From the IMG/VR virus record IMGVR_UViG_3300027708_000025, positions 62,001 through 126,000 of that record: a DNA stretch of 64,000 bases; one strand, 5' to 3'. Shown in pieces: positions 1 through 64,000 of this stretch. Source of the stretch: a virus. The notes under the pieces are model-generated. The model saw only the letters and a program-made list of their open reading frames with translations. It did no database searches and was not told the origin of the DNA. The number at the start of each line of letters is the position of its first letter. Within the stretch, counting starts at the first letter, position 1. The position numbers and the translations under genes are program-made.

Positions 1-90
1 ATTTGTTGGTGTTGTTTTATCTCCGCCTACTAATGGAGTTACTGAATATTCAGCCTCGCATGTGTCGCAGAATACGTTATATGTTGTCAT
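1..90 (-). CDS. Partial small zinc-ribbon-like protein (N-terminus only)
   Basis: The first 30 codons of a gene that runs off the left edge of the window. ATG is at 90-88 and a Shine-Dalgarno AAGGAG lies just upstream at 95-100, overlapping the end of the preceding gene. The visible protein begins MTTYNVFCDTCEAEYSV and carries a C-x-x-C pair typical of small zinc-ribbon phage proteins. Without the C-terminal half a second metal-binding pair cannot be confirmed. It is probably co-translated with the gene at 99-722. Function unknown. Confidence 0.7.
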   Translation of the reverse strand, partial: MTTYNVFCDTCEAEYSVTPLVGGDKTTPTN

Positions 91-98
91 TTTTCTCC

Positions 99-722
99 TT
101 ATTCGTACATTACCGTACTTGTGCTTCCAAGTGCCCATTTTGCGTCAGTCTCTACAGACCAACGCTTTGTTGCTACTTTGAAATCAGGAACTTTTAATTC
201 CTTGGGGTTGCTACTAGGTTCTAAAATCAGCATTCTATTGTTCGGCTGTGCCGCAAACTGACCATTGTCACATTTAATAAAGTTATAAGATTTATGGTCT
301 TCAATATCTTCGCTGAATCCCGTATCTAGTATATTGAAATCTGGATGTGCAGAATCGACAGTAAACAAGTACTCGCCGTATCTCCAGTCACCAGCCTTAC
401 TTTTAAATTTACATTTTTGAGATTGCAACTGCGCTTTTTTAATTACAGTAATGTCATATGATAAACAATCCCACAATTGTAAATGATCTAAAGGCATTTC
501 TTCTGTTATTTTTTTCCAACAGAATGCGTGTAAAGGCAACTTGTCGTATAGTGCGCCGTATTCATTTAAATATGCTTCTATACGAAATGCTTGTCCCCTC
601 AAACTCTTTATACTTATCCACCAGCAAGGAACTAATTCTCCGTGACCTTTTTCAAAGTCATAGAGAAATTCTTTGCGTACAAAGCATTTAACTGCGGGAA
701 GATTTGCTACTATGTGTGCCAT
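99..722 (-). CDS. Conserved phage protein of unknown function
   Basis: A 207-residue soluble protein with no signal peptide or membrane segment. It is rich in Trp and aromatic residues (CWWISIK near residue 33, FCWKK near 68). I do not recognise a catalytic motif. The sequence looks like a compact globular protein, not a low-complexity virion protein. The start ATG (722-720) lies 3 bases after the stop of the 49-residue membrane protein, so translational coupling is likely. Its stop overlaps the ribosome-binding site of the next gene. From memory, similar proteins occur in T4-like marine phages, but that cannot be checked here. Confidence 0.75.
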   Translation of the reverse strand: MAHIVANLPAVKCFVRKEFLYDFEKGHGELVPCWWISIKSLRGQAFRIEAYLNEYGALYDKLPLHAFCWKKITEEMPLDHLQLWDCLSYDITVIKKAQLQSQKCKFKSKAGDWRYGEYLFTVDSAHPDFNILDTGFSEDIEDHKSYNFIKCDNGQFAAQPNNRMLILEPSSNPKELKVPDFKVATKRWSVETDAKWALGSTSTVMYE

Positions 723-725
723 GTT

Positions 726-875
726 TTACCAATGCCTTATAACGCCTGCTATAATAAACAGGTTCGTTATTATATAGCAAAACACAATACATGTTCTGAT
801 GATTGCAACTTTGTCCGACTCTTTGTCACATGTACTAGATTTGTGTCCTAGTGCTTTTGCCCACAGCCGCCACAT
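726..875 (-). CDS. Small single-span membrane protein, 49 aa
   Basis: A short ORF filling the space between two longer genes. The protein starts MWRLWAKALGHKSS, has a charged middle (CDKESDKVAIIRT) and one hydrophobic segment near residues 27-46, ending HW. The composition is clearly protein-like and the gene fits exactly between the stop of the 98-residue secreted protein (878) and the start at 722. I recall similar short MWRLWAKALG proteins in T4-like cyanophages. Function unknown; the single membrane span with a cytoplasmic N-terminal amphipathic part is the only visible feature. No strong Shine-Dalgarno, so expression probably depends on coupling to the gene upstream. Confidence 0.7.
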   Translation of the reverse strand: MWRLWAKALGHKSSTCDKESDKVAIIRTCIVFCYIITNLFIIAGVIRHW

Positions 876-877
876 GG

Positions 878-1174
878 TTATTGAGTGCAAGTTCTTTCAC
901 GATAGATTCTTCCATCGGATTGTTGAATTTCTTTCCAATCAGTACACACTTGAGGTGACTGTTGAATTATAACAGGCTGTTGCTGAACATATATTGGTTG
1001 CTGTTGAACATATATGGGTTGTTGTCGTGCGATTTCGTACCCAATGACACCACCTATAATTGTAGGTCCAATCCAACTGTATGGTCTAAGTCCATAACCG
1101 TGATGATAACCATGGTGCTGTGCAAATGATGAAGCAGACACCATTAACAAAAATACAGTTAATATTTTTTTCAT
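878..1174 (-). CDS. Secreted small protein with PIYVQQQ repeats
   Basis: A 98-residue protein with a clear Sec signal peptide (MKKILTVFLLMVSASSFA, cleavage expected before QHH). It continues with a His/Tyr/Gly-rich stretch, a short hydrophobic glycine-containing segment (GPTIIGGVIGYEIA, residues 36-49) and a tandem repeat of PIYVQQQ, visible at DNA level near 985-1020. Two cysteines near the C-terminus (VCTDW and RTCTQ) could form a disulphide in the periplasm. The protein looks bacterial in style and probably acts in the periplasm or outer membrane of the infected cell. It follows the secreted nuclease by 12 bases in the same operon. No function can be assigned. Confidence 0.8.
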   Translation of the reverse strand: MKKILTVFLLMVSASSFAQHHGYHHGYGLRPYSWIGPTIIGGVIGYEIARQQPIYVQQQPIYVQQQPVIIQQSPQVCTDWKEIQQSDGRIYRERTCTQ

Positions 1175-1186
1175 TTGTTAATCCTT

Positions 1187-1987
1187 TTATCCACACTTTT
1201 TACGTTTAACATTAGTTAGTGCACCAAAATCAACTGGCCATTCTTGACCAGGTTCTAACTCTTTTGCTTTAGATGGAAATAAGTACTTTACACCAGCTTG
1301 TTTTTCTATTTCTGAGATTGGCACACGATATACACGCATGTCATTTCCGAGATTTGGATATGGTGGTACATGCGGAAATTTCCATCCAGCAACCTCATGT
1401 GTTGTATTATTGATTACAATTTTATAATAACCATGTGGAACAACAACACCATTCCCAATTGTTTTATCACCAGCACCATAAAATGCACCAACGTATATAG
1501 TAAAAGGTTGATTTAGCTGAACTGCCCAACCACGAACAGAAGTTTCGAGTAATTTCCAAACACCACGATTTAGTGAACCTGCTTGTGGATACATGTTTGT
1601 CATTAGGAAAGATTCATATTCAACTTGAACATCCCAAGACAAATCACCATCTGGTGCCGCATGACCTTTGTCGTAACCCGTGCCAACATAATCATCTGGA
1701 CGTGGACCATTAGGTACTGATTGATCTGCAACAAATGCATTAGTACGTGCTACACAACCCAATGCATTCGGAGGAGTTAATTCGTATGTTACAAACTTTG
1801 GAATCTTTGCTTGTTCATCATATCCAACAAGATATGCTTCTCTGCAAATTGGCTGAACATTTTGCACAACAGGGAATCCATAAGGCGCATGAACCGCACA
1901 TGCTTGAGGTGATAAAGGCGCACGTTGAGTCCATGCAAATGCATTAAATGATAATAAGATGAATAACGATACTAATATTTTTTTCAT
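1187..1987 (-). CDS. Secreted DNA/RNA non-specific endonuclease (beta-beta-alpha-Me, NUC family)
   Basis: A 266-residue nuclease of the EndoG/Serratia-nuclease family. I chose the ATG at 1987 because it overlaps the nrdB stop as ATGA and follows a GGGGGAAAG ribosome-binding site. It also gives a perfect Sec signal peptide (MKKILVSLFILLSFNAFA), which the upstream in-frame start would bury. The catalytic DRGH-type motif appears as D106-K107-G108-H109, followed by the family Asn (N140, in LNRGVWKLLE) and Glu (E148). The family hydrolyses single- and double-stranded DNA and RNA with a metal ion. Export to the periplasm is unusual for a phage nuclease. Possible roles are digestion of incoming rival phage DNA or salvage of extracellular DNA; both are inference. 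Confidence 0.87.
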   Translation of the reverse strand: MKKILVSLFILLSFNAFAWTQRAPLSPQACAVHAPYGFPVVQNVQPICREAYLVGYDEQAKIPKFVTYELTPPNALGCVARTNAFVADQSVPNGPRPDDYVGTGYDKGHAAPDGDLSWDVQVEYESFLMTNMYPQAGSLNRGVWKLLETSVRGWAVQLNQPFTIYVGAFYGAGDKTIGNGVVVPHGYYKIVINNTTHEVAGWKFPHVPPYPNLGNDMRVYRVPISEIEKQAGVKYLFPSKAKELEPGQEWPVDFGALTNVKRKKCG

Positions 1988-2979
1988 GCCGCTTTCCCCC
2001 ATACATCTGCCCAATCACCTTTTGTAGCACCCTTTGCATAGTCGGTTGCTCTGTTCTCAAAGAAATTAGTATGCGTTGGTGCATTAATCATTTCTTCAAC
2101 CCAAGGTAATGGATTTCTTTTTACTTTAAAAATACCTTTCAATCCAAGACTGATAAGGCGCCTGTCTGCAATATAACGAATGTATTTCTTAACTTCTTCT
2201 GAAGTAAGTCCTTCCATCTCATTGATGCCGAATGCTAAGTCAATAAACTTGTCTTCAAGTTCAACCATTCGTTCTGCTATAGTATATATGCGTGATTTCA
2301 ATTCATCATTCCAAATCTCATTGTTTTCTTGAATGAATGATCTGAATAGTTTAATCATAGATTCACAATGTTGTGTCTCATCTACAATAGACCAAGTAAC
2401 GATCTGTCCCATGCCTCTCATTTTACCCATGCGTGGAAAGTTCAAAAGCATGATGAATGAAGAGAACAACTGCATACCTTCTGTGAATGCGGAGAATACT
2501 GCAATGTGTGTAGCAGTAGATTGCAAGTCACCATTTGCATTTGAAATGTCTAACACATAATCGTGTTTGTCTTTCATTTCTTGATATGCTAAGAACTCAT
2601 TGTATGTTGTATCTGGTAGACCTAATGTTTCAATCAGATGCGAATATGCGGCAACGTGCAACGCTTCTCTAGCGGCAAAGCCAAGCAACATCATACGCAC
2701 TTCTGGTTGCTTGAAGTATGGCAGATAGTTCTTTACATAACCACCAGCAACGTCAATGTCACCCTGTGTGAAGAAACGAAAAATGTTTGTGAGAAAATGT
2801 TTCTCTTCTGCTGTTAACTTTTTCTTCCAATCTTTTACATCTTCAGCCATTGGAACTTCTGTATGTAACCAATGACTCTGTTCATGCTTTAACCATGCAT
2901 CATATGCCCACGGATAGTTGAATGGCTTGAATGCATCTCTGCTATCCATTAAATTACTTTTTATTTTTGTTATACTCAT
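1984..2979 (-). CDS. nrdB: Ribonucleoside-diphosphate reductase, beta subunit (class Ia)
   Basis: A 331-residue NrdB that houses the di-iron/tyrosyl-radical cofactor needed by NrdA to make deoxyribonucleotides. The ligand set is visible: Asp in TQGDIDVAGG (residues 71-80), E105 and H108 in REALHVAAY, E167 in FTEGMQ, and E201 and H204 in DETQH. Y112, four residues after H108, is the expected radical tyrosine. Length is close to the T4 and bacterial class Ia norm. It lies in an operon primase-nrdA-thioredoxin-99 aa-nrdB, ending in an ATGA overlap with the secreted nuclease. It supplies dNTPs for phage replication. Confidence 0.97.
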   Translation of the reverse strand: MSITKIKSNLMDSRDAFKPFNYPWAYDAWLKHEQSHWLHTEVPMAEDVKDWKKKLTAEEKHFLTNIFRFFTQGDIDVAGGYVKNYLPYFKQPEVRMMLLGFAAREALHVAAYSHLIETLGLPDTTYNEFLAYQEMKDKHDYVLDISNANGDLQSTATHIAVFSAFTEGMQLFSSFIMLLNFPRMGKMRGMGQIVTWSIVDETQHCESMIKLFRSFIQENNEIWNDELKSRIYTIAERMVELEDKFIDLAFGINEMEGLTSEEVKKYIRYIADRRLISLGLKGIFKVKRNPLPWVEEMINAPTHTNFFENRATDYAKGATKGDWADVWGKAA

Positions 2980-2982
2980 TTG

Positions 2983-3282
2983 TTATTCTTCTCCGAAATG
3001 TATTCTTTGGCCAGGATAGTTATTCATAAAGTACGTGAATGTACTTTCGATGGTTGGTTGTTGTGTGATGAACACATTTGTTTTTCTTTCGTAAATAAAG
3101 ATTTGGTTATCATGCACTTCAGTTTTACAAATTAATATATCCATGTTTTTATATTTGACTTGTTCAGCTTCTCTCATCACTCTGTCAATTTCATTTTCTG
3201 CTTTATGCATTCTGTTTCTAATGAAAATGATTATGCAACTAACAAGAAAAATTAATTCCATTACACCAAAATTCCAATCCAT
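2983..3282 (-). CDS. Small N-terminally anchored membrane protein
   Basis: A 99-residue protein with one N-terminal membrane segment (MELIFLVSCIIIFI, residues 8-21) followed by a charged helix (RNRMHKAENEIDRVMREAEQ) and a soluble C-terminal half. It sits between the thioredoxin-like gene and nrdB with almost no intergenic space, so it is co-translated with the ribonucleotide reductase genes. No cysteine pair or known redox motif is present, and I do not recognise the family. A role in tethering the reductase complex to the membrane is conceivable from context only. Confidence 0.75.
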   Translation of the reverse strand: MDWNFGVMELIFLVSCIIIFIRNRMHKAENEIDRVMREAEQVKYKNMDILICKTEVHDNQIFIYERKTNVFITQQPTIESTFTYFMNNYPGQRIHFGEE

Positions 3283-3525
3283 TTAAGCACCCAACCATTC
3301 TGTTAATTCATTTTTCATTTTCATGCCAGAAAATCTTTTAACTTCAATGTCACCATCTAACATGACTAAAGTGGGAACACCACGAATGCCATAGTCTACT
3401 GCGAGTTGTTGATTCTCATCAATGTCAATAACTTCAATTGGAATTTGAGTATCAACATCTTCTAATGTTTTTGCTAACATCTTACATGGCTGACACCATG
3501 ATGCTGTAAATCTAAGTACTTTCAT
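3283..3525 (-). CDS. nrdC: Thioredoxin/glutaredoxin-like reductant of ribonucleotide reductase
   Basis: An 80-residue thioredoxin-fold protein with the active site W10-C11-Q12-P13-C14 near the N-terminus. It has the conserved cis-proline segment GVPTLVML (GIRGVPTLV near residues 48-56). It is shorter than E. coli thioredoxin (about 108) and close to phage thioredoxins such as T4 NrdC. Its position immediately downstream of nrdA (3-base gap) supports a role in re-reducing the NrdA C-terminal cysteines. Gene symbol is by analogy to T4. Confidence 0.92.
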   Translation of the reverse strand: MKVLRFTASWCQPCKMLAKTLEDVDTQIPIEVIDIDENQQLAVDYGIRGVPTLVMLDGDIEVKRFSGMKMKNELTEWLGA

Positions 3526-3528
3526 TTT

Positions 3529-5328
3529 TTATCCTTCACATGCAAGACATGCATCACCATCAATAAGTGCTTTCATATCTAGTTCTTTAATTACTTCACG
3601 TTCAATACGTTTAGATACTTTATCTGCTTTACCAATCTTTTCTGAACGACAATAGTACAATGTTTTGAGTCCTTGCTTCCATGCTTGAAAGTGTACTGCA
3701 TGTAGATACATAATGTTCACATCAGGTCGAAAAAATAGATTCAATGATTGTGCTTGGTCAATATACACTTGTCTATCTGCGGCATGATTAACTAACCAAC
3801 GTTGGTCAATCTCCATAGAAGTCTTGAATACATCTTTTGTCCAATCGTCCATCCATGTTAGATGTTGTACAGAACCATCGTTTGCAATGATTGAAGACCA
3901 AATATCATTGTAATCATTTTGTGATACTGTATCTCCATCACCTGAAAGATATTTTTGAATAACTCTATCTAACCATTTGTTTTTGGCTAACGATGACCCT
4001 GATAAAGTGTCCTGACGATAAGCATTAGCACGATAAGGTTCGATACTAGGGCTAGTATTTCCCATGATGATAGACGAAGAAGCATTTGGAGCAATAGCCA
4101 TAAGATGACTAAAACGTTGGCCAGTGCCAACAGCATCAATAGCTTCACCTCGCTCTTTACCCAATTTAAGATTCGCATCATTGAGTTGTTCCCTTATGTG
4201 TGAGAAGATTTGTTTGTTTCTTCCGACTGCAAGTGCGGATTCAAATGGGACGTTATTTCGTTGTAGATAAGCATGAAACCCCAAAGCACCGATGCCAATA
4301 CTGCGCTCACGTATGGCAGAGAACCTTGCACGTTCAACGGCGGCAGGAGCATTATCAATAAAATACTGAAGAACATTGTCGAGCATTTCAGCAATATCAG
4401 CAAGAAATAAAGGATCAGTTTTCCAATCATCAAAGTACTCCAAGTTAACTGAAGACAAACAACATACTGCTGTTCTATCTTTATCTGTAGGTAAAATAAT
4501 TTCAGAGCAAAGATTACTCTGCTTAATACTTAGTCCCAAATCTTTTTGAAACTGTGGCATAGCACGATTGCTTGCGTCAATGAAATGTAGATATGGCTCA
4601 CCAGTCTGCATACGGATGTCAAGTATACGTTGCCACAAGTCTTTTGCAGAAACCACTTCTCGCACTTCATTACTATGTGGGTCTTTTAATTCCCAAGAAT
4701 CATCTGCATCTTTGTCTTGCATACATCGTTCAACGATTTGCATAAATGAATCTGGAATGTTGATGCCATGATGTAGATTGAGTGTACGCAGATTAGGATC
4801 GCCCGTAGGCTTTCTCATTTCAAGAAATAGAAGAATATCAGGATGAGAGATATCAAGATATGTAGCATAAGAACCACGGCGGGTGCGCCCTTGACGATAT
4901 GCAAGACTTGATGCGTCATATGTGCGAAGGTGGGGCATGACTCCAACCGACTTATCATCCGAACTGCGAATGCTGACACCAATACCGACACCACCTCCCA
5001 ACATAGACAACCAATTTACTTCCGCAAGACAGTTAACAAGCCCTTCTGCGCTATCGTGTAGATATGGAAGAAAACATGAAATAGGCAGCCCACGGCTACT
5101 GCGACCAAAAGAAAGAATGGGAGTAGAATAAGACAACCAATGTTTACTGCTGTATTCGTATAATCGCTGTGCGTGTTCTGGATTGGAACCAAATGCTTTT
5201 GAGACATGAGCAAACCTTTCTTGTGGAGAGGTTTCATCCTCCTTCATATAACTTTCTTTCAATCTTTTAATACCTAACTCATCAAATAATGAGTCTCTAC
5301 TGTAGTCAATTACAATATCAGTTGACAT
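3529..5328 (-). CDS. nrdA: Ribonucleoside-diphosphate reductase, alpha subunit (class Ia)
   Basis: A 599-residue catalytic subunit. The radical-site residues are visible: C85 (GLPISCFLP), N272-x-C274-x-E276 (SNLCSE), the partner cysteine at 289/290 (AVCCLSS), the Tyr pair Y558-Y559 (LYYCR), and the C-terminal shuttle cysteines C594 and C597 (CLACEG). It is about 160 residues shorter than E. coli NrdA. The N-terminus begins almost directly at the catalytic barrel, so the allosteric ATP-cone is absent. The enzyme is therefore probably not shut off by dATP, which would suit high dNTP demand during infection (inference). It is co-transcribed with primase upstream and the thioredoxin downstream. 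Confidence 0.97.
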   Translation of the reverse strand: MSTDIVIDYSRDSLFDELGIKRLKESYMKEDETSPQERFAHVSKAFGSNPEHAQRLYEYSSKHWLSYSTPILSFGRSSRGLPISCFLPYLHDSAEGLVNCLAEVNWLSMLGGGVGIGVSIRSSDDKSVGVMPHLRTYDASSLAYRQGRTRRGSYATYLDISHPDILLFLEMRKPTGDPNLRTLNLHHGINIPDSFMQIVERCMQDKDADDSWELKDPHSNEVREVVSAKDLWQRILDIRMQTGEPYLHFIDASNRAMPQFQKDLGLSIKQSNLCSEIILPTDKDRTAVCCLSSVNLEYFDDWKTDPLFLADIAEMLDNVLQYFIDNAPAAVERARFSAIRERSIGIGALGFHAYLQRNNVPFESALAVGRNKQIFSHIREQLNDANLKLGKERGEAIDAVGTGQRFSHLMAIAPNASSSIIMGNTSPSIEPYRANAYRQDTLSGSSLAKNKWLDRVIQKYLSGDGDTVSQNDYNDIWSSIIANDGSVQHLTWMDDWTKDVFKTSMEIDQRWLVNHAADRQVYIDQAQSLNLFFRPDVNIMYLHAVHFQAWKQGLKTLYYCRSEKIGKADKVSKRIEREVIKELDMKALIDGDACLACEG

Positions 5329-5355
5329 TCAAATTCCTTCTTATTAATTTTACGT

Positions 5356-6378
5356 TCATCTCATCTTCCATATGTTGAATTCAAGTAGTGCTTTAGGACC
5401 ACGAAAGGTAAATTTATTTATTGTATCCAAGATTTCATTCTGCGCTTTTCCGGCTAGTATCATATCATTTATATCTTTTTCTTGATATGATTTAGGCCAG
5501 ATTGCTACATTTGCACCTGCACTAATTGCGTCACCTATCTCTCTTACGATTTCTTTATTACGTGGTTCATTATCATAGATCAATACCAACTTATCTTTCG
5601 GTAAGTGATTGAGTGCATACTTCAGATTTGAATTTCCAACTGCAACTGCATTGGGTAAGAATAGACTGTCAATTGGTCCTTCAGTCACAAAAATAGTCTG
5701 TGTTATATCTATCCCGTTCATGTTGAAAATCATAGGCGAATCATCTTTTATTTTCATCACGATGTATCGCAACTTCTCACCACGAATACCACGTGCCGTT
5801 AGTCCAACCAATTCATCATCGCTATCATAGAACGGCAATACAATTCTAGGCTCGTCAGTTACAATCTTCTCTTCATACTCTGGCGAGAAAACTTTTAACT
5901 TTTGAACATTGTCAACATAGTATAACGACTTTAATCTATCCTCAGGAATCTTTCGTAAACGTGCATATACAATCGCTTCATGCGTATCGCTGAGTTTAGA
6001 TAGGGGAGTTAGAACACCTTTTAGATTGTCCGTTTTGTTGCTACCGAATACAACAGGCTTAAAAACGAATCCGTGTTCTTTGTGTGCTTTACGACCAGTC
6101 TCACCTTCTTTGTATCGCTCTAAGCAATACTCTTTGTAGAGATTGGGATCAACTGCTTTGATTAGACTGCCAAGCGAAATGCTGACAGCACAATTGTGGC
6201 ACTTGTAGAATAGCCCACCTTTTTGTGCAAAGATGTATCCACGTGCCTTGTTTCTATTTGTTTGGGAATCACCACAGATAGGGCATCTGAAGTTATAGGT
6301 GTAGTCGCCTTTGCGAACAAATTTGTCCAAGCGAACTGAAAGTGTACCAATATACTTTTGGTCTATCCAAATACTCAT
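5356..6378 (-). CDS. 61: DNA primase (T4 gp61-like)
   Basis: A 340-residue primase that makes RNA primers for lagging-strand synthesis with the gp41 helicase. It has an N-terminal zinc-binding domain (C32-P-I-C35 and C60-H-N-C63), a central RNA-polymerase domain, and a TOPRIM segment with E233-G-P-I-D-S and the acidic Y268-D-N-E. This arrangement matches DnaG-type and T4 gp61 primases. It is the first gene after a strong sigma70-type promoter at 6417-6445 and leads the operon that continues into nrdA. The T4 gene number is used by homology of domain layout. Confidence 0.93.
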   Translation of the reverse strand: MSIWIDQKYIGTLSVRLDKFVRKGDYTYNFRCPICGDSQTNRNKARGYIFAQKGGLFYKCHNCAVSISLGSLIKAVDPNLYKEYCLERYKEGETGRKAHKEHGFVFKPVVFGSNKTDNLKGVLTPLSKLSDTHEAIVYARLRKIPEDRLKSLYYVDNVQKLKVFSPEYEEKIVTDEPRIVLPFYDSDDELVGLTARGIRGEKLRYIVMKIKDDSPMIFNMNGIDITQTIFVTEGPIDSLFLPNAVAVGNSNLKYALNHLPKDKLVLIYDNEPRNKEIVREIGDAISAGANVAIWPKSYQEKDINDMILAGKAQNEILDTINKFTFRGPKALLEFNIWKMR

Positions 6379-6416
6379 AAATGTTTCTCATAATATACAA
6401 TGTCAATTGAATGTCT

Positions 6417-6445
6417 ATTATATCAGACATTCAGACGGAAGTCAA
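6417..6445 (-). promoter_or_regulatory. Sigma70-like early promoter of the primase/nrd operon
   Basis: On the minus strand the -35 TTGACT (6440-6445) and a perfect -10 TATAAT (6417-6422) are separated by exactly 17 bases. It lies directly after the stop codon of the coiled-coil membrane protein and about 40 bases upstream of the primase ATG. It should be read by unmodified host RNA polymerase early in infection. Confidence 0.85.
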
Positions 6446-6877
6446 TTAGTTAAATATTTTTGATAGTGCGGTTAAGTTTACGTTAGAGATTACCCAAGCA
6501 AGAACAACCATACCACCAGCTACCATCCATTTCCATTGAAGAATTTTTTGCAAATCATTTTCTTCTTTTTTATTATGTTCTTGAATTTCTTCACGGAGTG
6601 CTTTAATCTCATCCATAATTCTACGTTCCGTCAATTCAACTTTATCCGATACCTCACGACTAATTGTAGTAATTCTGGAATGTAATTCCTTGATATCTGT
6701 ATTGGTATCGTTTTTTCTTTTTTCCATATCGTTATAGATTTGATTAACCATGCGGTCGTGGTTGTCCACCAGCTTCTCAATAACTGAGTCCATTTTACCA
6801 CAAAGCTGTGTGATAGTCAATACTTGATTCTTTAAGACTTCCACATCAACTTTTAATTCTACCGTAGCATCACTCAT
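6446..6877 (-). CDS. Coiled-coil protein with C-terminal membrane anchor (XhlA/holin-accessory-like)
   Basis: A 143-residue protein. I chose the ATG at 6877 because it overlaps the stop of the o-spanin gene as ATGA; the longer reading has no ribosome-binding site. Residues 1-115 are a long heptad-rich coiled coil, followed by a basic turn (ILQWKWM) and a single C-terminal membrane segment (VAGGMVVLAWVISNV). This architecture resembles haemolysin XhlA-type accessory proteins of phage lysis cassettes. It ends a tight cluster with the spanin genes, which supports a lysis role. The assignment rests on architecture and neighbours, not on a diagnostic motif. Confidence 0.7.
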   Translation of the reverse strand: MSDATVELKVDVEVLKNQVLTITQLCGKMDSVIEKLVDNHDRMVNQIYNDMEKRKNDTNTDIKELHSRITTISREVSDKVELTERRIMDEIKALREEIQEHNKKEENDLQKILQWKWMVAGGMVVLAWVISNVNLTALSKIFN

Positions 6878-7143
6878 TTGTTTAACTTCTCGAAAATTAT
6901 TTTTTGGGTCTCGTACCATTCCGTCCAAGCATCGTGTTTAACTGCACATTCGTAATACGTTGTATAGTTTTCGGTTATTGTTTTGGCTATGTCAGATAAC
7001 TTAGCCTCTTCGCTTAGAGTTTTTAACTGAGGGCATCTGATTTTTATTCTATCTGGTGCATCAGGAAACTTGACTGTCACTGGAACGACAGTTGAACAGC
7101 CTGCTATTAATATAAGCAATAAAGGTGCAAGGTATTTAATCAT
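6874..7143 (-). CDS. Outer-membrane spanin lipoprotein (Rz1-like o-spanin)
   Basis: An 89-residue lipoprotein with a textbook lipobox, LIAGC, placing the lipidated Cys at residue 16 after a hydrophobic signal (IKYLAPLLLILIAG). The mature part begins CSTVVPVTV, has a second Cys pair region (IRCPQ and YYECAV) and a helical tail. Its start overlaps the stop of the upstream two-span membrane protein as ATGA, the usual adjacency of a spanin pair. O-spanins bridge the outer membrane to the i-spanin and cause outer-membrane fusion in the last step of lysis. It implies a Gram-negative host. Confidence 0.8.
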   Translation of the reverse strand: MIKYLAPLLLILIAGCSTVVPVTVKFPDAPDRIKIRCPQLKTLSEEAKLSDIAKTITENYTTYYECAVKHDAWTEWYETQKIIFEKLNK

Positions 7144-7586
7144 CTTGAATCCTTAGCCGAATCATTATGTGCTATGAAAAATTCTTTAGGTATCTCACAT
7201 ATACCACCTGGCGCAAATTTAATGTCATACTTGACAACTTCTCTGTCAACATATTTTATGACTTCGTTGCCTTGCACTCTAACAATTTCAAGTTTCTTGA
7301 CAACTTTTTCTACTATCTTTATATTTTCTTTAGCAGACTGTACTTGAACTTCTGCTACTTTTGCTTCAACATCTTTTACTTTAGCAAGCCATGACTCTTC
7401 ATTTGATATTGCTCCAGCCATGTATGTGCCAACAACAATAGCAATAATAGATATTACTTGAATAGGAATTTTATATGCAGAAAGAAAAGGAATGAATCCT
7501 AGTACGTATGTTGCAATAACTCCTAATATTCCTGCAAAGAAAATTGCATAGAATATCCAATTGGGAAGCCATTCCAAAATCCACAT
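7140..7586 (-). CDS. Inner-membrane spanin-like protein (Rz-like i-spanin)
   Basis: A 148-residue protein with two membrane segments (about residues 8-30 and 40-62) followed by a periplasmic coiled coil (residues 66-110, KVKDVEAKVAEVQVQ) and a short globular end with one Cys (PGGICEIP). It directly precedes, with an ATGA overlap, the o-spanin lipoprotein. Classical Rz has one N-terminal membrane span, so the extra span is a variation seen in some T4-like phages. Role inferred: pairs with the lipoprotein to disrupt the outer membrane at lysis. Confidence 0.72.
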   Translation of the reverse strand: MWILEWLPNWIFYAIFFAGILGVIATYVLGFIPFLSAYKIPIQVISIIAIVVGTYMAGAISNEESWLAKVKDVEAKVAEVQVQSAKENIKIVEKVVKKLEIVRVQGNEVIKYVDREVVKYDIKFAPGGICEIPKEFFIAHNDSAKDSR

Positions 7587-7591
7587 AACAA

Positions 7592-7711
7592 TTACTCTTT
7601 ACTTGCAAATGCTGAACGCACTTTAGCTTCTATTGTTTTCGCCCATGAAGGTTGCGGAAAGTGCCAACCAACAAATGCACCGATTAAAATCCAAAAAATT
7701 GTTTCTAACAT
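7592..7711 (-). CDS. 39-residue single-span membrane protein in the lysis cluster
   Basis: A small gene with a good Shine-Dalgarno (AAGGAA, 7 bases upstream of the ATG at 7711). The protein starts MLETIFWILIGAFVGWHFPQP, giving one membrane span at residues 4-17 followed by a Pro/Trp turn and a basic amphipathic tail (AKTIEAKVRSAF). It fits exactly between the structural gene at 7721 and the spanin pair. Its position and size make it a candidate small holin or lysis regulator, but nothing in the sequence proves this. I recall similar short proteins in marine T4-like phages. Confidence 0.72.
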   Translation of the reverse strand: MLETIFWILIGAFVGWHFPQPSWAKTIEAKVRSAFASKE

Positions 7712-7720
7712 ATTGTTTCC

Positions 7721-8761
7721 TTATACTGTGAATTTCTGATTATGCGTCATAAAGTTTTTCTTACGCATAACTGTCTTTGCTACTAAATCTAACTCTTCCG
7801 CATCTCTATCCCACTTCAATACAAATGGCAAATTGATTTGCGTCTTCATGTCATTCAATACTGCTTCAGCATCAGGTCCCAATGCGGGAATCTTTTTACC
7901 ATACTTTTGAATCGTCTTTTTAAATAACAACTGCAATTCATCTACTGTGATAGGTTTACCATTGCGTGAATCGTTAACTCTATCTAAAAAATGTTTAGTG
8001 AATGCAACATCAACATTTAACACTTTGAACAATTGATCTAGGTATTTTTCTAATTCATTTAATTGCGCCTGAGAAACTTCTTCAATTAATTGCTCTTTTT
8101 CAAATTGTTCTGTAAACATTCCACTACGCCCATGTCGTAAGAAAATCATTGAGCCAGTCTTTTCATCTTGTAGAATGATTGGCTTCTTAGGATACTTTCT
8201 GCCGTAGGTTCGTATTGCATTTCCAACTTCATCACTACCAACATACTTTTCATACTTAAGATATTTCTTTTTACCTGTACGTGCTTTGTTAAAACGCTCT
8301 GTGTCAACAACAAATACATCATTCTTTGCGAATCTACGTAAGAATGTTCTGCTTGCTGGAGGATTACCATCTAAGCCTGCAATGCCACTAGTTCCATTTG
8401 CAACATCTTCTTCTACGCCTTCAGACAAATATGTCTTGCCATTGTAATAGTCTAAGAATTGTTCTTCTAACGTTTCTTCTTTAATGTTCTTTTCTTCTTT
8501 GAGAAGGAACAATGCGGCCGCATAGGACGCAAGTTTGGTTTTACCAAATGGCAATTTTTCCAAAACTTTTTTAAGTTTTAGAATCAATAAGTCAAACTTA
8601 GTGAATGAATCATCTTGTGCTATTGTTCTTTTATCTGAAGGTACGACAATGTTTCCTTCGTCATCAATAACACCAGTTTTGTATGCTTCCCACTCTCCGA
8701 ACGGAGTAGTAAACAATCTTAAAATTCTATACACTAAGTATAAGTCTACTAAATTTGCCAC
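7721..8761 (-). CDS. Conserved T4-like phage protein, probable internal or structural protein
   Basis: A 346-residue protein. The N-terminal third (LVDLYLVYRILRLFTTPFGEW, then KLPFGKTKLASYAAALFLLKEE near residues 70-91) and the C-terminal domain (FTKHFLDRVNDSR to LVAKTVMRKK, residues 255-338) both look conserved and I recall them in T4-like marine phages, where they occur next to virion genes. The C-terminal segment has the feel of a small toxin-like or nuclease fold, without a definable catalytic set. It is followed by the lysis cluster and preceded by structural genes under a late promoter. Function unknown. Confidence 0.75.
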   Translation of the reverse strand: MANLVDLYLVYRILRLFTTPFGEWEAYKTGVIDDEGNIVVPSDKRTIAQDDSFTKFDLLILKLKKVLEKLPFGKTKLASYAAALFLLKEEKNIKEETLEEQFLDYYNGKTYLSEGVEEDVANGTSGIAGLDGNPPASRTFLRRFAKNDVFVVDTERFNKARTGKKKYLKYEKYVGSDEVGNAIRTYGRKYPKKPIILQDEKTGSMIFLRHGRSGMFTEQFEKEQLIEEVSQAQLNELEKYLDQLFKVLNVDVAFTKHFLDRVNDSRNGKPITVDELQLLFKKTIQKYGKKIPALGPDAEAVLNDMKTQINLPFVLKWDRDAEELDLVAKTVMRKKNFMTHNQKFTV

Positions 8762-9118
8762 TTATATACTCTTCTTTAATTTGTTGTACAATGCTAAATC
8801 TAAAACTCTTACGTCTTCTAATTTAACATACTCAAGATAAACTAAAAATGCATTCAATACATCATGGTTTTTTATATCTATCTTGAACCGTAACATATTG
8901 ACAGCCGCTTCAGCACCAAACACATTTGAAAGAGAAATTATGTGATTCAAAATCAATCTCTCTTTCAACTCACTCTTATCTACATATTTGTTTATAAGTC
9001 TTTTGATATACTTGATAATTTTCAGATCATCTAAAAACTCTAAAACTGATATGCAATTAGGATTAAAGTAGTTGCTTACTGCGTACTCATCAAAGTTATC
9101 ATCATTTAATGTAGACAT
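8762..9118 (-). CDS. Small conserved helical phage protein
   Basis: A 118-residue, mostly helical soluble protein. The core LEFLDDLKIIKYIKRLI (residues 26-42) and LILNHIISLSNVFGAEAAVNML (residues 55-76) match my memory of a small family widely conserved in T4-like cyanophages and relatives (possibly DUF7207). Its ATG overlaps the stop of the tail-fibre-like gene as TAATG, so it is coupled to virion genes. No enzymatic motif is visible. A structural or assembly role is likely from context only. Confidence 0.8.
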   Translation of the reverse strand: MSTLNDDNFDEYAVSNYFNPNCISVLEFLDDLKIIKYIKRLINKYVDKSELKERLILNHIISLSNVFGAEAAVNMLRFKIDIKNHDVLNAFLVYLEYVKLEDVRVLDLALYNKLKKSI

Positions 9119-9654
9119 TAGAACGTGCTTAGTGCCACTCGCTTAATATGTGTCGTATTTGCCGCAATGTAAAGATAATTTGCATCCCAAGCAATTGTAC
9201 CTACTCCCCAACCAACTGCTGTATTGTTTGAACTTGCTGGTGTTCTAGCGGTACGCAAACGGACTGCATCAGAATTAATGTCGAATACTTCTGTTGGTGC
9301 ATTTGTTAAGAGACCAATTTTATCTGTAGTAGCATTAACATAAAACATGTTTGCCTGATTGTCAGATGAAATTCGTGTATCGGATGCAGAACCACTACTA
9401 TTGATAGTGATACCAGTATTGACTGTAAGTCCGTTTACTGAATTGATTGCAAATGTATTAGCTGAGAGTGTGCTTGTGCCTGATGCGCTAATGCTAATTG
9501 CGTTGACGCTGACTGTTGAAGTTGCGCCAAAGAAATTGTCTACAGTAATTTTTTTGCTTACTGGTGAACCCAATGGATCATCAATAACTAATAATAAATC
9601 TTCTTTTGTTGCTACAGTTAATGCTGTTAACTGCGTTACTTTTTTATCTGCCAT
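9118..9654 (-). CDS. Virion structural protein, short fibre-like
   Basis: A 178-residue protein rich in Ser, Thr, Asn and Ala, of the low-complexity beta type found in phage fibres. The N-terminal [20 protein letters not shown]...[14 protein letters not shown] (residues 4-42) is a common attachment module at the start of phage structural proteins. The rest contains triplet-like repeats (INSSG, TNAPTEV) typical of the shaft and tip of appendages. It has a good ribosome-binding site (AAGGAAG). Likely a small tail or head fibre. Confidence 0.75.
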
Positions 9655-9663
9655 TTTTCTTCC

Positions 9664-9735
9664 TTAATGTAAACCCAATTGAATGGGAATGCTACTTCCG
9701 GGACTCGGACCAAAAGGGGCAATGGTTTTACCCAT
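9664..9735 (-). CDS. Candidate 23-residue micro-protein between two structural genes
   Basis: A 24-codon frame, MGKTIAPFGPSPGSSIPIQ then LGLH, occupying most of the gap between the 266-residue and 178-residue structural genes. It is preceded by a weak GGGG ribosome-binding site, and a GTG immediately before the ATG is also possible. The Pro/Gly-rich sequence is strongly non-random for a spacer. It could be a real micro-protein or a coupling leader. There is no homology that I can recall. Confidence 0.45.
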   Translation of the reverse strand: MGKTIAPFGPSPGSSIPIQLGLH

Positions 9736-9749
9736 CACCCCATATAAGA

Positions 9750-10550
9750 TTAAACTGTTGTCAATGTTGCGTTTGCAGACACGACATTCGCTGAAATTCC
9801 AGTAGAAGACATTGTGACACGGTAGAGTGAATTTGAAAGTCCACCACCACCAGCCGCAATTGTATTGTTTGCAATCGTCAATGTTGTATTTGTTGTATTG
9901 CTGTATGTACCAGCGTTTGTCAAGTCCACGAATGCCGCATTTGAATTTGCGGCACGTTGCCAACGATAGTTGATCGTATTGCCAACTGGACGAATGCTTG
10001 CAACAATTGTGAATGTAGCGGCTGAGTTATTAGCGGCGCTATTAGCACTTGGTTGTGTGGTGATTGTGATAAAGCTATCACCGAATATTGCATCTTCTGC
10101 GTCACCAGTAATGGATCCCATTGAAACTAGAGTTTCAGTTTTTCTACGGCTGTTACCATGCATGTCAGTATACGTGTTTGTAAACTTCCAACCTGGTATT
10201 TCGTTGTAAGCTGTTGCTTCGTTTGTGTCAACACCAAATGTGTATGCGGTATTTGAAACTTGTGAACTTTGAACAGTTGCGCTGTTAGCGGCTAACCACT
10301 TTGGTGTGTCTTGTCCAGTAACTGTGCCTGCAACGTTAGCCGCAGTCCATGCTGGTTCAAAAGTCAATACTGTATTGCTTGTGATTCCAACAATTTTGCG
10401 TCTTGTTCCAGCAAGAACAAATGTGTCACCAACATCTAGTTCTGTTGTAAACACGGTTGATGTGCCTGTTAATATTGTAGTGTTAACAGTACTGTTTGCA
10501 AATGCAGTTCCTGTTACTGCGAATGTATCTCTGCTTCCCCATAGTGCCAT
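9750..10550 (-). CDS. Virion structural protein with Ig-like domain
   Basis: A 266-residue protein starting MALWGSRDTFAVTG, a start I associate with T4-like phage head or tail decoration proteins. Residues 21-80 form a beta module (TSTVFTTELDVGDTFVLAGTRRKIVGI...) also present inside the tail sheath protein of this phage. A central segment (residues 105-150) is unique. The C-terminal 110 residues (ITITTQPSANS...YRWQRAANS...TLTTV) have the pattern of an Ig-like fold of the kind used for surface adhesion. A late promoter element lies 57 bases upstream at 10607-10614. Probably a decoration or adhesin-like virion component. Confidence 0.82.
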   Translation of the reverse strand: MALWGSRDTFAVTGTAFANSTVNTTILTGTSTVFTTELDVGDTFVLAGTRRKIVGITSNTVLTFEPAWTAANVAGTVTGQDTPKWLAANSATVQSSQVSNTAYTFGVDTNEATAYNEIPGWKFTNTYTDMHGNSRRKTETLVSMGSITGDAEDAIFGDSFITITTQPSANSAANNSAATFTIVASIRPVGNTINYRWQRAANSNAAFVDLTNAGTYSNTTNTTLTIANNTIAAGGGGLSNSLYRVTMSSTGISANVVSANATLTTV

Positions 10551-10565
10551 GGTGTTCTCCTTTAA

Positions 10566-11060
10566 TTAATATCCGATTTTTCGTAATTGTGAAATAGTGT
10601 TAATACTATTTATATGTCTTATTCCTATTCCGCCCTTCGCAACCCACTCTTTTATGTTTTTTTCATAGTCATCTATTAAAAGATTAGGGGTTCCATCGCT
10701 AGTTACAGCGAATTTTTGTTTTTCTTCTCTTGGAACAAGATAAACATGCTCTACATTACCTAAATGTTTTCTAATCCATTCAAGTTTTTCTGGTTTACAA
10801 GTAGCCATACGCTTAGAAGGCGTAGACAATATGTAAGGCTGATGAGGCTTGATGTATCTCCATAACATCATAGCGTCAGACATAGGCTCTAAGTTAGCCC
10901 AAAACTTTGGTACTGAACGTAGTGCTTCCCATTTGACATCTTTTTCTCCTTGCTGAAAAGGCTGTAGACCTTTTGCCATTAATACTTTATTTGCGCCGCC
11001 CATAAAGTTGACTAGCACTTGGTCCATGTCACAATAAATTTGTGGCAATTCGTTATTCAT
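10566..11060 (-). CDS. HAD-superfamily 5'-nucleotidase-like phosphatase
   Basis: A 164-residue protein with the HAD motif I D11-x-D13 in YCDMDQVLVNF, a motif II-like ILSTPS (near residue 98) and a C-terminal motif IV LLIDDYEKNI (near 137). This matches the deoxyribonucleotidase (NT5C-type) phage branch that dephosphorylates (deoxy)nucleoside monophosphates. It sits between structural genes and a large core-like gene, so its role may be nucleotide salvage or phosphate release during infection. The TATAAATA late element of the next gene lies inside its 3' end. Confidence 0.85.
   Translation of the reverse strand: MNNELPQIYCDMDQVLVNFMGGANKVLMAKGLQPFQQGEKDVKWEALRSVPKFWANLEPMSDAMMLWRYIKPHQPYILSTPSKRMATCKPEKLEWIRKHLGNVEHVYLVPREEKQKFAVTSDGTPNLLIDDYEKNIKEWVAKGGIGIRHINSINTISQLRKIGY
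10607..10614 (-). promoter_or_regulatory. T4-type late promoter element TATAAATA
   Basis: An exact TATAAATA on the minus strand, inside the 3' end of the HAD gene and 57 bases upstream of the Ig-like virion protein start at 10550. It matches the T4 late -10 consensus recognised by the gp55 sigma factor, encoded at 45904-46530. Confidence 0.75.
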
Positions 11061-11061
11061 T

Positions 11062-12897
11062 TTATTTTGCCGTATCTTTCAATTCAGGATTGATTTCAAT
11101 TGGTTCTCTTTTACCTGTCAATTGATCGCCTTTTTGAACTGTAGCCTTGTTAGGTGCTTCTTCATTCTTTGTTTTTTTTCTCATGTCTTTCCATGACTTC
11201 TTTTTAGCTTCAGTTACAATTTCAGTTTGTTCTTTGTTTAGAAGATTGTGATAGCGAACTGCTTTCTTCAAGTCTTTGCTTGCGTTTGCATTCTTTGGAT
11301 CACCTGCTTTGTCAAAATGATCGTCTGCTTTTTGTTGTGCTTCATTACCACGTTTGAGTTTATTAAGTTTGTCTTTAATAGTGGCTATGATGCTTTCAGA
11401 CATTTTTGGTTTCTTACCAGCCTTCTTCATTGCGATAGCGATAGCCGCTTGCTGTGCTGGTGATGCCGCTTCTTTAGCCAAACGCTTTTCTGCTCTGTCT
11501 TGTCCAATGCTTCTCATTGAAAATTTGTGTCCCGCTTTATTTGCAGACTTTGGATCGTTGTCTCTAATTCCTTTACCAATCTTGTTGAACTGATCGCCCT
11601 GATCTTTTTCAGATTTCTTAGCATAAGAGTGCAATGTGTCTTTGTTCAATTCGTCTAACTGAATCTCTTCGATGTACATGTTCAACTCATACTTGTGATT
11701 GTCCATATTGTACACTTGAAGGTGTAATTTCTTTTTAGATTCTTTGCCATCTTTCATTAGATTGACAGAGAATGAATTTGTTTTACCAGCAGATGGTTTC
11801 TTAGGACCAGTAGCAACTTTATCGTGCCAATCGTCCATGTCTACTTCAAAGCCACGCTTCTCTGCTTGTTTGATTGCTGTCTGTACTGCTGTGGAATAAT
11901 CTTTATGATAAACTTCGTAGTCAGATTTTGCTTCATCCATACGCCCATTAGATGCAAGTCTTTCTTTACGTCTTTGTGCGGCAAAGTCAGCACCTTGTGG
12001 TTTCTTTTTATTGCGAATTGCGGCTAAGTCAAAGCCATCAATCTTGCCGTTCTTGTTCTTGTCAAGTGCTTTTTGTTTTGGTGATAATTCTTCACCACGC
12101 AACTTTGCTAAATCAGAACCATCAATCTTGCCGTTCTTATTTTTATCTAATGCTTTTTGTTTTGGTGACAACTCTTCATTCTTTCGTTTTGCATAGTATG
12201 CGGCAAGAGCCATTTTCTTTCTCATCTCTTTAGACTTACCAGCAAACTTAGGATTATCAGAGTGTACAAAATCGTGAATAAAATCACCGGCGGTTGCATC
12301 TTTAGCAAGAACTTCAGCCAATTCAATATCTAATTCTTCATTTGTTTTCTTAGCATCATTGTCAAATTGCTTTCTAGTTGCTTTGATAATGCCAGAGAAA
12401 CGCTTGTTACCTTTTTTGATATCGCCTGCTTTGTCTGCGGCTGATGCATCAGCGCCAGCTTTCTTTTTGTAGTCTGCTAGTTTGTCGGTTGACAACTCAT
12501 CAATTTGCACTTCTTCTTTTTTCATGCTCTTTCTCATAACACGATTCTGTGCAAGTTTAGATACAAATTTTACATTTGCATCAGCAAGAGATTTTAAAGA
12601 TTTTAAATCTAATTTATCAAGCATAGCAATTAATTTCTTGTATGTGTCGCTATCCGGATCGATTGTATTAATCTTAGAGTACTCTGCTTTCAAAGCGGCA
12701 ATTTGAGATGCGCTAAATGATTCTGTCATTGTTTCTTCCTTCTGTAAAGATTTTTTTTGTGCTGAAAGTGCTTGACGTTCTTTATCTTGTTTCATACGTA
12801 ACTGAATCATTTTCAATGATAATTGGGCACGTTTTTCAGCAGTTTTATCTGCAATCGCTGTACCTGATCCAACTTTTGCTTCTTCTATATTTTTCAT
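11062..12897 (-). CDS. Large Lys-rich EF-hand protein, probable internal head protein
   Basis: A 611-residue, highly charged helical protein. I chose the ATG at 12897 because GGAGAT lies 8 bases upstream; the reading 12 bases longer would use GTG. The N-terminus MKNIEE-AKVGSG resembles the T4 internal-protein start MKTYQEFIAE-ARVGAG, with a possible gp21 site after IEE. Two near-identical 28-residue units carry EF-hand loops (DKNKNGKIDGSDL and DKNKNGKIDGFDL). Two related modules, QIDELSTDKLADYKKK and QLDELNKDTLHSYAKK, look like spaced (I/L)-D-E protease sites. It sits directly after the 960-residue mosaic protein. Probably packaged in or cleaved within the prohead (inference). Confidence 0.72.
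   Translation of the reverse strand: MKNIEEAKVGSGTAIADKTAEKRAQLSLKMIQLRMKQDKERQALSAQKKSLQKEETMTESFSASQIAALKAEYSKINTIDPDSDTYKKLIAMLDKLDLKSLKSLADANVKFVSKLAQNRVMRKSMKKEEVQIDELSTDKLADYKKKAGADASAADKAGDIKKGNKRFSGIIKATRKQFDNDAKKTNEELDIELAEVLAKDATAGDFIHDFVHSDNPKFAGKSKEMRKKMALAAYYAKRKNEELSPKQKALDKNKNGKIDGSDLAKLRGEELSPKQKALDKNKNGKIDGFDLAAIRNKKKPQGADFAAQRRKERLASNGRMDEAKSDYEVYHKDYSTAVQTAIKQAEKRGFEVDMDDWHDKVATGPKKPSAGKTNSFSVNLMKDGKESKKKLHLQVYNMDNHKYELNMYIEEIQLDELNKDTLHSYAKKSEKDQGDQFNKIGKGIRDNDPKSANKAGHKFSMRSIGQDRAEKRLAKEAASPAQQAAIAIAMKKAGKKPKMSESIIATIKDKLNKLKRGNEAQQKADDHFDKAGDPKNANASKDLKKAVRYHNLLNKEQTEIVTEAKKKSWKDMRKKTKNEEAPNKATVQKGDQLTGKREPIEINPELKDTAK
12010..12177 (-). repeat. Tandem duplication of an 84-bp EF-hand unit
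   Basis: Two adjacent in-frame copies of a 28-codon unit (EELSPKQKALDKNKNGKIDG, then SDL or FDL and a short linker) inside the large Lys-rich gene. The copies are almost identical in protein but differ at synonymous positions, so the duplication is not recent and is under protein-level selection. Each carries a canonical D-x-N-x-N-G-x-I-D-x-x-D calcium-binding loop. Confidence 0.8.
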
Positions 12898-12910
12898 GCG
12901 TATCTCCACT

Positions 12911-15793
12911 TTAATCTAATTCGCTTACGCTTTTGTCTGAACGCCACATTTGGCAAGACCAGTAGTTTGCTTTCCACTTTGGTCCAGGATTGTCGCAACC
13001 GTGTCTAGCACGATAACTTTTTAATCTTTCAGGATCGTCACGTTTGATTTCCATATTAGGATCACCAAAACGAACGACAACAACTTTACCATTTGGTCCC
13101 ATAGTGTATACACCAAACTTCTTTGGACCATCAGGTGTTCTGAATGGATCATTTAACTTAACAGATTTACCTTGATATTCTGCTTCATTGACAACTTGTT
13201 CCCAATCAACTTCTTCTCCAATTGAATCTTTTTCGCAATCACCGCAACAAGATTGATGATCTGCTGTTTGAATTTCTGTAGGTTGACCTGGAGTATCTGA
13301 GGCATATGCTTTACGCATCGCATCTGTACCCCATTCTAATGCTTCAGCAAATTTAGAAAACGCTTCATTCTTGTTAACCTTAGATGCTAGATCACTATCC
13401 GCACCACCCCATGTTCCTTTACCTTTTGTGATAAAAGAATTCACTCTAGCGAATGCCCATTGTTGTGATGTTGTTCCAGGACGATGGCCACCTTGCCATG
13501 CCGCCATGCCACGATTATATACTGCTTTTAGAATGCTATATGGTATACCAGATTTTTCTGCTTTCTTTTTCAATCCTTCGATTTCTTCTAAGATTGGTTT
13601 GAATTCTTCGTATGCATCACCAAACTCATCTGGTTGCATTTGACTTAGATGCATATCCATTTCTGCACCAGAAAACTCGCCATCATCTTCTTCACCATTA
13701 TCATCAATCTCAAAATTATCATCAAATTCTAGATAGTCACGAACTGTAGCAATGTAATCTTCTGCTTTAGTAATCTTAGATAAAACCCACTCATCAGGCT
13801 CTTCATCCATGTCATCTAACTGTTGGATTAAATCTTCTGCATCATCAATAATGTTAGACAATTGAATTTGTGCCATAGAGATTCCATCCATCTCTGCGGA
13901 ATCATCATATTCATCATCATATTCATTGTCTTCATTCATACCGACAAGTTTCATGCCAGTAACGTCTTGAATTAATTTCCAAGCGGCAGATTGATTTTTA
14001 TCTGCAATAAGTTTTTTAAGTTTTTCTTTTTCTTCTTTTGTTGCAACTTCAAAGAACTTCATCATTTCCATCATGCCAATGTTGCCTTTGTATGCGGCTT
14101 CATCAATAGACTCTTTTACAGTATTGAAATATGCTTCTGCTTCTCTTTTGCTTTTAAATGTCTTAGTCTGACTTGCAACAGAACCAGTTACTTTCCACTC
14201 AATGTGGTCTGTCGTTCTTCCAGCAGGCATTGAAATCTTTTCTATTTTTGGTGTTGTTTTTGTTGCAGGAATAATGTACTTTTTAAATCTATCGTCCACA
14301 GCCTCTTTTTGCAACTGTGTCTTTGTCATTCTAAACAATGCATCGCTTGAAGTTACCATATCAAGTAGCGTTGTCAACAAATCATTTGTGACATTGCGCT
14401 CTGAGGGACTTAACATGTCACCAGATTTTAATTTATCAACAGAACGTTTGATAACTGCAAGAGATTTAGTGTCTGCTAATCCCAAACGAACCAATTGGTC
14501 TAATCTAGAAACTTCTTTTCTTTGCTCTGGAGTTTTTACGCCTTCACCATACATCTGTTTGAATTTTTTTGTAAATTTAGATTGTGGTAAACCTTTTTCT
14601 CTAGCCTCTTTATCTCCAGGTGCATCTTTGTATGCGCTCTTATCTGAATCCGATTTCGGTCCATTTGTCGCAAAGTGTGATGCTCTAGCGTCTTTTGTAT
14701 CTTTGTCTAAACCAACATAATACTTCTTAGGTTGTGTTCCGTCTTTCTTTGCAACATCTTTGTCTTGTGGTAGAATTGGTTTTTCGATAATGAATTCTGC
14801 AAAGATATGATTGATATCTTCTTTGTTCATCATCATGGTTGCTTTACGTACAACTTCAGCGGATCTTGCTTTTGGAAATAAACGAACTGCAAGTTTTTTA
14901 ATAGCAGGTAAAGATTTTTGTAATCTCTTATCAACTGCAATTTTCTCTCCAGTACTTAAGTCTGCATAGTTTTTACCACCAGCAAGTCTTGATCTAAAGA
15001 ACTTGTATGCCATTTTAGTGGCACGACCTTTTAAATGTTTTGTATCTGCAAATCTTTTCATTTGCAATGCTCTAGCACGTTGAATGCGTTTTGACATTCT
15101 ACGTAACTGTTGCGCTCTCTGTCTACGTGCAGAGAAACTTAATACCGCTTCGTCTTGTTGTTCTATTTCTTCGTTCATGCCACCGCCTATGTATTTGTCT
15201 AAAAGTTTTTTCACCTTAGCTTTGTTTTTAGCTTTTGGATATAAATCATCAATGATTTTATCTCTACCTTCTGAGTCTGCGTCTGAATACATTTTTCTAA
15301 CTTGACTACCAGAGAATGCTTCTTTGCCATTAACTTTAAAGTCATGTTTCTTAGTCACAAAAATATATGCGTGTGTCTCAAATGATTCACACTTATCAAT
15401 GCTGACAAATGGTTGATAGTATGCTGGTGAACCATCTTTCTTTGTGTACTTCATGGGATCACGTTCAGAACGAATAAGAATGAGAACATCTTTCTTTTCG
15501 TCATACTTCTTCATAATCTCTTCTGGATTAATAGGCGAAACTGTTTGAACGAAATCGTCTGTAACTCCTGCTTGTTGTGCTAGGAATTCTTTGTCTTTGA
15601 ATGGGATTGGGCGGACTTTTGTGTCATTGCTAGATGCAACATAAAAGTCTGGAGTGTGGAATTTTTGTTTGGCTTGAGTGTAACTACTCAAATGACCGGC
15701 GTGAAATGGCTGAAAGCCACCACCGTATACGACAATTACTTTGCCCTTGGCTTTTGCTTCATCAAGCAATATTGATTCTTTAAACGATTTCAT
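12911..15793 (-). CDS. 960-residue mosaic virion protein with N-terminal NMNAT-like cytidylyltransferase domain
   Basis: Residues 1-12 (MKSFKESILLDE) look like a capsid-targeting peptide ending in a gp21-type LDE site. Residues 17-205 form a nucleotidyltransferase of the NMN adenylyltransferase/cytidylyltransferase fold, with GGFQPFHAGH (H31-A-G-H34) and SGSQVRK (161-167). Residues about 220-330 are an Arg/Lys-rich helical segment. A YYVGLDKDTKDARASHF module follows. Near 780-850 is GIPYSILKAVYNRGMAAWQ-type sequence, which I recall as DUF5824. The C-terminal 90 residues (KLNDPFRTPDGPKKFGV to NPGPKWKANYWSCQMW) are another recurrent phage module. A late promoter lies at 15858-15865. It may be proteolytically processed in the head (inference). 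Confidence 0.8.
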   Translation of the reverse strand: MKSFKESILLDEAKAKGKVIVVYGGGFQPFHAGHLSSYTQAKQKFHTPDFYVASSNDTKVRPIPFKDKEFLAQQAGVTDDFVQTVSPINPEEIMKKYDEKKDVLILIRSERDPMKYTKKDGSPAYYQPFVSIDKCESFETHAYIFVTKKHDFKVNGKEAFSGSQVRKMYSDADSEGRDKIIDDLYPKAKNKAKVKKLLDKYIGGGMNEEIEQQDEAVLSFSARRQRAQQLRRMSKRIQRARALQMKRFADTKHLKGRATKMAYKFFRSRLAGGKNYADLSTGEKIAVDKRLQKSLPAIKKLAVRLFPKARSAEVVRKATMMMNKEDINHIFAEFIIEKPILPQDKDVAKKDGTQPKKYYVGLDKDTKDARASHFATNGPKSDSDKSAYKDAPGDKEAREKGLPQSKFTKKFKQMYGEGVKTPEQRKEVSRLDQLVRLGLADTKSLAVIKRSVDKLKSGDMLSPSERNVTNDLLTTLLDMVTSSDALFRMTKTQLQKEAVDDRFKKYIIPATKTTPKIEKISMPAGRTTDHIEWKVTGSVASQTKTFKSKREAEAYFNTVKESIDEAAYKGNIGMMEMMKFFEVATKEEKEKLKKLIADKNQSAAWKLIQDVTGMKLVGMNEDNEYDDEYDDSAEMDGISMAQIQLSNIIDDAEDLIQQLDDMDEEPDEWVLSKITKAEDYIATVRDYLEFDDNFEIDDNGEEDDGEFSGAEMDMHLSQMQPDEFGDAYEEFKPILEEIEGLKKKAEKSGIPYSILKAVYNRGMAAWQGGHRPGTTSQQWAFARVNSFITKGKGTWGGADSDLASKVNKNEAFSKFAEALEWGTDAMRKAYASDTPGQPTEIQTADHQSCCGDCEKDSIGEEVDWEQVVNEAEYQGKSVKLNDPFRTPDGPKKFGVYTMGPNGKVVVVRFGDPNMEIKRDDPERLKSYRARHGCDNPGPKWKANYWSCQMWRSDKSVSELD

Positions 15794-15857
15794 GTGTAAT
15801 AGAGTTTTCCGTAGACTTATCTGTACAGGTTTGCCTTAGCCTAACTGCGTTATAGTT

Positions 15858-15865
15858 TATTTATA
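15858..15865 (-). promoter_or_regulatory. T4-type late promoter element TATAAATA
   Basis: An exact TATAAATA on the minus strand, 65 bases upstream of the mosaic NMNAT-like gene start at 15793. It places this enzyme-like gene in the late, virion-assembly class. Confidence 0.8.
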
Positions 15866-15883
15866 ATAATATCAAATTACATT

Positions 15884-16942
15884 TTAATGTGGTGCATAAA
15901 TGCCTTTGCCGACTTCCAAATAAAATTTAGCTTCATTTGCTGGAGGTGGTCTCAATTTCGTTCGAATTTGAAATATAGGAACATCAGTTTTTTTGTCTTT
16001 AAATACTAAATTATTTCCATTTGATACTGCGGTTAGCTGAACCGTTTTTCTTAAATTATTAAAATACTCTACGGTAATTTCTTTCAACCCTGAGGAATTA
16101 ACATCAACTACGTCAGACAAATCAGAACCAAAAATACTCTTAGATAAAAAGTCCAAGGCATTTTTTGTGAACTGAGGTTTATTAGATTCTTTTATGATTT
16201 CTGTTTTTAAATCATTATACAGAGATGTTATCAATTCAAACTTTGCTTTTTGTTCTACGGGACCGAAAAATGGTTTTGATAATCTAACGTAATCTTCTTT
16301 GGCTGTCCATTTTATACCCAATGCGTCTGCTATGTCTAACATGCCGTTATACGGAGATAAATTTGCTACAGTAACACTTTCTGATTTTAATGAAAATGGT
16401 AATGATCCAGCAATTAGTTTTTTAGTGGAACCTTTTCTAACTGCATGTACTTCTAATGTAACATCGCCCTTAAGTTCTCCTCCGCTAGCCTCTCCAGCAA
16501 TACCATCTGATATTACCATAAATGTAACCACTTCTCCATAATTATTATCTAAAAAGTAATTTACAGCACCAGCGGCTCTTTTAACAAAGTTTGCTGTAGT
16601 TGTGGCTTCGATAAGTTTGTCAATTTTTTTATTAATATTACCAATGTCTTTAGATGATTTATACAGGACTTCATATTCTTTGTCGAATGCTCCAACAACG
16701 GACTCTGGCTTCAAACGCATTTCAAATCCAACATTAAAAAAGTCTGGAGGGTTTTGGCCCTTCTGCCTCATGTGATTTTCAACTACGGAATATTTAAATC
16801 TTCCAGTACTAAATATTTTGGTGTCAATTTTAGTACGAATTTTATTCAATTCATTCTTATCAACTTTTCCATATGCAAGATATAGAGACAAGGCAATAGT
16901 AAAAATTCCCTCAATAACATCACCTTCATTTAATTTAGCCAC
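15884..16942 (-). CDS. Conserved phage protein, possible PD-(D/E)xK nuclease-like fold
   Basis: A 352-residue soluble protein starting MAKLNEGDVIEGIFTIALSLYLAYG, a beginning I recall in phage hypothetical proteins. The middle has GDVTLEVHAVRK then PFSLKSESV (residues about 157-190), which resembles the D...SLK pattern of some restriction-endonuclease folds. The C-terminus ends FQIRTKLRPPP...KFYLEVGKG. The nuclease idea is weak because the metal-binding set is not clear. It lies between the iscU/iscA pair and the late mosaic gene. Function unknown. Confidence 0.72.
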   Translation of the reverse strand: MAKLNEGDVIEGIFTIALSLYLAYGKVDKNELNKIRTKIDTKIFSTGRFKYSVVENHMRQKGQNPPDFFNVGFEMRLKPESVVGAFDKEYEVLYKSSKDIGNINKKIDKLIEATTTANFVKRAAGAVNYFLDNNYGEVVTFMVISDGIAGEASGGELKGDVTLEVHAVRKGSTKKLIAGSLPFSLKSESVTVANLSPYNGMLDIADALGIKWTAKEDYVRLSKPFFGPVEQKAKFELITSLYNDLKTEIIKESNKPQFTKNALDFLSKSIFGSDLSDVVDVNSSGLKEITVEYFNNLRKTVQLTAVSNGNNLVFKDKKTDVPIFQIRTKLRPPPANEAKFYLEVGKGIYAPH

Positions 16943-16964
16943 ATTACTCTCCTTCTTTTAATTA

Positions 16965-17288
16965 TTATACACTAAAACTACTGCCACAACCGCAAGTGTG
17001 TTTTGCATTTGGATTAGTAATTACAAATTCTTTTCGCATAAACTCATCTTTGTAGTCTATGTTTGCATCTTGTAAATATTGCATACTCATTGCATCAATT
17101 AAAACTCTAAATTCGTCTAGAGGAAATTCAAAATCATCATCATTCTTAACTTCGTCCATTGTAAATCCGTAATTGAATCCAGAACATCCACCACCCACAA
17201 CAAACGTTCGTAGTGAAATGTTTGGATTGTTTTCTTCTCGTAACAAGTCTATGATCTTAGACTTTGCAACATCTGTTATTGTAATCAT
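16965..17288 (-). CDS. A-type iron-sulfur carrier protein (IscA/ErpA family)
   Basis: A 107-residue carrier with the three invariant cysteines C35 (GGGCSGFNYGF), C99 and C101 (TCGCGSSF), exactly the family signature. A-type carriers accept Fe-S clusters from the IscU scaffold and pass them to apo-proteins. The gene overlaps iscU by 32 bases, so the two are translationally linked. In a phage, likely client proteins are host or phage Fe-S enzymes needed during infection. The specific paralogue (IscA, SufA or ErpA) cannot be decided from the sequence. Confidence 0.95.
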   Translation of the reverse strand: MITITDVAKSKIIDLLREENNPNISLRTFVVGGGCSGFNYGFTMDEVKNDDDFEFPLDEFRVLIDAMSMQYLQDANIDYKDEFMRKEFVITNPNAKHTCGCGSSFSV

Positions 17289-17640
17289 TTATGGCCGCCT
17301 TTATAGCATCTTCTGCAAGTATTGAACAATGAATTTTAACCGGTGGTAAGGCAAGTTCTTCAGCAATTTGTGAATTAGATATCTTTCCTGCTTCGTCAAG
17401 TGTTCTGCCCTTGACCCACTCTGTGACAAGACTGCTGGATGCAATTGCACTTCCACAGCCGTATGTTTTGAATTTTGCATCTGTAATTATTCCTTCTTCT
17501 ACTTTAATTTGAAGTTTCATAACATCGCCACATGCTGGCGCACCCACCATACCAGTGCCTATGTTATCAGCATCTTTATCAAATGATCCCACATTTCGTG
17601 GATTTTCGTAATGATCTAAAACTTTTTGAGAATATGACAT
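17257..17640 (-). CDS. iscU: Iron-sulfur cluster assembly scaffold IscU
   Basis: A 127-residue full-length IscU. The three cluster-binding cysteines are C37 (GAPACGD, with D39), C62 (YGCGSA) and C105 (KIHCSILAED, with H104). The LPPVK motif at 98-102 is the recognition site for the HscA chaperone, which implies that the phage protein plugs into a proteobacterial ISC machine. It ends with an extra Cys pair (NNRCCKV). It is followed by an overlapping IscA. No phage cysteine desulfurase is seen, so sulfur must come from the host enzyme. Confidence 0.96.
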   Translation of the reverse strand: MSYSQKVLDHYENPRNVGSFDKDADNIGTGMVGAPACGDVMKLQIKVEEGIITDAKFKTYGCGSAIASSSLVTEWVKGRTLDEAGKISNSQIAEELALPPVKIHCSILAEDAIKAAINDYNNRCCKV

Positions 17641-17664
17641 ATTTGCCGTTAAAAATAGTTACCC

Positions 17665-17693
17665 GATGTATACATAAAGGTGTCCGGTTTCAA
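17665..17693 (-). promoter_or_regulatory. Possible sigma70-like promoter of iscU
   Basis: On the minus strand TTGAAA (17688-17693) and TACATC (17665-17670) are separated by 17 bases, in the 64-base gap upstream of iscU. The -10 match is only partial, so this is a moderate candidate. Confidence 0.45.
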
Positions 17694-17704
17694 TTTAAAC
17701 CTTA

Positions 17705-18931
17705 TTACCTCTGCCAACCTTTAATGATATCAGGTGAGAAGTTTGCATAGCTGAATTGCATTCTGTCAACTAACTTGACTGCATTGCCTTTGATCTTGTC
17801 AATAGCAACATACCCCTCAACACCAGTTACTTCGTAACCTTTTTTAGTCAACAAGAAAGTATTCAACGTCTTAACTTCATCCATTTTCTTAATCAAAATC
17901 AACTTCGCTTCTGCTAATAGATTCATCATTGTGAAAATGTCTTCTAAATGTGATTTGTTTTTTGGCGAGAAGAATTTAAGTACTTTGCTTTTCTTTAGCA
18001 TCTGAGTAGCACGACCACGTTCACCTTTACCTTCAGCCTGTTTCTCGTAGTAATCTTCAATGTATGTAATCAATTCTTTAACGTGCGCTTTGACGTTTGT
18101 GATTTTCAACTGTTGACGTACTTTTGAATTGTTGAATGTCTTAATGCGTTCAATCAAATCTTCATCTGTATTAATGTAGTTTAGAGTAGCGGCATCTAAT
18201 TTTTGGAATATCTTTCCAGCATCAGATAGAATTGCTGTCACTTCGTCACTCTCTGCTTGTGTCAACGTAGCTTTACCAGACACATCGTGATAGACTGCAC
18301 TTGTCATCCAAACGTTTGAATTTTTTGTAAGTGTGCTTAGAATGTCTTTACCAAAGACTGCTGATAGTGTCTCAAACGAATCACCTTCGTAAATTGTATG
18401 CCAAACGATACCAATCTTTGCTTTTTGTATCTCTTTAGCAAGTTCAGTTTCTGTCGGTACTGCATAGACTAAAGTATTTGGATGAAACGTAACATACGAT
18501 TCACCTTCAATTGTTTCTGTCTTTAAGTCTGCTTGTGTGAATAGCAAGTCGCCTTGAATGACACCTTTGATGTTGATCTTAGGCAAATACATCAAACATG
18601 CTTTGAGTTTGTCTGCTAAGTCGCCAGATGTGTCTGCATCAACTTCTGCTGGAGTTTTATACACTTTGGGATTTTTATTGAAGACGCCTTTTTTCGCAAC
18701 AAAGAATTTGCCGTCTGTTGGGTCTTGTCCTGCAAAGACTGCTGGCGCACCATCCCACTTGACTGAAATGTCAACTTTGCTTTTGGAATGTCCAGCAAGC
18801 ATATCACGCACCGCTCTGAGTGCGTTTATGCTATCTCTAGTACCTTCAACACCACCATTGAGAACATCGTCTTCCGCATGTTCCATGTGAGTGTTTTTCT
18901 TTTCAATAAGGTATTCTTTAAATTTAAACAT
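17705..18931 (-). CDS. Ligase-like nucleotidyltransferase with capsid-targeting-like N-terminus
   Basis: A 408-residue protein. Residues 1-10 (MFKFKEYLIE) match the capsid-targeting pattern shared by several proteins here and end in an LIE site. The body has features of the covalent nucleotidyltransferase (ATP-dependent ligase/capping enzyme) fold: K58-W-D60-G61 as motif I, FFVAKKGVFNKN, GVIQGDLLF, then E372-G-Y-V as motif IV and VKLV (385-388) as motif V. I recall the family as a phage DUF (possibly DUF6267). A late promoter sits at 18957-18964. A hairpin replaces the usual Shine-Dalgarno region. It may be a DNA/RNA-repair enzyme packaged with the genome (inference). Confidence 0.75.
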   Translation of the reverse strand: MFKFKEYLIEKKNTHMEHAEDDVLNGGVEGTRDSINALRAVRDMLAGHSKSKVDISVKWDGAPAVFAGQDPTDGKFFVAKKGVFNKNPKVYKTPAEVDADTSGDLADKLKACLMYLPKINIKGVIQGDLLFTQADLKTETIEGESYVTFHPNTLVYAVPTETELAKEIQKAKIGIVWHTIYEGDSFETLSAVFGKDILSTLTKNSNVWMTSAVYHDVSGKATLTQAESDEVTAILSDAGKIFQKLDAATLNYINTDEDLIERIKTFNNSKVRQQLKITNVKAHVKELITYIEDYYEKQAEGKGERGRATQMLKKSKVLKFFSPKNKSHLEDIFTMMNLLAEAKLILIKKMDEVKTLNTFLLTKKGYEVTGVEGYVAIDKIKGNAVKLVDRMQFSYANFSPDIIKGWQR

Positions 18932-18960
18932 AATAGGTCTGTCGTTGCAATAGACCTATT
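18932..18960 (-). promoter_or_regulatory. Leader hairpin abutting the start codon
   Basis: AATAGGTCT (18932-18940) and AGACCTATT (18952-18960) form a perfect 9-bp inverted repeat with an 11-base loop. On the minus strand the stem ends directly at the ATG (18931) of the ligase-like gene, and no Shine-Dalgarno is visible. It lies inside the leader made from the late promoter just upstream. It could restrain translation or serve as a protein-binding site. Confidence 0.65.
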
Positions 18961-18964
18961 TATA
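18957..18964 (-). promoter_or_regulatory. T4-type late promoter element TATAAATA
   Basis: An exact TATAAATA on the minus strand, 26 bases upstream of the ligase-like gene start and 1 base after the stop of the preceding gene. It marks the ligase-like gene as late expressed. Confidence 0.75.
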
Positions 18965-18965
18965 A

Positions 18966-19304
18966 TTATCTTCGCATCAATGCTTGATCTTTTGCGTCAT
19001 CATTAGAAAAAATAGGAACTGCATTGCTTTTGTGCAACGTGCCGATGCCAATCATCTTGTCACCAGTGTAAACTTTTCCATAAACAGGCTTAGTGCAATT
19101 GTCGCCAACTGTAGCTAAACTGGGATAGTTGGGAGTTTCACGAATGTTTGCTTTTGGGGGTTTGTATGCTTCTACTATCTTAGGCTTTTTGAAACCTTTA
19201 GAAAATGAAGTTGTCGGAAGATTCTTTAGCCAAGTTTCATACTCTGCAACTTTCTTTGCAGGAGTTTTTTTCTTCTTTGATTTTTGATATGTGTAAATTA
19301 ACAT
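18966..19304 (-). CDS. Conserved basic phage protein
   Basis: A 112-residue Lys-rich protein. The N-terminal half is basic and probably disordered (YQKSKKKKTPAKKVAEYETWL). The C-terminal half VYGKVYTGDKMIGIGTLHKS then AVPIFSNDDAKDQALMRR is the conserved part that I recall from many phages. No catalytic motif is visible. Its start overlaps the end of the amidotransferase gene by 7 bases. Function unknown. Confidence 0.78.
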   Translation of the reverse strand: MLIYTYQKSKKKKTPAKKVAEYETWLKNLPTTSFSKGFKKPKIVEAYKPPKANIRETPNYPSLATVGDNCTKPVYGKVYTGDKMIGIGTLHKSNAVPIFSNDDAKDQALMRR

Positions 19305-19945
19305 GATGTAAGTTCGTCAACAAAGTTTAACAATAATTTATGGTTTCGTTCTTCGTGCCAATGTTTTGATATATACCCTCTAGGCTTTTCATACCAATAC
19401 TTCTGACTCTCAGGATGACAACCAATCACACCCACACGATTTTGAATGATTGCCATAGCGTCACCATTCGCATAAGTAGATACTATTTTAGCACGTTCTA
19501 GATTGCCTGTCAATGCACATCCATCGTAAAAAAACAACGTTTCAGGTTTGCCGTTCCAAGTAACATTTGCTACAGTAGAATATGATCTACGAATATCTGC
19601 TGTATTTTGTTTAATATACTGAACAGGTTCAATATCATCTAGTATATCAAAATAGTGACTGCCAGCCCAATATGCACCCATACATATTCCGAGATAATAT
19701 CCTTTAGATTCAACAAAATCTGCTATCATATTAGCACGTTTGCGTCTAAAGAATTTATCATAAGAATCTGCATCTCCGATACCTCCAGGAAATGCAACAA
19801 TATCTGTATTGTTCAAAACTGTCAGTAAATCACTATCTGTATTGAATAAATTAATCTTGTAATTTGACGATAATGCTTTAATCATTCCATCACAACAATC
19901 CGTAGAGCATTCTGGATGATTAACAAACAATGATATAGATTTCAC
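19298..19945 (-). CDS. Class I glutamine amidotransferase-like protein (biotin-protein-ligase N-domain type)
   Basis: A 215-residue protein with the nucleophile elbow GICMG (C88) and the downstream catalytic pair in GCHPES (H177, E179), the triad layout of class I amidotransferases. The strand-loop VAFPGGIGDADSY (50-62) and the overall shape resemble the BPL_N family, a stand-alone amidotransferase-like domain of unclear substrate. No acceptor synthetase domain is fused. It could hydrolyse an amide or peptide bond rather than donate ammonia. It sits between small genes and the DUF-like gene at 18966. The substrate cannot be read from the sequence. Confidence 0.8.
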   Translation of the reverse strand: MKSISLFVNHPECSTDCCDGMIKALSSNYKINLFNTDSDLLTVLNNTDIVAFPGGIGDADSYDKFFRRKRANMIADFVESKGYYLGICMGAYWAGSHYFDILDDIEPVQYIKQNTADIRRSYSTVANVTWNGKPETLFFYDGCALTGNLERAKIVSTYANGDAMAIIQNRVGVIGCHPESQKYWYEKPRGYISKHWHEERNHKLLLNFVDELTSC

Positions 19946-19946
19946 T

Positions 19947-20147
19947 CTATGCCATTCTGTCTACATTCTGTCCATTACGATTCATCATACGATTATTTTC
20001 AATTCGTGCTTGTTCTGCCACTTCACGTATTTGTTTAGTTCTGCGTTCTTCTAGTCGTAACTCGTCAAGCCTGCGTTCTGCATTTTTAATCTGCATGTTA
20101 CGATATATCTCAGCATTGTATTCTGCAATTCTATTGATAGTTGTCAT
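19947..20147 (-). CDS. Small coiled-coil protein
   Basis: A 66-residue, Arg/Glu-rich protein that is almost entirely heptad-like (KNAERRLDELRLEERRTKQ, residues 21-39). Its ATG overlaps the stop of the three-span membrane protein as ATGA, so it is coupled to it. No family recognised. It may be a partner or adaptor of that membrane protein. Confidence 0.7.
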   Translation of the reverse strand: MTTINRIAEYNAEIYRNMQIKNAERRLDELRLEERRTKQIREVAEQARIENNRMMNRNGQNVDRMA

Positions 20148-20431
20148 TTTAACACCAAGAATGCTAACATAATACTTTGCAAGAAAAACCCAATACCGTT
20201 TGATAGCATATAGAGTTTATCTTTTGTAATTGCTGAACGAATAAAGAATAACAGTAAACCACTCCAGATTAATATAACCATACTTAATGGGGGCAATACT
20301 GTTGGTTCACCTTGAATTGCTAAGTATGTTACTGGTACTGTAGAGCCATGAATTAGAATCAATCCAATCCAACCACAAATCTCACCAAATTGAAGTACAA
20401 CCCAGTTATACCATTCTGTAATTTTAATCAT
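20144..20431 (-). CDS. Three-span membrane protein
   Basis: A 95-residue inner-membrane protein. I chose the ATG at 20431, one base after the stop of the metallopeptidase gene, because the longer in-frame reading lies within that gene. Hydrophobic segments run at about residues 10-37, 47-63 and 73-94, with the conserved-looking PPLSMVILIWSGLLLF and YMLSNGIGFFLQS. I recall similar proteins in T4-like phages with no known role. Holin function is possible from topology, but it is far from the lysis cluster. Confidence 0.75.
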   Translation of the reverse strand: MIKITEWYNWVVLQFGEICGWIGLILIHGSTVPVTYLAIQGEPTVLPPLSMVILIWSGLLLFFIRSAITKDKLYMLSNGIGFFLQSIMLAFLVLK

Positions 20432-20432
20432 T

Positions 20433-20912
20433 TCAAATGTCTTTCTTAAGTAATCTAAGAGTAGGTTTAAATTTTTGATAAAGGCCAATTTCACGTCCAT
20501 ATGCTTCAATCTCCCATAATGATTCCCAATATTCATCACCTTGATATTGTTCTCGTTGAAACGTTACCAAGTTCCTTTTTTCATGGAATTTTAATTCACC
20601 TTTTGCATATTGCTTTATGTGAACCATTTCATGTGCAAGACATTGTAAAACACGCTTGCCCATTTTATTCCATTCCAAATTTATTACAAATTGTTTATTG
20701 CTTGGTAGTCCTAGAACATCATCTTTAGGAAACGCTTCACCAAGTATTTTGTTTTTTGTATAAAAATCTTTTATGACGTTTACGTTGATTTCTAAAGAAT
20801 CCGACAATCGCTCGCTCATCAAACGGCTTGCATAAAAATGCGTAGCCATCTTTAAAATCTTTCTATCCCTTGGCGTCAAGGTTACCCCTTTTGTCCTGAG
20901 AATGAGTTTCAT
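20433..20912 (-). CDS. Zinc metallopeptidase, SprT-like
   Basis: A 159-residue protein with the zinc-binding helix H94-E95-x-x-H98 (LAHEMVHIKQY) and a third probable ligand in WEIEAYGRE (residues 132-140). This fits SprT-like or related small phage metallopeptidases. SprT/Spartan relatives cut DNA-bound proteins, so a role in clearing proteins from DNA is possible but not shown. It is the first gene behind a strong sigma70-type promoter at 20939-20967, so it is expected to be made early. Confidence 0.8.
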   Translation of the reverse strand: MKLILRTKGVTLTPRDRKILKMATHFYASRLMSERLSDSLEINVNVIKDFYTKNKILGEAFPKDDVLGLPSNKQFVINLEWNKMGKRVLQCLAHEMVHIKQYAKGELKFHEKRNLVTFQREQYQGDEYWESLWEIEAYGREIGLYQKFKPTLRLLKKDI

Positions 20913-20938
20913 TTTTGAGTTCCTTTCCTAGCATATCT

Positions 20939-20967
20939 ATTGTAATGCAGTTACGGCATCTTGTCAA
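20939..20967 (-). promoter_or_regulatory. Sigma70-like early promoter
   Basis: On the minus strand TTGACA (20962-20967, perfect -35) and TACAAT (20939-20944) are separated by 17 bases. It lies between the gp41 helicase stop (21007) and the metallopeptidase start (20912) and drives the small-gene operon below it. Confidence 0.85.
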
Positions 20968-21006
20968 GGGATATTTAGGGAAAGGAGTATATTTCACATT
21001 ATGAAA

Positions 21007-22422
21007 TTATACCTTTAGATTGCCAAAGTCTCGGTTTTTTTGCATTCGTTTGCCGAATCCAGACTTATCAAATGCGGGTTTGTCATCTTCAATTTGTCCA
21101 CTATCGGAAATGTTAGTTTGTGCTGACTCTTCTGCATCATAGAGTTTCATTTTTGCTCTGTCAACACCAATCACAAAACGTTTGTTTGTTGTTGGATCGC
21201 TGTAACGATTCTTCAACTGCTTGACCATGATCTGATTTAAGTCTGCAAGTTCTTCGGTTGAAATCAAAGCAAACATCAAATCTGCTGTAGCTGGCAGACC
21301 AAACGATTCTGAAGTATCTTCAAGCCCAACGTCAGAGTTTGTGAAACCACTTCTTGTTGTTTGTGTAGCTGATACGACAGGCACTTTATGCTCAACTGCA
21401 AGTCCACGCAATTCTTCTGCAATTGCTTTAATATATGTGTAAGAGTTTATAGAAGAGCCCATCTTCATACGTGCGGAAGAACAGATGTTTAGATAGTCAA
21501 TGTAAATGATATCAGGAACAAATTGACGTTTCAATTTCAACTCATTCAACAAATGTGCAAAGTGATTTACGTTTGCACTAGCGGTTGGATATTCTTTGAT
21601 GATTAACTTACCTTTAGTCTTCTCACGTAGAGTTTCAACTTTCTTCAAGTATACGTCTTTAGGCATACCAATCAATCTGTCAAGTTCAACATTCATCAAG
21701 TTAGCATCAATACGTTCTGCAATACGTTCTTCAGCCATTTCCATTGTGATGTAGAGAACGTTCTTGCCCATTGTCAGATTGGCTGCCGCACAATGACACA
21801 TGAACAAAGATTTACCAACACCAGTACCAGCAAGAACGATGTTCAGAGATTTTTCTGCAAGCCCACCTTTAGTGATTCTATTCAAATAGTCGAGATCGAA
21901 TGGGATTCGTCTTTCAACTTTATGATAGAAATCATATCGTGTTTCTGCGTCATCAATAAAATCGTGCCCAATGTGATTGTCAAAAGAAACCGAAAGCGCA
22001 TCTGCTAGGATTTTAGGGATTGAACCTTTATCAAGTTTTTCTGTATTGTTCTTATTCTTGTCATCAAGAATCTGAATGCTTTGCATGATGCCATTATAGA
22101 TAGCTTTCTCTTGGCAGAAATCTTCTGTGGCGTCAATCAACCATTTGGTGTCGGACACCTCAGGATCAATTGTGATTTGTTTGACTAACGCAATAGTTTT
22201 CTTGTGTTGGTCATCTGTTAGATTAACTCTCTTGTCAATCTCAATAGCCAATGCTTCTTGCGTTGGCATTGTGTTATACTTATTTACATAACTTTCAATT
22301 TCAGAAAACAATAATTTTTCTGAAGAATCTTGAAAATACTCTCCTCTAATGAATGGTAAAGTCTTTCGTGTATACTCTTCATCCAATATCAGGTGTTTCA
22401 GTATTTTTTGTTCCAAGTTCAT
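21007..22422 (-). CDS. 41: Replicative DNA helicase (T4 gp41-like, DnaB family)
   Basis: A 471-residue hexameric 5'-3' helicase. It has an N-terminal helical domain and a RecA-like motor with Walker A G199-T-G-V-G-K-S205. The Walker B region PDIIYIDYLNI and the Q-rich ATQTTRSG loop follow. The acidic-rich tail ends GFGKRMQKN. It unwinds DNA at the fork and recruits the gp61 primase. It follows UvsX and a small gene, the T4-like arrangement of recombination and replication genes. Its start lies inside the end of the 114-residue gene (44-base overlap). Confidence 0.95.
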   Translation of the reverse strand: MNLEQKILKHLILDEEYTRKTLPFIRGEYFQDSSEKLLFSEIESYVNKYNTMPTQEALAIEIDKRVNLTDDQHKKTIALVKQITIDPEVSDTKWLIDATEDFCQEKAIYNGIMQSIQILDDKNKNNTEKLDKGSIPKILADALSVSFDNHIGHDFIDDAETRYDFYHKVERRIPFDLDYLNRITKGGLAEKSLNIVLAGTGVGKSLFMCHCAAANLTMGKNVLYITMEMAEERIAERIDANLMNVELDRLIGMPKDVYLKKVETLREKTKGKLIIKEYPTASANVNHFAHLLNELKLKRQFVPDIIYIDYLNICSSARMKMGSSINSYTYIKAIAEELRGLAVEHKVPVVSATQTTRSGFTNSDVGLEDTSESFGLPATADLMFALISTEELADLNQIMVKQLKNRYSDPTTNKRFVIGVDRAKMKLYDAEESAQTNISDSGQIEDDKPAFDKSGFGKRMQKNRDFGNLKV

Positions 22423-22723
22423 TCTTATACCTTTTTTCTGCTTCGTCTAATGAGTGTCTTAGAAGATCATTTAAAATTTCACCGAGGTGCGCTTCAAAGT
22501 CATTGTTACCATGTAACGCTTTGTGTTCTTCATCTATTATATCATAGTTGAAGCCAATTGAATACGTTCCGTCAGGATTTTCTTCTTCGGAGAAATTAAT
22601 TTCACCAAAAGTAAATTCAACATCTTTATATTTACCAGAATTAATTTTAATAGATGCGACTGTATCTTTGTCTTTATATTTGATATCACGCTGTGTGATT
22701 TCATAATCTTCATCAATCTTCAT
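22379..22723 (-). CDS. Small acidic phage protein between uvsX and gp41
   Basis: A 114-residue acidic protein with a beta-rich core ([28 protein letters not shown]) and a helical C-terminus ([20 protein letters not shown]). I recall similar proteins at the same position in T4-like cyanophages. It overlaps uvsX by 11 bases and gp41 by 44 bases, so translation is tightly coupled. A helper of the helicase or recombinase is likely from context; no motif is visible. Confidence 0.78.
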
Positions 22724-23786
22724 TTGCTAACTCCAATTCTACTTCATCATCAACAACACCCTCAACTGCATCTTGTCCGTACATGAATTCTTTTTTACAT
22801 GCTTCATCGATCAAGTCTAGAATTTCTTTAGTGAAATACTTTTCTGGTTCAGCATTAATGTTCTTACCAAAGACTTTCACACCATTCGACAATACGTATT
22901 GCGTAGACACTTTCTTAATAATGCCATACTTTTCTGCAATGTCAAGCAATCCGTAATAACGATCTAAGCCTTTGCTGTATGTGATTTTGATTTCAACAAA
23001 TTTATTTTCTTTTGTTAAACGGCTCTTGTGCAATTTTGCTTTAACAATGTTACCGATAACTTCAGTACCATCTTTGTCTTTCTTCTTAGACAGATATACG
23101 ATTGTAGATGCTGTGTACTTCAAACCAGAACCACCAGACATTTCTTTCATTGGCACATATGAACCAACAACATCATAAACGTGATTTGTTACGATCAAAG
23201 GCACACCAATCTTAGCAAGTTTCAAATTTAACACACGAAATGTCGCTTTGAGAATTGCACTCTTAGTCATGTCTTTTGTTTCTTTGCCTTCAGCAGTATC
23301 TTCCATTTCTTTTGTAGAAGATAACTGACCAAGAGAATCGAGAACCATCATCATTGGCTTACGTGCTGATTCTTTTTGTGCTTGATACTTTTCAATGATT
23401 TGCAATGCAGTATGACGAAACTTTTGAATCGTATCTGGTTCAGAGATAACAACTCGTTTAGTGTCTACACCACGACTGTCCATCATAGACTTTGTGACTG
23501 CCGCTTCGGTGTCAAAGTAGATAACACCGCCATCAGGATTTGCATCAAGAAATTGTTTGATAACACCAAGCACAAAGAAAGTCTTACCCGTTGAAGACTC
23601 GCCAGCAAATGCTGTCACTTTGTTGTTTGGTACACCACCATAGATGCTACCACTCAGTAGTGCATTAAGTGCATAAGAGCCAGTGTCAATGCTACCACTA
23701 AACTCTGCCGATGCGCCACCATCAGAAAGAATCTTTGTGTCATCATCTTTCAATTGCTCAACTAAATCTGTAAAAAAATTACTCAT
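22713..23786 (-). CDS. uvsX: RecA-like recombinase UvsX
   Basis: A 357-residue strand-exchange recombinase. I chose the ATG at 23786 (MSNFF) because AAGGTG lies 7 bases upstream; a GTG 9 bases earlier would lack spacing. Walker A GESSTGKT is at 62-69, with a Walker B region ([13 protein letters not shown]) and RecA-type loops ([13 protein letters not shown]). It works with UvsY and drives recombination-dependent replication and repair as in T4. It is preceded by its own sigma70-like promoter at 23821-23849. Confidence 0.96.
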
Positions 23787-23820
23787 ATCAATCACCTTTT
23801 ATATTATTACACAATAAATT

Positions 23821-23849
23821 ATTATAACATTAATCGAACGAAAAATCAA
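23821..23849 (-). promoter_or_regulatory. Sigma70-like early promoter of uvsX
   Basis: On the minus strand TTGATT (23844-23849) and a perfect TATAAT (23821-23826) are 17 bases apart, with an extended TGT before the -10. The -35 overlaps the stop codon of the upstream membrane-protein gene. It drives uvsX and the helicase block. Confidence 0.8.
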
Positions 23850-24832
23850 GTGTCTGCGTACTTTGCAAATTTTGATCTACCATCTCTGGTGTATTTGCGT
23901 TTAAAATCTTCCAGTTCTTCTTTTGTCATGGGTATGGGTTCCATGAGTGATGCATTCAAATTTTCATCACCAGTAGATTGTTGTGCCGTTTGTGTTTTTT
24001 GTTTTCTTTTTTGTTTTGGTGCAACTTCAGCAGATGGAATATCAATCTGATATCCACCAGACTTTTCTTCTTTTTTTCTTGCTATTTGCCTCAGAGAAAA
24101 GTTACCAGCGATAACAAGCAAGACTGCCATTGGGTCAAACACAAGAACCAAAAGAATAATAACGAATCGTACAGACTTATCTAGTAAACTGGAATCAACG
24201 CTGTCGCCGTAGATTAGCGCCGCAATATATTTAATCGGACCAACTTCTGCTTCCACTTTACGAATTTCGGTGGCGATAGGTGCTCTTTCTTCATTAAGAG
24301 TCGAAACCCGCTTGTTATATGTTTCGATTTCTTTAAGTAAGCGACCACGTTCAGCCTGTTGGGCTTTGCGTAGACTTGCCGCTTTTTCTGCACCCTTTTC
24401 GTTTGTTGAACGAACCATAACTTGGTCCACAGCTTCATCCATCTGTTTGAGAGTTTTGCGATTAACATCTATATTATCCTTTTCAACTTTAATCTTCTCA
24501 TCGATAAGTGCAATCTGTGCTTGTACATCACCACTTACTAAATTTTGATCGTTGTGTGCTTTAGAAAGATATCCAAAGATTCCCAATGATGTAATGAACA
24601 TTAAAATTATAACTGCTATTGTAAAATAGTACTTCAAAAATCTTGGTGCAATTGTCCAATTCTTATATGCCCATGATGCGGCAATGAGTTTAGAAAATTC
24701 AAGCGCACCACCCATGATTGCAATTGGAATGGGGCTAGCCGCAAAGATAGCCATTAGACCAATAACAGAATAGTATGCGGCAATAGCAGAAAGAGATATT
24801 GCACTCAATAATGTAATCAAAGCAAATAGCAT
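23846..24832 (-). CDS. Four-span membrane protein with large coiled-coil loop
   Basis: A 328-residue membrane protein. Hydrophobic spans lie near residues 3-20, 23-45, 68-90 and 220-246, with a long central coiled coil (residues 100-200, IALIDEKIKVEKDNIDVN and AERGRLLKEIETYNKR). The C-terminal tail is polar and Lys/Gln-rich, probably cytoplasmic. I recall this protein in many T4-like phages without known function. It lies between DNA polymerase and uvsX in the replication block. Membrane attachment of replication or superinfection exclusion are possible roles, neither supported by a motif. Confidence 0.8.
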   Translation of the reverse strand: MLFALITLLSAISLSAIAAYYSVIGLMAIFAASPIPIAIMGGALEFSKLIAASWAYKNWTIAPRFLKYYFTIAVIILMFITSLGIFGYLSKAHNDQNLVSGDVQAQIALIDEKIKVEKDNIDVNRKTLKQMDEAVDQVMVRSTNEKGAEKAASLRKAQQAERGRLLKEIETYNKRVSTLNEERAPIATEIRKVEAEVGPIKYIAALIYGDSVDSSLLDKSVRFVIILLVLVFDPMAVLLVIAGNFSLRQIARKKEEKSGGYQIDIPSAEVAPKQKRKQKTQTAQQSTGDENLNASLMEPIPMTKEELEDFKRKYTRDGRSKFAKYADT

Positions 24833-24834
24833 AA

Positions 24835-25242
24835 TTATCCTCTAGTTAACAACAACACCTTATCAATCTGTTCTTGAATCTTTGCAGTACGATTCGGCCA
24901 ATAGATATATTCTTTCTCTGGATTCTTCATCAGGTTAACAAGCAAAGGCATAATGAGTTGTTCTAATTCTTTTAGATTCTTTTTTACATCTACTATCATG
25001 TTCTGACGTTCTGCATCAAGTCCAAGTTTACCTTGATTGTATAGTGATAACATCGAATCTAATTTTTCTTCTACACGTTGTAGAGATTCTGAAGATTGTG
25101 CTACCGTTTGTTTAACAGTAACCGTATCTTCTAATGTATTTGGATCTGTGAGTCTAGTTAACGTTGATTCGTCAACTGCACTAAATCCAAAATCATCTTC
25201 TTTTCTAAACGCTAGGTACTCTGATGGTATTTTTGTACTCAT
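24835..25242 (-). CDS. Conserved helical protein downstream of DNA polymerase
   Basis: A 135-residue soluble protein. I chose the ATG at 25242 (MSTKIP) because it overlaps the DNA polymerase stop as ATGA; the longer reading would start at a non-ATG codon inside polymerase. The N-terminal DDFGFSAVDE (residues 16-25) and the C-terminal EYIYWPNRTAKIQEQIDKVL (108-127) are the parts that I recall as conserved in T4-like phages. The middle is heptad-rich. It is coupled to polymerase upstream and the membrane protein downstream. Function unknown. Confidence 0.82.
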   Translation of the reverse strand: MSTKIPSEYLAFRKEDDFGFSAVDESTLTRLTDPNTLEDTVTVKQTVAQSSESLQRVEEKLDSMLSLYNQGKLGLDAERQNMIVDVKKNLKELEQLIMPLLVNLMKNPEKEYIYWPNRTAKIQEQIDKVLLLTRG

Positions 25243-27737
25243 GTGAAAAAGTTCTCCAATGAAGAAACACGTTCTGTCTTCCAACCAATTGTGTTTACGA
25301 TTGTTTTTAATGGCTCAAGATATGCTTTATCAAACTGCGTATCGTAGTCGATATATTTTTCTACGCCAAACTCTTTTGGTAAGACTGTCAGAATAGAAAA
25401 TACATTTTCTTGAACGGGATTTGGAACTTTCATGTAACAGAATTTAGTCTTATCGCCATCCTGAATAAGCTGATACTTCTTAGTCAGTTTATACTTTTTC
25501 AGAAACGTATTAAACATTATCGCACCACGCACATGCATAGGTGTGCCTTTTGAATATAGTTCCGAACTGCTCATGTATTTAGATAGATCACTAACACCAC
25601 GTGGGAATGCAATGTCTTCGAATGGAAGAGTTTTGAATTCTTGTTTGAATGCTTCAACGAAAGATTGAAAGTCTGTTTCATTACCATTCATCACAATCTT
25701 CAGAGACTCTTTAATCTTATCTCTACATGACATTGGTGTGGAAGACTTGACAGCTTCGATGCCCATCATCTTTAGCTTTGGCTCTGCGAATCGAACACCT
25801 TCAGAATCATACACGTTTAGAATGTAACGCTTCTTTGCAGTCCAGATGCCTTTGTTGGCAATCACTTCACGTTTCATCTGCATCTTCTGGTCGAATGCAT
25901 TCATGTAGTCTGCTAGTTCTTGGTACGACTTGTCGATGAATGGTTCGAATTTTTCTGTACATGCTTTGTTGACGAAATCGACAATCGTTTCAACTTTCGT
26001 TTCACTCTTCGATCCATAGACCATATGTACCAGCGGACCAAGATTGACGTACACCGAGTCTGTATCTGACGCAATAACATAATCAATATCCTTAGTCTTC
26101 AATAGTTTGTTTAGATAACCATTCAACTTCATTTCAATCCATCGAATGGCTAGTTGACCAGACAGAGTAATTGCCTCTGCTTGGCGAATGTCAAAGAACC
26201 TAAAGTATTGATTACCAAGTGCGCCATAAGCGGAGTTCAATTGTACTTTCTTTGCGAGTTGTAAGTTCTTGTACTTTGAAATCTGATTTGTTATTTCACG
26301 TTTACGTTCTTTGTCTGTTTCTTTTTCGTAAGCCTTTTGAGCCTCAATCATTTTCTTTTTGTACAATGACCGATCATCATACATGCGTTGCATCATAGCA
26401 GGCAGAAAGCCTTGCTTGTCACGCTTGAAGTAATGCCCATTGGCTGCCATGCAATATTCACCCTGTGCTTGATATTCGCTGTTCAGCAAATTATCAATAG
26501 AGATACTTGTGTGGCGACCTTCAATAATTGTTTCAGGTGAAACATTGTACTGCATAATCAAGTGTGGATACAATGAGTTCAAGTCAAACGACACAACCCA
26601 TTCATGCATACCAACAATTGGATCTTTTACATAAGCGCCAGCATACTGTTCATCTTTTGGTGTACGAACATTCTGCGGAACAACAATCTTCTGTTCAATC
26701 AATTCATTATGAATCAAAGTATCCCACATGCGTACTTGCGTGAACACATCGGTGTAATTAACTTTAGCATCATATGCAAGTGCAAGTGCCATGTCAATCA
26801 ATTGCATCTTAGCATCAATACGATCCACAAGTTCAACGTCATGGATGTTATACTCAATAAACTTTTGAAAGTTTGTTCGGTACAACTGATGCAGACTTTC
26901 AACTTCAGAGTAGTCTAATTTCTTTTCACCAAGTTCAAGATACGCAATGTGATTAAGACTAAAACTTTCTTGTTGTGAGTATGTAAACTTCTTGTATAGT
27001 TCAATGTAATCAAGAATAGCAATACCCACCAAGTCAAATGCTACTTGCTGTTTGTTATGGATCGTAGTTGTACGTTCACCGATTCTACGAAATGGTGATA
27101 GACGTTTTGCAGTATTGTCGCCCATGAGTTTTGTGATACGATTGTTCAGATATGGAATATCAAAGAATTGAATGTTCCAACCAGTTACAATGTCTGGAGA
27201 TGTTTCTTCCCACATGTCAAGGAAGCGCATGATAAGATTATTCTCATCACGACACTTCATGTACGTTACGTCATCACGATTGGTTTCAAAGTCACCACAG
27301 CCAAACACATAGAAGTGTCCAGCTATCTTAAACGTGATTGCTGTAATTGGCTCAGTCGCAGACGCAGGTTCAGGAAAACCATTTTCAGAACCAACCTCAA
27401 TGTCAATATTTGCAATCTTAATTTGTTCTGGATCATAATCTACTTTACCAGGATACGCCTCATTGATATAAACGTAAGGGAAATTTGTTGAGCCATACAC
27501 TTTGAAGTTGTCAACGTCTTCATATCGTTTCATAAACTCAGTAGCATCACGCATGGTGCCTTGTGATACAGGCGCAACCGCTTGCCCGTCTAGTGTTTTA
27601 TAATCAGAGTCTTTACCACTAGCAGATACGTACAATACTGGATTGTATTCTATCTTATCATTGAATCTCTTGCCATTGTTATAACCACGAACAAGAATAT
27701 GATTTCCGAGTTTAGAGAAGTGTGTGTAAAATTTCAT
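25239..27737 (-). CDS. 43: Family B DNA polymerase (T4 gp43-like)
   Basis: An 832-residue replicative polymerase with 3'-5' proofreading. Exo I is D112-x-E114 (NIDIEVGSE), Exo II D193 (NIQFFDIPYL) and Exo III Y296-x-x-x-D300. The polymerase core has motif A D385-L-N-S-L-Y-P, motif B K497...NSAYG (501-505) and motif C with D558-T-D560. The C-terminus (LENFFT) is a clamp-binding peptide that should bind the gp45 ring. Length is close to T4 gp43 (898), slightly shorter. The 101-residue LSm-like gene directly precedes it. Confidence 0.98.
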   Translation of the reverse strand: MKFYTHFSKLGNHILVRGYNNGKRFNDKIEYNPVLYVSASGKDSDYKTLDGQAVAPVSQGTMRDATEFMKRYEDVDNFKVYGSTNFPYVYINEAYPGKVDYDPEQIKIANIDIEVGSENGFPEPASATEPITAITFKIAGHFYVFGCGDFETNRDDVTYMKCRDENNLIMRFLDMWEETSPDIVTGWNIQFFDIPYLNNRITKLMGDNTAKRLSPFRRIGERTTTIHNKQQVAFDLVGIAILDYIELYKKFTYSQQESFSLNHIAYLELGEKKLDYSEVESLHQLYRTNFQKFIEYNIHDVELVDRIDAKMQLIDMALALAYDAKVNYTDVFTQVRMWDTLIHNELIEQKIVVPQNVRTPKDEQYAGAYVKDPIVGMHEWVVSFDLNSLYPHLIMQYNVSPETIIEGRHTSISIDNLLNSEYQAQGEYCMAANGHYFKRDKQGFLPAMMQRMYDDRSLYKKKMIEAQKAYEKETDKERKREITNQISKYKNLQLAKKVQLNSAYGALGNQYFRFFDIRQAEAITLSGQLAIRWIEMKLNGYLNKLLKTKDIDYVIASDTDSVYVNLGPLVHMVYGSKSETKVETIVDFVNKACTEKFEPFIDKSYQELADYMNAFDQKMQMKREVIANKGIWTAKKRYILNVYDSEGVRFAEPKLKMMGIEAVKSSTPMSCRDKIKESLKIVMNGNETDFQSFVEAFKQEFKTLPFEDIAFPRGVSDLSKYMSSSELYSKGTPMHVRGAIMFNTFLKKYKLTKKYQLIQDGDKTKFCYMKVPNPVQENVFSILTVLPKEFGVEKYIDYDTQFDKAYLEPLKTIVNTIGWKTERVSSLENFFT

Positions 27738-28042
27738 TAAATAATAATAGATTGTGTCTTAGGCATAACTATACCTGAGCCGTATATCTCATTATACTTG
27801 TTTTCAATCTCGGGCGCAACTGTTACATCATAGATTACGTTGGCACGATTGATATCTACCTTCTTTTGTTCAGAGAAGATAAGCATAGGTTGCATTTGAA
27901 GACTTGCTTTGCCATTTGGTCCCATTGCAATTGCAAGTAAGCATGGGTTTTCAATTGAAAATATAGCACCATTACGTTCTGTAATGTTACCAACAATTTC
28001 TTCACCAGTGCTTAATTTTAAAATTCTAAGTTCATTTTGCAT
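27737..28042 (-). CDS. LSm-like small phage protein (paralogue 1)
   Basis: A 101-residue beta-rich protein with an N-terminal LSm-like pattern (RILKLSTGEEIVGNITER then IFSIENPCLLAIA, residues 6-40). A C-terminal part ends IEIV-like (VTVAPEIENKYNEIYGSG). It resembles the 132-residue protein at 46600-46998, which has KVLKLTNGDTLIGNVVEE followed by HRPMRVVVV, so the two appear to be paralogues. LSm folds usually bind RNA. Its stop touches the polymerase start (shared base at 27737), so it may be a polymerase-linked regulator. The fold is inferred from the pattern only. Confidence 0.72.
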   Translation of the reverse strand: MQNELRILKLSTGEEIVGNITERNGAIFSIENPCLLAIAMGPNGKASLQMQPMLIFSEQKKVDINRANVIYDVTVAPEIENKYNEIYGSGIVMPKTQSIII

Positions 28043-28059
28043 AATATATCTCCATAATT

Positions 28060-28086
28060 AAAAATGGGTGCCATTGCGGCACCCAT
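28060..28086 (-). terminator. Rho-independent terminator after the hsp20 micro-gene ladder
   Basis: ATGGGTGCC (28064-28072) and GGCACCCAT (28078-28086) form a perfect 9-bp stem with a 5-base loop. On the minus strand the stem runs into TTTTT then AATT. It lies 5 bases after the stop of the 21-residue micro-gene and ends the hsp20 transcript before the LSm-like/polymerase genes. Confidence 0.8.
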
Positions 28087-28090
28087 GGTG

Positions 28091-28156
28091 TTATTTAAAA
28101 CGCTCTGGGAAGTTTAAACGTTCCCACTCTTCATCGGATACTGGCCACCAGTTCAT
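28091..28156 (-). CDS. Micro-protein 3 of the hsp20 ladder, 21 aa
   Basis: A 21-residue frame (MNWWPVSDEEWERL then NFPERFK) whose ATG overlaps the stop of the 28-residue frame as ATGA. Three Trp and a balanced charge pattern make it non-random. It is the last of three stepwise-overlapping micro-genes and ends 5 bases before a strong terminator, so the ladder fits the transcript exactly. Function unknown. Confidence 0.6.
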   Translation of the reverse strand: MNWWPVSDEEWERLNFPERFK

Positions 28157-28239
28157 ATCCAACCTTTTAGATCAATAATTGGATGTACTTCCCAACCATC
28201 TCTCTTCCATCTTAGAAGCATTAGTAGCGCATCAATCAT
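28153..28239 (-). CDS. Micro-protein 2 of the hsp20 ladder, 28 aa
   Basis: A 28-residue frame (MIDALLMLLRWKRDGW then EVHPIIDLKGWI) starting in an ATGA overlap with the 53-residue gene and ending in an ATGA overlap with the 21-residue frame. The N-terminal half is an amphipathic hydrophobic helix. Coupled translation is the likely mode of expression because no separate Shine-Dalgarno is visible. Confidence 0.6.
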   Translation of the reverse strand: MIDALLMLLRWKRDGWEVHPIIDLKGWI

Positions 28240-28397
28240 AGCATACCTTTGCGTACTAATTCTTGCTGTTTGTTTTCCAAATCTTTATGGTCTACAGATT
28301 GCGATAGATAGTATTCAGCAAAACCTTTTGCTTTATAAGATTTTGCTTCTTGAATACCTTCAAGAATTGCCATGAAGAATTTTTTTACTGATTTCAT
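28236..28397 (-). CDS. Micro-protein 1 of the hsp20 ladder, 53 aa, DUF3563-like
   Basis: A 53-residue protein (MKSVKKFFMAILEGIQEA..., ending VRKGML) whose ATG overlaps the hsp20 stop as ATGA. The pattern FFMAILEGIQEAKSYKA then AEYYLSQSVDHKDLENK resembles DUF3563, a short bacterial protein family with the (L/Y)LSQS.DL..LE motif. It is probably coupled to Hsp20 and could be its partner. Function of the family is unknown. Confidence 0.75.
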   Translation of the reverse strand: MKSVKKFFMAILEGIQEAKSYKAKGFAEYYLSQSVDHKDLENKQQELVRKGML

Positions 28398-28897
28398 AAT
28401 ACATCATCCTCAGTTAAATATTCTTTAGAAGTTTTTTTAGTTTTAGATTCAGCATCCTTAACTTCAATCTTCTTTGGCTTCTTGTGTTCTGGAATGATTC
28501 GTTCCAAAGCAATCTTCAACATGCCATTAATCAAAGCGGCATCTTGAATTTCGATTTGGTCATCAAGTGCAAATGTGCGAGTGAATGCACGATTGGCGAT
28601 TCCTTTGAACAAGAAATTATCGTTATCGTCTTGTGTATTACCAGAAACAATAAGTTTATTGGCTTCTAATGTGATATCGATTTCTTGTTTACCAAAACCA
28701 GCAACAGCAATTTCAATGACATAAGTGTTGTCACCAGTCTTGCGAATGTTGTAAGGTGGGTAGTTTGGAATGTTTTTAGTTAAATCGTCATGCATCTTTG
28801 CCATGCGATTAAATTGGTCATCAAAGCCGACAAAGAATTTGTCAAAATCTTTAAAACCTGTTCCACCAAAGATAGTGGGTAATGGTGTGTGTCCCAT
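28394..28897 (-). CDS. Small heat-shock protein (Hsp20/IbpA-like)
   Basis: A 167-residue alpha-crystallin-type chaperone. The domain runs about residues 47-145 with the typical start PPYNIRKTGDNTYVIEIAVAGF and end INGMLKIALERIIPE, and is followed by a Lys-rich tail. It holds unfolded proteins from aggregating. It is under a TATAAATA late element (29055-29062) with a long structured leader, so it is probably used during head and tail assembly or host stress at lysis. T4-like cyanophages are also known to carry hsp20. It leads a ladder of three coupled micro-genes. Confidence 0.95.
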   Translation of the reverse strand: MGHTPLPTIFGGTGFKDFDKFFVGFDDQFNRMAKMHDDLTKNIPNYPPYNIRKTGDNTYVIEIAVAGFGKQEIDITLEANKLIVSGNTQDDNDNFLFKGIANRAFTRTFALDDQIEIQDAALINGMLKIALERIIPEHKKPKKIEVKDAESKTKKTSKEYLTEDDVL

Positions 28898-28922
28898 AGT
28901 TTTTCTCCTATTAAGCGAGTTT

Positions 28923-28950
28923 AAAAAATTTGATACCCCGAAGGCATATC
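28923..28950 (-). terminator. UUCG-tetraloop terminator inside the hsp20 leader
   Basis: On the minus strand GATATGCC-TTCG-GGGTATC (28932-28950) folds into a stem with the ultra-stable C(UUCG)G tetraloop and one bulged base, followed by AAATTTTTT (28923-28931). It lies between the late promoter at 29055 and the hsp20 ATG at 28897, so hsp20 expression must pass it. It also ends any transcript from the small gene at 29068. Confidence 0.7.
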
Positions 28951-29050
28951 ATTAAAATCCTGCTTACTGAATACAGGGGTACCATAACGTTGTACCAGCG
29001 TTAGACGCTCCTAAGGTAGAAGAGCCATTAACGTTCCCATCCCTGAGATA
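28951..29050 (-). promoter_or_regulatory. Probable structured 5' leader RNA of hsp20
   Basis: A 150-base leader without a supported gene. On the minus-strand RNA, CAGGG near 29045 can pair with CCCUG near 28975, enclosing two or three small hairpins (GCUC...GGAGC, AGCG-UCUAA-CGCU and GGUAC...GUACC). Downstream is a UUCG terminator. This is the layout of a terminator-type riboregulator, but it is not a known riboswitch class that I recognise. Confidence 0.45.
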
Positions 29051-29054
29051 CGTT

Positions 29055-29062
29055 TATTTATA
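29055..29062 (-). promoter_or_regulatory. T4-type late promoter element TATAAATA
   Basis: An exact TATAAATA on the minus strand, about 160 bases upstream of hsp20 and directly after the stop of the small winged-helix-like gene. It starts the structured leader. Confidence 0.75.
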
Positions 29063-29067
29063 ACAGA

Positions 29068-29295
29068 TTAAGCCTGTCCAACCATTCTGCGTGAAACAAA
29101 ATATGTTGTGTTACCTTCTGTGTTCATATCTTTACGAACCTTGTAGCCGCTTTGGCGCAAGTCGCTGATACGGGCACGAAGGTTTTTAATGCCAAACAAA
29201 GACCTTGCTTGGGGTGCAGAGATTCCACGACCTGTACCACGCAAGTACGATACCAAGAGTTCTGTCTGTGTTTTGCTAGAATTTACAAATGCCAT
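29068..29295 (-). CDS. Small winged-helix-like DNA-binding protein
   Basis: A 75-residue basic protein with the pattern TQTELLVSYLRGTGRGISAPQARSLFGIKNLRARISDLR (residues 9-47) and a beta-hairpin-like wing (GYKVRKDMNTEGNTTYFVSRR). This fits a winged-helix DNA-binding domain of the phage helix-turn-helix type. It probably regulates transcription or binds phage DNA. Its neighbours are the secreted Ala/Lys/Pro-rich gene upstream and hsp20 downstream. Confidence 0.82.
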   Translation of the reverse strand: MAFVNSSKTQTELLVSYLRGTGRGISAPQARSLFGIKNLRARISDLRQSGYKVRKDMNTEGNTTYFVSRRMVGQA

Positions 29296-29321
29296 TTTAA
29301 ATACCTCATCAATTAATGATA

Positions 29322-29349
29322 AAAAAGAATGCTAAGAATTATTTCTTAG
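29322..29349 (-). terminator. Terminator overlapping the 3' end of the secreted 74-residue gene
   Basis: GCTAAGAA and TTCTTAGC form an 8-bp stem with a 4-base loop around 29330-29349; on the minus strand the stem runs into ATTCTTTTTTATC. The stop codon of the 74-residue gene is inside the stem. It separates the sigma70-driven short gene from the winged-helix gene below. Confidence 0.65.
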
Positions 29350-29563
29350 CAGGTGTTTCAGCCTCTGTTTTTTTTGCGGCTTTCTCTTTTGGAGTAATCA
29401 CTTTAGGATGTGGTTTCTCTTTAGAGTCTGCTTTAGCGGCAGGTGCTGATGCTGTTGTTGCAGGTTTGTCAGCAGGTTTTGTTTCTGCTGGTTTGTCTGC
29501 CGCAACGGCAACTAGGGAGAGAGTAGTAAGTGCTACTGCTGTCAATACTTTAATGGATTTCAT
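29339..29563 (-). CDS. Secreted Ala/Lys/Pro-rich protein, 74 aa
   Basis: I chose the ATG at 29563: TTAGGAGATTCT precedes it and it yields a clean signal peptide (MKSIKVLTAVALTTLSLVAVA, about 21 residues). The mature part is low-complexity (ADKPAETKPADKPATT, then KEKPHPKVITPKEKAAKK), probably disordered and strongly basic. It may coat or bind nucleic acid or envelope material in the periplasm. It has its own strong sigma70-like promoter and palindromic operator candidate, so it is probably made early. No family recognised. Confidence 0.78.
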   Translation of the reverse strand: MKSIKVLTAVALTTLSLVAVAADKPAETKPADKPATTASAPAAKADSKEKPHPKVITPKEKAAKKTEAETPAKK

Positions 29564-29582
29564 AGAATCTCCTAATTTGTTT

Positions 29583-29600
29583 TGAGATAACATTATCTCA
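29583..29600. promoter_or_regulatory. Palindromic operator candidate over the -10 box
   Basis: TGAGATAA-CA-TTATCTCA is an 8-bp inverted repeat with a 2-base centre covering the -10 element of the sigma70-like promoter. A homodimeric repressor binding here would block the promoter. No cognate regulator is identifiable, though the winged-helix protein at 29068-29295 is a nearby candidate. Confidence 0.55.
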
Positions 29601-29620
29601 TAATATATAACGTTTGTCAA
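29592..29620 (-). promoter_or_regulatory. Sigma70-like early promoter of the secreted 74-residue gene
   Basis: On the minus strand TTGACA (29615-29620) and GATAAT (29592-29597) are 17 bases apart. It starts inside the last codons of the dps gene and drives the short secreted gene. Confidence 0.82.
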
Positions 29621-30054
29621 GCCTTTAAGGTTGACCTAATCATCCATGCGTGTTTACCAAATGCATCTTGGCGATCAGCCATAAAATTACTTATGTTGTG
29701 TGCATGATTTTGTTCGGCAAGTTCGTATGCACGTTCAATGCTTGCTAACATTACTGGAATGTCTTCTGATAATCTTTGTAACATTACTTCTGCTGGTGAC
29801 ACAGTTTCATCACCTTGAATTTGTGATAACTGAATAAATCGATTAAAACTTCCTGGTGCATATGAATCCAATGAACGAATTTCTTCTGCAATTTTATCCA
29901 CAACGCCGTAAACTTCAGTATAAATGTTTTCTAAGAATTCGTGATACTGAGGAAAGTTAGGACCAGTTATGTTCCAATGATAGTAATGTGCCTTCAAATA
30001 AAATGCGTAATGATTTGCCAAAACTACTTTTAATGATTGTACTAGTTCTTCCAT
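29617..30054 (-). CDS. dps: Dps-like DNA-protection/ferritin-like protein
   Basis: A 145-residue four-helix ferritin-like protein. The ferroxidase and DNA-protection signature is visible: HYYHWNITGPNFPQYHEF with H26 and H38, and D53 and E57 in VVDKIAEEIRSLD. Length is typical for compact Dps. These proteins form dodecamers that oxidise Fe(II), store iron and bind DNA. In a phage it could protect DNA from Fenton damage or store iron for the reductase and Fe-S proteins in this window (inference). It is coupled to RegA upstream. Confidence 0.92.
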   Translation of the reverse strand: MEELVQSLKVVLANHYAFYLKAHYYHWNITGPNFPQYHEFLENIYTEVYGVVDKIAEEIRSLDSYAPGSFNRFIQLSQIQGDETVSPAEVMLQRLSEDIPVMLASIERAYELAEQNHAHNISNFMADRQDAFGKHAWMIRSTLKA

Positions 30055-30468
30055 TTAATTTTCTTCCCTCTTTTTGCTTCCGATGTTATACTTTGCTGTT
30101 AATAACCATTCATCTTTTTCTTTATATGAAATAATTTTAATCTGTGATAAAGGTGCAATTGGTTGTTCGGTATCTGTTGCTTTAGGAACAATTTCAATCA
30201 GTCCCCATTCAGCTAATAGTTTACCTATCGTATTACGTCTTGCTAAATCGTTTTCTTCAAAGTCAGTTGGTTTGCCATCTAATGCAAATAACTCTTTAAA
30301 ATGTACAATATAATATTTTCCTTTTTTATGTAAAATATGACACGATTGATATAGAGTTTTATCTTTTCTAGATGCTACACCTATTCTTGTCAATGTTTCT
30401 TTTACCTTAAGAAAATCATCATCTTGCTTTAATCTTACTTCAAGTAAGTCTTCAATGTTCACCGCCAT
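30055..30468 (-). CDS. regA: RegA translational repressor
   Basis: A 137-residue homologue of T4 RegA: the block FLKVKETLTRIGVASRKDKTLYQSC and HILHKKGKYYIVHFKELF is nearly the T4 sequence, as is WGLIEIVP. RegA binds the ribosome-binding sites of early phage mRNAs and blocks their translation when early proteins are abundant. Relative to T4 it has a longer N-terminus (MAVNIEDLLEV) and a Lys-rich tail. Position after gp62 in the 44-62-regA order is as in T4. Confidence 0.95.
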   Translation of the reverse strand: MAVNIEDLLEVRLKQDDDFLKVKETLTRIGVASRKDKTLYQSCHILHKKGKYYIVHFKELFALDGKPTDFEENDLARRNTIGKLLAEWGLIEIVPKATDTEQPIAPLSQIKIISYKEKDEWLLTAKYNIGSKKREEN

Positions 30469-30871
30469 TCTTTTTCTCCTTAGACTTCAATCCACCTTTT
30501 TCTAGTTTTTGTCGCATGATTTTAAGTTGATCGGAGGTTATGAGATTCTGTACTTGTTTAGCTTTAGCATAACTATAGCCAAAATATTCTGAAATCACAT
30601 TAATGTCCTCAACTATTTCATTCTTAAACCATTTGCTGAACCTTTTTCGTGGTCTGATGGTATTTAGTAAATAGAGAAACTGAGGTTTGTTGTCTAAGAG
30701 ATGACGGCTGTTCATCTCATTTGCATATAAGATTGTGTCTGAAAAGTAAGATAGTCCTTTATTAACGATGTACGCATTGTACGATTTTTCGGATAAGTCA
30801 TCATTGTCAGTACCAACCATCATGTTTTCTTTTGATTGGTTGATAGCGTTTAAATAGTCAAATGGTGTCAT
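30452..30871 (-). CDS. 62: Clamp loader small subunit (T4 gp62-like)
   Basis: A 139-residue protein. The block SYFSDTILYANEMNSRHLLDNKPQ and RKRFSKWFKNE matches the gp62 family that completes the gp44/62 clamp loader. It bridges the gp44 ATPase ring and gp45. Shorter than T4 gp62 (187). It overlaps regA by 17 bases and gp44 by 4 bases, in the canonical T4 order 44-62-regA-43. Confidence 0.92.
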   Translation of the reverse strand: MTPFDYLNAINQSKENMMVGTDNDDLSEKSYNAYIVNKGLSYFSDTILYANEMNSRHLLDNKPQFLYLLNTIRPRKRFSKWFKNEIVEDINVISEYFGYSYAKAKQVQNLITSDQLKIMRQKLEKGGLKSKEKKNGGEH

Positions 30872-31806
30872 TTGAATTCACAGTCAACCATTACTTCGGT
30901 TAAGAAAGCGACAAAGTTGATTTCTTGGTCAACGACAAATGCAGACTTGTATTGATAGTCAGCAAGCAATAGAACCATACGTGGAATAGAATCGGGTTTC
31001 AAACATTCGTTGCTATTGTCAAAGATTCGTTTGAATAATACTGATGGTTCATTGTCTAGATTTTCTGCAACCCACTTACGCATACCCGTGAAGTCTTTTG
31101 CTTTCAATCTTTCAACCAATGTCTTGAAATTGTCACTTGAGATATTTGCAAGAATTCCAGTATCAATCTTACCCGTAGCAGAGTAACGTTGCAGTTCATT
31201 GAGAACACGCCTCCAATCAGGAAAGTGTTTCATAATAAGTTCAGCAACAACTTTTTCTTCAAACTCTACATTTTCTTTTTGCAGAATGCCAGTCATGCGT
31301 TTCATAAAACGACCAGCAAGTTTTGGCTTGTCTGCGGCGTTTATCTTAAATTGTACAACAGAGCACCGGCTATGAAGTGGGGCGATGATACGATTAAGAA
31401 AGTTGCAAGTAAGGATAAAACCACAGTTAGCAGAAAACTCTTCCATGAAGTTCCTGAGTGCGGGTTGAGTAGATTGAGGGTTAAGGTAATCAGCCTCATC
31501 AAGTATGACATATTTTCTTCCACCAGAGAATGATACAGTTGATGCAAAGTTTTTAATTTCATTGCGTAGCGTATCAATGTTGCCGTTCATTGATCCATTG
31601 ATAACAATATAATTACATCCAAGTTCTTCAAGCATAGCCTTTGCGATAGTAGTTTTACCTACACCAGGACCGCCTGTAAGAATTAGATTGGGTACGTTCT
31701 TTTGCTCAACGAATTGTTGGAACGTAGCCTTTAAGTCTGCTGGAAGAATTGTGTCTTCAACAGTTTTTGGTCGATACTTCTCGACCCACAAAAAATCTTG
31801 TAGCAT
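30868..31806 (-). CDS. 44: Clamp loader ATPase (T4 gp44-like)
   Basis: A 312-residue AAA+ clamp-loader subunit. Walker A GGPGVGKTT (45-53), Walker B I-L-D103-E104-A105-D106, and the clamp-loader SRC motif (HSRCSVVQF) are all visible. Four copies with one gp62 open the gp45 ring and load it on primed DNA. A promoter and a 9-bp inverted repeat lie immediately upstream. Confidence 0.96.
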   Translation of the reverse strand: MLQDFLWVEKYRPKTVEDTILPADLKATFQQFVEQKNVPNLILTGGPGVGKTTIAKAMLEELGCNYIVINGSMNGNIDTLRNEIKNFASTVSFSGGRKYVILDEADYLNPQSTQPALRNFMEEFSANCGFILTCNFLNRIIAPLHSRCSVVQFKINAADKPKLAGRFMKRMTGILQKENVEFEEKVVAELIMKHFPDWRRVLNELQRYSATGKIDTGILANISSDNFKTLVERLKAKDFTGMRKWVAENLDNEPSVLFKRIFDNSNECLKPDSIPRMVLLLADYQYKSAFVVDQEINFVAFLTEVMVDCEFK

Positions 31807-31835
31807 GTGTTCACCTTATCATAACATAAAAATAT

Positions 31836-31864
31836 ATTCTAACACATTGCATGTTAGAATGCAA
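31836..31864 (-). promoter_or_regulatory. Sigma70-like promoter of gp44 overlapped by a 9-bp inverted repeat
   Basis: On the minus strand TTGCAT (31859-31864) and TAGAAT (31836-31841) are 17 bases apart. ATTCTAACA (31836-31844) and TGTTAGAAT (31852-31860) form a perfect 9-bp inverted repeat exactly over the spacer and -10. The stem followed by ATATATTTTTATG could also act as a weak terminator or attenuator. A regulator bound to the repeat would occlude the promoter. Confidence 0.6.
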
Positions 31865-31871
31865 GCGAGTG

Positions 31872-32135
31872 TTACTTAGCCACACTCTCATAGAGGGTCT
31901 CAACATCATCTTGTTCTTGTTGGACCTCGGTGAAGTTTTGTTTGTGATAAATCTTTGCAAGTTTGCGAGTATACTTTTTAGGCAACTCAAATTTATCTTC
32001 CACGCTAGTAAGAATGTCTTTAATCAAATCACGTTCTGCTTCAATGCGAGTAAGTGAGTTTGAAATTTCAACAAGTGCATCCAGAATCTTTTTACGATCC
32101 TCTGGAGAAGACGGAACAATTACGTTACTACTCAT
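31872..32135 (-). CDS. dsbA: Late-promoter DNA-binding protein (T4 DsbA-like)
   Basis: An 87-residue protein; I chose the ATG at 32135 (MSSNVIVPSS) because AAGGTTAATATA precedes it, while the longer reading lies inside gp45. The segment KYTRKLAKIYHKQNFTEVQ then DVETLYESV resembles T4 DsbA (NRLLALYHKDN...VVELYDTV), the double-stranded DNA-binding protein that binds late promoters. The N-terminal helix LVEISNSLTRIEAERDLIK is conserved in marine T4-like phages as far as I recall. Position between gp45 and gp44 fits a late-transcription accessory role. Confidence 0.75.
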   Translation of the reverse strand: MSSNVIVPSSPEDRKKILDALVEISNSLTRIEAERDLIKDILTSVEDKFELPKKYTRKLAKIYHKQNFTEVQQEQDDVETLYESVAK

Positions 32136-32139
32136 TATA

Positions 32140-32811
32140 TTAACCTTCGTACTTAGAGCCAGCTTCAGTAGCAATCCAATATTCAATTTGGTCAGTCGCA
32201 TGTTTGAAATGCGAAATGCCTTTAGATGAAATAGATACATCATATGTACCTGGAACCATCTTAAGATTTTCTGTATTGAAAATCATTTTGAAATTAGATG
32301 TAGTCTCACCAACTTTAATTGAGAAGTTGTCAGACTCATCATTCTTAACATCTAGTGCAGAGATAGAGATTTCAGTACCATCACCAACAACAGCAATGTT
32401 TGGAAGACCCAAGATACCAGACAACTTCAATACTTGATTCATATCGTCTTTTGTCAGTTTGAAATTCACTTCGGAGTTTTCAACCTTGATCTCTTTTGCT
32501 GGTGGTGCAACAATCATAGATTCATCAGCAAGTCCGTATGTAGTTTTAGATGTGCCAGATTTAACTGTAAGATTATTTGCATCAGTATTGATAACAATTT
32601 CTGGATCAGTTAAAGAACTGCAAAGAGAAAGGAATCGATTCAAGTCATAAATGACAAAATCTTTTTCAAATGTTTCTGTTACAGTTGCTTTGCCTAGTAC
32701 GTTCTGTCCTTTGGAGATAGTTCGCACTACAGAGCCTTCTTTGAATTGCATACCAGCATTAATGGTTGCAAAGTTTTTGAGAACGTTAATTGTTGATTCG
32801 CTTAATTTCAT
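32140..32811 (-). CDS. 45: Sliding clamp (T4 gp45-like)
   Basis: A 223-residue clamp; I chose the ATG at 32811 (MKLSES) because AAGGA lies ahead of it and it aligns with the T4 start MKLSKDT. The segments LKNFATINAGMQFKEG, VIYDLNRFLSL and NLKMVPGTYDVSI match T4 gp45. It encircles DNA to hold the polymerase, and in T4 also activates gp55-dependent late transcription. Its position upstream of gp44 and gp62 is the T4 order. Confidence 0.95.
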   Translation of the reverse strand: MKLSESTINVLKNFATINAGMQFKEGSVVRTISKGQNVLGKATVTETFEKDFVIYDLNRFLSLCSSLTDPEIVINTDANNLTVKSGTSKTTYGLADESMIVAPPAKEIKVENSEVNFKLTKDDMNQVLKLSGILGLPNIAVVGDGTEISISALDVKNDESDNFSIKVGETTSNFKMIFNTENLKMVPGTYDVSISSKGISHFKHATDQIEYWIATEAGSKYEG

Positions 32812-33085
32812 TTTGTTTTCCTTCATTCAAGTCGTGTACGTGTAGCATGATTATAGCATAGTGTAAAATTTTTAGCAAGTCTTTACGATTTCGTCCGTCT
32901 TTCTTGCCATATCTTTGTGCATATTTCAGCACATTCCCAATACAGAATCCTTCACCATGTCCACCATCAATGATGAATTCTGTTGCTTGAAATTTGTCAC
33001 GGGAATAATGTTGCCCGTATGTTGAGTCAATGTAAGACTTCAATTCTGTTAAAGTCTTATCTTCATTGTATCGATAATCCGTCAT
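32786..33085 (-). CDS. DUF3310-like protein (nucleotide-kinase/gp1.7-like family)
   Basis: A 99-residue protein with the motif GFCIGNVLKYAQRYGKKDGRN then DLLKILHYAIIM, the DUF3310 pattern (C-x-G-N-x-x-K-Y...RYG) found in many phages. Some members are linked to T7 gp1.7-type nucleotide metabolism; the role here is not established. It ends inside the gp45 start region (26-base overlap) and its start overlaps the glycosyltransferase stop by 4 bases, so it is coupled to both. Confidence 0.78.
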   Translation of the reverse strand: MTDYRYNEDKTLTELKSYIDSTYGQHYSRDKFQATEFIIDGGHGEGFCIGNVLKYAQRYGKKDGRNRKDLLKILHYAIIMLHVHDLNEGKQNEIKRINN

Positions 33086-33939
33086 TTTAAATCCGAATCA
33101 CCACGCTTCATAACATCATCACCAGCAGTAGGTGAAACATTAATAGATGCAAGTGCTTGCAAAGAACCACCAAAGATATAACTACCAGCGTGTTTCAAAC
33201 GCAACCATGGAAGCAACCATACCTTACCACCAGCCTTACGCATCCATTGGCAGAACATGTAATCTTCTGATAGATAGCGTTTTGTGTCTGGACAAATAAC
33301 GCAATCAAAGTAAGCCATGATTTCTCTGCTACCATCAAAGTTTGCGGTACGCACATGATCTGGTTTATAACTTTGTGCTGGAAACGCTTTGTCGTATTTT
33401 TCAAGTCCGTCACGGGTAATGAGCATGAAGCCAGTACCGCTTTCTTTCACTTCAACTGGTTCGTCAACTCTGAATTTAGTTACACCATCTGCTGGATTGA
33501 AAACAAAGTCGCCAACAAATTCTTCCAAATTATTTGGATTCTGATCTGCATAGCCTTTGTCAACTGCAACTTTAATCTTCTCCCAAGAAATTGCTTTCTT
33601 TGGATATGGACCACAAACAACATCCATGTCATCACGGGTTGCCGCAAAGTGCATCATAACCAAAACATCCTGCGCCTCAAAATGAATATCACTATCAATA
33701 AAAATCATGTAGTCCATACCACTTCGGACAAATTCATCTGTTAGATAATTTCTAGCACGTTGCACTAGTGATTCATTAAAGATAAAAAATAGTTTTGCTT
33801 CAATACCATATTTGGTACAAAGAATCATAAGGTCTGTGATTGCCTTAGTATACGAACCATGACATTGCCCACCATACATTGGGGTTGCGACAAAAAGTTT
33901 TTTGGTTCTTAGTTTTTGAATATCAATTTCAAATTGCAT
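33082..33939 (-). CDS. Glycosyltransferase (GT2/GT-A-like)
   Basis: A 285-residue enzyme with a Rossmann-like start (KKLFVATPMYGGQCHGSY) and the metal/nucleotide-sugar motif I81-D82-S83-D84. A later SEDYMFCQWMRKAG segment is the usual acceptor-side acidic helix of GT-A enzymes. It may modify phage DNA bases or the host envelope; no hydroxymethyltransferase is seen in the window, so the acceptor is unclear. It is the first gene behind the fused terminator-promoter at 33972-34009. Confidence 0.88.
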   Translation of the reverse strand: MQFEIDIQKLRTKKLFVATPMYGGQCHGSYTKAITDLMILCTKYGIEAKLFFIFNESLVQRARNYLTDEFVRSGMDYMIFIDSDIHFEAQDVLVMMHFAATRDDMDVVCGPYPKKAISWEKIKVAVDKGYADQNPNNLEEFVGDFVFNPADGVTKFRVDEPVEVKESGTGFMLITRDGLEKYDKAFPAQSYKPDHVRTANFDGSREIMAYFDCVICPDTKRYLSEDYMFCQWMRKAGGKVWLLPWLRLKHAGSYIFGGSLQALASINVSPTAGDDVMKRGDSDLK

Positions 33940-33971
33940 AATCTCTCCATGTTTAATAAAATTATCTCACT

Positions 33972-34000
33972 ATTATATATAAAAAAAGAGGCTACGTCAA
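33972..34000 (-). promoter_or_regulatory. Sigma70-like promoter fused to a terminator
   Basis: On the minus strand TTGACG (33995-34000) and a perfect TATAAT (33972-33977) are 17 bases apart. The -35 bases are the loop plus first stem base of the terminator that ends the cobS gene. Transcription ends and begins within one 38-base element. Confidence 0.8.
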
Positions 34001-34009
34001 GTAGCCTCT
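33981..34009 (-). terminator. Rho-independent terminator of the CobS-like gene
   Basis: AGAGGCTAC (33987-33995) and GTAGCCTCT (34001-34009) form a perfect 9-bp stem with a 5-base loop, followed on the minus strand by seven T. It ends the cobS-like transcript 22 bases after its stop codon. It overlaps the next promoter. Confidence 0.9.
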
Positions 34010-34031
34010 AAGGCATTACTGCCAAGGAGAT

Positions 34032-35219
34032 TTAGAAAGGAACTTCATCCTTATTTGATTCAGACTTCACTTCCGCAGTTGGATCAATACCAGCATCAAT
34101 TTTGCTGTACAAGTCAAGAAATGCAGTCTTTGTTTCGCCATCAAAACGATTGATACAATATTTGATTGCATCCATTTTATCATTGAAGATAGTGTATGCC
34201 TCGGCAATGTGAGACAAACGGCGAGTGGAAATCAATTCATCAATTGCACCTTCTTCAAATGTCTTACGAATGATATCAGCCCACTTCACAAGATTTTCTG
34301 CGAATGCTTTATCGTTGATACCAAGACTGTCAAACAGTTTAGTCAAAATCTTAGTTTCAACTTTAGTGTCAGGATATTCCTGTTCAACTGTAATTGGGAA
34401 ACGCTCAAGGAACGCATCATCAAGAATTGTTGCCGCCATGTAGCGACCAGTCTCATCACCTTTACCTTTGGTGTTTGCAGTAGCGATAATATTGAAACCT
34501 GTAATTGGTTCAACAAATTCACCAGTTTTCTTAACGAACAAACCTTTGCCTTCAAGTACACCTTGCAAGCACATTAGTTTATTTGAACCACGATCAATTT
34601 CATCAAGAATCAAAACGGCACCAGACTTCATTGCTTGAACAACTGGACCATCAAACCACTTTGTCTCTCCGTCAATCAAACGGAAGCCACCAATCAAATC
34701 ATCTTCATCAGTCTCAGGTGAAATATTTACACGGAGACATTCAACTTTCAATTGGGCACATGCTTGTTCAACCATGAAAGTCTTGCCGTTGCCAGAGAGA
34801 CCAGAAACGAATACTGGATAAAATTTCTTTGATGCAACAATACGTTTCATGTTGTCAAAGAATCCAAAAGGAACATATAATGAATTCACTTTGGGAATAA
34901 TTGCGCCTTCTTGCATACGTGCAACGGAAGACATTTTTGCTACCGCTTTTGCAACAGGAGCCATAATGGGTTCAGAGATTGGCATGGAAGAAACTGGATT
35001 GGATTTGACTAGTGCAAGACCAGCCATGTTAACATTAAATTCTTGGAGAGGCAATTGATACTTGCCACGTCCAACTCGGTACTGATCGGCTTCAAGCCAG
35101 AACTGGCGTTTGGTGCCAGTTTCTTCAGAAAGTGTTACCAATTGCTGACGGGTTACAACTTCACCAAAACGTTTTGCGGCTTCGGTAACAAATGCAACTT
35201 TTTCACTTTGCGTAATCAT
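34032..35219 (-). CDS. cobS: AAA+ ATPase, CobS/MoxR-like
   Basis: A 395-residue MoxR-class ATPase. Walker A GLSGNGKTF (140-148), Walker B VLILDEIDRG (202-211) and the sensor region TGFNIIATANT are clear. The N-terminal 110 residues are a separate helical region. Such proteins act with VWA partners to insert metal or remodel proteins, and cobaltochelatase CobS is the family that phages most often resemble. The VWA/CobT-like partner is encoded just upstream. No cobalamin pathway is visible, so the real substrate is probably a phage or host complex. Confidence 0.9.
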   Translation of the reverse strand: MITQSEKVAFVTEAAKRFGEVVTRQQLVTLSEETGTKRQFWLEADQYRVGRGKYQLPLQEFNVNMAGLALVKSNPVSSMPISEPIMAPVAKAVAKMSSVARMQEGAIIPKVNSLYVPFGFFDNMKRIVASKKFYPVFVSGLSGNGKTFMVEQACAQLKVECLRVNISPETDEDDLIGGFRLIDGETKWFDGPVVQAMKSGAVLILDEIDRGSNKLMCLQGVLEGKGLFVKKTGEFVEPITGFNIIATANTKGKGDETGRYMAATILDDAFLERFPITVEQEYPDTKVETKILTKLFDSLGINDKAFAENLVKWADIIRKTFEEGAIDELISTRRLSHIAEAYTIFNDKMDAIKYCINRFDGETKTAFLDLYSKIDAGIDPTAEVKSESNKDEVPF

Positions 35220-35262
35220 AATATAATTTGCCTTTCAGTTAAAAATCAATTTCAATACTAGT

Positions 35263-35291
35263 AGTATAACAGAATATTTATGGCAAGTCAA
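35263..35291 (-). promoter_or_regulatory. Sigma70-like promoter of the CobS-like gene with embedded late element
   Basis: On the minus strand TTGACT (35286-35291) and TATACT (35263-35268) are 17 bases apart. The spacer contains CATAAATA (35275-35282), a permitted T4 late element. The gene may therefore be expressed both early and late, or the late motif may be chance. Confidence 0.75.
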
Positions 35292-35322
35292 GGGTTACTT
35301 TGACTGTTGTTTTTATACAACA

Positions 35323-37515
35323 TCAAGCAATTTCCTTGATTACCTTAGAGAGAAGAACACGATTAGTCAAACGGTTTTGGTTCATCTTTAAGAATGCACC
35401 TTTCAACTTACGTGCAGAAACATCTTTGGTATCACCAAGAATATCATCTAACGAATCATCATCGGTAGTCAAATCATTACCACCAGGGATTAAGAAGTAC
35501 TCAGAGTATCCATATCCGTTGACAGAGAAAAACTTTTCGTTACGGAATTGCTTGTATCCATCATCCGTCATTATCATGTTGAAACGTGACATTGCATTTT
35601 GAAAATAACGTTTGCTTTTTGGCAGGATGTAGAATCCAATCAAATTGCAACCAGTACGATCTTTTAGAATTTGCAATAACGTTGGCGTCACACCTTTGTC
35701 ACTCACACGATAAGTTTTTGCAGAATCTTTATCTTCAACATAAGATACTGAACGGAAGTCAGAAGGTCCGATTCTAGTACCACGGCAATCGGCGGATGAA
35801 GTCCACAATGTAGTACTGTCTTCTCCGTCTGTCAAAAAGATAACATTCACAATTTCAGAGCGAGTACGTTTACGGAAATCATTCACAACATTAGATGCTA
35901 CTTGAATTGTCGCATTCAACGGAGTGCCACCAAGACCCATATCATTACGGATATAATTGGACTTGTAATTTCTGCGGTGCTGTACATAAGGTTGATATGC
36001 CTCAGCCACTTGCAACAAATCATTTGCAAATTTACGATATGTTTGGTTTTTCATACTGCTGGACAAAATGTTCAACAAAGAAAAATAGTCAATGTCTAAT
36101 TGATTTTCTTCAATATCTACAGGAGAATCAACTGGCATATCTTTTAGTTTCTTTGGATACTGAGTACTGAAAGCATAAACATCAAACGGAATATTCACTT
36201 TGCGGCAGAACGTTGACATTGTAATTAACTGTTCAATCGTACCAGACATATTGTCAGCCATTGAACCAGACCAATCAATGAACATTACAATACCATGATT
36301 CTTACCATCAGCAACGGCACCAATCTTACGGAAGATATCGTCATTGAATTTGTAAGTATGCAATTTGTTAGTGTCAAGTGTACCAGTATCGGAGACTGTT
36401 ACACGGCGCAACTCAGCCGCTTTCTTTTTCATTTCAAATTCTTTTATAAGATATGCAATAGCATTCTTATTCTTGGATTCAAATTTAGTCAATAGAGTAG
36501 CATCATAACGCTCATGCACTTCCAACTCAGGATCATCGTAAAAGTTATCTTCAAAGAACTTCAATTCTTTAAAAGGAACAATATAATTTTTCAAATCAAT
36601 TTTCTTTTGACTTGCAATCTTGCCAACATAAATTTCTTTTGTTTCTGCAAGACCTTTCAATGCTTGTTGAAATTTTTCATCTGTTACAGATTTAACTTCA
36701 TCACCATACACCTTTAACTCATTAGGCATAGTATTTTCAAACGTGGGTTCGTTAGAATACCCATTGTCAAAGCGGTCTTCGGATTCATAATCGTCATCAT
36801 CTTCACCGTCATCGGAGCCAGAACTGTTTGGATTTTTGTCTTCATAGTCTTCGGTATCATCACCAAAGCCATCTTCAGTATCAAACTCTTCATCATCAAA
36901 TTCGCCATTTTCTTTGCGTTTTTGAAATTCTTCTTTAGCCTCTTGACGTTTTTGTTCTAACTCTGCTTTGCAAAATTCATACAAACGTTCGGTGATATCT
37001 TTCACTTGCTCAAACGAATCTGCCGTTTCAACTTCTTTAACATACAGCATTTCTTCAGCATTGAATTTAATGCCTGCAATAGCACCAAGTTTAAAATGTA
37101 AATTGATTCTATCAATCAACATCATTGCGTTTACATCTTGACCTTTGATGCCAAAGAAGTCACGTTCAGTAAATTGACGATAAGCAATAGCCATTGGTTT
37201 ACGCAAACCTGGATATCTGTCTTTCATTCTACGTTCAATACGTGCATCTTCAATCACATTCAAGAATGTAGAAAATGCAGAACCACCAGCCTTAGCGGCA
37301 TCAACATATGATTGTGGTGTGTCTAATGCGTGACCCACTTCATGCCCGACCAAAAGGTCTGTCATTTCAGGTGTGGTGTCGTTCATAATGGGAAGAGTAA
37401 GACGGCGATTGACGATATCAAATGATGCAGTTTGCACCTTGCGATATTCTACCGAAATATTTTCTGTAGCAAGTAACTTTGCTAGAGTGGATTTTGAAAG
37501 TTGTGTATTAAGCAT
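35323..37515 (-). CDS. cobT: CobT-like VWA protein with zinc metallopeptidase motif
   Basis: A 730-residue protein. Residues 50-70 hold a metallopeptidase-like helix (GHEVGHAL, H58-E59-x-x-H62). A very acidic, probably disordered linker of Asp/Glu (about 207-260) follows. The C-terminal half is a VWA domain with a complete MIDAS: D-W-S-G-S-M, a downstream GGTPLNA Thr and FLTDGED Asp. This matches CobT-type partners of CobS ATPases. It probably works with the product of 34032-35219 as a metal-dependent remodelling machine. It has its own promoter at 37522-37550. Confidence 0.88.
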   Translation of the reverse strand: MLNTQLSKSTLAKLLATENISVEYRKVQTASFDIVNRRLTLPIMNDTTPEMTDLLVGHEVGHALDTPQSYVDAAKAGGSAFSTFLNVIEDARIERRMKDRYPGLRKPMAIAYRQFTERDFFGIKGQDVNAMMLIDRINLHFKLGAIAGIKFNAEEMLYVKEVETADSFEQVKDITERLYEFCKAELEQKRQEAKEEFQKRKENGEFDDEEFDTEDGFGDDTEDYEDKNPNSSGSDDGEDDDDYESEDRFDNGYSNEPTFENTMPNELKVYGDEVKSVTDEKFQQALKGLAETKEIYVGKIASQKKIDLKNYIVPFKELKFFEDNFYDDPELEVHERYDATLLTKFESKNKNAIAYLIKEFEMKKKAAELRRVTVSDTGTLDTNKLHTYKFNDDIFRKIGAVADGKNHGIVMFIDWSGSMADNMSGTIEQLITMSTFCRKVNIPFDVYAFSTQYPKKLKDMPVDSPVDIEENQLDIDYFSLLNILSSSMKNQTYRKFANDLLQVAEAYQPYVQHRRNYKSNYIRNDMGLGGTPLNATIQVASNVVNDFRKRTRSEIVNVIFLTDGEDSTTLWTSSADCRGTRIGPSDFRSVSYVEDKDSAKTYRVSDKGVTPTLLQILKDRTGCNLIGFYILPKSKRYFQNAMSRFNMIMTDDGYKQFRNEKFFSVNGYGYSEYFLIPGGNDLTTDDDSLDDILGDTKDVSARKLKGAFLKMNQNRLTNRVLLSKVIKEIA

Positions 37516-37521
37516 GTATGT

Positions 37522-37550
37522 ATCTTAACTCAAGTGGATTGAAATGTCAA
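37522..37550 (-). promoter_or_regulatory. Sigma70-like promoter of the CobT-like gene
   Basis: On the minus strand TTGACA (37545-37550, perfect -35) and TAAGAT (37522-37527) are 17 bases apart. The -35 overlaps the end of the OB-like gene. The -10 is only partly matched. Confidence 0.7.
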
Positions 37551-38149
37551 GCTGTTTCTGCCACAGGTTGTTGTATTATTGCAACAATCTTTGGACGGAT
37601 GATAACTGTCTGTGGAACTTCAATGTCGTTTTGTTTATAGTAGCGGTGCATTTTTACAGTAGCGGTAATTGTTGCAGTTTCACCTTCGGCAGGGAAATCT
37701 GCATTGCCGCTGAAGACAAGTACATTGCCATCGGTATCTTCACAGATACGGAGAAGACTTCTGCCAGAATCAGCCCAGTAGAATTTGGGGCGGTCAACTA
37801 CAATTGCTTTTTTAACTGTTAGAGTAACAGTAATCTTTTTCTTTTCGGTGCCAATGAATGTACGGGTTGCGTTTTTGGTAGCCGCTTGTGCAGTCCATTG
37901 TGCTTTGCGTTCGGCAAAGGTTGCGATAGACTTACGTACAGCAAGGACTTGTTTTTCTGTCAACTTGCCATAACTGTTCAACGAACCAAGAAGGTTTGAG
38001 TAGAACGAATTCTTCTCAGAATTAGAAATAAGGAACTGGACGATATCGCCAGCATCGGAATACGTTTTATAGAACGTTTTGGTGGCATTGTTTATGATGT
38101 TCCGCTTGATGGCGGCATTATAAGCGCAAGGGTGTTCAATGTGTGACAT
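37547..38149 (-). CDS. OB-like conserved phage protein upstream of the CobT/CobS pair
   Basis: A 200-residue protein. The N-terminal half is helical with KLTEKQVLAVRKSIATFAERKAQWTAQ. The C-terminal half (residues about 105-190) has a beta-barrel-like pattern, TVTLTVKKAIVVDRPKFYWADSG... and FPAEGETATITATVKMHRYY, resembling OB-type domains that bind nucleic acid. I recall this protein in many phages without assigned role. It lies between a strong promoter and the CobT-like gene, so it may be a third member of that module. Confidence 0.75.
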   Translation of the reverse strand: MSHIEHPCAYNAAIKRNIINNATKTFYKTYSDAGDIVQFLISNSEKNSFYSNLLGSLNSYGKLTEKQVLAVRKSIATFAERKAQWTAQAATKNATRTFIGTEKKKITVTLTVKKAIVVDRPKFYWADSGRSLLRICEDTDGNVLVFSGNADFPAEGETATITATVKMHRYYKQNDIEVPQTVIIRPKIVAIIQQPVAETA

Positions 38150-38180
38150 AAATTCCTCTGTAATCTCAATCTATATATAG

Positions 38181-38208
38181 AGTATAGCACAGTAGGAACA
38201 GAAGTCAA
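38181..38208 (-). promoter_or_regulatory. Sigma70-like promoter of the OB/CobT/CobS module
   Basis: On the minus strand TTGACT (38203-38208) and TATACT (38181-38186) are 16 bases apart. It lies 30 bases upstream of the OB-like gene. Confidence 0.78.
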
Positions 38209-38256
38209 CAACTATTTTACGTAGTGTAGCACTAAAACAACACATTTGTGTAAAAT

Positions 38257-38294
38257 AAAGGGCTTTTCCTTAAAAGAACAGGAAAAAACCCTTT
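38257..38294 (-). terminator. Terminator after the DNA methyltransferase gene
   Basis: AAAGGG plus TTTTCC (38257-38269) pair with GGAAAA plus CCCTTT (38281-38294) with a small internal loop. On the minus strand the stem is followed by ATTTTACAC. It lies 12 bases after the methyltransferase stop and before the OB/CobT/CobS promoter. Confidence 0.65.
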
Positions 38295-38306
38295 AGAATC
38301 AACAAG

Positions 38307-39881
38307 TTACGGCTTGTAAAAAACAAAAATCGGTTCATACTTCAACCACATCCCGTTCACCTTGCAAAAATTCTTTGCTTTCGGCAAACCAGTGTCAGGA
38401 TCAATACGATTGCCACCTGGCATTTGTGCTAGTGCCATTTTGACTACACCTTTGAATTGCATACCGAGTGATTCCAAAATGTCTTTGCTATCTTTTTCAA
38501 GTGGCAACATGTCAGCACCAAATTTAGCGTCAGCAATATTCCAAAGTAAGTATCTGTCATTACGCAAATACTCAACAGCAGTTTCTAACGTTGGTCGCAA
38601 GAAACCTTCACGCCATGCATCATAGCCAGTAAACTTTTTATACGATTGCGTTGGGTCTTCGCTATACGCTTCCTTAGCAAAGTAAGGAGGGCTAGTGAAC
38701 ACCATGTCTAATTCGCCCTTGTACTTTTGGAACGAACTATCATCTCGGACAACTTCAGAACCAAGTTGAAAAATTTCATAAGTATTGGACTGTTCGAACA
38801 AAACTCCTTCGTTCTTTGCGGAGTTATAGAACTCAGCCAAATCGGCATATTTAGTACTAGGAGTGACGCCATCCCCACCAATAGTGTGATCGGTATTAGG
38901 ATCAGTACCCACATAGTGTAAAGGAATAGAAGTGCGAGAAGCCATAGCACCCAAGATACGCCCACCCCAACCAGAAGAGGGATCGTAAACAACAATTCTA
39001 TCTTGGTTCTTAACGTGTCTAGTAAATTTTTCATAAAGAAGTTTTGCAGTCAATGGTGGAAAGTTAACAGCATATTGGCACCACGATACTCGGAATGCTT
39101 TCAAGCCGACAGGAAAAATCTTTTGTCCATACTTGTACATACGCAGACGATACTTCTTTTGGTCATGTGACTTTATGTTCATTGTAGACTTAGTTGGAAT
39201 TGTCTCTAGAATATCTTGCGTCACTTCAAGATACTTTACGCCTTTGAGTTGTTCATTGTAACCACTATACTCTTCGTCATCATCACGACTCTCTACCCAA
39301 TAGTCATAACCATATTGACGAATGTTATTGTCTTCAAACCAACGAACAAAGTCATTGCCATTCTTAAATTTTACATTATAAGAACCAACAGAAATAATCT
39401 CATTGACTTTAACTGTATTTGAATATGCATAGAATGAATCACGCTTGAAGTGTCGTTTGGAATACTTCAATGTCTTCTCAAGTAATTCATCTTTTAGAAA
39501 GTGGTCATAGATTGAAAGCCCATCGTCATTCTTAGAGTAGTTAATGCGTGTTTTCATCATGGTTGGGAACCATTGATTAGCCGCATTGCCGACTACGCTA
39601 GTATTTCTGATTACATCTTTTTCACCAGTCAATTCATCAACATGTTCAAATTCATGCACAGAGAATCCATACATCTCTTTGAATTGTTTTTTGATCGCAC
39701 CTTCATCCCAACCAACTCTAGGGGGTTGACCCATAGTGTCCCATGAGTGTACAACTGCTTTACGCAAATCAATGAACCATTGACGAAATTCGTCTTCAGT
39801 CATCCATTGCACTTCTTCAAATGTCTTGTTTGTTTCGTGGTTCAATAACCAATCGTTACGTTCATAAAAATGTTTTGTCAT
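38307..39881 (-). CDS. DNA methyltransferase (amino-group, SPPY type)
   Basis: A 524-residue protein; I chose the ATG at 39881 because it overlaps the dCMP deaminase stop as ATGA. The C-terminal half is a SAM-dependent methyltransferase: motif I DPSSGWGG (300-307) and catalytic motif IV TSPPYF (396-401), followed by a conserved FCKVNG segment. The SPPY motif points to N4-cytosine or N6-adenine methylation. The N-terminal 270 residues are a large, unrecognised domain, possibly for target recognition. No cognate nuclease is adjacent, so it probably masks phage DNA from host restriction. Confidence 0.9.
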   Translation of the reverse strand: MTKHFYERNDWLLNHETNKTFEEVQWMTEDEFRQWFIDLRKAVVHSWDTMGQPPRVGWDEGAIKKQFKEMYGFSVHEFEHVDELTGEKDVIRNTSVVGNAANQWFPTMMKTRINYSKNDDGLSIYDHFLKDELLEKTLKYSKRHFKRDSFYAYSNTVKVNEIISVGSYNVKFKNGNDFVRWFEDNNIRQYGYDYWVESRDDDEEYSGYNEQLKGVKYLEVTQDILETIPTKSTMNIKSHDQKKYRLRMYKYGQKIFPVGLKAFRVSWCQYAVNFPPLTAKLLYEKFTRHVKNQDRIVVYDPSSGWGGRILGAMASRTSIPLHYVGTDPNTDHTIGGDGVTPSTKYADLAEFYNSAKNEGVLFEQSNTYEIFQLGSEVVRDDSSFQKYKGELDMVFTSPPYFAKEAYSEDPTQSYKKFTGYDAWREGFLRPTLETAVEYLRNDRYLLWNIADAKFGADMLPLEKDSKDILESLGMQFKGVVKMALAQMPGGNRIDPDTGLPKAKNFCKVNGMWLKYEPIFVFYKP

Positions 39882-40342
39882 ATTATTTGTTTTACTGTTA
39901 TTCCGCATTTATTTAGGAAACTGATTCCTGTGTCATCACGATAATCTTCACCATAGAAGACTTCTTTAATTCCGCTTTGAAATATCATTTTAGCACAGTC
40001 CATGCATGGGGCGCAAGTGATAAACATACTTGCACCATCACCACTCTCGGTAGACTTAGCAAGTTTTGCGATTGCGTTAGACTCTGCATGGAGAACTTCG
40101 GATTTTGTTTTGAGTTCTGTTTTTTTTGTCAAAGAAAAAACACCAGGAGAAATTTCTTCTTGGGTAATAAACATGTCCTCACAATTATTATCCCATCCGC
40201 TTGGCATACCATTGTAGCCGATTGAAATGATCCTGTCATCTTTTACAATGACAGCACCAACATGTTTTCTTTTTGCGCTACTCAATTCGGCAAAGACTTT
40301 TGCAGTCTTCATGTATGCGCCTAGATATTTTTCTTTAATCAT
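39878..40342 (-). CDS. dCMP deaminase
   Basis: A 154-residue zinc enzyme; I chose the ATG at 40342 (MIKEKYLG), which matches the T4 Cd start and lies in the end of the upstream gene. The zinc site is H85-A-E87 and PC113-x-x-C116 (PCMDC). It converts dCMP to dUMP, feeding dTMP synthesis. This supports an AT-rich genome and DNA replication. Coupled to the methyltransferase. Confidence 0.93.
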   Translation of the reverse strand: MIKEKYLGAYMKTAKVFAELSSAKRKHVGAVIVKDDRIISIGYNGMPSGWDNNCEDMFITQEEISPGVFSLTKKTELKTKSEVLHAESNAIAKLAKSTESGDGASMFITCAPCMDCAKMIFQSGIKEVFYGEDYRDDTGISFLNKCGITVKQII

Positions 40343-40589
40343 TGTCTTCGTATTTTTCAGTTTGTTCAAAACGTCTTTCTTGAATTGTTTTTTCTTTCCA
40401 GACTTTTCTAGGATTTGCACACATCACACAATTTGGATTTCCGCAATCTAGTACATGATGTTTAGCTAATTGATGAGGAGACTCAACTGATATATTATAT
40501 GCTTTAGCAATTTTTAATTGTTTTCGTATTGCATTTTCGTCTTTAAGGATTCGTTTAGATTTTTTGAATTTATCTTCTTCGTTACTCAT
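40335..40589 (-). CDS. Small conserved phage protein with zinc knuckle
   Basis: An 84-residue basic protein. The motif HHVLDCGNPNCVMCANPRK (residues 44-62) has three Cys and His residues in a compact zinc-knuckle arrangement and is followed by KTIQERRFEQ. I recall this protein in many T4-like phages. It overlaps the dCMP deaminase start by 8 bases. A nucleic-acid-binding role is likely from the knuckle, but not proven. Confidence 0.82.
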   Translation of the reverse strand: MSNEEDKFKKSKRILKDENAIRKQLKIAKAYNISVESPHQLAKHHVLDCGNPNCVMCANPRKVWKEKTIQERRFEQTEKYEDND

Positions 40590-40611
40590 GTTCGTTTCCT
40601 TTGAATATTTG

Positions 40612-41376
40612 TTACGCTACATTCCAGATTAGTGCGCCTGGTTTCCCACTACTCACTACGAACTGCCAAAGTTTAGCATCGTAGTACTTCTCAGATGGAT
40701 ATGGAGGTGCTTGATCCTCTTCTATTGCTTGGTCATACTTATATGGTGAACGCATAGTAATAGCACGACCTTTTTCATAGTCACTCATCTTATGTCCAAT
40801 CTCTACTGCATATGCAGGCACATCAGGAAATGCTAATTGCAATCCACGATTCAATGTTCCACTTGATGCAACAGTCCAAATCTCTGTTGGTTTAATTTTC
40901 AAATCTGTTGCGACTTTAACAATTGATGCAAGCACAGACGGATGTTCTAATCCTAAAGGCAAGCATTGTCTGCGTTTTGTATCTTCTTCTTGATATCGTC
41001 TTGCTCTTGCTTTTGTCACAGTAAGCATACCATTGTCAACCCAATGAATAGTGCCGCCAAGGTCCAACACTCTTTGTTGATGCCATGTAGGCTCTTTGCG
41101 TTTAGCCATGAAGAACGTTGCTTTTTTTCCATACAGATTGCACACATATGTTAAAGATATAGGACCCCAACCAACTTTGTTTGCACCACCAAAGACCCAT
41201 TCATCACATTGAGTAGTTTTCACAAGATGGTCAATGAATCTACTTTTGCTTCCATACTCTAACAAGTCATCACGCACAACATGAAAGCCATGGTGCATTT
41301 CAACTATTGGTGCAGGGTTTGGGTCTTTCCATCCTTGTATTATATCATAAGATTCTTCAGGATACAAGCGACTCAT
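40612..41376 (-). CDS. PLP-dependent enzyme, ACC-deaminase/D-cysteine-desulfhydrase-like fold
   Basis: A 254-residue protein; I chose the ATG at 41376 (MSRLYPEES) because a strong GGAAGGAG lies just upstream. The segment VVRDDLLEYGSKSRFIDHL (around K44) matches the PLP-lysine block of ACC deaminases and relatives (REDL...GGNKTRKLE). VASSGTLNRGL near 168 fits the phosphate-binding loop. Fold-type II PLP enzymes act on amino acids or small thiols. The substrate is unknown. It overlaps the oxygenase/GNAT gene by 20 bases. Confidence 0.78.
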   Translation of the reverse strand: MSRLYPEESYDIIQGWKDPNPAPIVEMHHGFHVVRDDLLEYGSKSRFIDHLVKTTQCDEWVFGGANKVGWGPISLTYVCNLYGKKATFFMAKRKEPTWHQQRVLDLGGTIHWVDNGMLTVTKARARRYQEEDTKRRQCLPLGLEHPSVLASIVKVATDLKIKPTEIWTVASSGTLNRGLQLAFPDVPAYAVEIGHKMSDYEKGRAITMRSPYKYDQAIEEDQAPPYPSEKYYDAKLWQFVVSSGKPGALIWNVA

Positions 41377-42469
41377 ACAGGTCTCCTTCCGAGATTGCAT
41401 CTATGACTAAGTGAATTCTATTTTCAGTTCCATTGTTGATAGCTTGATGTGGCTTACGTGTATCTAGAAACCACAAGTCTCCAACATCCATATGTACCTT
41501 TTGTGGATTGCCTTTTGGATCCCACACAGTAAAAATCATGTTTGGATTAGTAATGATTGGTATGTGTAGTCTTGCAAGTTTGCCTTTAGAACCACCAGAG
41601 TCTTTATCTACTTGATCGGTATGTCGTTCAAGTTCTCCACCGCCAGGTTTCAATTGCATGAAACGAACACGATGCACTTGTTTATATTTACTCAACAACT
41701 CACGCACTTCAGGAAACATATCATAGAGTGGTGTGTCTTGCAATTCAAATTTTATGTCTTTGTTTTTTTCTTTCCAGTCATCACTCATCTCTGAAGGCTT
41801 TGTAATGAAGTCTGATTCTGGACGATAGCCACGTAGTGACAATGCAGACCATGCTTTATCTTTGTTGTAGTTACTATAATGATTTGTGAATGCTGGTAAC
41901 GTTGCTAACTTAGCAGAAACAGATTCAATAAATTCTGATGTGATTGCACCAATCTTTTTGATGCTTAGATATTCTGTTGATTCAACTTTAGGAAATGAAC
42001 GTGGAATAGGACTGTTACTCTTAAAGTAAATTGCATGTACTTCTCCGTATGTTGTAATCTTAGGACCAACATAACAGAAACCCAACTCTTCAGCTAAGTC
42101 ACAATGTGCTTTGTTTTCTGCCCATACAGTTAACCAAAAATTGTTTCCTGACAATAAAGAAATTTGATGCTTAATCGTATTAATATTGCCTGAAAGTTTT
42201 CCGATTGAAACATCACCTTTTACTTTTGTTGCAATAACTGTGTCTCCATGCATTGTAATATCTGATGCAACTTTACTATTCGTAACTTCAAACATTGAAG
42301 GTTCAAGACCAAATTCACTAAAAATAAGATTACCTTTTTTCAAAGACTCTGCAATGTTGTTCTTCTTATACTTTGCGAAAGGAGATAATGTATATGCATT
42401 GTAGTCTGCATACTGTGCCTCAAGCCCTTTGAGATAATCTATGTCATATCCATGTTGCCAAGGTTTCAT
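41357..42469 (-). CDS. Fusion of a GNAT-like domain and an aspartyl/asparaginyl-hydroxylase-like oxygenase
   Basis: A 370-residue two-domain protein. Residues 30-150 have the GNAT-type end LTVWAENKAHCDLAEELGFCYVG. Residues 230-360 form a double-stranded beta-helix oxygenase with H283-x-D285 (ERHTD), H341 and R351 (KPHQAINNGTENR), the Fe(II)/2-oxoglutarate set. It could acetylate and hydroxylate a small molecule or protein. It lies between a peptide deformylase and a PLP enzyme with overlapping ends, suggesting one pathway. Substrate unknown. Confidence 0.78.
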   Translation of the reverse strand: MKPWQHGYDIDYLKGLEAQYADYNAYTLSPFAKYKKNNIAESLKKGNLIFSEFGLEPSMFEVTNSKVASDITMHGDTVIATKVKGDVSIGKLSGNINTIKHQISLLSGNNFWLTVWAENKAHCDLAEELGFCYVGPKITTYGEVHAIYFKSNSPIPRSFPKVESTEYLSIKKIGAITSEFIESVSAKLATLPAFTNHYSNYNKDKAWSALSLRGYRPESDFITKPSEMSDDWKEKNKDIKFELQDTPLYDMFPEVRELLSKYKQVHRVRFMQLKPGGGELERHTDQVDKDSGGSKGKLARLHIPIITNPNMIFTVWDPKGNPQKVHMDVGDLWFLDTRKPHQAINNGTENRIHLVIDAISEGDLYESLVS

Positions 42470-42972
42470 TTTTTTACCTTACGTTTTAAAATCATGCGTT
42501 TGCGTATAGCACGTTGTGTTTCAAATGATGATGCCTTTTGAGTATATACTTTTCCAAGCATATGGTCAAATTCGTGCAATGCAATTCGTGCAGTCATGCC
42601 AATAAACTTTTCAGTTCTTGTTTCACCTGTCTCATCTTGAAAACGAATACGTATTGAGTCTGGACGTTTAACGTTTAGATACAATAGAGGAAAACTTAAA
42701 CATCCTTCTTTCATTGTCAGTTCTTTATCTGATACATCAACTATTTTTGGATTAAATACTGCATATGGTTTCTCACTAGTTCTCATAACAAAAACACGAT
42801 ATGGTTGCCCAACTTGATTAGCTGACAATCCAAGTCCATCATTCTTAATCATCTTATCATGCAATGCTTGTGCAAACTCTTTTGGATCAAATGGTGGGTT
42901 ATTAAAATCAAACTCTTTACATTCTTGCAAAAGAACGGGTGATGTTTCCGAAACTAAATTCAATTCAATCAT
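42466..42972 (-). CDS. def: Peptide deformylase
   Basis: A 168-residue metalloenzyme with all three motifs: GLGLSANQ (46-53), EGCLSF (89-94) and HEFDH (133-137). It removes the N-formyl group from new proteins. Phage deformylases are known from marine phages and may speed maturation of phage proteins during heavy translation. It ends in an ATGA overlap with the GNAT/oxygenase gene and follows gp46 by ATGA. Confidence 0.95.
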   Translation of the reverse strand: MIELNLVSETSPVLLQECKEFDFNNPPFDPKEFAQALHDKMIKNDGLGLSANQVGQPYRVFVMRTSEKPYAVFNPKIVDVSDKELTMKEGCLSFPLLYLNVKRPDSIRIRFQDETGETRTEKFIGMTARIALHEFDHMLGKVYTQKASSFETQRAIRKRMILKRKVKK

Positions 42973-44681
42973 TTTGTTATCCTTGAGAAATTATTTACTT
43001 TTTCAAATCTAATCACGTTGGCAAACTTGTCTTGCAGAATATCACCTTTGTGTGATATGACAAACAGGTTTGATCCTTCAAGCATGTTTAGAATTTTCAT
43101 CAAATCTTCTGTACCATTTGTATCTAATGATGAATCAAAGATTTCGTCAAGTATCAATATGTTTGTACTTGCTGAATTCTTCAACTTGGCAACAGCACGC
43201 CAAGTCAACATCAATGCCATATCAATACGTTGCTTTTCACCTTCGCTGAATGATGCATATGTGAAATCATCACGATGGCGAGACTTGATTGTTTCTTTGA
43301 ATGACTCATCTAAATTAAAGTTCACAAAGAAATCTAATGATGCAAGATACTTGTTAACTAACTTGTTGATGACTGGTATGTATTGACGAATAATTTTCGT
43401 TTTGATACCGGTATCTTTTAATAAGTTCGTTGCAATCTCATAATACAAACGTTCTTCAGAAATAACTTTAATCTCAGATTCCAATTCAGCAAGTTCTTGA
43501 TTCAATGTTTCAAGTTTTGTTTGTTCAGTTTGCAGGTCATCTTTGACTAACGACAATCGTTCAATTTCTTTTTCAAGACTTTCAATGTATCTACGATTGG
43601 CTTTAATCTCGCTCTGTTCAAATGTCAATTGTGAATTCAACGTTTGAATTTGTCCTACAATCTTTTCAATCTCATCACATCTAACATTAAGTGTATCAAT
43701 CTCTTCATCAACTTTTTTCAATGCGATATCAACTTCTTCAAGTTTTTTAGATCGCTCTTCAATGATGTGTGATTTGTATTCATCACCGATTGTCTGCTTA
43801 CATGTTGGGCAATCATTGTTGTCGTGATAGAATGAAATGTCAGTATTAACTTTCTTAAGTGTTTTACCTAGATTGAGTTTGATGCCTGAGAATTTTGTTA
43901 TCTTTCCATCAACTTTATCTTTGTCTGAAATCTGTGTACACAAATCAGACAAACTTTGACGTAACGTTGTACAGTTAGTTTCACTCTCTATAACTAAATG
44001 TTGAGTGTTAGCAATGTCTTGTTGCTTAGATGAAAGTTGTGCGGCATTACTTTTGTTTAACGAATCAATAAATTGAATTTGATATTGTATCTTTTCACTC
44101 TTCAAATCAACTGCGTATTTTGTTTGAGAATGTTTTTCTTTCAACAACAAAAACTTATCTTTAAGTGCGCTATTCATGCGAGAGAAGATTTGAATGTCTA
44201 ACAAGTCTTCAATGATAGAACGTCTATCGCTTGCAGACAATTGCATGAATGGAGTAAATGATGCTGAACCCAATAGAACGATTTGAGTAAATGATTTATA
44301 GTTGAGTTTGAGAATGAATTTCTCTAGATGTTCCTGATAGTCTTTGACTGCGGCATCTTGATTGACTAGATGCCCATTACAATAAATCTCAAAGATATTT
44401 GGTTTGATACCACGAACAATTTTGTATGTCTTGTTGCCTGTGTCAAATTCAATTTCGGCAACGCAATCTTTTTGATTGATCGTATTAACAAGTTGCCCTT
44501 TGTTAATATTGCGAAATGGTTTACCAAACAGCACAAAGCACAATGCGTCAAGCATCGTAGACTTACCTGAACCATTAGCGCCAACAATCAATGTAGTATT
44601 GTTGCTATCTAAGTTCAGTTCAGTAAAAAAGTTACCTGTAGATAGAAGGTTCTTCCATCTTAAATTACGAAAAATTATCAT
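42969..44681 (-). CDS. 46: Recombination nuclease ATPase subunit (T4 gp46/SbcC/Rad50-like)
   Basis: A 570-residue SMC-like ATPase. Walker A GANGSGKST (34-42), a long central coiled coil with a zinc hook (DCPTCKQT, near residue 295), and a C-terminal ABC signature ASFSEGEKQR plus Walker B LILDEIFDSS. With gp47 it degrades and resects DNA ends for recombination and host DNA recycling. It overlaps gp47 by 4 bases. Confidence 0.96.
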   Translation of the reverse strand: MIIFRNLRWKNLLSTGNFFTELNLDSNNTTLIVGANGSGKSTMLDALCFVLFGKPFRNINKGQLVNTINQKDCVAEIEFDTGNKTYKIVRGIKPNIFEIYCNGHLVNQDAAVKDYQEHLEKFILKLNYKSFTQIVLLGSASFTPFMQLSASDRRSIIEDLLDIQIFSRMNSALKDKFLLLKEKHSQTKYAVDLKSEKIQYQIQFIDSLNKSNAAQLSSKQQDIANTQHLVIESETNCTTLRQSLSDLCTQISDKDKVDGKITKFSGIKLNLGKTLKKVNTDISFYHDNNDCPTCKQTIGDEYKSHIIEERSKKLEEVDIALKKVDEEIDTLNVRCDEIEKIVGQIQTLNSQLTFEQSEIKANRRYIESLEKEIERLSLVKDDLQTEQTKLETLNQELAELESEIKVISEERLYYEIATNLLKDTGIKTKIIRQYIPVINKLVNKYLASLDFFVNFNLDESFKETIKSRHRDDFTYASFSEGEKQRIDMALMLTWRAVAKLKNSASTNILILDEIFDSSLDTNGTEDLMKILNMLEGSNLFVISHKGDILQDKFANVIRFEKVNNFSRITK

Positions 44682-45766
44682 TCAATGTTTTCTGTGGATA
44701 GTGCCTCAACATAAAGTTCACGCATCAATGTTTTAAGTTTATTTGTATCAGAAATATTTAGGCTTTGTGCATCAATGAATGTAGAAAGAATTGTCATAGT
44801 ATCTTGCGCTTGGTCAATAATATCTTTTTCAGTTGTCTCTTCATTCAATTCTGTAAAGTCTTCAACAATTGTCACATCAACTGGACCAACTTTATAAATT
44901 TCATCTATAAGTTTCTCAAACAAATATGGGTCTTGTTTATTAGCAACAATGACTTTCACATAAGCATTTGCATATTTACTGAAATCAAGTTTCTTTAAGT
45001 CTTCAATTTTTAATTTGTCTGTGCTATTGTTATCGTCATAATTTACTTTGTAAAACATTCTGTGAGGATTCTCTAAGAATGTTGTCTTCATTGTTTCAGT
45101 ATCTAAGATGCCAAATTGTTTTTTATCTTTGTAGTCATTCCAAAACAATTCATATGGTGCACCAACATATGTGATGTTGTCGTGCTGTGATGGCGTATGA
45201 TAGTGTCCGCTGTATACATGATTATAATTGTTTAGAAACTTATAGTCAAGTCCTTCATGGCTATCTACACCACGGAACAATGGAAAACCAGCGAGTTCAA
45301 AGTGTCCCATGCACAATGGAGAAGATGTGTTCTTTACAAACTCAAAAACTTCTGCTTCATTGCTTTTGCAAATCCATGGTATCATATCAATTTTGATTCC
45401 ATCAACTTCAAGTGTTCCTGGTTTCTGCCATAGAACAATATTGTGATAGTCTCTCAACAACAAGTCTGGTGAATTAACTTCTAAACTTTCTTTCCAGAAG
45501 ATATCGTGATTGCCAATCAATGCGTGAACAGTAATGCCTTCTTCAACGCATCTATCAAAAAAGTATCTACGACTTTCCATCAGCGAAAGAAAGTTAATAT
45601 ACTTTCGTCTGTCAAACAAATCACCAAGTTGAATGATTGTTCTTACGCCATGCTCTTCTAATTTTGGAAAGAATGTTTCATCATAAAATTTTTCATAGTA
45701 AGCATGAAACGCTTTGGAGTCATTTCTAACACCAAAGTGCGTATCACCTAATAGACATATTCTCAT
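44678..45766 (-). CDS. 47: Recombination nuclease subunit (T4 gp47/SbcD/Mre11-like)
   Basis: A 362-residue metallophosphoesterase. The metal-binding motifs are GDTHFG (7-12), GDLFDR (48-53), GNHD (about 103) and GHYHTP (about 193). It forms the nuclease half of the gp46/47 complex. Coupled to gp46 by ATGA and to the small 62-residue gene upstream. Confidence 0.96.
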   Translation of the reverse strand: MRICLLGDTHFGVRNDSKAFHAYYEKFYDETFFPKLEEHGVRTIIQLGDLFDRRKYINFLSLMESRRYFFDRCVEEGITVHALIGNHDIFWKESLEVNSPDLLLRDYHNIVLWQKPGTLEVDGIKIDMIPWICKSNEAEVFEFVKNTSSPLCMGHFELAGFPLFRGVDSHEGLDYKFLNNYNHVYSGHYHTPSQHDNITYVGAPYELFWNDYKDKKQFGILDTETMKTTFLENPHRMFYKVNYDDNNSTDKLKIEDLKKLDFSKYANAYVKVIVANKQDPYLFEKLIDEIYKVGPVDVTIVEDFTELNEETTEKDIIDQAQDTMTILSTFIDAQSLNISDTNKLKTLMRELYVEALSTENIE

Positions 45767-45932
45767 ACTTCCGTTGCCCTTGCTTCTTCATTGTTGTACC
45801 TAAAGATTTATCAATTATAGCACGAATTGCAGTCAAATGCAAGATAGCGGCATCTCTTAAATCTTGCGGCGATCTTTTATTATTCACAATCTTTAGCCAG
45901 TTTTCAAGTTGGACTGGAATGGGTGTCTGCAT
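45744..45932 (-). CDS. Small conserved phage protein between gp55 and gp47
   Basis: A 62-residue helical protein starting at the ATG at 45932, with GGAGAAAGATA just upstream. Conserved-looking core NNKRSPQDLRDAAILHLTAIRAI, ending KKQGQRKYENMSIR. The start lies inside the end of gp55 and the stop overlaps the start of gp47, so it is tightly coupled. A longer reading in this frame would lie inside gp55 and lacks a ribosome-binding site. Function unknown. Confidence 0.75.
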   Translation of the reverse strand: MQTPIPVQLENWLKIVNNKRSPQDLRDAAILHLTAIRAIIDKSLGTTMKKQGQRKYENMSIR

Positions 45933-46530
45933 TATCTTTCTCCAGAAATTCATCAAATATAGTTTCTTTCTTTTTCTTTCTAGGCTTTGCATTGGCAATC
46001 TTTTTTTCTTTGTTTGCTTCAAATGCATTAATGAAATCACTAATGAATTCTTCGCTGTATGCGTCATGTAATACTCCATTGAGTCCTGAAGTCACATAGT
46101 CTTCTCCATTGTTTTCGATGAGTGAAGTAATGATAAGATTGTCCATGCTCTTGTATTTTATATATAAATGTTTTTTCTCTTTTTGAATTCTTCGCAAGAA
46201 TGCATAGTAAATGATTTGAGTAAAGTATGCAAATGGATTTTTAGACTTCTCAGGATCAAAGTTATCAATGTACAGTAGACAGTTTTCAATACCATCAGAT
46301 ACCATATCTTCTTTGAATGTATAGTTTGCAAAGTTTGGTTTACGTGCCAAGTGCGTTGCAATTTTAAACAAGCATTCGCCAATGTACTCAGGTACTCTTG
46401 GACGTTCTCCATTTATTTCTTTTGCTTCTTTAACAGCCGCACGAAAAACAACCATCTCTTGTAGGAAATGTTCGTTGTTTACGTAATGCTTCACTTTTGT
46501 TGTTTTCACGGTAGTGGTAGTAATAGTCAT
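45904..46530 (-). CDS. 55: Late transcription sigma factor (T4 gp55-like)
   Basis: A 208-residue divergent sigma factor. The core block NPFAYFTQIIYYAFLRRIQKEKK (about 97-119) is the gp55 signature for binding RNA-polymerase core and the late -10. The Lys-rich C-terminus ends IFDEFLEK, likely the clamp-interacting tail. It recognises the TATAAATA elements listed in this window. Its presence, with gp45 and DsbA-like, completes a T4-type late system. Confidence 0.95.
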   Translation of the reverse strand: MTITTTTVKTTKVKHYVNNEHFLQEMVVFRAAVKEAKEINGERPRVPEYIGECLFKIATHLARKPNFANYTFKEDMVSDGIENCLLYIDNFDPEKSKNPFAYFTQIIYYAFLRRIQKEKKHLYIKYKSMDNLIITSLIENNGEDYVTSGLNGVLHDAYSEEFISDFINAFEANKEKKIANAKPRKKKKETIFDEFLEKDNADTHSSPT

Positions 46531-46599
46531 GTTTCACCTCAGTTAGTTGACAAACACTTGACAATGAGTTATTATTGCTGTGTCCTGTTTGATAAAGAC

Positions 46600-46998
46600 T
46601 TAATGTAATATATGATTGTTAGATGAAGTCATTGCCATTCTCATCCTATCAATCTCTTCCTTAATTTCAGACATCCTGTCTTCCGATTGATTTTCATCAT
46701 CAATCTCAATATCAGGTTCATTGTCCGAATCAAATTCGTTATACGCTTCCCCATAAACTCTAACAATTTCTGTAGTAGCTTCTGATACGGAAACAATACT
46801 TTGCTTAAAGATTCTAGCGGGAATGCTAAAATTCATAAGTGGATCCCATTTTGTAAGAGATAAACTATACATGTGTTCATCTCTAGGAACAACAACAACT
46901 CTCATAGGGCGATGCACTTCAATGAAGCCTCTACTTTCTTCAACAACATTTCCGATGAGAGTATCACCGTTTGTTAATTTTAGTACTTTGCACAGCAT
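46600..46998 (-). CDS. LSm-like small phage protein (paralogue 2)
   Basis: A 132-residue protein. The N-terminal pattern CKVLKLTNGDTLIGNVVEE then EVHRPMRVVVV resembles the 101-residue protein at 27737-28042, so the two appear to be paralogues. The C-terminal 40 residues are very acidic (FDSDNEPDIEIDDENQSED) and end in a helix. LSm-like fold inferred from the pattern. It lies between the UvsW helicase and gp55. Confidence 0.72.
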   Translation of the reverse strand: MLCKVLKLTNGDTLIGNVVEESRGFIEVHRPMRVVVVPRDEHMYSLSLTKWDPLMNFSIPARIFKQSIVSVSEATTEIVRVYGEAYNEFDSDNEPDIEIDDENQSEDRMSEIKEEIDRMRMAMTSSNNHILH

Positions 46999-48458
46999 TA
47001 TTCTTCCTTTAAATTTAACGTATAGATTTTATATTCAAACTTTTCATCGTTGTAGATTTTCATCCGTTCAATAAAATGTTCTAACGTAAAATTCTTTCTA
47101 CTTTTATAAGTCATGTCATCAGATATGTCATATAGAATAGCTTCTTTTTTATTGTCACCCAAACGCAATCCTCGCCCAATAGACTGTAGTGTTCTAATCT
47201 TACTCTTGCTTGGTGAAGCAAAAATAACATTGTGTAGATTACGAATATTGATACCAGTAGAGAATGTTCCATACGATGCTACGATGATTGCATTCTCTTC
47301 TTCTTCAGTAATTCTACGAACTTCTTCTCGTTCATCTACTCCAACAGCACCATGAATAAAAAATACAGGTCTATTTTCTTCTACTGCGTCCTTAATCATA
47401 TTATACAGTATTCTGCCGTGCTTTTCAACGAATTGATACAGCAACAGAGTGTTACCTTCTAAACCCATAGTTAGATTTCTAATGAATCTATTACGTGACG
47501 GCTTACCTATAATATAATTTATCTCATCTTGATATTTAAAATTCTTACCTAGCTTACATGATTCTTCGTTATGCTTAAGCACCAATGCTTTGATTCTAAA
47601 CTTAGCTAATCGTCCAGAGTCAATCAATTCTTTTGTTGTTGTAATCTGTTTGACTTTACCAAACAATCCTTCTAAAACTAATCTATGTGTCTGTGTGCCA
47701 TCTAGTGTGCCTGTCAATCCAAATCTATATTTGCACTCTGTTAGTTTTGTTAGAATTGATATCAACGACTTTGCTTTAAACAAATGCGCTTCATCTCCAA
47801 CAACTAATTCAAATTCTTCAAACCATTCTTTTGGCATCTTGTAAATTGATTGCCATGTAGATATGACAATGGGGCAATCAGTTTCTTTGCTTGCACCTGA
47901 CATAATCTGGTGTATGTATTTATCACTCTCGAATCCATAGTCTGCAAAGTCTTTGTATAACTGTGCAACAAGTGATATCGTAGGAACAATGATAAGAGTT
48001 TTGCAATTTAAATATCTCGCAATGAGATATATGATAAGCGACTTGCCAGATGCTGTTGGTGATACTAATAAGTTTCTTCTACTACGTACTGCATGAATGA
48101 ATGCATCTATTTGATAGTCTCTAACTTCAAATGGTACACCTAGCGTATCAATAAAGTCTTTTGCTTCTGTTACAGAAAATTCGTCATACGTTTCTACTGA
48201 TTCATCAAATTCAATTACGTAGTCACGTTCTTTAGCAAACTTTTCTAAGTATGGAATCAAACCATAATAAATTTGTCTGTTCTGAGAATTGAATAGACGT
48301 ATCTTTCCATCCCACACTTTGTTTCTGAATGCGGGCATGAATTTGTAACCGGGAACGTAGAACGTGAAGTATTCATTCAACTCCATTGCATCGGAGTTCT
48401 CACACTTGATGTGTGCGTAGACTTCATCTACTTTTGAGATATAGAGTTTATTGTACAC
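46998..48458 (-). CDS. uvsW: Recombination DNA/RNA helicase (T4 UvsW-like)
   Basis: A 486-residue SF2 helicase. An N-terminal substrate-binding domain (WDGKIRLF, 49-56) is followed by Walker A SPTASGKS (133-140), D222-E-A-H225, and motif VI IGRGLR. UvsW resolves branched DNA and shuts off origin-dependent replication in T4. It begins with GTG at 48458, overlapping the uvsY end by 11 bases; no ATG or Shine-Dalgarno is visible, so translation is coupled to uvsY. Confidence 0.95.
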   Translation of the reverse strand: MYNKLYISKVDEVYAHIKCENSDAMELNEYFTFYVPGYKFMPAFRNKVWDGKIRLFNSQNRQIYYGLIPYLEKFAKERDYVIEFDESVETYDEFSVTEAKDFIDTLGVPFEVRDYQIDAFIHAVRSRRNLLVSPTASGKSLIIYLIARYLNCKTLIIVPTISLVAQLYKDFADYGFESDKYIHQIMSGASKETDCPIVISTWQSIYKMPKEWFEEFELVVGDEAHLFKAKSLISILTKLTECKYRFGLTGTLDGTQTHRLVLEGLFGKVKQITTTKELIDSGRLAKFRIKALVLKHNEESCKLGKNFKYQDEINYIIGKPSRNRFIRNLTMGLEGNTLLLYQFVEKHGRILYNMIKDAVEENRPVFFIHGAVGVDEREEVRRITEEEENAIIVASYGTFSTGINIRNLHNVIFASPSKSKIRTLQSIGRGLRLGDNKKEAILYDISDDMTYKSRKNFTLEHFIERMKIYNDEKFEYKIYTLNLKEE

Positions 48459-48885
48459 CTTGCGTAAACTTCTTCCATTCTATAGCATTCTTAATCTGAA
48501 AATTGCGTTGGTTGACGTTCTTAAGTACTTCTTCCAGAAACGCTAATTTTTCTTTTTGATTGATTATGCGAACATTGTTGTGTATAATATCTTTATCAGA
48601 GTCAAGATACATATCAACTTCATTCTTCATCAAACGTTTAACGAAAGGCTCCCAATTGAGTTCGTCAAGTTCTTCTTGTGAAAGTTTTCCATTGTAATAC
48701 TCATACTTCTTCAAAGATAAATCTTTGCTTTGAAACTCAAGTGCTTTGAGTTTGCGTCTTTCATCAAAATAAATTTTGAGATATTTGCTGTGCAGTTCTG
48801 GTATCTTCAAAGATGCGATACCTAACTCTGTGGAGTCAACTGTAGCGTCAAGTCTCCACTCTTCCATCATTTGATCTAACGTCAT
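48448..48885 (-). CDS. uvsY: Recombination mediator UvsY
   Basis: A 145-residue helical protein. The pattern LDATVDSTELGIASLKIPELHSKYLKI, then KKYEYYNGKL and DSDKDI, matches T4 UvsY (FIDSTKLQYEAANN...LDYYSGR...SADKDV). UvsY loads UvsX onto single-stranded DNA. It has its own promoter at 48921-48949 and is followed by uvsW with overlap. Confidence 0.9.
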   Translation of the reverse strand: MTLDQMMEEWRLDATVDSTELGIASLKIPELHSKYLKIYFDERRKLKALEFQSKDLSLKKYEYYNGKLSQEELDELNWEPFVKRLMKNEVDMYLDSDKDIIHNNVRIINQKEKLAFLEEVLKNVNQRNFQIKNAIEWKKFTQGVQ

Positions 48886-48920
48886 AATAATCCTTCAATT
48901 CAATATTCGTATTCATCATT

Positions 48921-48949
48921 ATAATAACACATTCCAAGGCAAATGTCAA
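48921..48949 (-). promoter_or_regulatory. Sigma70-like early promoter of uvsY/uvsW
   Basis: On the minus strand TTGACA (48944-48949, perfect) and TATTAT (48921-48926) are 17 bases apart, with an extended TGTG before the -10. It drives the recombination and late-regulator block. Confidence 0.8.
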
Positions 48950-49461
48950 ATGTTTGTTGCTTCGTAGTAGGTGTAGTTAAACGTTACTGTAGAGGTAATA
49001 AACTCTTGATTGTCCACGGCTGAAAATTGCATGTCTCCCAATTCGGTAGGATATGCACCATAGAAATCAATTTTAAAGTTTGGATTGTTTGCGTTTGTTT
49101 TAATGAATAGTGTTGCATCAGAAGTTACGCTGTCAAGCAATTCATCATTATCTTTTAGCCCACCTCTTTTATCATAGCCTTTTGGATTACCTAGTTTAAA
49201 TATCCAATTATATAATTCATACCATGATTGCATATCTTCATCGACTATAAACGTCAATGTTAATGTGCCAAAGCTGATTTGATTTCCTGGTACACTCAAT
49301 GCAGAAAATGGTGTGTTAATGCTAGTTGATTGTAGCGACATGCTTGGTAAATTTACAGCTTGCACAAAATATGTGAAGTTGGGAATTCGTCTAAGAACAA
49401 AATCAAATTTATTATTAGAAAGAAAACTTCTATTTGCTGGTGTTGTTGATAGTGTAGCCAT
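48946..49461 (-). CDS. Tail-tube-fold virion protein (third gp19 paralogue)
   Basis: A 171-residue protein of the gp19/gp54 tube fold. The pattern KFDFVLRRIPNFTYFVQAVNLPSMSL (18-43) and the beta-sandwich FGTLTLTFIVDEDMQSWYELYNWIF, ending TVTFNYTYYEA, recall the tail tube family. It lies downstream of the capsid gene under its own CATAAATA late element, away from the other two tube proteins. It may be a baseplate or tube-initiator component. Confidence 0.72.
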   Translation of the reverse strand: MATLSTTPANRSFLSNNKFDFVLRRIPNFTYFVQAVNLPSMSLQSTSINTPFSALSVPGNQISFGTLTLTFIVDEDMQSWYELYNWIFKLGNPKGYDKRGGLKDNDELLDSVTSDATLFIKTNANNPNFKIDFYGAYPTELGDMQFSAVDNQEFITSTVTFNYTYYEATNI

Positions 49462-49480
49462 GTTATCTCCTCTTGTCTTC

Positions 49481-49488
49481 TATTTATG
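49481..49488 (-). promoter_or_regulatory. T4-type late promoter element CATAAATA
   Basis: CATAAATA on the minus strand, 20 bases upstream of the tube-like gene and directly after the capsid terminator. A permitted variant of the late -10. Confidence 0.65.
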
Positions 49489-49493
49489 CAGAC

Positions 49494-49520
49494 AAAAAAA
49501 GAGGACCCTAAGGTCCTCTT
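49494..49520 (-). terminator. Rho-independent terminator of the major capsid gene
   Basis: A(G)AGGACC and GGTCCTCT form an 8-bp stem with a 4-base loop (49500-49519), followed by seven T on the minus strand. It insulates the very highly expressed capsid gene. Confidence 0.9.
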
Positions 49521-49551
49521 CTTAATACCGATGTGTTCTCGGTTTAATCAA

Positions 49552-50904
49552 TTACATCAAGTTCGTAATTGAAAATCTACGATAGTAGATGTTCTTGTTA
49601 GCGAAAGTCAATGTACCATCAGCAGCCGATGTTGCGAATGGGTTTGCGACCATACCGTAACGTGTTTTGAAACCAATCTTTGGTTGGAATGTGTCTTGAC
49701 CAACTGCACGAACCATTTGCAATGGAACGTATGGGCAATAGAACAAGCCAGCATCAAAAGCTGAAGTGCCTTTGTAGCCGATTGTTGCATAGTGTGTACC
49801 AGATGTTGCGGCAAAATATGGATCAATATAAACTTTGATACGACCATTCAATACACCAGCGAATGTGTTACCTGTGTCATCAACTTGTAAGTTGTTAGAT
49901 GCAAGTGCTGGAGTGTAATCAAGAACACCAGCCATTTGCAATGCAGATGCTACGTCTGAAGAACAGATAAGCACGTTACCTTTACCTCTACGAGTTGCTT
50001 TAGCAATTGCATTGGCTTCACGCTCTAATTGGAACATCAAACCTTTGAACTTCTCAACAGACCAACGACCGTTAGAGTCAACATCAAGGTTGAATGTGCC
50101 AGCAGTTGTAACGTTCTCTTGTGCGCCAATAGTAGCTGTCAAGTTGATAGTACGAACAACTTCACGGTTAATTTCAGCTAAGATTTCTGTAGAAAGAATG
50201 TTTGCTAATTCTTGTTCAGCATCCAAACCATGGACTGCTTTCAAGTCTTGTGCAAGTTCCATTGTGTATTCTGCTTTCAAAGCACGGCTCTTTGCAGTAA
50301 CAGCAATCTTTTCAATGGAGAATGCCATCTCTTGGAATTGATTACCAGAACCATCACCTAATGCTTCAGCATTGGCTGTTGTCATACCTGTACCACGTGT
50401 GTACTCTGTACCACCTGACAAGTCAGCTGGAGATGCACCTGTGTGGGCTGCGGCAACTGGAGATGTTCCACCTGCAACAGAAGAGAATGAAGTGTTTGCT
50501 TCGTTGAACAATGCTTCAGTTCCACCTTGTGTGGTGTAACGGCTACGCATTGCAAAGATCAAGCCTGTTGGACCTGTCATTGGTTGAACACCGCAAATGT
50601 CGTATGCGATTAAGTTAGGTGCAGAACGGCGAACCAAGCTAATTAAAACTGGATCATAAATGTCGATTGCACCATCGGCCGCTGTAGATGAAGATGCGCC
50701 CATTGCGTTAGCAGGTGCAGTTTCAGACAACAACGATGTTTGATTGCGATAACCACCAGAACCCTGTGCATCTTCACGGCAAGCACGTTCTTGGTTCTCA
50801 AGAAGTTGTGCTGTTACGGCACGCTTATGGGAATCCTTGATTGAGGCTAAAGCGCCATGGTCAAGAACTGGTGCCCATTTTTTTAAAAGATTTTCTACGC
50901 TCAT
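49552..50904 (-). CDS. 23: Major capsid protein (T4 gp23-like)
   Basis: A 450-residue HK97-fold capsid protein. The propeptide is visible (MSVENLLKKWAPVL...) with a prohead-protease site LSE at 59-61 (SLLSETAP). The body has YDICGVQPMTGPTGLIFAMRS and the C-terminal YGMVANPF. It forms the hexamers of the icosahedral head. A late promoter TATAAATA (50933-50940) and a terminator frame it. No separate gp24 vertex gene is seen next to it. Confidence 0.97.
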   Translation of the reverse strand: MSVENLLKKWAPVLDHGALASIKDSHKRAVTAQLLENQERACREDAQGSGGYRNQTSLLSETAPANAMGASSSTAADGAIDIYDPVLISLVRRSAPNLIAYDICGVQPMTGPTGLIFAMRSRYTTQGGTEALFNEANTSFSSVAGGTSPVAAAHTGASPADLSGGTEYTRGTGMTTANAEALGDGSGNQFQEMAFSIEKIAVTAKSRALKAEYTMELAQDLKAVHGLDAEQELANILSTEILAEINREVVRTINLTATIGAQENVTTAGTFNLDVDSNGRWSVEKFKGLMFQLEREANAIAKATRRGKGNVLICSSDVASALQMAGVLDYTPALASNNLQVDDTGNTFAGVLNGRIKVYIDPYFAATSGTHYATIGYKGTSAFDAGLFYCPYVPLQMVRAVGQDTFQPKIGFKTRYGMVANPFATSAADGTLTFANKNIYYRRFSITNLM

Positions 50905-50932
50905 GTTTTTCTCCTTTGAGTATTGTTTAATT

Positions 50933-50940
50933 TATTTATA
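50933..50940 (-). promoter_or_regulatory. T4-type late promoter element TATAAATA
   Basis: An exact late -10 on the minus strand, 29 bases upstream of the capsid gene. Together with a nearby GGAG ribosome-binding site it should give the strongest late transcript. Confidence 0.85.
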
Positions 50941-50945
50941 AAAAC

Positions 50946-51854
50946 TTATTTCTTGAGTGTTCTAGAAATATTTTGTACATAGTGGTTCATTACTGGAGTG
51001 AATGATTCTTCAATAGTAGAAACATCATCGTCCATTGGAGCCGCTTTTTTAACTGTATCTTGTGAAGATTCATCAAAATATTTCTTTTTTGTTAAAAGAA
51101 GTTTTTCTTTGTAGTCTTGTTCTGAAACGAATTCAATTCCTTCTGCAAGAGATTTTAATTTTGCAAATTGAACTTCGCTAAGGCCTTCTGAAACTTCGCT
51201 AACAATGTGTTCTTTTTTGAAGATATTGATTTGTGAATTCAAGTTTGCAACTTCAGTAACTGCTTTGTCTAGTTCAGATTCAAGTGTTTCAACTTGTTCT
51301 GCAAATTCCTCAACAACATTTACTTTGTCTTCTGGAATGTCAACATAATGCTCTGTGAATAGGTTCTTTAAACCAATCATAAAATCTTCAGCTAATTCAG
51401 CCTTGATACCCTTTTCGATAGCAAGTTTGTTTTCTTCCATCCACTCAGTAACGACATACTCAAGGTATTCGTCAACTTTTGTAACCAAATTTTCGTTGAT
51501 AGATGCAACTTCTGTTTCTAATTTTTCTGCATATTCTTCTTCTAATGCAGTTGTTGCTTCTTCTACTTTAGCAAAAATAGCCGCTTCAAAAATAGCTTTA
51601 GCATTATTTTTAAATTCTTCAGAAAGAGATTCACCAGAGAAAATAGCATCAATGTCTTCTTTTACTTTTGCTTGTTTTTTCTCTTTCATCATTTTTTCTT
51701 TTTCGTCTTCTTTTTCATCCGCCGCTTTTCCTTTTGGTTCATCGGCATCATCATCTTTCATTTCTTTAGCTTTTTTCTTTTCGATGGCCGCTTTTAACGC
51801 AGGTGGAAGTTCTCCTTCCAACAATTCATCATCCTTGTTATTTACATCAGTCAT
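50946..51854 (-). CDS. 22: Prohead scaffold core protein (T4 gp22-like)
   Basis: A 302-residue, very Lys/Glu-rich protein, mostly helical coiled coil (ATTALEEEYAEKLETEVASI...). The terminal region ends YVQNISRTLKK, like the conserved gp22 C-terminus. It builds the internal scaffold that is digested by gp21. Located between gp21 and gp23 as in T4. Confidence 0.9.
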   Translation of the reverse strand: MTDVNNKDDELLEGELPPALKAAIEKKKAKEMKDDDADEPKGKAADEKEDEKEKMMKEKKQAKVKEDIDAIFSGESLSEEFKNNAKAIFEAAIFAKVEEATTALEEEYAEKLETEVASINENLVTKVDEYLEYVVTEWMEENKLAIEKGIKAELAEDFMIGLKNLFTEHYVDIPEDKVNVVEEFAEQVETLESELDKAVTEVANLNSQINIFKKEHIVSEVSEGLSEVQFAKLKSLAEGIEFVSEQDYKEKLLLTKKKYFDESSQDTVKKAAPMDDDVSTIEESFTPVMNHYVQNISRTLKK

Positions 51855-51896
51855 AATAGGTCTCCTTTATACGATATTTAAAATTATTAGTATATG

Positions 51897-51904
51897 TATT
51901 TATA
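51897..51904 (-). promoter_or_regulatory. T4-type late promoter element TATAAATA
   Basis: An exact late -10 on the minus strand, 43 bases upstream of the scaffold gene, overlapping the gp21 stop region. Confidence 0.8.
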
Positions 51905-51909
51905 CAAAA

Positions 51910-52560
51910 TTATAGCTTGGAGAGGAAATCTTTAAACACTTTTATCATGTTTTCTTCCAAGTCTTTCTTAGAAGACTTCTGAATGACTTGTCTCTGTGTT
52001 GAAATGTCGGCTTCTCTAATGATTCCGTTATCCCAAACCCATGCTTTATTTTCCATAATACCACGTACATATGCATCTGGTGCTGAAGGATCGGCTACGA
52101 TATCTGCACATGTTGCGAGATAAAAATCGTTACCAACAACTTTAGTTCCATCTTTTCCTTCTACGAGACTACCTAAGCCTCTTGTAGATACGCCTAGCGT
52201 TGCGCCTTCAGTCATTAAATTCTTTACGATGTTACCGTATGGTGTTTCCATAATCTTTGCTTTACCGATGAAGTTGTTTCCATCTTGACGCAAACTCTTA
52301 GTAATGTGTGACACACGTTCTAAATTGATAGTTGGACCATCTGGATGCCCTAACTCACCATAAGCACGATTCTTCATTACACTTTCAGTAACATATCGAT
52401 CTGTTTCTTTTTGCAAAACTGCTAATGGATACATTCTTCCATTACGATTCTTTTGTTCTGCTTGCATGAAGATACCTTCAATGTAGAAACTTCTACCGCC
52501 AGCTTCGTTTGCTTCAGTAATGATATTTACTTGCTCATTAATTTCTGTGATTAGTTTCAT
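51910..52560 (-). CDS. 21: Prohead protease (T4 gp21-like)
   Basis: A 216-residue serine protease of the herpesvirus-assemblin fold. The family blocks FYIEGIFMQAEQKNRNGRMYP, ELGHPDGP (His) and LGVSTRGLGSL (Ser) are clear. It cleaves scaffold, capsid propeptide and internal proteins at (L/I)-x-E. Its own start MKLITEI...IITEANEAGG has an ITE site for self-processing. Expressed with the core proteins upstream. Confidence 0.95.
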   Translation of the reverse strand: MKLITEINEQVNIITEANEAGGRSFYIEGIFMQAEQKNRNGRMYPLAVLQKETDRYVTESVMKNRAYGELGHPDGPTINLERVSHITKSLRQDGNNFIGKAKIMETPYGNIVKNLMTEGATLGVSTRGLGSLVEGKDGTKVVGNDFYLATCADIVADPSAPDAYVRGIMENKAWVWDNGIIREADISTQRQVIQKSSKKDLEENMIKVFKDFLSKL

Positions 52561-52847
52561 TTTAGTCCTGCCGATGTTCTTTTTCTAAGTGACCTTGTTC
52601 TTTTGCGTAGAATCAAAGCAAGTTTTGGTGCACGTTTTCTAGCCGCTTTGCGTTGTGCCATTTTACGATGCATTTTTTCTTGTGAAGACATTCTTACAAG
52701 TTTGCCTCCTAAGACTTTATATCCAGGTGTTGCTGATACAATTTTTCTGCGCTGAACAATTCCAGCACGTACTCTATTGACTTTAACAAGCCTAGCTTCG
52801 TCTACCTGTTCGTCAGACAAAGATATAAAATCTTTAAATTTTAACAT
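52557..52847 (-). CDS. Basic prohead core protein with capsid-targeting-like N-terminus (gp68-like position)
   Basis: A 96-residue, very basic protein. Residues 1-17 (MLKFKDFISLSDEQVDE) have the capsid-targeting pattern and end in a VDE site. The rest (RRKIVSATPGYKVLGGKL..., KMHRKMAQRKAARKRAPK) is a nucleic-acid-binding-like basic segment, similar in style to the Arg/Lys-rich module inside the 960-residue protein. It sits in the T4 gp68 position upstream of gp21. Probably packaged with DNA. Confidence 0.78.
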   Translation of the reverse strand: MLKFKDFISLSDEQVDEARLVKVNRVRAGIVQRRKIVSATPGYKVLGGKLVRMSSQEKMHRKMAQRKAARKRAPKLALILRKRTRSLRKRTSAGLK

Positions 52848-53314
52848 TACGTCTGACCGTCATCCGTAGTTTCACGACTAGAATATCCAGCAGTTTTCTT
52901 ACCTTCAAGAACTAATGTATATGCGGCATTAGCAGTAAATCCAGTAGTAGATAATAGAATGCTACCTGCTGTGTTTGGCGCATTGTTTGTGAATGGTGCT
53001 TGCAAGTTTACTGTTAAATCTACAATACCAGAACCACTTAAAGTTGCAATAGTTGTATTTGCGCCACCATTAATTGAGTTAGCCCAAAATAAAGTAACTC
53101 TAGGATCCATAGTGGATGACGTTCCTTTTGATACATTCCAAAATAATTTTGTGATTGATAACCGTGTGCTACCATCACCATTAGATGCAATTAAAGTATT
53201 TGCATTAACTTTAGTTATGTTAGTTTCACCAGTGCCATCAGAAATGTTTGTTAACTTAACCGCCCATGCTGATGCATGATCTTTTAGCGTTTGTGAGGTT
53301 ACGGTATCTGCCAT
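52847..53314 (-). CDS. Beta-rich virion protein inserted in the prohead core
   Basis: A 155-residue protein of the structural type (Ser/Thr/Asn/Ala-rich), starting MADTVTSQTLKDHASAWAVKLTNIS and ending in a conserved-looking YTLVLEGKKTAG. I recall this family among T4-like phage virion proteins. It lies between the core proteins gp67-like and gp68-like, where T4 has none. A decoration or neck component. Confidence 0.75.
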   Translation of the reverse strand: MADTVTSQTLKDHASAWAVKLTNISDGTGETNITKVNANTLIASNGDGSTRLSITKLFWNVSKGTSSTMDPRVTLFWANSINGGANTTIATLSGSGIVDLTVNLQAPFTNNAPNTAGSILLSTTGFTANAAYTLVLEGKKTAGYSSRETTDDGQT

Positions 53315-53315
53315 T

Positions 53316-53822
53316 TTATTCTTTCGCTATAGTTTTTGCAAATGCTAAAAGTACTTCAGCATCTTCTTCCAACTGATTCAAAAAGATTTCTTGATTGCTT
53401 TCGTCTAACTGATCGTAAAGATTAGAGAGTAAATCAACATCTTCGTTTTTCAAAGCACCACGTGCCTGTGCGGCTTTAAGCATTGCAACTCTATCTTTGT
53501 ATCCAGCAACACCAGGTTTGATATCTTTAGCGGCTTTCTTTTCAGCGGCATTTGGATTACTAATGTGTTTCATTGTAGTCTTAGACTGATGACTATCAAC
53601 TTCACCAAATGGTTGCTTGTTGTCGAGTCTATCAGCAGGACGTTTGCCAGAACCTTTTTTAGTGTCGTGTGGTCCGATTTCTTCAGGTCCGACTTTTTCT
53701 AAATCTCCAGGGTCTTTAGTTTGAGCAAGATATGACACGGCTGCCATTTTATTGGCAATAGCATCTTTGTACTTTACTCTTTCTATTTCATCCAACTGGA
53801 TAAAACTTTTAAAGTTCTTCAT
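53316..53822 (-). CDS. Prohead core/internal protein with capsid-targeting-like N-terminus
   Basis: A 168-residue charged helical protein. Residues 1-12 (MKNFKSFIQLDE) match the capsid-targeting pattern with an LDE site. The remainder has a disordered middle (KKGSGKRPADRLDNKQPFGE) and a helical end (LYDQLDESNQEIFLNQLEE). It overlaps the gp67-like gene by 14 bases. Probably a scaffold/internal head protein removed or packaged during maturation. Confidence 0.78.
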   Translation of the reverse strand: MKNFKSFIQLDEIERVKYKDAIANKMAAVSYLAQTKDPGDLEKVGPEEIGPHDTKKGSGKRPADRLDNKQPFGEVDSHQSKTTMKHISNPNAAEKKAAKDIKPGVAGYKDRVAMLKAAQARGALKNEDVDLLSNLYDQLDESNQEIFLNQLEEDAEVLLAFAKTIAKE

Positions 53823-54030
53823 CTACATTTCCTTCTGAACTGGATTGAAATTCCTCTTCACCAGATGCGACTTCTTCTTCGCTATCTTTAAAAATAGACC
53901 CTGCCAATTCCATTCTTTTAACTTCAATATGATCCTGTATCTTGTCGTTTAGTGCGTCAAGAATTGAGTTTTTAAACTCGGCCGGTTTTGCATCATATGC
54001 GTGTTGAATTGCTGTCTGTACATTTTCCAT
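53809..54030 (-). CDS. 67: Prohead core protein (T4 gp67-like)
   Basis: A 73-residue protein. The N-terminal half is helical (VQTAIQHAYDAKPAEFKNSILDALNDK), and the C-terminal half is very acidic (SEEEVASGEEEF...). This small core protein shape and its position between gp20 and gp21 match T4 gp67 and its cyanophage equivalents. It is the first gene after a TATAAATA late element (54058-54065). Confidence 0.72.
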   Translation of the reverse strand: MENVQTAIQHAYDAKPAEFKNSILDALNDKIQDHIEVKRMELAGSIFKDSEEEVASGEEEFQSSSEGNVDEEL

Positions 54031-54057
54031 ATTATATTTCCTTTTTGTCTGTTAACT

Positions 54058-54065
54058 TATTTATA
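54058..54065 (-). promoter_or_regulatory. T4-type late promoter element TATAAATA
   Basis: An exact late -10 on the minus strand, 28 bases upstream of the gp67-like gene. It drives the prohead core and protease operon. Confidence 0.85.
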
Positions 54066-54076
54066 CAATACCGTTT

Positions 54077-55033
54077 TTAAGCATTGTAATATGGCATCAA
54101 GTAATCTCTTCCATCTATATTTATGGACATAAATCCTGCCGGATTATTTGGTAAAGTTGCGCTTCCTGATGTTGCAGTTTCTGAAAGGGTACTTGATGGA
54201 TTAACCCTAATACCTCCAGCAATAACTGTAGCATCGTTTCCGCCAATCTTAGAAATATTATCATCTTTAAAGACAAGCAACCTATGAATATTGTCTATGA
54301 ATCCAGCAGTACCAAAGTTAACAGTTGTTGCTATACTCAACGGCTTGATAATAAATTTAACGCTTGGATTTGGTATTACTAAAGTAGATGTAATTGATGG
54401 GAATGGAACATCTTTAATTCCCATATTAATCTTTGACGTACCAAATGCAAGCGCAGATTCATATGAATTAGGATATAATATATAATTTAATTTTGATGTT
54501 CCAAAACTATTCTGTATTGTAACAGACTGTGGTGCAATCAATGGCACAATAGAAGGGGTGCCAAAACTTAATGCAGAATTTACAGAATTTACAGTTACAG
54601 TAAAGTTTAAATTCTCAGAACCAAATGCTAATGTAGATACTACACTTTGTGCATAAATTATTGTATTTAATTGTGATGAACCAAATGCAAGTGTAGATTC
54701 GCCTGAATTTGGATGTATCTGAACAAATAGATTGTTTACGCCAAAAGAAAGTCCACTTGCAATAGAACGGTCAAAGGCATCAGTTAATTGCTGAATTGTA
54801 TTTGACTGATATACTTGAATTTCTGCGTTTTCAATACCAAATAAAGTATCAGAAAGATATAAATTCTGTCTAACATTTACATATACATAATGCGTGTCTG
54901 GAAACACCACCGTAGAGTCAATTGCTCTATCGTTGGTGTCTATGAATTGTATTATCGGTGTGTCTTGAAGTGCTGATAAAAATGTACTAGCAAATTCTGA
55001 TAATGCAACATCTAAGACAATCACTTGATCCAT
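54077..55033 (-). CDS. Repeat-containing virion protein (ALAFG repeats)
   Basis: A 318-residue beta-rich protein; I chose the ATG at 55033 over a TTG 6 bases upstream. Residues about 95-215 hold five repeats of about 22 residues of the form SxLAFG-S-x-L-N-x-I-x-P-x-S (LSFGVNNL, LAFGSSQL, LAFGSENL, LSFGTPSI, LAFGTSKI). The C-terminus ends in a small domain with SINIDGRDYLMPYYNA. Such repeats occur in phage appendage proteins. It belongs to the fibre cassette between gp20 and gp67. Confidence 0.78.
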   Translation of the reverse strand: MDQVIVLDVALSEFASTFLSALQDTPIIQFIDTNDRAIDSTVVFPDTHYVYVNVRQNLYLSDTLFGIENAEIQVYQSNTIQQLTDAFDRSIASGLSFGVNNLFVQIHPNSGESTLAFGSSQLNTIIYAQSVVSTLAFGSENLNFTVTVNSVNSALSFGTPSIVPLIAPQSVTIQNSFGTSKLNYILYPNSYESALAFGTSKINMGIKDVPFPSITSTLVIPNPSVKFIIKPLSIATTVNFGTAGFIDNIHRLLVFKDDNISKIGGNDATVIAGGIRVNPSSTLSETATSGSATLPNNPAGFMSINIDGRDYLMPYYNA

Positions 55034-55066
55034 AATCAAGGTTTCTTTATTTTTTAATTAATTATT

Positions 55067-55468
55067 TTAAAGTGCAAATATTCTACTTGCGCCAGAAGAG
55101 AATACAACTGTAATATCACCGCCGTTAGGAAGAATTGGCAAACCAGTTGCGCTATCAATATAAGCAATCAATCTGGAAGTAGATTGTACTCCAGTATCTT
55201 GAAATATCAATAATGCTTCACAATTTGCACCAGTAACGGATGTGAATGTTGCGTCATCTGCGTCAAAAACTCCGTTGGTAACAGTTTTATTAGCTAATGT
55301 TGTACTTGATATTACAGCACTATTTGAAACATCACTACGATATTGATGTGATGTGCTATAAGTGTATACTCCAGTGTCAACAAGCGCAATAGTAATTGTA
55401 TTTGCACTCATGTTGATATGAGCATTAATGAATGATTCTTTTGCTTTTGGGTACAATGCGTTTGCCAT
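55067..55468 (-). CDS. Small virion protein of a widespread phage family
   Basis: A 133-residue beta-rich protein. The start MANALYPKAKESFINAHI, a YTYSTSHQYRSDVS middle and the end LPNGGDITVVFSSGASRIFAL are characteristic of a common phage structural family. It has a TATAAATA late element (55491-55498) and a good ribosome-binding site (AAGGAG). Role unknown, probably a tail or neck decoration. Confidence 0.82.
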   Translation of the reverse strand: MANALYPKAKESFINAHINMSANTITIALVDTGVYTYSTSHQYRSDVSNSAVISSTTLANKTVTNGVFDADDATFTSVTGANCEALLIFQDTGVQSTSRLIAYIDSATGLPILPNGGDITVVFSSGASRIFAL

Positions 55469-55490
55469 AAAATTCTCCTTAATTTTTACT

Positions 55491-55498
55491 TATTTATA
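55491..55498 (-). promoter_or_regulatory. T4-type late promoter element TATAAATA
   Basis: An exact late -10 on the minus strand, 23 bases upstream of the 133-residue virion gene, overlapping the end of the collagen-like gene. Confidence 0.8.
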
Positions 55499-57395
55499 AT
55501 ACGATTGGTGTTCCGATTTTTATAAATGCTTTTGTTGCCGATATAGCGTATCCAAGTTTCAATGAAAATGATGCACCATTGATTGTTGATGTTGCCACAA
55601 TATTACCATTACTTCCAAGATATAAAGATTGTTCTGCTGTCCAAGTCCACGATGGATTAGTTATTGAACCAAAAGTTACTGTCTCTCCTGAAACGTCCAA
55701 AACTCCTAAAACTTTATCTACTTGTGCTATATCTAATGCTGAAGCCAAAACAGTATTGGCTGTAGAATTCAAAGCAACAACTTTATACGCATCACCGGTA
55801 CTATTGCTAAATTTAACATTTAATGATTCTGTTGCACCTCCAGCTGTAACTGCTGTATTAGACGAATTGCTAATCGCATTTGCAGTTAAGGTGCCACCGG
55901 TGGTAGATACCGTACCTATAGTTCCTGTAGGCGACACAACAACACCTGTTGGGTTTGGATTTTCTACAGTTGGCTGCGGAATTATTGCAATTGCTCCGGT
56001 AACAACATCTGCTTTAATTGAAGCACCACCTAAATTAATACTGCTTCCACTTAAATATAAATCTCTGAATCTAGAAGTTGGCGCTCCTAAATCATATGTG
56101 ATGTTTGCTGAAGGAATAACATGTTGAACTATTGTATTTCCTGCTACAGTTAATCCAACAAAAGAAACTGTGTTTGATGTATTAAGATTTTGGTCATATC
56201 CAACTCCTCCACCTCCAGTATTTGCTTGTGCAAACGCAGATTGTGCAATGCTAAGTGCTGAGTTTGCTGTAGAAAATGAACTATTTGCAATAGAACGTGC
56301 AAGATTATCTGTGCCAGCGGCACCACCAGTATTGGCTTTTGCAAATGCTGACTGTGCAATACTTAATGCAGAATTTGATTGTGTGTATGAATTATTTGAG
56401 GTAGAGAATGCGCTGTTGGCTTGTGAATATGCTAAGTTTGCTGTGTACCAAGCGGATGTTGATCTTGTTCTTGCTACGGTATCTACGGTACCTCCACCGC
56501 CACCAGATTGTTCTACGAATACAAACTTCTGTGATGCTTGATTGTAAGATAAAACATAACCATCTGTGATACTATCTCTATCAACGTCATCCAAGTATCT
56601 TAAATTGACTTCACCAGAACCAGTTGAACCTCCGTGCTGTCCACCAGATTTAATAATTACTGCATTGACTCTTGTTTTAAATGCGTTAACATCTCTCTGA
56701 ACATTATCAATAAACTTTTGAAACTTCTCTTCAACAGGTTTTATGTCTCCGTCTTTACCATCCTTACCTGCAATGCCTTGAACGCCCTGTGGTCCAATTT
56801 CACCTTGTGATCCTGTTGGTCCTGCGAGTCCTTGTTGTCCGTCTTTTCCTCGTTCGCCTTTGTCGCCCTTAAGTCCTCGTTCACCTTGAATTCCTTGCGG
56901 ACCAACTGGTCCAATCGGACCAACTGCGCCTGTTTGTCCATCTCTTCCGTCCAGACCATTTTTTCCATCTGCGCCCCTATCACCTTTCTCGCCTTTGTCG
57001 CCACGATCACCAGTAATACCTTGTATGCCTTGTTCACCTTGAAGACCAACATCACCTTGTTCGCCCTTGTCTCCCTTATCACCTTTTAATCCACGTGGTC
57101 CATCATGCCCCATGTTTCCTTGGGGTCCAACTTCGCCTTTATCACCACGCTCACCCGCATCTCCCTTATCTCCTTTGTCACCCTTAGAACCTTGTGCGCC
57201 AGTTGCGCCAAGAGATCCACGTGGACCAACAGGACCAGGAACTTGTTCAACGATTACTTCTGTTGTTTTCTTTTCTAAAAGAGATACTAACTCTGTTTTA
57301 AGTTTTTGTATCTCTTGTCTTGTATATGCTACAGACGTTGCAACAGAAACCGCTTCGCTGAGAGTAGTGCTAAGATTAGTTTCCTTCTTTGTCAC
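55494..57395 (-). CDS. Collagen-like tail/head fibre protein
   Basis: A 633-residue protein without an ATG; I chose GTG at 57395 because AGAGG precedes it, with TTG at 57410 as the alternative. The start overlaps the end of gp20. After a short coiled coil, residues about 50-220 are Gly-X-Y triplets rich in Lys, Asp and Glu (GDKGDKGDAGERGDKG), a phage collagen. Then SAFSTANSALSIAQ-like alanine/serine repeats form a shaft (310-400), and a beta-rich C-terminal domain follows. A trimeric fibre for adhesion. Confidence 0.85.
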   Translation of the reverse strand: MTKKETNLSTTLSEAVSVATSVAYTRQEIQKLKTELVSLLEKKTTEVIVEQVPGPVGPRGSLGATGAQGSKGDKGDKGDAGERGDKGEVGPQGNMGHDGPRGLKGDKGDKGEQGDVGLQGEQGIQGITGDRGDKGEKGDRGADGKNGLDGRDGQTGAVGPIGPVGPQGIQGERGLKGDKGERGKDGQQGLAGPTGSQGEIGPQGVQGIAGKDGKDGDIKPVEEKFQKFIDNVQRDVNAFKTRVNAVIIKSGGQHGGSTGSGEVNLRYLDDVDRDSITDGYVLSYNQASQKFVFVEQSGGGGGTVDTVARTRSTSAWYTANLAYSQANSAFSTSNNSYTQSNSALSIAQSAFAKANTGGAAGTDNLARSIANSSFSTANSALSIAQSAFAQANTGGGGVGYDQNLNTSNTVSFVGLTVAGNTIVQHVIPSANITYDLGAPTSRFRDLYLSGSSINLGGASIKADVVTGAIAIIPQPTVENPNPTGVVVSPTGTIGTVSTTGGTLTANAISNSSNTAVTAGGATESLNVKFSNSTGDAYKVVALNSTANTVLASALDIAQVDKVLGVLDVSGETVTFGSITNPSWTWTAEQSLYLGSNGNIVATSTINGASFSLKLGYAISATKAFIKIGTPIVL

Positions 57396-59037
57396 CTTTA
57401 GCCTCTTCAACTAATGTGCCAAAAAATGCAGTCATAGATTTAGCTAATTCTTTTTGATCCGCATCATCAATTTCTCTTGCGGCTTCTTCTTTTTTTACGC
57501 TAACAACAAGTTGTTGTGGTGGCGGCGCAGGTGGTGGAGAAGGTGGCAATTCTTCTGAAGACATACCATCTTCATCCATATTTGCCTTGTCTTCTTCCAT
57601 CTCTTCATCCATTTGCTTAATATCATCTTCACTCTGATGTAGAATGTTTGTTCTGATATATTTTACAGAGAAGTATTTACCAACATATCCATCAATGTCA
57701 GAAAGAATGCCTAAACGTTCTTTCATAATTTCAACGTTCTTTAGTTCTGCAAAATGTGCGTCTGATTGATAGTCATAACTAATTTCTTCTTTCATTTGAT
57801 CCCATTCTTTACGGGTACAAACGCCTTTAAGAAGAAGCTGTGTCTCAAGCATTTTATCAAATAGGATAGAGAATCTTAAACGCAAACGTGAAATGAATTT
57901 ACCAAATTTCAATTCATCTCTAGTAATTTCTGAAGCACGTCCTAAAGAGAATCCTGTGTCGGCCTCTAAACGTGAAACTGGAACATTCAATGACTTAAAC
58001 ATTTTCTTTTGAAAGTACAATACGTCATCAATCTCTCCAAGATTCTGGCCACCTGATAGTGTAGTAATCTCTGTACCTTTACCACCTTCTCTACGTGGCA
58101 ACCAAAAGTCTTCAAGCATTGTCTGATAGCGTCTATCGTCACGAATCTCACCAGTGTTTGCATCATACACTAGTTTGTTTTTATACTTCTGCATGATTTC
58201 ACGTAAGTATTGCTCTGCCTTCATCTTAGGCAAGTTACCTACGTCAATGTAAAAGATTCTACGTTCTGGTGCTCTTGAAATACGATAGATAACTGTCGCA
58301 TCTTCAAGCATACGTAATTGATTGAGTGGTTTGATTGCTTTGTGTAGATGTGAAACAATAATCTTACCATCTTTGTCTGAGATGCCAGAGTTTGCATAGC
58401 AAATTGCATCTACTGCAATCTTAATGCCCTGTGCGCCATCTCTAGAAAAACCTTTATCTGAATAGATAAAATATTCATGGAATTTTTGTGTCGTGTTTGC
58501 TATTCCTGGATTATTAGGTTGTTTCTTATCTTCACGCACTTTACGAATTTTACGTGGGTCAATGTAACGAACTTCTTTTAATCCTGCTCTAGGATTTTTA
58601 TCGTCAATCAACATGTGATAGTACAAACGTCCATCAACATACCATCTACGGAAAATATCGTAGCCTTGATTGTTGAAGTCAAGTAGTTTCATTATGTAAT
58701 AGAACTCATCACGAATCTTTTTCTTGATTGATTCGGGTTGCTGGAGTTTATCTAAAATAATTTGAACTGGATAATCACCATCTTCAAAGACTAGTGCTTC
58801 GTTAACAATGTCTTCAATTGCGGCATCGCATTCTGGTTGAAGTGCCATCTCACGATATTTTTTAATTAAATCGGCATCGCTTCTAATCTGACCTTCAAGG
58901 TCCATGTATGTTCCATATACACCACCACCAGAAATTGATACTGCCGCATCATCATCGGTAGGTGTGACAAACGATTTTAACTGTTCTGATTCAACATCAT
59001 CCTTACCAATTTTATATCCAAAAAGTTTTATCGCCAT
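57376..59037 (-). CDS. 20: Portal protein (T4 gp20-like)
   Basis: A 553-residue portal. The blocks LQPECDAAIEDIVNEALVF, QGYDIFRRWYVDGRLYYH and DAICYANSGI, VSRLEADTGFSLGRASEI are the gp20 signature. It forms the dodecameric channel at the head vertex for DNA entry and exit. It has a Pro-rich tail (EELPPSPPPAPPPQQ). A CATAAATA late element and a hairpin lie upstream. Confidence 0.96.
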   Translation of the reverse strand: MAIKLFGYKIGKDDVESEQLKSFVTPTDDDAAVSISGGGVYGTYMDLEGQIRSDADLIKKYREMALQPECDAAIEDIVNEALVFEDGDYPVQIILDKLQQPESIKKKIRDEFYYIMKLLDFNNQGYDIFRRWYVDGRLYYHMLIDDKNPRAGLKEVRYIDPRKIRKVREDKKQPNNPGIANTTQKFHEYFIYSDKGFSRDGAQGIKIAVDAICYANSGISDKDGKIIVSHLHKAIKPLNQLRMLEDATVIYRISRAPERRIFYIDVGNLPKMKAEQYLREIMQKYKNKLVYDANTGEIRDDRRYQTMLEDFWLPRREGGKGTEITTLSGGQNLGEIDDVLYFQKKMFKSLNVPVSRLEADTGFSLGRASEITRDELKFGKFISRLRLRFSILFDKMLETQLLLKGVCTRKEWDQMKEEISYDYQSDAHFAELKNVEIMKERLGILSDIDGYVGKYFSVKYIRTNILHQSEDDIKQMDEEMEEDKANMDEDGMSSEELPPSPPPAPPPQQLVVSVKKEEAAREIDDADQKELAKSMTAFFGTLVEEAKGDKEGN

Positions 59038-59060
59038 ATTTGAGTCTCTCTAAAAAGAAA

Positions 59061-59080
59061 TGGGGGCGTAATAGCCCCCA
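59061..59080 (-). terminator. Hairpin in the portal-gene leader
   Basis: TGGGGGC and GCCCCCA form a perfect 7-bp GC-rich stem with a 6-base loop. On the minus strand it is followed by TTTCTTTTT, like a terminator. It lies downstream of the late element at 59103-59110 and upstream of the portal start, so it sits inside the portal leader. Confidence 0.65.
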
Positions 59081-59102
59081 TTATTGACAACTATTACGCA
59101 AT

Positions 59103-59110
59103 TATTTATG
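59103..59110 (-). promoter_or_regulatory. T4-type late promoter element CATAAATA
   Basis: CATAAATA on the minus strand, 66 bases upstream of the portal gene and after the tube paralogue stop. A permitted late -10 variant. Confidence 0.65.
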
Positions 59111-59138
59111 TTGCGTAAAATTCATTATTTAAGTCTTT

Positions 59139-59777
59139 TTATACTTTGGCTGGCGTTTTGGCAGCCGTTGTGCCTTTTACATTACTCGCTGAAGCCGCAC
59201 TAGAAACACCAGCACTAGGTTCGCTGGCATTAGTACCGGATTCAGAAGTGCCACCAACATCCAAATAGTGATATTGGAAAGTAACAGTAAACTCTTGAAC
59301 TGCATCTGTAGTATCGTAAGACAAATCAATAGCAGAAACATCAGTTGGAAATGCATCGTACAATTCATACACTCTAGAAACTGTGCCGTCTGGTCTCAAT
59401 TGCTGAACGGTAATCTTGCAACGATATGAATTTGTTCCGTCTCTTAGTGAATTCTCACCATTAACATCGATGATGCTGTTTAACCAATTATCAAAAGATT
59501 TACGAACGTTTTGTGCGTCATCGTTAACAATTGTTGCTGTCCAATCTGCATATGTTCTATCTCCAGGAACTTTAATTCGTCTTCCTCTAAATGGAACTTC
59601 AATCACACCCAATGTAAATGCTGGAATTGCACCAGACTTACATAGGATGGAAAGATTGCTTAAGTCAACGCCAGCTATATTTTCTTCCGGTTCAATTTGA
59701 ATTCGGAATAAATTTGCTTTTGAACCGCCATTTAGTTTTGATCTAAATGTATTGATATTGAAAAATTCGTTTGCCAT
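59139..59777 (-). CDS. Tail tube protein paralogue (gp19-like) with extended C-terminus
   Basis: A 212-residue tube protein. The segment GVIEVPFRGRRIKVPGDRTYADWTATIVND matches the neighbouring gp19 almost word for word. It has an extra C-terminal Ser/Ala/Thr-rich tail (TNASEPSAGVSSAASA) not in the 175-residue copy. It may form a distal or proximal tube ring or carry a decoration tail. Confidence 0.85.
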   Translation of the reverse strand: MANEFFNINTFRSKLNGGSKANLFRIQIEPEENIAGVDLSNLSILCKSGAIPAFTLGVIEVPFRGRRIKVPGDRTYADWTATIVNDDAQNVRKSFDNWLNSIIDVNGENSLRDGTNSYRCKITVQQLRPDGTVSRVYELYDAFPTDVSAIDLSYDTTDAVQEFTVTFQYHYLDVGGTSESGTNASEPSAGVSSAASASNVKGTTAAKTPAKV

Positions 59778-59787
59778 TTTTTATTCC

Positions 59788-60315
59788 TTATTCGAATGTA
59801 AAGTAGTCATAAGACCAAGTTACAGTAAACTCTTCAAGCGTATCTGTAGAGTCATACGATAAGTCAATTGTACTAACATCACTAGGCCAGCAGTTAACTA
59901 GCGTGTATGAATAAACTACGTCACCTGCTTGATTAAGCTGTTCAACTAAAATAGATGAGAAATCTGTTGCATCTCCTCCAGTTAATGTTTTAGCTGTTTC
60001 TGAGTTGTAGTCTGTAGTACCATATTGTTTTTGTAAGTCTTCTAACGCTTCTCTGATTCTGTGATTAGAATCATTGATAACTGTTGTTGTCCAGTCAGCA
60101 AATGTTCTGTCTCCAGCCGCTTTGAATCGTCTACCGGCTGCAAATGGAACTTCAATAACACCTACTGTGGAGCCTGGAAGTTGAGCGGCTTTGCACAAGT
60201 AAGTGAAATCTTCATTCAAATCATTAGATAGTCCAGATAGAGTAACTCTAAACAAATTTGAACGGGCGCCCGTTTTAAGAACGTCCTTCAAATTTTGAAT
60301 TGTTGTAATTGCCAT
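59788..60315 (-). CDS. 19: Tail tube protein (T4 gp19-like)
   Basis: A 175-residue tube protein of normal length, with GVIEVPFAAGRRFKAAGDRTFADWTTTVIND and the C-terminal LEEFTVTWSYDYFTFE. It forms the inner hexameric tube inside the sheath. A CATAAATA late element is at 60341-60348. It lies in T4 order between gp18 and gp20. Confidence 0.93.
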   Translation of the reverse strand: MAITTIQNLKDVLKTGARSNLFRVTLSGLSNDLNEDFTYLCKAAQLPGSTVGVIEVPFAAGRRFKAAGDRTFADWTTTVINDSNHRIREALEDLQKQYGTTDYNSETAKTLTGGDATDFSSILVEQLNQAGDVVYSYTLVNCWPSDVSTIDLSYDSTDTLEEFTVTWSYDYFTFE

Positions 60316-60340
60316 ATAATTCTCCTTGTTTATTCTCTAG

Positions 60341-60348
60341 TATTTATG
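60341..60348 (-). promoter_or_regulatory. T4-type late promoter element CATAAATA
   Basis: CATAAATA on the minus strand, 26 bases upstream of gp19. Confidence 0.65.
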
Positions 60349-62233
60349 CGGCAATTTCAGCAAATGTGGCGGTACCTCTTACAGAGACAAAGTTAAGTTG
60401 AATGAAGTTGACAGAACGAATTGGTTGTACGAAAATATCGCAAACAAATTCATTGGCATTTACTACATCTTCTGGATTATTTGTTTCATCACAAACAACT
60501 CTGAATGCTGTAATACCTCTTCTAGACTGAACGCTTCTCAAGTAAGGAACAACTAGACTTACAAAACCGCTTCTTGTTATTGCATCGTTTTGGTCAAACA
60601 ATACATTGTCTGCGGCTTGTCCAATTGTTCTTTGCAATTCAATAAACAATCTACGAACATTAACACGATTCATTGATGTGTTCTTCAATGTGAATGTCTT
60701 GTCACCAAACAATACTGTGCCACGACCAATTTGTGTGATAATTGGATTGATGGCTGCCTTGTACAATGTGTCTCTGTCAGCTTGTGTTGGATTGTATGCT
60801 AAACGAACTAAGTTTTGAATACGACCATTTTGGAAACCAGCTGGAGACAACCATGGTTCACGATTCAAATCGTTACGTGCCATACAACCTGCTGTGTCAG
60901 CATTCAACGGAACATAAACATATACGTCATTGTATTTGTCGTACTGATATTTCCAACCGCTGTCCGCAACTGCGTATGTTGAGCGTGAAACTGTGTCTGC
61001 CCATGTGCTAATAGCAGATGCTTCAGAACCAGCATTGCTAACAACGTTTGCTCTCAATGGAGAGATACAAACAACAGCATCTTTTCTAGTTTCGGCAACA
61101 TCAGCTATAATTCTATTTACTACTGTAGCAGTTGCTTGACCAGCTACAATAATAGATGTTGGAACCTCTTGTTTGTTTGAAAGCAATACATAAGATGTTG
61201 ATCTGTCGCCATCTGTCAATGCGTTACCATCAGAACCACCAGCTAAAGAATATGCTTTAGGTGTCGTTACTGCTGTGTAAGTTGTGGCAGACAATGTGTT
61301 ACCCCAATTAGAGCCAGCATTGTCATGTGCAGTCCACCAAACGTAGTTAGAACGATCATTAACTACATCTTTGTAGTAATTGCTACCACCACTATCCGCT
61401 TTAGCATTAGAACCTTTAGAGAGATAACCAAATTTCTCTAAAACTGTATTTGCTGTACCAGTAATTTCACCTGTTCTGTCTTGAACAACAACGTGCAATT
61501 CATCGCCAGATGCGCCTGCGGCTGTTCCGGCTGTAGATGTTCCTGGTGCAGAATCAAATTCACCAAAGAATTCCCAACGGCGTGTTCCTGAAACAGCAGT
61601 AGCACCAGTTAAGTGTGCAGACTCTAATGTAAATGATGTTGCATTAGCAATCGCAACAACTTTAGTTGAACGACCAGACAATACAATAAAATCACCAACT
61701 TGCATTTGTGTATTTGCAAGACTTCCTGAACCGGTAACTGTTGTAGAACCTGCTGTTACAGTAAATGTTCCAGTTAATGTGTTAGAATAAGCCGCTGAAC
61801 TTGGGCAAACAGAAACTTTAACTGCGTTTCCTAATGCACCAGAATAGCGAGCCGCCCATGGACCAACGTTCCAAGATGCTGTATTAATGTATGCATCATC
61901 ATTCTTAATAGCTGTACCAGTACCTGCTGTGCCTGAACCAGTTGTTGCTTCTGCTGTAGCATTCAACGCTGTGTTTGCACTACGAACAATATACAATGAA
62001 CCAGAATAACCTAAAAAGTTAGCGGCTGTTAAAAAGTCAACTACGTTAGTTGCATTTGGTTTACCAAATCTAGTAACTAAATCGGTTTCGTTTGTAACTT
62101 GTACTGCTTTATCGATAGGACCCCAACGGAATTGACCAGCAAATGCGCCAGATGTTGTAGATACCGACTGTGAGGAAGACACCAAATCTGTTTCGGTGAT
62201 CTTGATTCCTGGTGAAATTAGACTTATAGCCAT
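60344..62233 (-). CDS. 18: Tail sheath protein (T4 gp18-like)
   Basis: A 629-residue contractile sheath. The N-terminal SPGIKITETDLVSS and the C-terminal block FVSLVVPYLRSVQSRRGITAFRVVCDETNN are family features. Residues about 155-225 hold an inserted beta module (TVTGSGSLANTQMQVGDFIV then RSTKVVAIANATSFTLE) shared with the 266-residue virion protein at 9750-10550. It surrounds the gp19 tube and contracts on infection. A TATAAATA element is upstream. Confidence 0.95.
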   Translation of the reverse strand: MAISLISPGIKITETDLVSSSQSVSTTSGAFAGQFRWGPIDKAVQVTNETDLVTRFGKPNATNVVDFLTAANFLGYSGSLYIVRSANTALNATAEATTGSGTAGTGTAIKNDDAYINTASWNVGPWAARYSGALGNAVKVSVCPSSAAYSNTLTGTFTVTAGSTTVTGSGSLANTQMQVGDFIVLSGRSTKVVAIANATSFTLESAHLTGATAVSGTRRWEFFGEFDSAPGTSTAGTAAGASGDELHVVVQDRTGEITGTANTVLEKFGYLSKGSNAKADSGGSNYYKDVVNDRSNYVWWTAHDNAGSNWGNTLSATTYTAVTTPKAYSLAGGSDGNALTDGDRSTSYVLLSNKQEVPTSIIVAGQATATVVNRIIADVAETRKDAVVCISPLRANVVSNAGSEASAISTWADTVSRSTYAVADSGWKYQYDKYNDVYVYVPLNADTAGCMARNDLNREPWLSPAGFQNGRIQNLVRLAYNPTQADRDTLYKAAINPIITQIGRGTVLFGDKTFTLKNTSMNRVNVRRLFIELQRTIGQAADNVLFDQNDAITRSGFVSLVVPYLRSVQSRRGITAFRVVCDETNNPEDVVNANEFVCDIFVQPIRSVNFIQLNFVSVRGTATFAEIAA

Positions 62234-62281
62234 TGAATTCTCCTTGTTATAATGATGTTTTGTTGTTAGGTTTGTTTAATT

Positions 62282-62289
62282 TATTTATA
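62282..62289 (-). promoter_or_regulatory. T4-type late promoter element TATAAATA
   Basis: An exact late -10 on the minus strand, 49 bases upstream of the tail sheath gene, overlapping the terminase stop region. Confidence 0.85.
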
Positions 62290-63913
62290 AAAAATCAGAT
62301 TTGTGATAATTCTCTACCTGCCAAACCTGTCCACTCACATCAACTAATTGATTCTCTTCTTCTCCATTATTTATGAAGCCAAAAGGAGTAATTTCCTCTT
62401 CAATCATTTTGATTCTTGCTTCGTACAATTCTTTTCGTATATTAATGTTAGTTAACTCTTTGAAATAAGAGTTTGTTGTCAACCACGAAAATAACACTAA
62501 AGGCATAACTAAGTCATCGTGATATCCCTCATCAGCAGAGTAACTGTTTCTTTTTTCAATGAACGTTGAAATTTCTGCTATAGTGTCAGCATCTGTAATG
62601 ATAAGTTTTTTTTCTTCAACCATTGATTTAAAGTTAGAACATCCGATGCGTTTAACTTTCTTGTCTGTAATAACACCTAGTTGTGTCTTACCCCCACCAA
62701 ATCCCCCATTGACAACTTGCCCTTGAGGTGTTCTAGAAACGGATATGATATTCTCATATTCGTATTCCGCATAAAGAATCTCTGCAACTTGTTCTGAAGA
62801 ATTGATTTCAATTAGAACGTATGCTTCATTGTATTCTTTACCTATTCTGTAAAGTACTGATGGATATAAAAGTGGGCTGATTTGATTGTTTCTGTATTTG
62901 CCTACAATTTTATATGGCATCTGAGTTATGTCAATAATCTGAAATGCTGAATAGTCACCACCGACACCTTTAGCGGTGTCTGCAACAATACAATACGCAT
63001 GATCTTTTTCTACCTTCTCATATATATCTAACCCATCTTTTTGATACATGATAGGTTTAGCAGACATTTGTGCAATAGAGTCTGAAGCAATGAGTGTCAA
63101 ACTAGAACCTAAGAAGTTACATAGCACTTCTTGATTGAACTTTAATTCACCAAGTAATCTTCGCTGTTCAGTCGCCCATGCTTCGTCACGTCCAGGAATC
63201 TCCCAATAGGGAATAAACAAATTGACAAATCCATTTCTGTCGCTCTCTGCATCATTCCAAAACTTCCAGAAATGATTGTATCCTAGAGGGGTAGAACTTA
63301 GCAAAATCTTTGTTGTTTCACCAGCAGAAATCGTAGGATAAACTGAGGTGAAGAATTGTTCTGCTACATTGTTCGGTATGATAGCGGCTTCGTCAACATA
63401 CAATAAGTTAACTGATTTACCACGAATACCTGATGCGCTTGTTGCGGCTGTGAATACGATTGACCCATTCTCTAAAGCAATGTCACCTTTGTTCCATGTG
63501 GTGACACCTTGCTGAAGCCACGTAGGAAGATTCTCATACATGATTTGATAACGATATAAAACCTCTCTAGCGGCAGTCGCTTTGTTTGCTAGAATTGCTA
63601 CAGTCTTGCTTCCTTGAAACAATGTGTACCAAAGAATATATGCGGCTGAAGTTGTTGTTTTGCCTTGTTGGCGCCCTTCCATAAGAATAACTTTACGATT
63701 CTCATGGATGATTTTTACTTTATTCTTTTGACAATCATAAAGTTTGAATGGCTGAAGCCCGTGATCTAGCGTGACAATCTTACAATAACTTTCTATGAAG
63801 TATATCGGATCGTCAGCGCATTTCAAGTATTCTTCAATTTCGTCTTTTGTGAAATTTAATGGAACACCAGATGCTTTTAAAAGAGAATTTCCTAGATAGG
63901 ATTTTGCTGTCAT
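62285..63913 (-). CDS. 17: Terminase large subunit (T4 gp17-like)
   Basis: A 542-residue packaging motor. ATPase: Walker A GRQQGKTT (80-87) and Walker B LLYVDEAA (170-177). Nuclease: the first acidic residue in VADTAKGVGGDYSAF (about 310) and later PQGQVVNGGFGGGK and YHDDLVMPLV. It cuts concatemers and pumps DNA into the head. Its start overlaps the gp16 stop as ATGA. Confidence 0.96.
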   Translation of the reverse strand: MTAKSYLGNSLLKASGVPLNFTKDEIEEYLKCADDPIYFIESYCKIVTLDHGLQPFKLYDCQKNKVKIIHENRKVILMEGRQQGKTTTSAAYILWYTLFQGSKTVAILANKATAAREVLYRYQIMYENLPTWLQQGVTTWNKGDIALENGSIVFTAATSASGIRGKSVNLLYVDEAAIIPNNVAEQFFTSVYPTISAGETTKILLSSTPLGYNHFWKFWNDAESDRNGFVNLFIPYWEIPGRDEAWATEQRRLLGELKFNQEVLCNFLGSSLTLIASDSIAQMSAKPIMYQKDGLDIYEKVEKDHAYCIVADTAKGVGGDYSAFQIIDITQMPYKIVGKYRNNQISPLLYPSVLYRIGKEYNEAYVLIEINSSEQVAEILYAEYEYENIISVSRTPQGQVVNGGFGGGKTQLGVITDKKVKRIGCSNFKSMVEEKKLIITDADTIAEISTFIEKRNSYSADEGYHDDLVMPLVLFSWLTTNSYFKELTNINIRKELYEARIKMIEEEITPFGFINNGEEENQLVDVSGQVWQVENYHKSDFL

Positions 63914-64000
63914 CTCTTACCAATTAGTTTTTGTAATTCTGCTGTGCTACCAACAAACAATGCATTAGTGACATGCTGTGGTTGTTGTGTGTCATCTTTT
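63910..64000 (-). CDS. 16: Terminase small subunit (T4 gp16-like), C-terminal end only
   Basis: The last 29 residues of a gene that runs in from the right edge, ending NALFVGSTAELQKLIGKR. The stop TGA overlaps the terminase large-subunit ATG as ATGA. The VFVGSTAELQ-type end is what I recall from gp16 proteins of marine T4-like phages, and the position is the T4 order. The rest lies outside the window. Confidence 0.75.
   Translation of the reverse strand, partial: KDDTQQPQHVTNALFVGSTAELQKLIGKR

What the first reader, a model, noticed from the sequence alone, without database searches (positions are those of the whole stretch)
12911..18931. Two enzyme-like proteins with capsid-targeting-type N-termini under late promoters: candidate virion-packaged enzymes
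Seen: the ligase-like protein (17705-18931) starts MFKFKEYLIE and the NMNAT-like mosaic protein (12911-15793) starts MKSFKESILLDE. The prohead-core proteins at 53316-53822 (MKNFKSFIQLDE) and 52557-52847 (MLKFKDFISLSDEQVDE) share the pattern M-x-x-F-K-x-(F/Y/S)-(I/L) followed by (L/I/V)-x-E. Both enzyme-like genes have TATAAATA late elements (18957-18964 and 15858-15865). Known: T4 internal proteins are packaged through an N-terminal sequence MKTYQEFIAE that gp21 removes after Glu. Inference: a KWDG ligase-like enzyme and an HxGH nucleotidyltransferase are packaged and injected with the DNA, perhaps for end repair or cofactor (NAD) synthesis at the start of infection.
Basis: partly seen in the sequence, partly recalled or inferred. 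Interest (0 to 1): 0.85.

Follow-up and report, generated by a model that had tools for sequence, protein, structure and literature searches.

The report
Phage enzymes tagged for virion packaging
Two enzymes of this T4-like virus begin with the kind of short address tag that phage T4 uses to load proteins into its head, and relatives of one of them have been found in purified virus particles with the same kind of tag, so these viruses probably inject the enzymes together with their DNA.

Summary
The ligase-like protein (17705-18931, DUF6267) starts MFKFKEYLIE. This matches the T4 capsid-targeting sequence (CTS) at every position that T4 mutants showed to matter: 4 and 7 (targeting), 8 and 10 (cleavage). 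In 74 relatives those positions are kept while position 9 varies freely. Cyanophage DUF6267 proteins lack the tag and start at the enzyme core. Published mass spectrometry found the cytidylyl/NMNAT-type homologue in virions of S-SM1, S-SZBM1, S-SCSM1 and S-CREM2. I found that all four carry a textbook CTS (for example MKKFSAFLNE|A), which those papers do not mention in the passages read. In the whole S-CREM2 genome, 4 of 5 proteins matching the T4-type pattern are virion proteins, including a SAM hydrolase and a kinase. In T4 the pattern picks only ipII and ipIII. The window's NMNAT tag (MKSFKESILLDE|A) is a longer, weaker form resembling T4 ipI. Late promoters before both genes are conserved. 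No mass spectrometry exists for a tagged DUF6267. DUF6267 is fused to the transferase in several phages and has ligase-type motifs, but its activity and its role after injection remain inference.

The parts
17705..18931 (-). DUF6267 protein, 408 aa; KWDG ligase-like nucleotidyltransferase with an N-terminal CTS
   Evidence: PF19782 E 1.8e-105, profile begins at residue 13, after the tag; invariant K58-x-D60-G61, Q126-x-D128, E372-G373, K386, R390; AlphaFold pLDDT 87, residues 1-14 below 50
18902..18931 (-). capsid-targeting sequence MFKFKEYLIE (codons 1-10), predicted cleavage after Glu10
   Evidence: positions 4 F, 7 Y/F/H, 8 I/L, 10 E conserved, 9 hypervariable; T4 rules from PMC9026906
18957..18964 (-). 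late promoter TATAAATA, 26 bp before the DUF6267 start
   Evidence: conserved in 55/74 relatives
12911..15793 (-). 960-aa mosaic protein: CTS, HxGH nucleotidyltransferase, basic domain, DUF5824, C-terminal domain
15758..15793 (-). long-form CTS MKSFKESILLDE (codons 1-12), predicted cleavage LDE|A
   Evidence: compare T4 ipI MKTFKEFTSTTTPVSTITE|A, L058 MKSFKQAFSTSITE|A, L017 MKTFKASLTE|A
15473..15730 (-). CTP_transf_like (PF01467) domain with FHAGH and FSGSQVR motifs
   Evidence: Pfam E 5e-6; SxSxxR motif
14825..15214 (-). basic domain (phrog_23027); a separate CTS-tagged gene in C48C1 and Melnitz
13391..13573 (-). DUF5824 domain; a separate CTS-tagged gene in C48C1 (MITFKKYLEE)
   Evidence: Pfam E 7.6e-18
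15858..15865 (-). late promoter TATAAATA, 65 bp before the mosaic protein
   Evidence: present before 35/35 homologues
11062..12909 (-). 615-aa protein with DKNKNGKIDG repeats; faint similarity to a virion-detected cyanophage protein at the same position
   Evidence: 27.9% over 93 aa, E 0.035, to S-SZBM1_139, detected by MS; low-scoring EF-hand/dockerin matches
52557..52847 (-). gp68-type head scaffolding protein with N-terminus MLKFKDFISLSDEQVDE|A
   Evidence: phrog_3503 E 7e-7
53316..53822 (-). 168-aa protein in the prohead-core gene block, N-terminus MKNFKSFIQLDE
   Evidence: position between portal and gp21 genes; no significant family match
51910..52560 (-). gp21-type head maturation protease, the presumed processing enzyme
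   Evidence: phrog_207 E 3.1e-76
49552..50904 (-). major capsid protein; candidate cleavage site LSE|TAP near its N-terminus
   Evidence: phrog_138 E 1.4e-162; site by inspection

Best explanation
Both proteins are late-expressed cargo of the virus head. A T4-type N-terminal CTS binds the growing scaffold core (aromatic residues at positions 4 and 7), so the enzymes are enclosed in the prohead. The gp21-type protease then cuts after (I/L)-x-E, at E10 of DUF6267 and E12 of the mosaic protein, releasing mature enzymes (KKNTHMEH..., AKAKGKVIVV...) that stay with the DNA and are ejected with it. DUF6267 is most likely a divergent covalent nucleotidyltransferase of the ligase/capping superfamily. 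It works with the neighbouring NMNAT/cytidylyl-type transferase, to which it is fused in several phages. After injection the pair would act before any phage gene is expressed, most plausibly mending damage to, or modifying, nucleic acid or nucleotide cofactors under host attack. Shown by sequence: tag, conservation, synteny, fusion, late promoters. Shown by others: virion presence of the transferase homologue. Inferred: cleavage, injection, enzymatic activity.
For: 1) The DUF6267 tag matches the T4 CTS at all four functional positions (4, 7, 8, 10; PMC9026906), in 74/74 full-length relatives, with position 9 free. 2) Cyanophage DUF6267 lacks it and starts at NKHLEHLED; AlphaFold leaves residues 1-14 disordered, so the tag is separable. 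3) Cytidylyltransferases detected in virions by MS all carry it: S-SM1 MKKFSAFLNE|A, S-SCSM1 MKSFLQFLKE|A, S-SZBM1 MRFRQFIIE|A, S-CREM2 MKNFSSFLTE|A. 4) In S-CREM2, 4 of 5 proteins matching the T4-type regex are virion proteins against 48 of 214 others (p 0.012; non-structural only p 0.0016; without the transferase p 0.009); pooled with S-SCSM1, 5/7 against 95/494, p 0.004. 5) In T4 the same regex hits only ipII and ipIII among 438 ORFs. 6) CTS-less DUF6267 was not detected in S-SZBM1 or S-SCSM1; the untagged S-PM2 transferase was not detected in S-PM2 virions. 7) Late promoters are conserved before both genes. 8) The two proteins are fused in L051 and L056 and in S-PM2-type phages, and are neighbours in nearly every relative with enough flanking sequence.
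Against: No mass spectrometry of a phage with a tagged DUF6267. The window NMNAT has Ser at position 7, a residue important for targeting in T4, and several close relatives have no tag on the transferase (L024, L053, L068, L070, L071). In S-SCSM1 one of two CTS-like proteins was not detected. Authors of the cyanophage proteomes warn that abundant proteins can survive CsCl purification. DUF6267 fold matches are weak (best PDB E 0.034; none below 0.001). The substrate of neither enzyme is known.
Confidence: 0.75

Rival explanations
1. Only DUF6267 is actively targeted. The mosaic NMNAT-like protein enters, if at all, by binding DUF6267, and its N-terminus is a decayed tag.
For: The DUF6267 tag is perfect and universal in the clade, whereas the transferase tag is degenerate here and absent in about half of the close relatives. 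Fusion of the two proteins points to physical partnership.
Against: T4 ipI itself has a long-form tag much like the NMNAT one. The CTS-like start with E|A is kept while the catalytic domain behind it is swapped (MKSFKESVLLDEA before FQPFHAGH, MKTFKASLTEA before NPMTNGH). In cyanophages the transferase is the tagged and detected one.
Confidence: 0.2
2. The tag is real but the proteins act inside the prohead or during DNA packaging and are not delivered to the next cell.
For: In T4 some core proteins (gp22, gp67, gp68) are degraded inside the prohead by gp21 (literature), and the gp68-type protein here shares the tag pattern.
Against: T4 proteins with this tag (IPs) and CTS fusions are injected. 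Homologues survive in mature virions.
Confidence: 0.12
3. The N-terminal similarity is coincidence or part of the enzyme fold, and the virion detections are carry-over of abundant late proteins.
For: Carry-over is acknowledged by the authors. The pattern is short, and the first-look statistics in one genome are modest.
Against: 74/74 conservation with a hypervariable P2 position; absence in cyanophage orthologues; 4/4 tagged detected transferases; the S-CREM2 genome-wide test; perfect precision in T4.
Confidence: 0.05

Closest known systems
T4 internal proteins ipI, ipII, ipIII and their capsid-targeting sequence
   Same: Ten-residue N-terminal tag with aromatic residues at 4 and 7, I/L at 8 and E at 10; long form as in ipI; gp21-type protease present; late promoters
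   Different: The cargo here is a 408-aa ligase-like enzyme and a 960-aa mosaic transferase rather than small basic or inhibitor proteins
T4 Alt, a virion ADP-ribosyltransferase
   Same: An enzyme packaged with an N-terminal gp21-cleaved propeptide and injected
   Different: Alt's propeptide (MELITE) is not of this type; no homology
Virion-associated NMNAT/cytidylyltransferase of cyanomyoviruses (T4-GC190; S-SM1, S-SZBM1, S-SCSM1, S-CREM2)
   Same: HxGH-type nucleotidyltransferase, usually next to DUF6267, with a CTS, detected in virions
   Different: Those phages' DUF6267 lacks a tag. The window's transferase is a divergent type (FQPFHAGH, FSGSQVR) within a larger mosaic, with no match of S-SM1's protein in this genome at E 0.001
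Covalent nucleotidyltransferases (DNA and RNA ligases, capping enzymes)
   Same: KxDG motif I, EG motif IV, coherent but weak fold matches
   Different: Invariant HxxHxED N-terminal motif, helical insertion between the motifs, no significant PDB sequence match

Membership tests
T4-type CTS internal (head) proteins | N-terminal ~10-residue tag with key positions 4, 7, 8, 10 | tested here: met
   DUF6267: F4, Y7, L8, E10, conserved in 74/74. Mosaic protein: F4 and (L/I)xE|A met; position 7 is Ser and E is at 12 (long form)
T4-type CTS internal (head) proteins | Cleaved by the prohead protease after (I/L)xE | not testable with these tools
   gp21-type protease gene present at 51910-52560; cleavage needs N-terminal peptides
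T4-type CTS internal (head) proteins | Present in mature virions | tested here: inconclusive
   Met by published MS for transferase homologues in four cyanophages; no data for a CTS-bearing DUF6267 or for this phage
T4-type CTS internal (head) proteins | Late expression | tested here: met
   TATAAATA 26 and 65 bp upstream, conserved in relatives; consensus only, no RNA data
DUF6267 (PF19782) | Match over the curated cut-off | tested here: met
   353.8 bits against a cut-off of 27
Covalent nucleotidyltransferase / ligase superfamily | Motif I KxDG and motifs III, IV, V conserved | tested here: met
   K58-W-D60-G61, Q126-x-D128, E372-G373-x-V375, K386-x-x-D-R390 invariant or nearly so; assignment of III and V is by eye
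Covalent nucleotidyltransferase / ligase superfamily | Ligase fold | tested here: inconclusive
   Top PDB fold hits are mostly DNA/RNA ligases but all E > 0.03 and TM about 0.2
NMNAT (NMN adenylyltransferase) | HxGH and (S/T)x(S/T)xxR motifs in a PF01467 domain | tested here: met
   FHAGH, FSGSQVR, PF01467 E 5e-6; weak PPAT similarity E 0.44, so the substrate is open
NMNAT (NMN adenylyltransferase) | NAD synthesis activity | not testable with these tools
   needs an enzyme assay

The most novel reading that the evidence does not exclude
The injected pair is a self-recharging NAD-dependent ligase-type system. DUF6267 takes AMP from NAD and releases NMN, and the partner (in some phages fused) NMNAT turns NMN and ATP back into NAD, so the incoming genome is repaired or modified even when the host depletes NAD. 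More broadly, a T4-type CTS marks a whole class of injected enzymes (SAM hydrolase, kinase, Cas9-like nuclease, transferase, ligase-like) in cyanophage-type viruses and can be used to list them from sequence.
Probability: 0.15. Interest if true: 0.85.

Novelty: new variant of a known kind. Interest (0 to 1): 0.62.

Why it matters
Cyanophage proteome papers have repeatedly found enzymes in virions and could not say whether they were cargo or contamination. A T4-type address tag on these enzymes, kept at the residues that T4 genetics showed to matter and absent from untagged, undetected homologues, gives a mechanism and a sequence-based test. It would let injected enzymes be predicted across marine and freshwater T4-like viruses, and it puts forward the widespread unknown family DUF6267 (over 460 phage records) as an early-acting, injected enzyme in one large clade.

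Tried and rejected
Pfam, PHROGs, PADLOC and PDB sequence searches gave no function for DUF6267 beyond its own family. Foldseek gave ligases at the top but below significance. The T4-type regex as a general predictor in S-SCSM1 alone was not significant (2 of 282 proteins, one detected); only S-CREM2 and the pooled data were. The octamer count by itself is not significant. I considered that window 15884-16942 is the nuclease-like gene seen beside DUF6267 in Melnitz and HTVC008M; BLAST did not support it. The supplementary table of Sullivan 2010 (which proteins were detected in S-SM1, S-PM2 and Syn9) could not be opened, so whether T4-GC71 (DUF6267) was ever detected is inferred only from the main text. 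The S-SCSM1 virion set used (48 tags in GenBank) differs slightly from the 45 stated in the paper. The proteome of S-CBWM1, cited as a further NMNAT case, was not found in the library and its protein was not checked for a tag.
Full report
The window is part of a 150,107-base IMG/VR virus record, a T4-like virus related to Kyanoviridae, with nearly all window genes on the minus strand. 17705-18931 is DUF6267 (PF19782, E 1.8e-105); the Pfam profile begins at residue 13, just after MFKFKEYLIE. 12911-15793 is a mosaic: CTP_transf_like domain, a basic domain, DUF5824 and a small C-terminal domain. DUF6267 is found in 466 phage records, mostly cyanophages, and usually sits beside a cytidylyltransferase gene.

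The tag. T4 mutational work, as reviewed in PMC9026906, showed that residues 4 and 7 of the ipIII capsid-targeting sequence direct packaging and residues 8 and 10 direct processing. In 74 full-length IMG/VR relatives of the window DUF6267 (61-100% identical) these positions read F4, Y/F/H7, L/I8 and E10 without exception (counted back from the Glu where the tag is one residue shorter), while position 9 takes eight different residues. The column counts come from a regex that partly selects for the pattern, but one search lists every homologue unselected and shows no exception. C48C1 (MLDFKNFITE) and DLP_6 (MKFTQFLAE) have it too, Melnitz and HTVC008M have altered forms (MLTLINFSKYITE, MYNDLLVE), and cyanophage DUF6267 has none, starting at NKHLEHLED or with an unrelated extension. 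AlphaFold places residues 1-14 of the window protein outside the fold (pLDDT below 50). So the ten residues are a detachable element on a conserved enzyme.

The transferase. The window version starts MKSFKESILLDE|A. Relatives show MKSFKESVLLDE|A, MKTFKASLTE|A and MKSFKQAFSTSITE|A, while others start directly at the Rossmann fold. T4 ipI has the same long type, MKTFKEFTSTTTPVSTITE|A. The CTS-like start is kept even though the catalytic domain behind it is of two different types (FQPFHAGH or NPMTNGH). In many cyanophages the transferase, not DUF6267, carries the perfect tag: 84 sequences fit MK-x-F-xx-F-L-x-E with a free position 9.

Independent evidence from published virion proteomes. S-SM1 (PMC3037559), S-SZBM1 (PMC9146016), S-SCSM1 (PMC9602691) and S-CREM2 (PMC10665884) all report the cytidylyltransferase/NMNAT in purified virions. 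Their proteins start MKKFSAFLNE|A, MRFRQFIIE|A, MKSFLQFLKE|A and MKNFSSFLTE|A respectively. DUF6267 of S-SZBM1 (MAKNTHLEH) and S-SCSM1 (MQNKHQEHPED) lack the tag and are not among the detected proteins. S-PM2-type phages fuse DUF6267 and transferase in one untagged protein, and Sullivan et al. note that the S-PM2 study did not detect the transferase. Absence in a proteome is weak evidence, but the direction is consistent.

Genome-wide test. A regex fixed from T4 and these proteins (M, 1-3 residues, F/Y/L, two residues, F/Y/H, I/L/V/M, any, E) hits only ipII and ipIII among 438 T4 ORFs. In the fully read S-CREM2 genome it hits five of 219 proteins; four are in the published virion list: SAM hydrolase gp6, gp13, APH-like kinase gp14 and the transferase gp154 (Fisher p 0.012; among non-structural proteins p 0.0016; leaving the transferase out p 0.009). 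The detected Cas9-like gp12 has a similar stretch, RFASFMAE|A, about 20 residues in. In S-SCSM1 it hits two proteins, one detected (not significant alone); pooled p is 0.004. The kinase gene near DUF6267 in S-CRM01 starts MISFDQFLSE; PMC10665884 cites protein-kinase-like proteins as detected in cyanophage virion proteomes, among them Dreher 2011, which from my own knowledge is the S-CRM01 study. Searches of the held literature found no paper that links capsid-targeting sequences with cyanophage virion enzymes; subscription journals are mostly not held.

Expression. TATAAATA lies 26 bp before DUF6267 and 65 bp before the mosaic gene. Eight of nine such sites in the window lie 10-70 bp before a start codon, including gp23, gp22 and gp18 (p 7e-9), and the element is conserved before DUF6267 in 55 of 74 and before the transferase in 35 of 35 relatives. 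This fits late expression; no RNA data were available.

What the enzymes might do. An alignment of 33 DUF6267 proteins shows invariant K58-x-D60-G61, Q126-x-D128, E372-G373-x-V375, K386 and R390, plus an N-terminal HxxHxED motif. The first group reads as motifs I, III, IV and V of covalent nucleotidyltransferases (assignment by inspection). Fold searches put DNA and RNA ligases at the top, but no hit is significant. DUF6267 and the transferase are fused in L051 and L056 and in S-PM2-type phages, where the best structural match is a 591-aa protein annotated as cytidyltransferase-like (TM 0.90). The transferase has HxGH and SxSxxR motifs of the NMNAT type, but phmmer also touches phosphopantetheine adenylyltransferase (E 0.44), so the substrate is open. 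My preferred reading is a pair of injected enzymes acting on nucleic acid ends or nucleotide cofactors at the start of infection. The NAD-recharging version is an attractive but untested special case.

Verdict. Virion-borne NMNAT was already known in cyanophages. New here are the shared T4-type tag that explains it, DUF6267 as tagged cargo in one clade, the portability of the tag between partner enzymes, and its use to predict injected enzymes.

Noticed in passing
window 16965-17640: IscU-like (NifU_N, E 1.5e-52) and IscA-like (Fe-S_biosyn, E 1.1e-15) iron-sulphur scaffold genes lie between the DUF6267 gene and the mosaic protein.
   Followed up: partly
L051:5995-10134, L056:6001-10155: Single ORFs of 1379 and 1384 aa fuse DUF6267 to the NMNAT-like protein; the joint still contains a tag-like MKESFI(R/K)EA.
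   Followed up: yes
L004 (Melnitz) 3923-8586: Four adjacent genes carry CTS-like N-termini: a possible nuclease (TPKTDILIGNMRFSLKIG), DUF6267, a small basic protein and the transferase.
   Followed up: partly
L249 (S-CREM2) 3837-13331: Virion-detected SAM hydrolase, kinase and gp13 all start with a T4-type CTS, and the Cas9-like protein has one about 20 residues in; not discussed in the passages read of the source paper.
   Followed up: yes
window 11062-12909: 615-aa protein with repeated DKNKNGKIDG segments resembling calcium-binding loops; only faint similarity (E 0.035) to S-SZBM1_139, a virion-detected protein in the same gene position in that cyanophage.
   Followed up: partly
L002 6622-8031 (C48C1): The annotated start of the cytidyltransferase (6688) appears too late; the longer ORF begins MIKNFSQYLLE, a CTS.
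   Followed up: no
window 29617-30054: Ferritin-like (Dps-type) protein, Pfam Ferritin E 7.8e-19.
   Followed up: no

What the first reader, a model, noticed from the sequence alone, without database searches (positions are those of the whole stretch)
12911..15793. 960-residue mosaic protein combining a nucleotidyltransferase with several mobile phage modules
The ORF is continuous but reads as at least five segments: a targeting peptide, an NMNAT/cytidylyltransferase-like domain (H31-A-G-H34, SGSQVRK), an Arg/Lys-rich helical segment, a DKDTKDARASHF module, a DUF5824-like domain, and a C-terminal KLNDPFRTPDGPKKF module. I recall several of these as separate or differently combined pieces in other phages. 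Glu-containing (L/I/V)-x-E sites between segments suggest cutting into several mature proteins by gp21.
Basis: partly seen in the sequence, partly recalled or inferred. Interest (0 to 1): 0.7.

Follow-up and report, generated by a model that had tools for sequence, protein, structure and literature searches.

The report
Cuttable mosaic protein in phage heads
A T4-like water phage encodes one 960-residue protein that looks like a chain of interchangeable parts, led by a NAD-making-type enzyme, probably packed into the virus head and cut apart there by the head-maturation protease, so one gene could supply several proteins for injection into the next host.

Summary
The ORF is real: minus strand, 15793 to 12911, 960 aa, ATG. 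It is not a fusion artefact; many independent viral contigs carry the same continuous ORF. It is a mosaic: an internal-protein-like leader, an NMNAT-type nucleotidyltransferase, an Arg-rich helical module, a DKDTKDARASHF module, a helical segment, a small beta module, a YKGN module, an acidic segment, DUF5824 and a C-terminal YQGK module. Modules are lost, inserted, split into separate genes or fused to other genes in relatives. Indel edges fall on Glu residues in gp21-like contexts, and [LIVM]-x-E precedes three modules far above chance. Stand-alone versions in T4-like phages carry their own leader plus site; those in non-T4 phages have neither. The gene has a T4 late promoter, and the phage encodes gp21, gp22 and gp23. 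Virion mass spectrometry of three cyanophages detected related nucleotidyltransferases; all three begin with the same kind of leader and site. Best reading: a virion-packaged polyvalent-type protein, equipped for gp21 processing. Packaging and leader removal are likely. Internal cutting into several mature proteins is favoured but unproven. About 13 of 30 relatives lack the leader, and structure models were poor. New variant of a known kind.

The parts
12911..15793 (-). 960-aa mosaic ORF (P0001), ATG start, stop at 12911-12913
   Evidence: 100% match in its own 150,107-bp virus record; 99% identical full-length ORF in L002
15858..15865 (-). TATAAATA, T4-type late promoter, 65 bp upstream of the ATG
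   Evidence: 9 exact copies in the window, all on the minus strand; most lie shortly upstream of a structural or late gene start, none before the replication genes checked
15758..15793 (-). leader (aa 1-12) MKSFKESILLDE|A, like the T4 capsid targeting sequence plus gp21 site; relatives have MKTFKASLTE|A, MKSFKTSLTE|A
   Evidence: CTS definition PMC9026906
15173..15757 (-). NMNAT-type nucleotidyltransferase domain (aa 13-207), HAGH and SGSQVR motifs
   Evidence: Pfam PF01467, TIGR00125 7.8e-7, Foldseek top 50 all NadD/PPAT but weak, motifs kept in relatives
14783..15148 (-). Arg/Lys-rich helical module (aa 216-337), preceded by NE208 / DE215, ending at IIE337
   Evidence: phrog_23027; module search; upstream site 17 of 26 against 5.9 expected
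14543..14782 (-). DKDTKDARASHF..APGD..KQMYGE module (aa 338-417); deleted in L016 (336-416)
   Evidence: same module in HTVC008M, Melnitz and others
14303..14542 (-). helical SRLDQLVRLGL segment (aa 418-497)
   Evidence: alignment
14099..14302 (-). optional beta module (aa 498-565), absent from many relatives (deletion 498-561)
13931..14098 (-). YKGN module (aa 566-621) after SIDE565|A; deleted in L008 and L016 (567-620)
   Evidence: (24 of 27 with [LIVM]xE against 3.7 expected)
13583..13930 (-). acidic segment (aa 622-737)
   Evidence: sequence, conserved core DEEPDEWVLSKIT
13343..13582 (-). DUF5824 module (aa 738-817) after ILE736
   Evidence: Pfam PF19141 7.6e-18; free-standing MKFKDFIAE|DPTASLKKKAEKSG versions
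13184..13342 (-). variable linker (aa 818-870) where relatives carry a CWxGYxxxGTKxxxGKxVPNC mini-module; ends VNE870
12914..13183 (-). C-terminal YQGK..LNDPFRTPDGPKKF module (aa 871-960)
   Evidence: phrog_7595; separate ORF with own leader in L024-L031
51910..52560 (-). gp21-type prohead protease (the presumed cutter)
   Evidence: Pfam Peptidase_S77 3.3e-36
50946..51854 (-). gp22-type scaffold
   Evidence: Pfam T4_CASP 8.6e-68
49552..50904 (-). gp23 major capsid protein; likely own processing site LSE61|TAP
   Evidence: Pfam Gp23 5.1e-146; site
17705..18931 (-). DUF6267 protein with leader MFKFKEYLIE, late promoter at 18957-18964; fused upstream of this chain in L004 and L228

Best explanation
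This is a late, virion-packaged internal head protein built like a polyvalent protein. An N-terminal capsid-targeting-type leader takes the chain into the prohead core with the scaffold. The gp21 protease removes the leader and then cuts at E|A/S-type sites in the linkers, releasing several separate proteins inside the head: the NMNAT-type enzyme, the Arg-rich module, the DKD module, the YKGN module, DUF5824 and the YQGK module. These are packed with the DNA and enter the next host. There the enzyme would act at time zero on the host's NAD/nucleotide pool, and the other modules would bind DNA or host targets. Steps: mosaic and edge sites are shown by sequence; packaging and leader cutting are inferred from close parallels; internal cutting is inferred from the coincidence of edges and sites; action in the host is inference only.
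For: Edges of indels among 15 relatives lie within 2 aa of [LIVMFYQ]xE in 7 of 11 cases (1.16 expected, p 5e-5; strict [LIVMF]xE 5 of 11 against 0.81, p 6.5e-4); L016 lacks 336-416, from site 337 to site 417. In nonredundant contexts [LIVM]xE lies within 8 aa upstream of the YKGN module in 24 of 27 (3.7 expected), of the C-terminal module in 55 of 83 (15.8), of the Arg module in 17 of 26 (5.9). Before YKGN the P3 residue is L/V/I/M in 25 of 27, P1 is E in 25 of 27 and P2 is free, which is the gp21 rule. Split-off modules in T4-like contexts have a leader and site (MKSFKDY...ITE|SEYQGK, MRATEFIE|ASYKGN, MKFKDFIAE|DPTAS); in non-T4 phages the C-terminal module starts bare (MAKYQGR, MATYKGK). Gene fusions L004/L228 keep FIRE|AK / FIKE|AK at the joint and have a leader at the new N-terminus. 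gp21, gp22, gp23 present; late promoter. Related enzymes in virions of S-CREM2, S-SZBM1 and S-SCSM1 start MKNFSSFLTE|A, MRFRQFIIE|A, MKSFLQFLKE|A.
Against: No proteomic data for this phage or any close relative, and no cut demonstrated. About 13 of roughly 30 P0001-type proteins begin directly with the enzyme and lack the leader. This leader has Ser at position 7, one of the two targeting residues in T4, and fails my strict leader pattern. E215, E417 and E497 lack a P3 of L/I/V/M. Linkers are Glu-rich; against all Glu the edge test is weaker (9 of 11 against 3.4, p 5e-4). DUF5824 gave no site enrichment at the first anchor used. In SPN3US nearly all prohead-protease cuts remove N-terminal propeptides. 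AlphaFold models are low confidence.
Confidence: 0.58

Rival explanations
1. Packaged but essentially uncut: gp21 removes only the leader, and the rest is injected or retained as one multidomain polyvalent protein. Internal Glu sites mark recombination-tolerant linkers, not cut sites.
For: In SPN3US 13 of 14 mapped cuts remove N-terminal propeptides; among polyvalent proteins some are cut before packaging and some, such as the N4 virion RNA polymerase, are packaged whole; several edge sites are imperfect.
Against: P2-free, P3-hydrophobic, P1-Glu pattern before the YKGN module and E|A/S-type sites before other unrelated modules; leader and site both missing in non-T4 phages; site kept at gene-fusion joints.
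Confidence: 0.22
2. Core-like protein: only the enzyme is a mature product; the Arg-rich, acidic and small modules act as a long scaffold-like propeptide that gp21 chops up and expels, as for gp22/gp67/gp68.
For: T4 gp22, gp67 and gp68 are cut to short fragments; long propeptides are cut at several sites in SPN3US; Arg-rich and acidic composition; low predicted order.
Against: Modules exist as stand-alone, conserved proteins, some in non-T4 phages, and are joined to other enzymes (GH19); the C-terminal module stays about 65-97% identical over very different contigs.
Confidence: 0.12
3. Not a virion protein: an enzyme with regulatory tails used in the infected cell, its leader resemblance coincidental.
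For: A sub-clade has no leader; no direct proteomics for this phage.
Against: T4 late promoter; three of three cyanophage virion proteomes read here contain the related enzyme, each with leader and site.
Confidence: 0.08

Closest known systems
T4 internal proteins IPI-III and Alt (capsid targeting sequence, gp21 processing)
   Same: Short N-terminal leader of the M-K-x-F/Y type ending in L/I-x-E|A; late expression; gp21, gp22, gp23 in the same phage; presumed delivery with DNA
   Different: IPs are single small proteins and Alt is trimmed at both ends only; here about nine exchangeable modules with a candidate site at most edges
Polyvalent proteins of phages and conjugative elements (Iyer et al. 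2017, PMC5512222)
   Same: Disparate domains in one shuffled chain, late/virion context, predicted injection and processing
   Different: Their proposed processing is by zincin-like metallopeptidase domains in the chain; none was found here, and the sites fit the separate prohead protease
Cyanophage virion NMNAT/cytidylyltransferase (S-CREM2 gp154, S-SZBM1_140, S-SCSM1 ORF91)
   Same: Same enzyme superfamily, same kind of leader and E|A site, detected in virions
   Different: 286-409 aa, without the Arg, YKGN, DUF5824 and YQGK modules; I found no report of their processing
Methylophilales phage Melnitz gp18 (QZI94529) and Pelagibacter phage HTVC008M AGE60464/AGE60465
   Same: Cultured phages with nucleotidyltransferase + RAAHF/MFGE module + DUF5824 + YQGK module (the last a separate leader-bearing gene in HTVC008M); Melnitz gp18 starts MKKFSEIIE|A
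   Different: Different enzyme subtype, no Arg or YKGN module in those chains; annotated as hypothetical or cytidyltransferase

Membership tests
T4-type internal head protein (CTS + gp21) | N-terminal leader of about 10 aa with targeting residues at 4 and 7 and L/I-x-E at the end | tested here: inconclusive
   MKSFKESILLDE|A has F4, I8 and LDE|A, but S7 and two extra residues; relatives have MKTFKASLTE|A with T4 spacing; 13 of about 30 lack it
T4-type internal head protein (CTS + gp21) | Prohead protease of the S77 type in the same phage | tested here: met
   Peptidase_S77 3.3e-36 at 51910-52560
T4-type internal head protein (CTS + gp21) | Late expression | tested here: met
   TATAAATA 65 bp upstream, as before structural genes; promoter use itself not measured
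T4-type internal head protein (CTS + gp21) | Present and processed in the virion | not testable with these tools
   Only relatives of the enzyme were detected in virions of other phages
Polyvalent protein | Several disparate domains in one chain with shuffled architectures | tested here: met
Polyvalent protein | Late-gene/virion genomic context | tested here: met
Polyvalent protein | Hub domains such as zincin MPTase, ArdC, ART, MuF | tested here: not met
   Pfam, PHROGs and NCBIfam scans found none in P0001
NMNAT (nicotinamide/nicotinate-nucleotide adenylyltransferase) | (H/T)xGH and S-x-S/T-x-x-R type motifs of the nucleotidyltransferase fold | tested here: met
   HAGH and SGSQVR kept in relatives
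NMNAT (nicotinamide/nicotinate-nucleotide adenylyltransferase) | Score above an NMNAT equivalog cut-off | tested here: not met
   Best NMNAT models score 14-20 bits against cut-offs above 110; only TIGR00125, the general family, is passed by the isolated domain. Substrate therefore unknown

The most novel reading that the evidence does not exclude
T4-like aquatic phages carry true capsid polyproteins: one gene supplies five or more mature proteins that gp21 releases inside the head, and swapping happens at the protease sites, so the sites double as safe joints for a fast-evolving injected arsenal.
Probability: 0.45. Interest if true: 0.75.

Novelty: new variant of a known kind. Interest (0 to 1): 0.6.

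Why it matters
Prohead proteases are known to trim or destroy single head proteins. A prohead protease that releases several working proteins from one packaged chain would be a new way for a phage to load its head and to evolve its injected proteins by module swapping. It would also give a role to widespread unknown families (DUF5824, DUF6267, phrog_7595, phrog_23027) and fit the repeated finding of NMNAT-like enzymes in cyanophage virions. The prediction is sharp: named Glu residues, testable in cultured phages such as Melnitz.

Tried and rejected
Frameshift or assembly fusion: rejected, continuous in many independent contigs, and a similar chain in cultured Melnitz. PDB sequence searches for the enzyme and three modules: no significant hit. 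AlphaFold full-length and enzyme alone: mean pLDDT 47 and 45, not used for domain claims; Foldseek of the full model only suggests NadD/PPAT. NAD-salvage partner: no NAPRTase/NadV family match in the 150-kb record. Paralogous modules elsewhere in the same genome: none significant. DUF5824 enrichment with the first anchor was negative; re-anchoring showed a regular [LIVMF]xE at -6..-4, but that was done after looking. The leader regex was written after seeing part of the S-CREM2 N-termini; a looser form gave only p 0.03 for non-structural proteins, and on S-SZBM1 the fixed regex gave 1 detected and 1 undetected hit, p 0.06. Literature searches found no DUF5824 paper and no description of such a polyprotein; the library holds open-licence papers only.

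Full report
What is there. The ORF runs on the minus strand from 15793 to 12911 and encodes 960 residues from an ATG. The window is positions 62001-126000 of a 150,107-bp virus record. The phage is T4-like: gp21 prohead protease, gp22 scaffold and gp23 capsid protein are all within the window. P0001 follows a T4-type late promoter, TATAAATA at 15858-15865. The window holds nine exact copies, all on the minus strand, including those before gp18, gp22, gp23 and DUF6267; none precedes the replication genes checked. As 4.9 copies are expected by chance, the strand and position bias is the argument, not the count.

Domains. Pfam finds CTP_transf_like (22-107, over cut-off) and DUF5824 (741-801, 7.6e-18). 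PHROGs adds phrog_23027 (194-323), phrog_7595 (868-950) and phrog_3041 'cytidyltransferase'. The enzyme keeps HAGH and SGSQVR, and as an isolated domain passes only the general nucleotidyltransferase model TIGR00125; NMNAT equivalogs score far below their cut-offs. A weak fold match to NadD/PPAT agrees, but both AlphaFold models are poor. Many relatives carry a different enzyme subtype (FGRMNPMTNGH...MSGSKMR) in the same slot, 26% identical over about 120 residues.

Mosaic. tblastn against phage records shows pieces hitting separately: 11-171, 202-326, 328-957, 729-956, 870-950. Thirty-three viral loci give full-length, shortened and split forms. Among 15 aligned relatives the indel edges are 18, 208, 336, 416, 498, 561, 566, 620, 847, 856 and 874. 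L016 lacks 336-416; L008 and L016 lack 567-620; many lack 498-561; L023, L024 and L028 lack 1-208 and 337-620. In L024-L029 and L031 the C-terminal module is a separate ORF in another frame. In L004 and L228 the DUF6267 gene is fused upstream, giving about 1,380 aa. phrog_455 also spans DUF6267 plus nucleotidyltransferase. In L230 a different N-terminal half with leader MLSFKEILDE sits before the Arg module. The YKGN module also occurs with GH19 hydrolases (L063, L083) and with a FDIDETLF protein (L060; read from the sequence, no Pfam support).

Sites. Seven of 11 indel edges lie within 2 aa of a [LIVMFYQ]xE Glu (1.16 expected, p 5e-5); five of 11 for strict [LIVMF]xE (0.81, p 6.5e-4); nine of 11 for any Glu (3.4, p 5e-4). 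Alignment gap placement adds uncertainty. Upstream of module starts in non-redundant contexts, [LIVM]xE within 8 aa occurs in 24 of 27 (YKGN), 55 of 83 (C-terminal) and 17 of 26 (Arg), against 3.7, 15.8 and 5.9 in shuffles of the same stretch. Before YKGN, P3 is L/V/I/M in 25 of 27, P1 is E in 25 of 27, and P2 takes 11 kinds of residue. This is the T4 gp21 rule, L/I-x-E (PMC9026906). Because the site adjoins the module, shared ancestry could explain part of it. Two facts argue otherwise. Split-off modules in T4-like contexts have a leader as well as the site (MKSFKDYRADSIDCTCESIYEELVITE|SEYQGK; MRATEFIE|ASYKGN; MKFKDFIAE|DPTASLKKKAEKSG). And stand-alone C-terminal modules in non-T4 phages begin without either (Kolga MAKYQGR, CRP-901 MATYKGK). 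Within the C-terminal set, the LND/LNN group has a [LIVMF]xE within 8 aa in 30 of 31, the LNK group in 25 of 52; that the first group is T4-like is inferred from its members, not tested contig by contig.

Virion link. Three cyanophages with virion mass spectrometry contain the related enzyme: S-CREM2 gp154 (PMC10665884), S-SZBM1_140 (PMC9146016), S-SCSM1 ORF91 (PMC9602691). Their N-termini are MKNFSSFLTE|A, MRFRQFIIE|A and MKSFLQFLKE|A. In S-CREM2 all five proteins fitting the leader-plus-site pattern were detected, against 23 of 182 other non-structural proteins (p 5e-5); that pattern was written after seeing some of them. On S-SZBM1 the fixed pattern hit two proteins, one detected (p 0.06); in the 65-kb stretch of S-SCSM1 scanned it hit only ORF91, detected. 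P0001's own leader fails this strict pattern because residue 7 is Ser; it fits the general form.

Weak points. About 13 of roughly 30 P0001-type proteins lack any leader. Sites E215, E417 and E497 have Q, Y and Q at P3. In SPN3US nearly all mapped prohead-protease cuts are N-terminal (PMC10052503). No virion data exist for this phage.

Reading. Late expression and entry into the head are likely (about 0.8). Removal of the leader by gp21 is likely. Cutting between modules is favoured (about 0.6 to 0.7 given packaging). Injection and action in the next host is inference by analogy with IPs, Alt and polyvalent proteins (PMC5512222). An NAD-related role is possible but the substrate is unknown, and no NadV-type partner was found in the record.

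Noticed in passing
window 16965-17640 (-): NifU_N/IscU-type (1.5e-52) and Fe-S_biosyn/IscA-type (1.1e-15) genes: iron-sulphur cluster assembly proteins in a T4-like phage, lying between DUF6267 and the mosaic gene.
   Followed up: partly
window 11062-12909 (-): 615-aa ORF starting next to the stop of the mosaic gene, with two EF-hand/dockerin-like repeats (LSPKQKALDKNKNGKIDG) and several L-x-E|A/S sites (IEE|AKV, MTE|SFS, MDE|AKS, VTE|AKK): a second candidate internal polyprotein.
   Followed up: partly
window 7721-8761 (-): C-terminal part (VDVAFTKHFLDR...) matches the end of phrog_23027 / Sinorhizobium phage phiM12_458, whose middle matches the Arg module of the mosaic protein: the same pieces joined in another phage.
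   Followed up: partly
window 52557-52847 and 53316-53822 (-): Two small proteins beside gp21 with leader-like N-termini (MLKFKDFISLSDEQVDE|ARLVK, MKNFKSFIQLDEIER), likely prohead core proteins.
   Followed up: partly
L340 4705-7314 (S-CREM2 gp12): Cas9-like protein reported in S-CREM2 virions carries FASFMAEA near its N-terminus, like an internal targeting leader with cut site.
   Followed up: no
L339 14343-15236 (S-CREM2 gp160) and L348 30989-32362 (S-SZBM1_139): Two virion-detected unknown proteins contain the CWxGYxxxGTKxxxGKxVxxC-type mini-module that relatives of the mosaic protein carry before the C-terminal site.
   Followed up: partly
G000:C1:23007-23246 (outside the window): A second CTP_transf_like nucleotidyltransferase in the same phage, 1e-15, GGFDPLHSGH motif.
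   Followed up: no

What the first reader, a model, noticed from the sequence alone, without database searches (positions are those of the whole stretch)
28091..28397. Ladder of three overlapping micro-genes (53, 28 and 21 codons) behind hsp20
hsp20, the 53-residue DUF3563-like gene, the 28-residue frame and the 21-residue frame are joined by four-base ATGA overlaps at every junction. The last stop lies 5 bases before a strong terminator. Such exact tiling over 300 bases is unlikely by chance. The set could be chaperone partners or small membrane-active peptides expressed only by translational coupling.
Basis: seen in the sequence. Interest (0 to 1): 0.62.

Follow-up and report, generated by a model that had tools for sequence, protein, structure and literature searches.

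The report
Modular phage microprotein ladder behind hsp20
Three tiny, overlapping virus genes that look like leftovers are real: they belong to a recurring set of four-plus microprotein families, down to 21 amino acids, that many uncultured aquatic phages carry in the same head-to-tail arrangement, and what they do is unknown.

Summary
On the minus strand, hsp20 (28897-28394) is followed by ORFs of 53, 28 and 21 codons joined by exact ATGA overlaps, with a strong terminator 4 bases after the last stop. All three frames evolve as proteins: pN/pS 0.26, 0.13 and 0.05; shifted frames give about 0.8-3.3.

The main result goes beyond the finding. The genes are one version of a modular set: alpha (DUF3563-like), beta (amphipathic 27-mer), gamma (GWEVHP 28-32-mer) and delta (WWPVSDEEWERLN 21-mer). 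Related loci give about 150 distinct arrays; 110 of 148 adjacent module pairs share a 4-base overlap. Arrays lie behind hsp20 in T4-like phages and elsewhere in 230-525 kb phages and other contigs. Alpha+beta and gamma+delta occur fused or split. Gamma and delta match no Pfam, PHROGs or PDB family; no isolate phage matched, and delta is almost absent from 84,980 species genomes.

Most likely they are co-translated subunits of one small accessory complex, probably at the inner membrane surface. Coding and coupling anatomy are shown; joint action and membrane role are inferred. The Hsp20-partner idea is untested; "expressed only by coupling" is not supported.

The parts
28394..28897 (-). hsp20, head gene of the coupled series (167 aa)
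   Evidence: Pfam HSP20 3.6e-16, phrog_432 3.8e-43
28236..28397 (-). ORF1, 53 aa: beta module (residues 1-26) fused to alpha module (DUF3563-like, 27-53)
   Evidence: pN/pS 0.26, 0/2000 shuffles; DUF3563 13.1 bits; AlphaFold2 pLDDT 82, helices 2-32 and 37-49
28153..28239 (-). ORF2, 28 aa: gamma module (GWEVHP family)
   Evidence: pN/pS 0.13; 98 relatives in viral contigs with the wider family profile
28091..28156 (-). ORF3, 21 aa: delta module (WWPVSDEEWERLN family); alternative TTG start at 28162
   Evidence: pN/pS 0.05; 395 relatives in viral contigs
28394..28397 (-). ATGA junction hsp20/ORF1
   Evidence: sequence
28236..28239 (-). ATGA junction ORF1/ORF2
   Evidence: sequence
28153..28156 (-). 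ATGA junction ORF2/ORF3
   Evidence: sequence
28408..28411 (-). GAGG, Shine-Dalgarno-like site of ORF1
28246..28250 (-). AAAGG, Shine-Dalgarno-like site of ORF2, inside the last codons of ORF1
28163..28167 (-). AAAGG, Shine-Dalgarno-like site of ORF3, inside the last codons of ORF2
28064..28086 (-). intrinsic terminator stem-loop followed by a T run
   Evidence: 10 pairs, 6 G-C
27737..28042 (-). 101-aa gene downstream (phrog_527), conserved neighbour
   Evidence: phrog_527 7.4e-15; follows the ladder in most hsp20 loci
29339..29620 (-). exported A/K/P-rich protein upstream, recurring partner of ladders
   Evidence: 51 of 133 distinct ladders, 0 on the opposite strand

Best explanation
The three ORFs are genuine protein genes and one local version of a modular microprotein cassette. 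The cassette combines an alpha module (DUF3563-like helices, membrane-anchored in some clades), a beta module (27-residue basic amphipathic helix), a gamma module (about 30 residues, GWEVHP) and a delta module (about 21 residues, WWPVSDEEWERLN). In the window beta and alpha are fused as ORF1. SHOWN: evolution as translated proteins, ATGA overlaps with a Shine-Dalgarno-like site for each cistron, recurrence in several phage types, fusions and splits of modules, optional presence. INFERRED: ribosomes finishing hsp20 re-initiate at each step, giving matched amounts of small subunits (about 0.85). The microproteins act together in one small complex, because the same modules stay neighbours in changing order and are fused pairwise in some phages (about 0.65). 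The complex sits at the cytoplasmic face of the inner membrane as an accessory host-directed device, for example superinfection exclusion or binding of a host membrane protein (about 0.35). The locus lies between the sliding-clamp/clamp-loader genes and DNA polymerase, so early expression with replication genes is likely (inferred).
For: Coding: pN/pS 0.26/0.13/0.05 on loci chosen only by hsp20 similarity; shifted-frame controls 0.84-3.27; 0/2000 column shuffles. Coupling: 110 of 148 distinct module junctions exactly -4; Shine-Dalgarno-like sites in 74% against 22% of shuffles. In L031 and L052 the gamma C-terminus is 8 residues shorter, yet the new stop recreates ATGA with GGAGG in front. Set: alpha~beta~gamma~delta (four arrays with delta-W, eight with delta-Q) behind an unrelated gene in L107, L133, L149, L247 and others. 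Fusions: beta+alpha in the window clade, gamma+delta in L094 and L110 on two different contigs. Membrane: transmembrane alpha N-termini (Kyte-Doolittle about 2.4), transmembrane epsilon microproteins, amphipathic beta with net charge +4. Island: exported A/K/P-rich gene upstream in 51 of 133 arrays. [quoted passage not shown]
Against: No expression or binding data. In the window's own ladder no transmembrane segment is predicted, and delta has no membrane feature. Many arrays lack one or more modules, and delta alone follows hsp20 in several phages, so an obligate four-part complex is unlikely. Most close relatives keep only beta. The -4 spacing is the commonest among prokaryotic gene neighbours in general (PMC12548453), so coupling alone does not prove joint function. 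Loci were fetched by hsp20, delta, gamma and ORF1 similarity, so the array counts are not an unbiased survey.
Confidence: 0.55

Rival explanations
1. The microproteins are partners or regulators of the phage Hsp20: they bind the small heat shock protein and tune its assembly or clients, and coupling keeps their ratio to Hsp20 fixed.
For: In 79 of 144 distinct arrays modules follow hsp20, and delta alone follows it by a 4-base or short overlap in several phages (L083, L097, L099, L102, L150). Of 34 longer contigs with modules, 29 hold an Hsp20.
Against: The same arrays lie away from hsp20 in phages of 230-525 kb and in other contigs. Hsp20 is common in this phage group without special meaning (PMC7674155). 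Loci L001-L080 were chosen by hsp20, which inflates the link.
Confidence: 0.2
2. Independent small accessory genes that share a hot spot: each microprotein has its own host target, and they sit together only because this place between early genes tolerates insertion and closely spaced genes easily reach the -4 arrangement.
For: Modules are lost and replaced one by one; -4 spacing is common everywhere (PMC12548453).
Against: The same partners re-associate in the same coupled order in different genomic places and phage types, and they fuse with each other (L094, L110, ORF1), which a passive hot spot does not predict.
Confidence: 0.25
3. ORF2 and ORF3 are non-functional remains or chance frames downstream of ORF1.
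For: Very short; most close relatives lack them.
Against: Strong codon-level constraint in these frames only; hundreds of relatives of the 21-residue protein in many contexts.
Confidence: 0.02

Closest known systems
DUF3563 (PF12086), small bacterial proteins of unknown function
   Same: Size, helical make-up, and the YLxxSVDxxDLExRxxxL core of the alpha module; an hsp20-adjacent homologue in L079 reaches the curated cut-off (27.0 vs 26.9 bits).
   Different: The window protein scores only 13.1 bits; phage versions are fused to beta or sit in ATGA-coupled arrays with gamma and delta, which belong to no named family.
Small DUF1127 proteins (YjiS, CcaF1)
   Same: Helical proteins, often under 50 residues, that can act through binding to other proteins (PMC12501420).
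   Different: No DUF1127 match to the modules scanned; an analogy of working mode only.
hsp20 loci of cyanophages, Pelagibacter phages and pmoC phages
   Same: hsp20 near replication genes in T4-like phages (PMC7674155).
   Different: No homologous microprotein ladder behind hsp20 in the three isolate phages examined; HTVC115P has a coupled series there with unrelated sequences.
Phage small-protein gene clusters in general
   Same: Small genes with host-directed roles (reviewed in PMC11323111).
   Different: Here the same four to five microprotein families recur together across phage types, with fusions, swaps and losses.

Membership tests
DUF3563 (PF12086) | Score at or above the curated cut-off of 26.9 bits | tested here: not met
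   Window ORF1 13.1 bits; 7 of 32 alpha members match at E<=0.1 and one, from L079, scores 27.0 bits. Called DUF3563-like, not a member.
DUF3563 (PF12086) | Short helical protein with a YLxxxxDxxDLExRxxxL core | tested here: met
   Alignment A10; AlphaFold2 helices 2-32 and 37-49, pLDDT 82.
DUF1127 | Match to the DUF1127 profile | tested here: not met
   No DUF1127 match for the alpha, beta-prime or basic-helix forms scanned at E<=1.
Translationally coupled gene series | Start/stop overlap kept among relatives, with a ribosome-binding site | tested here: met
   110 of 148 junctions at -4; Shine-Dalgarno-like 74% vs 22%; rebuilt ATGA in L031 and L052.
Translationally coupled gene series | Downstream yield depends on upstream translation | not testable with these tools
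   Needs a reporter assay or ribosome profiling.
Phasin (the helical gene next to many ladders) | Match to a phasin profile | tested here: not met
   No phasin family among Pfam matches of 13 members at E<=0.1; 'phasin-like' is only a label here.

The most novel reading that the evidence does not exclude
A previously undescribed modular microprotein machine: four to five families of about 20-65 residues, translated as a coupled ladder, assemble into one complex that T4-like, 230-525 kb and other aquatic phages share, mix and fuse as modules to act on the host envelope during early infection.
Probability: 0.35. Interest if true: 0.85.

Novelty: new variant of a known kind. Interest (0 to 1): 0.62.

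Why it matters
Two of the families (gamma and delta) have no name in Pfam or PHROGs, and delta holds its core almost unchanged while synonymous sites vary widely, so a 21-residue protein is under very strong constraint. Genes this small are easily missed by gene finders. The natural fusions and swaps give ready-made hypotheses about which microproteins touch each other, so their function becomes directly testable with synthetic peptides or two-hybrid assays. If they form one complex, it would be an unusually small multi-subunit device.

Tried and rejected
Chance ORFs: rejected by codon tests and recurrence. Regex-selected delta and gamma sets were discarded as biased, because the search pattern itself enforces conservation; the test was redone on loci chosen by hsp20 only. 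Relatives among isolate phages: one DNA query and several microprotein tblastn queries found nothing significant; the Microcystis phage hit has E=10 and lies inside a larger ORF. Short queries limit that sensitivity, and the query was a hand-made consensus. Phasin identity of the helical neighbour gene: not supported by Pfam. Methanotroph host via pmoC: no match in 42 records, but the control genomes were silent too, so uninformative. 'Two ladders in one genome' on the 524-kb contig (L244, L251): not claimed, because the mirrored layout with two hsp20 genes suggests a joined or duplicated assembly. Fold of the gamma-delta fusion: pLDDT 60, not used. Fold search with the ORF1 model: not run, since a two-helix protein gives unspecific matches. 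PDB sequence searches: no meaningful match.

Full report
What is there. The window is positions 62001-126000 of a 150,107-base virus record that holds a T4-type major capsid protein. On the minus strand, downstream of the sliding clamp (32140-32826) and clamp-loader (30868-31806) genes, lies hsp20 (28897-28394). It is followed by ORFs of 53, 28 and 21 codons, a terminator, a 101-aa phrog_527 gene and DNA polymerase.

Is it more than chance? Given the first ATG, 7 of 20,000 dinucleotide shuffles give a chain of three. Stronger evidence comes from relatives. Eighty loci with related hsp20 genes were fetched. Eight of them carry the ladder or most of it in the window's form (L001, identical to the window, L005, L031, L032, L034, L037, L042, L052). 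On these loci, chosen only by hsp20, pN/pS is 0.26 for ORF1, 0.13 for ORF2 and 0.05 for ORF3. Shifted frames give 0.84-3.27, and none of 2000 column shuffles reaches the observed share of synonymous changes. All three therefore evolve as translated proteins.

The coupling itself is kept. In L031 and L052 the second gene ends 8 residues early, yet its new stop again overlaps the next start as ATGA with GGAGG upstream. In L032 and L034 the second gene is gone and the third starts 1 base after the stop of the first. Most other close relatives carry a single intact 27-codon gene that resembles the first half of ORF1 and is itself under purifying selection (pN/pS 0.27). The array is therefore optional but not decayed. 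The direction of change (loss of the array or gain of it) was not resolved.

The wider finding. A search with the 21-residue family gave 395 relatives in viral contigs, and a search with the wider 28-32-residue family gave 98. Reading the neighbourhoods showed that the same pieces recur as modules: alpha (DUF3563-like, or LExYIxxxNPQxxxDVERLxREF), beta (27-residue basic helix) or beta-prime (FGQARAAASLARxG), gamma (GWEVHP), delta (WWPVSDEEWERLN, or an alternative MNQWQPMTDEDWEW), and in some a transmembrane epsilon. Whether the two alpha forms are homologous was not proven. A profile census gives 150 distinct arrays, single modules included. Among them are eight alpha~beta~gamma~deltaQ, four alpha~beta~gamma~deltaW, nine alpha~beta-prime~gamma, six of the window type, five delta~beta, and two gamma+delta fusions. 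Of 148 distinct module junctions 110 are exactly -4 and three are -1; Shine-Dalgarno-like sites precede 74% of the overlapping starts against 22% after shuffling.

Context. Of 144 distinct arrays, 79 follow hsp20, 20 follow a small helical gene (labelled phasin-like, an identity that Pfam does not support), and 45 lie elsewhere. The phage types differ: 14 of 34 contigs have the T4-type capsid family, including contigs of 233-525 kb; in the other 20 none was found, though they may be fragments. Hsp20 is found in 29 of 34, but it is common in this group (PMC7674155), so this does not single out a chaperone role. An exported A/K/P-rich gene lies upstream in 51 of 133 arrays and never on the opposite strand, which suggests one functional island.

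Mechanism. Shown: coding, coupling anatomy, modularity, fusions, optional presence. Inferred: ribosomes pass from gene to gene by termination-reinitiation, giving balanced amounts; the products act together, since proteins that are fused in one phage and separate in another often interact, and coupled pairs often encode subunits of complexes (title of PMC10666635, as cited in PMC12548453). A membrane-surface site is suggested by transmembrane alpha N-termini and epsilon proteins in sister arrays and by the amphipathic beta helix. AlphaFold2 gives ORF1 a long helix (2-32) and a short one (37-49) at pLDDT 82. The membrane step is the weakest, because the window's own array has no transmembrane segment and delta is not amphipathic.

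Known or new. The alpha module is related to DUF3563, a term found in no paper of the held library. One hsp20-adjacent homologue reaches the Pfam cut-off and the window protein does not. Gamma and delta have no significant Pfam, PHROGs or PDB match. No isolate phage record matched, within the limits of tblastn on short queries. Delta is nearly absent from 84,980 bacterial and archaeal species genomes. The one credible hit is a contig with phage genes (L233) binned with an Alteromonadales genome, with the order hsp20 - small gene - alpha - delta - phrog_527-like gene - DNA polymerase, the same neighbourhood as in the window. Overlapping small phage genes are a known kind; this recurring, modular set of microprotein families appears to be undescribed.

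Noticed in passing
window 29339-29620 (-): Exported A/K/P-rich protein recurs upstream of ladders in three different contexts, at about 1170, 500 and 260 bases, always on the same strand.
   Followed up: partly
L149 1788-2123, L109 2643-2924; directly upstream of hsp20 in many relatives but not in the window: Small helical protein (IDAxQ..FIDAQTxFAK) that accompanies ladders; looks phasin-like by eye, but there is no Pfam phasin match.
   Followed up: partly
L149 2615-2890, L109 2950-3225: Conserved gene of about 90 aa (PEVKFNKNGYEIRTDILxMAKD) follows many ladders; no match in isolate phages by tblastn.
   Followed up: partly
window 27737-28042 (-): phrog_527 gene that looks Sm/LSm-like by eye sits between the ladder and DNA polymerase; relatives in 208 phage records, mostly cyanophages and Stenotrophomonas phages.
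   Followed up: no
L244 and L251 (same 524,565-base contig): Two ladders and two hsp20 genes in mirrored positions; possibly a joined or duplicated assembly.
   Followed up: no
L312 2850-3363 (Pelagibacter phage HTVC115P): Another ATGA-coupled series of small genes behind hsp20, with unrelated sequences ending in KGGKVSK and one transmembrane-like protein.
   Followed up: no
window 29617-30054 and 30055-30468 (-): A ferritin/Dps-like gene (Pfam Ferritin) and a gene that resembles T4 RegA by eye (not tested) lie in the replication cluster next to hsp20.
   Followed up: no
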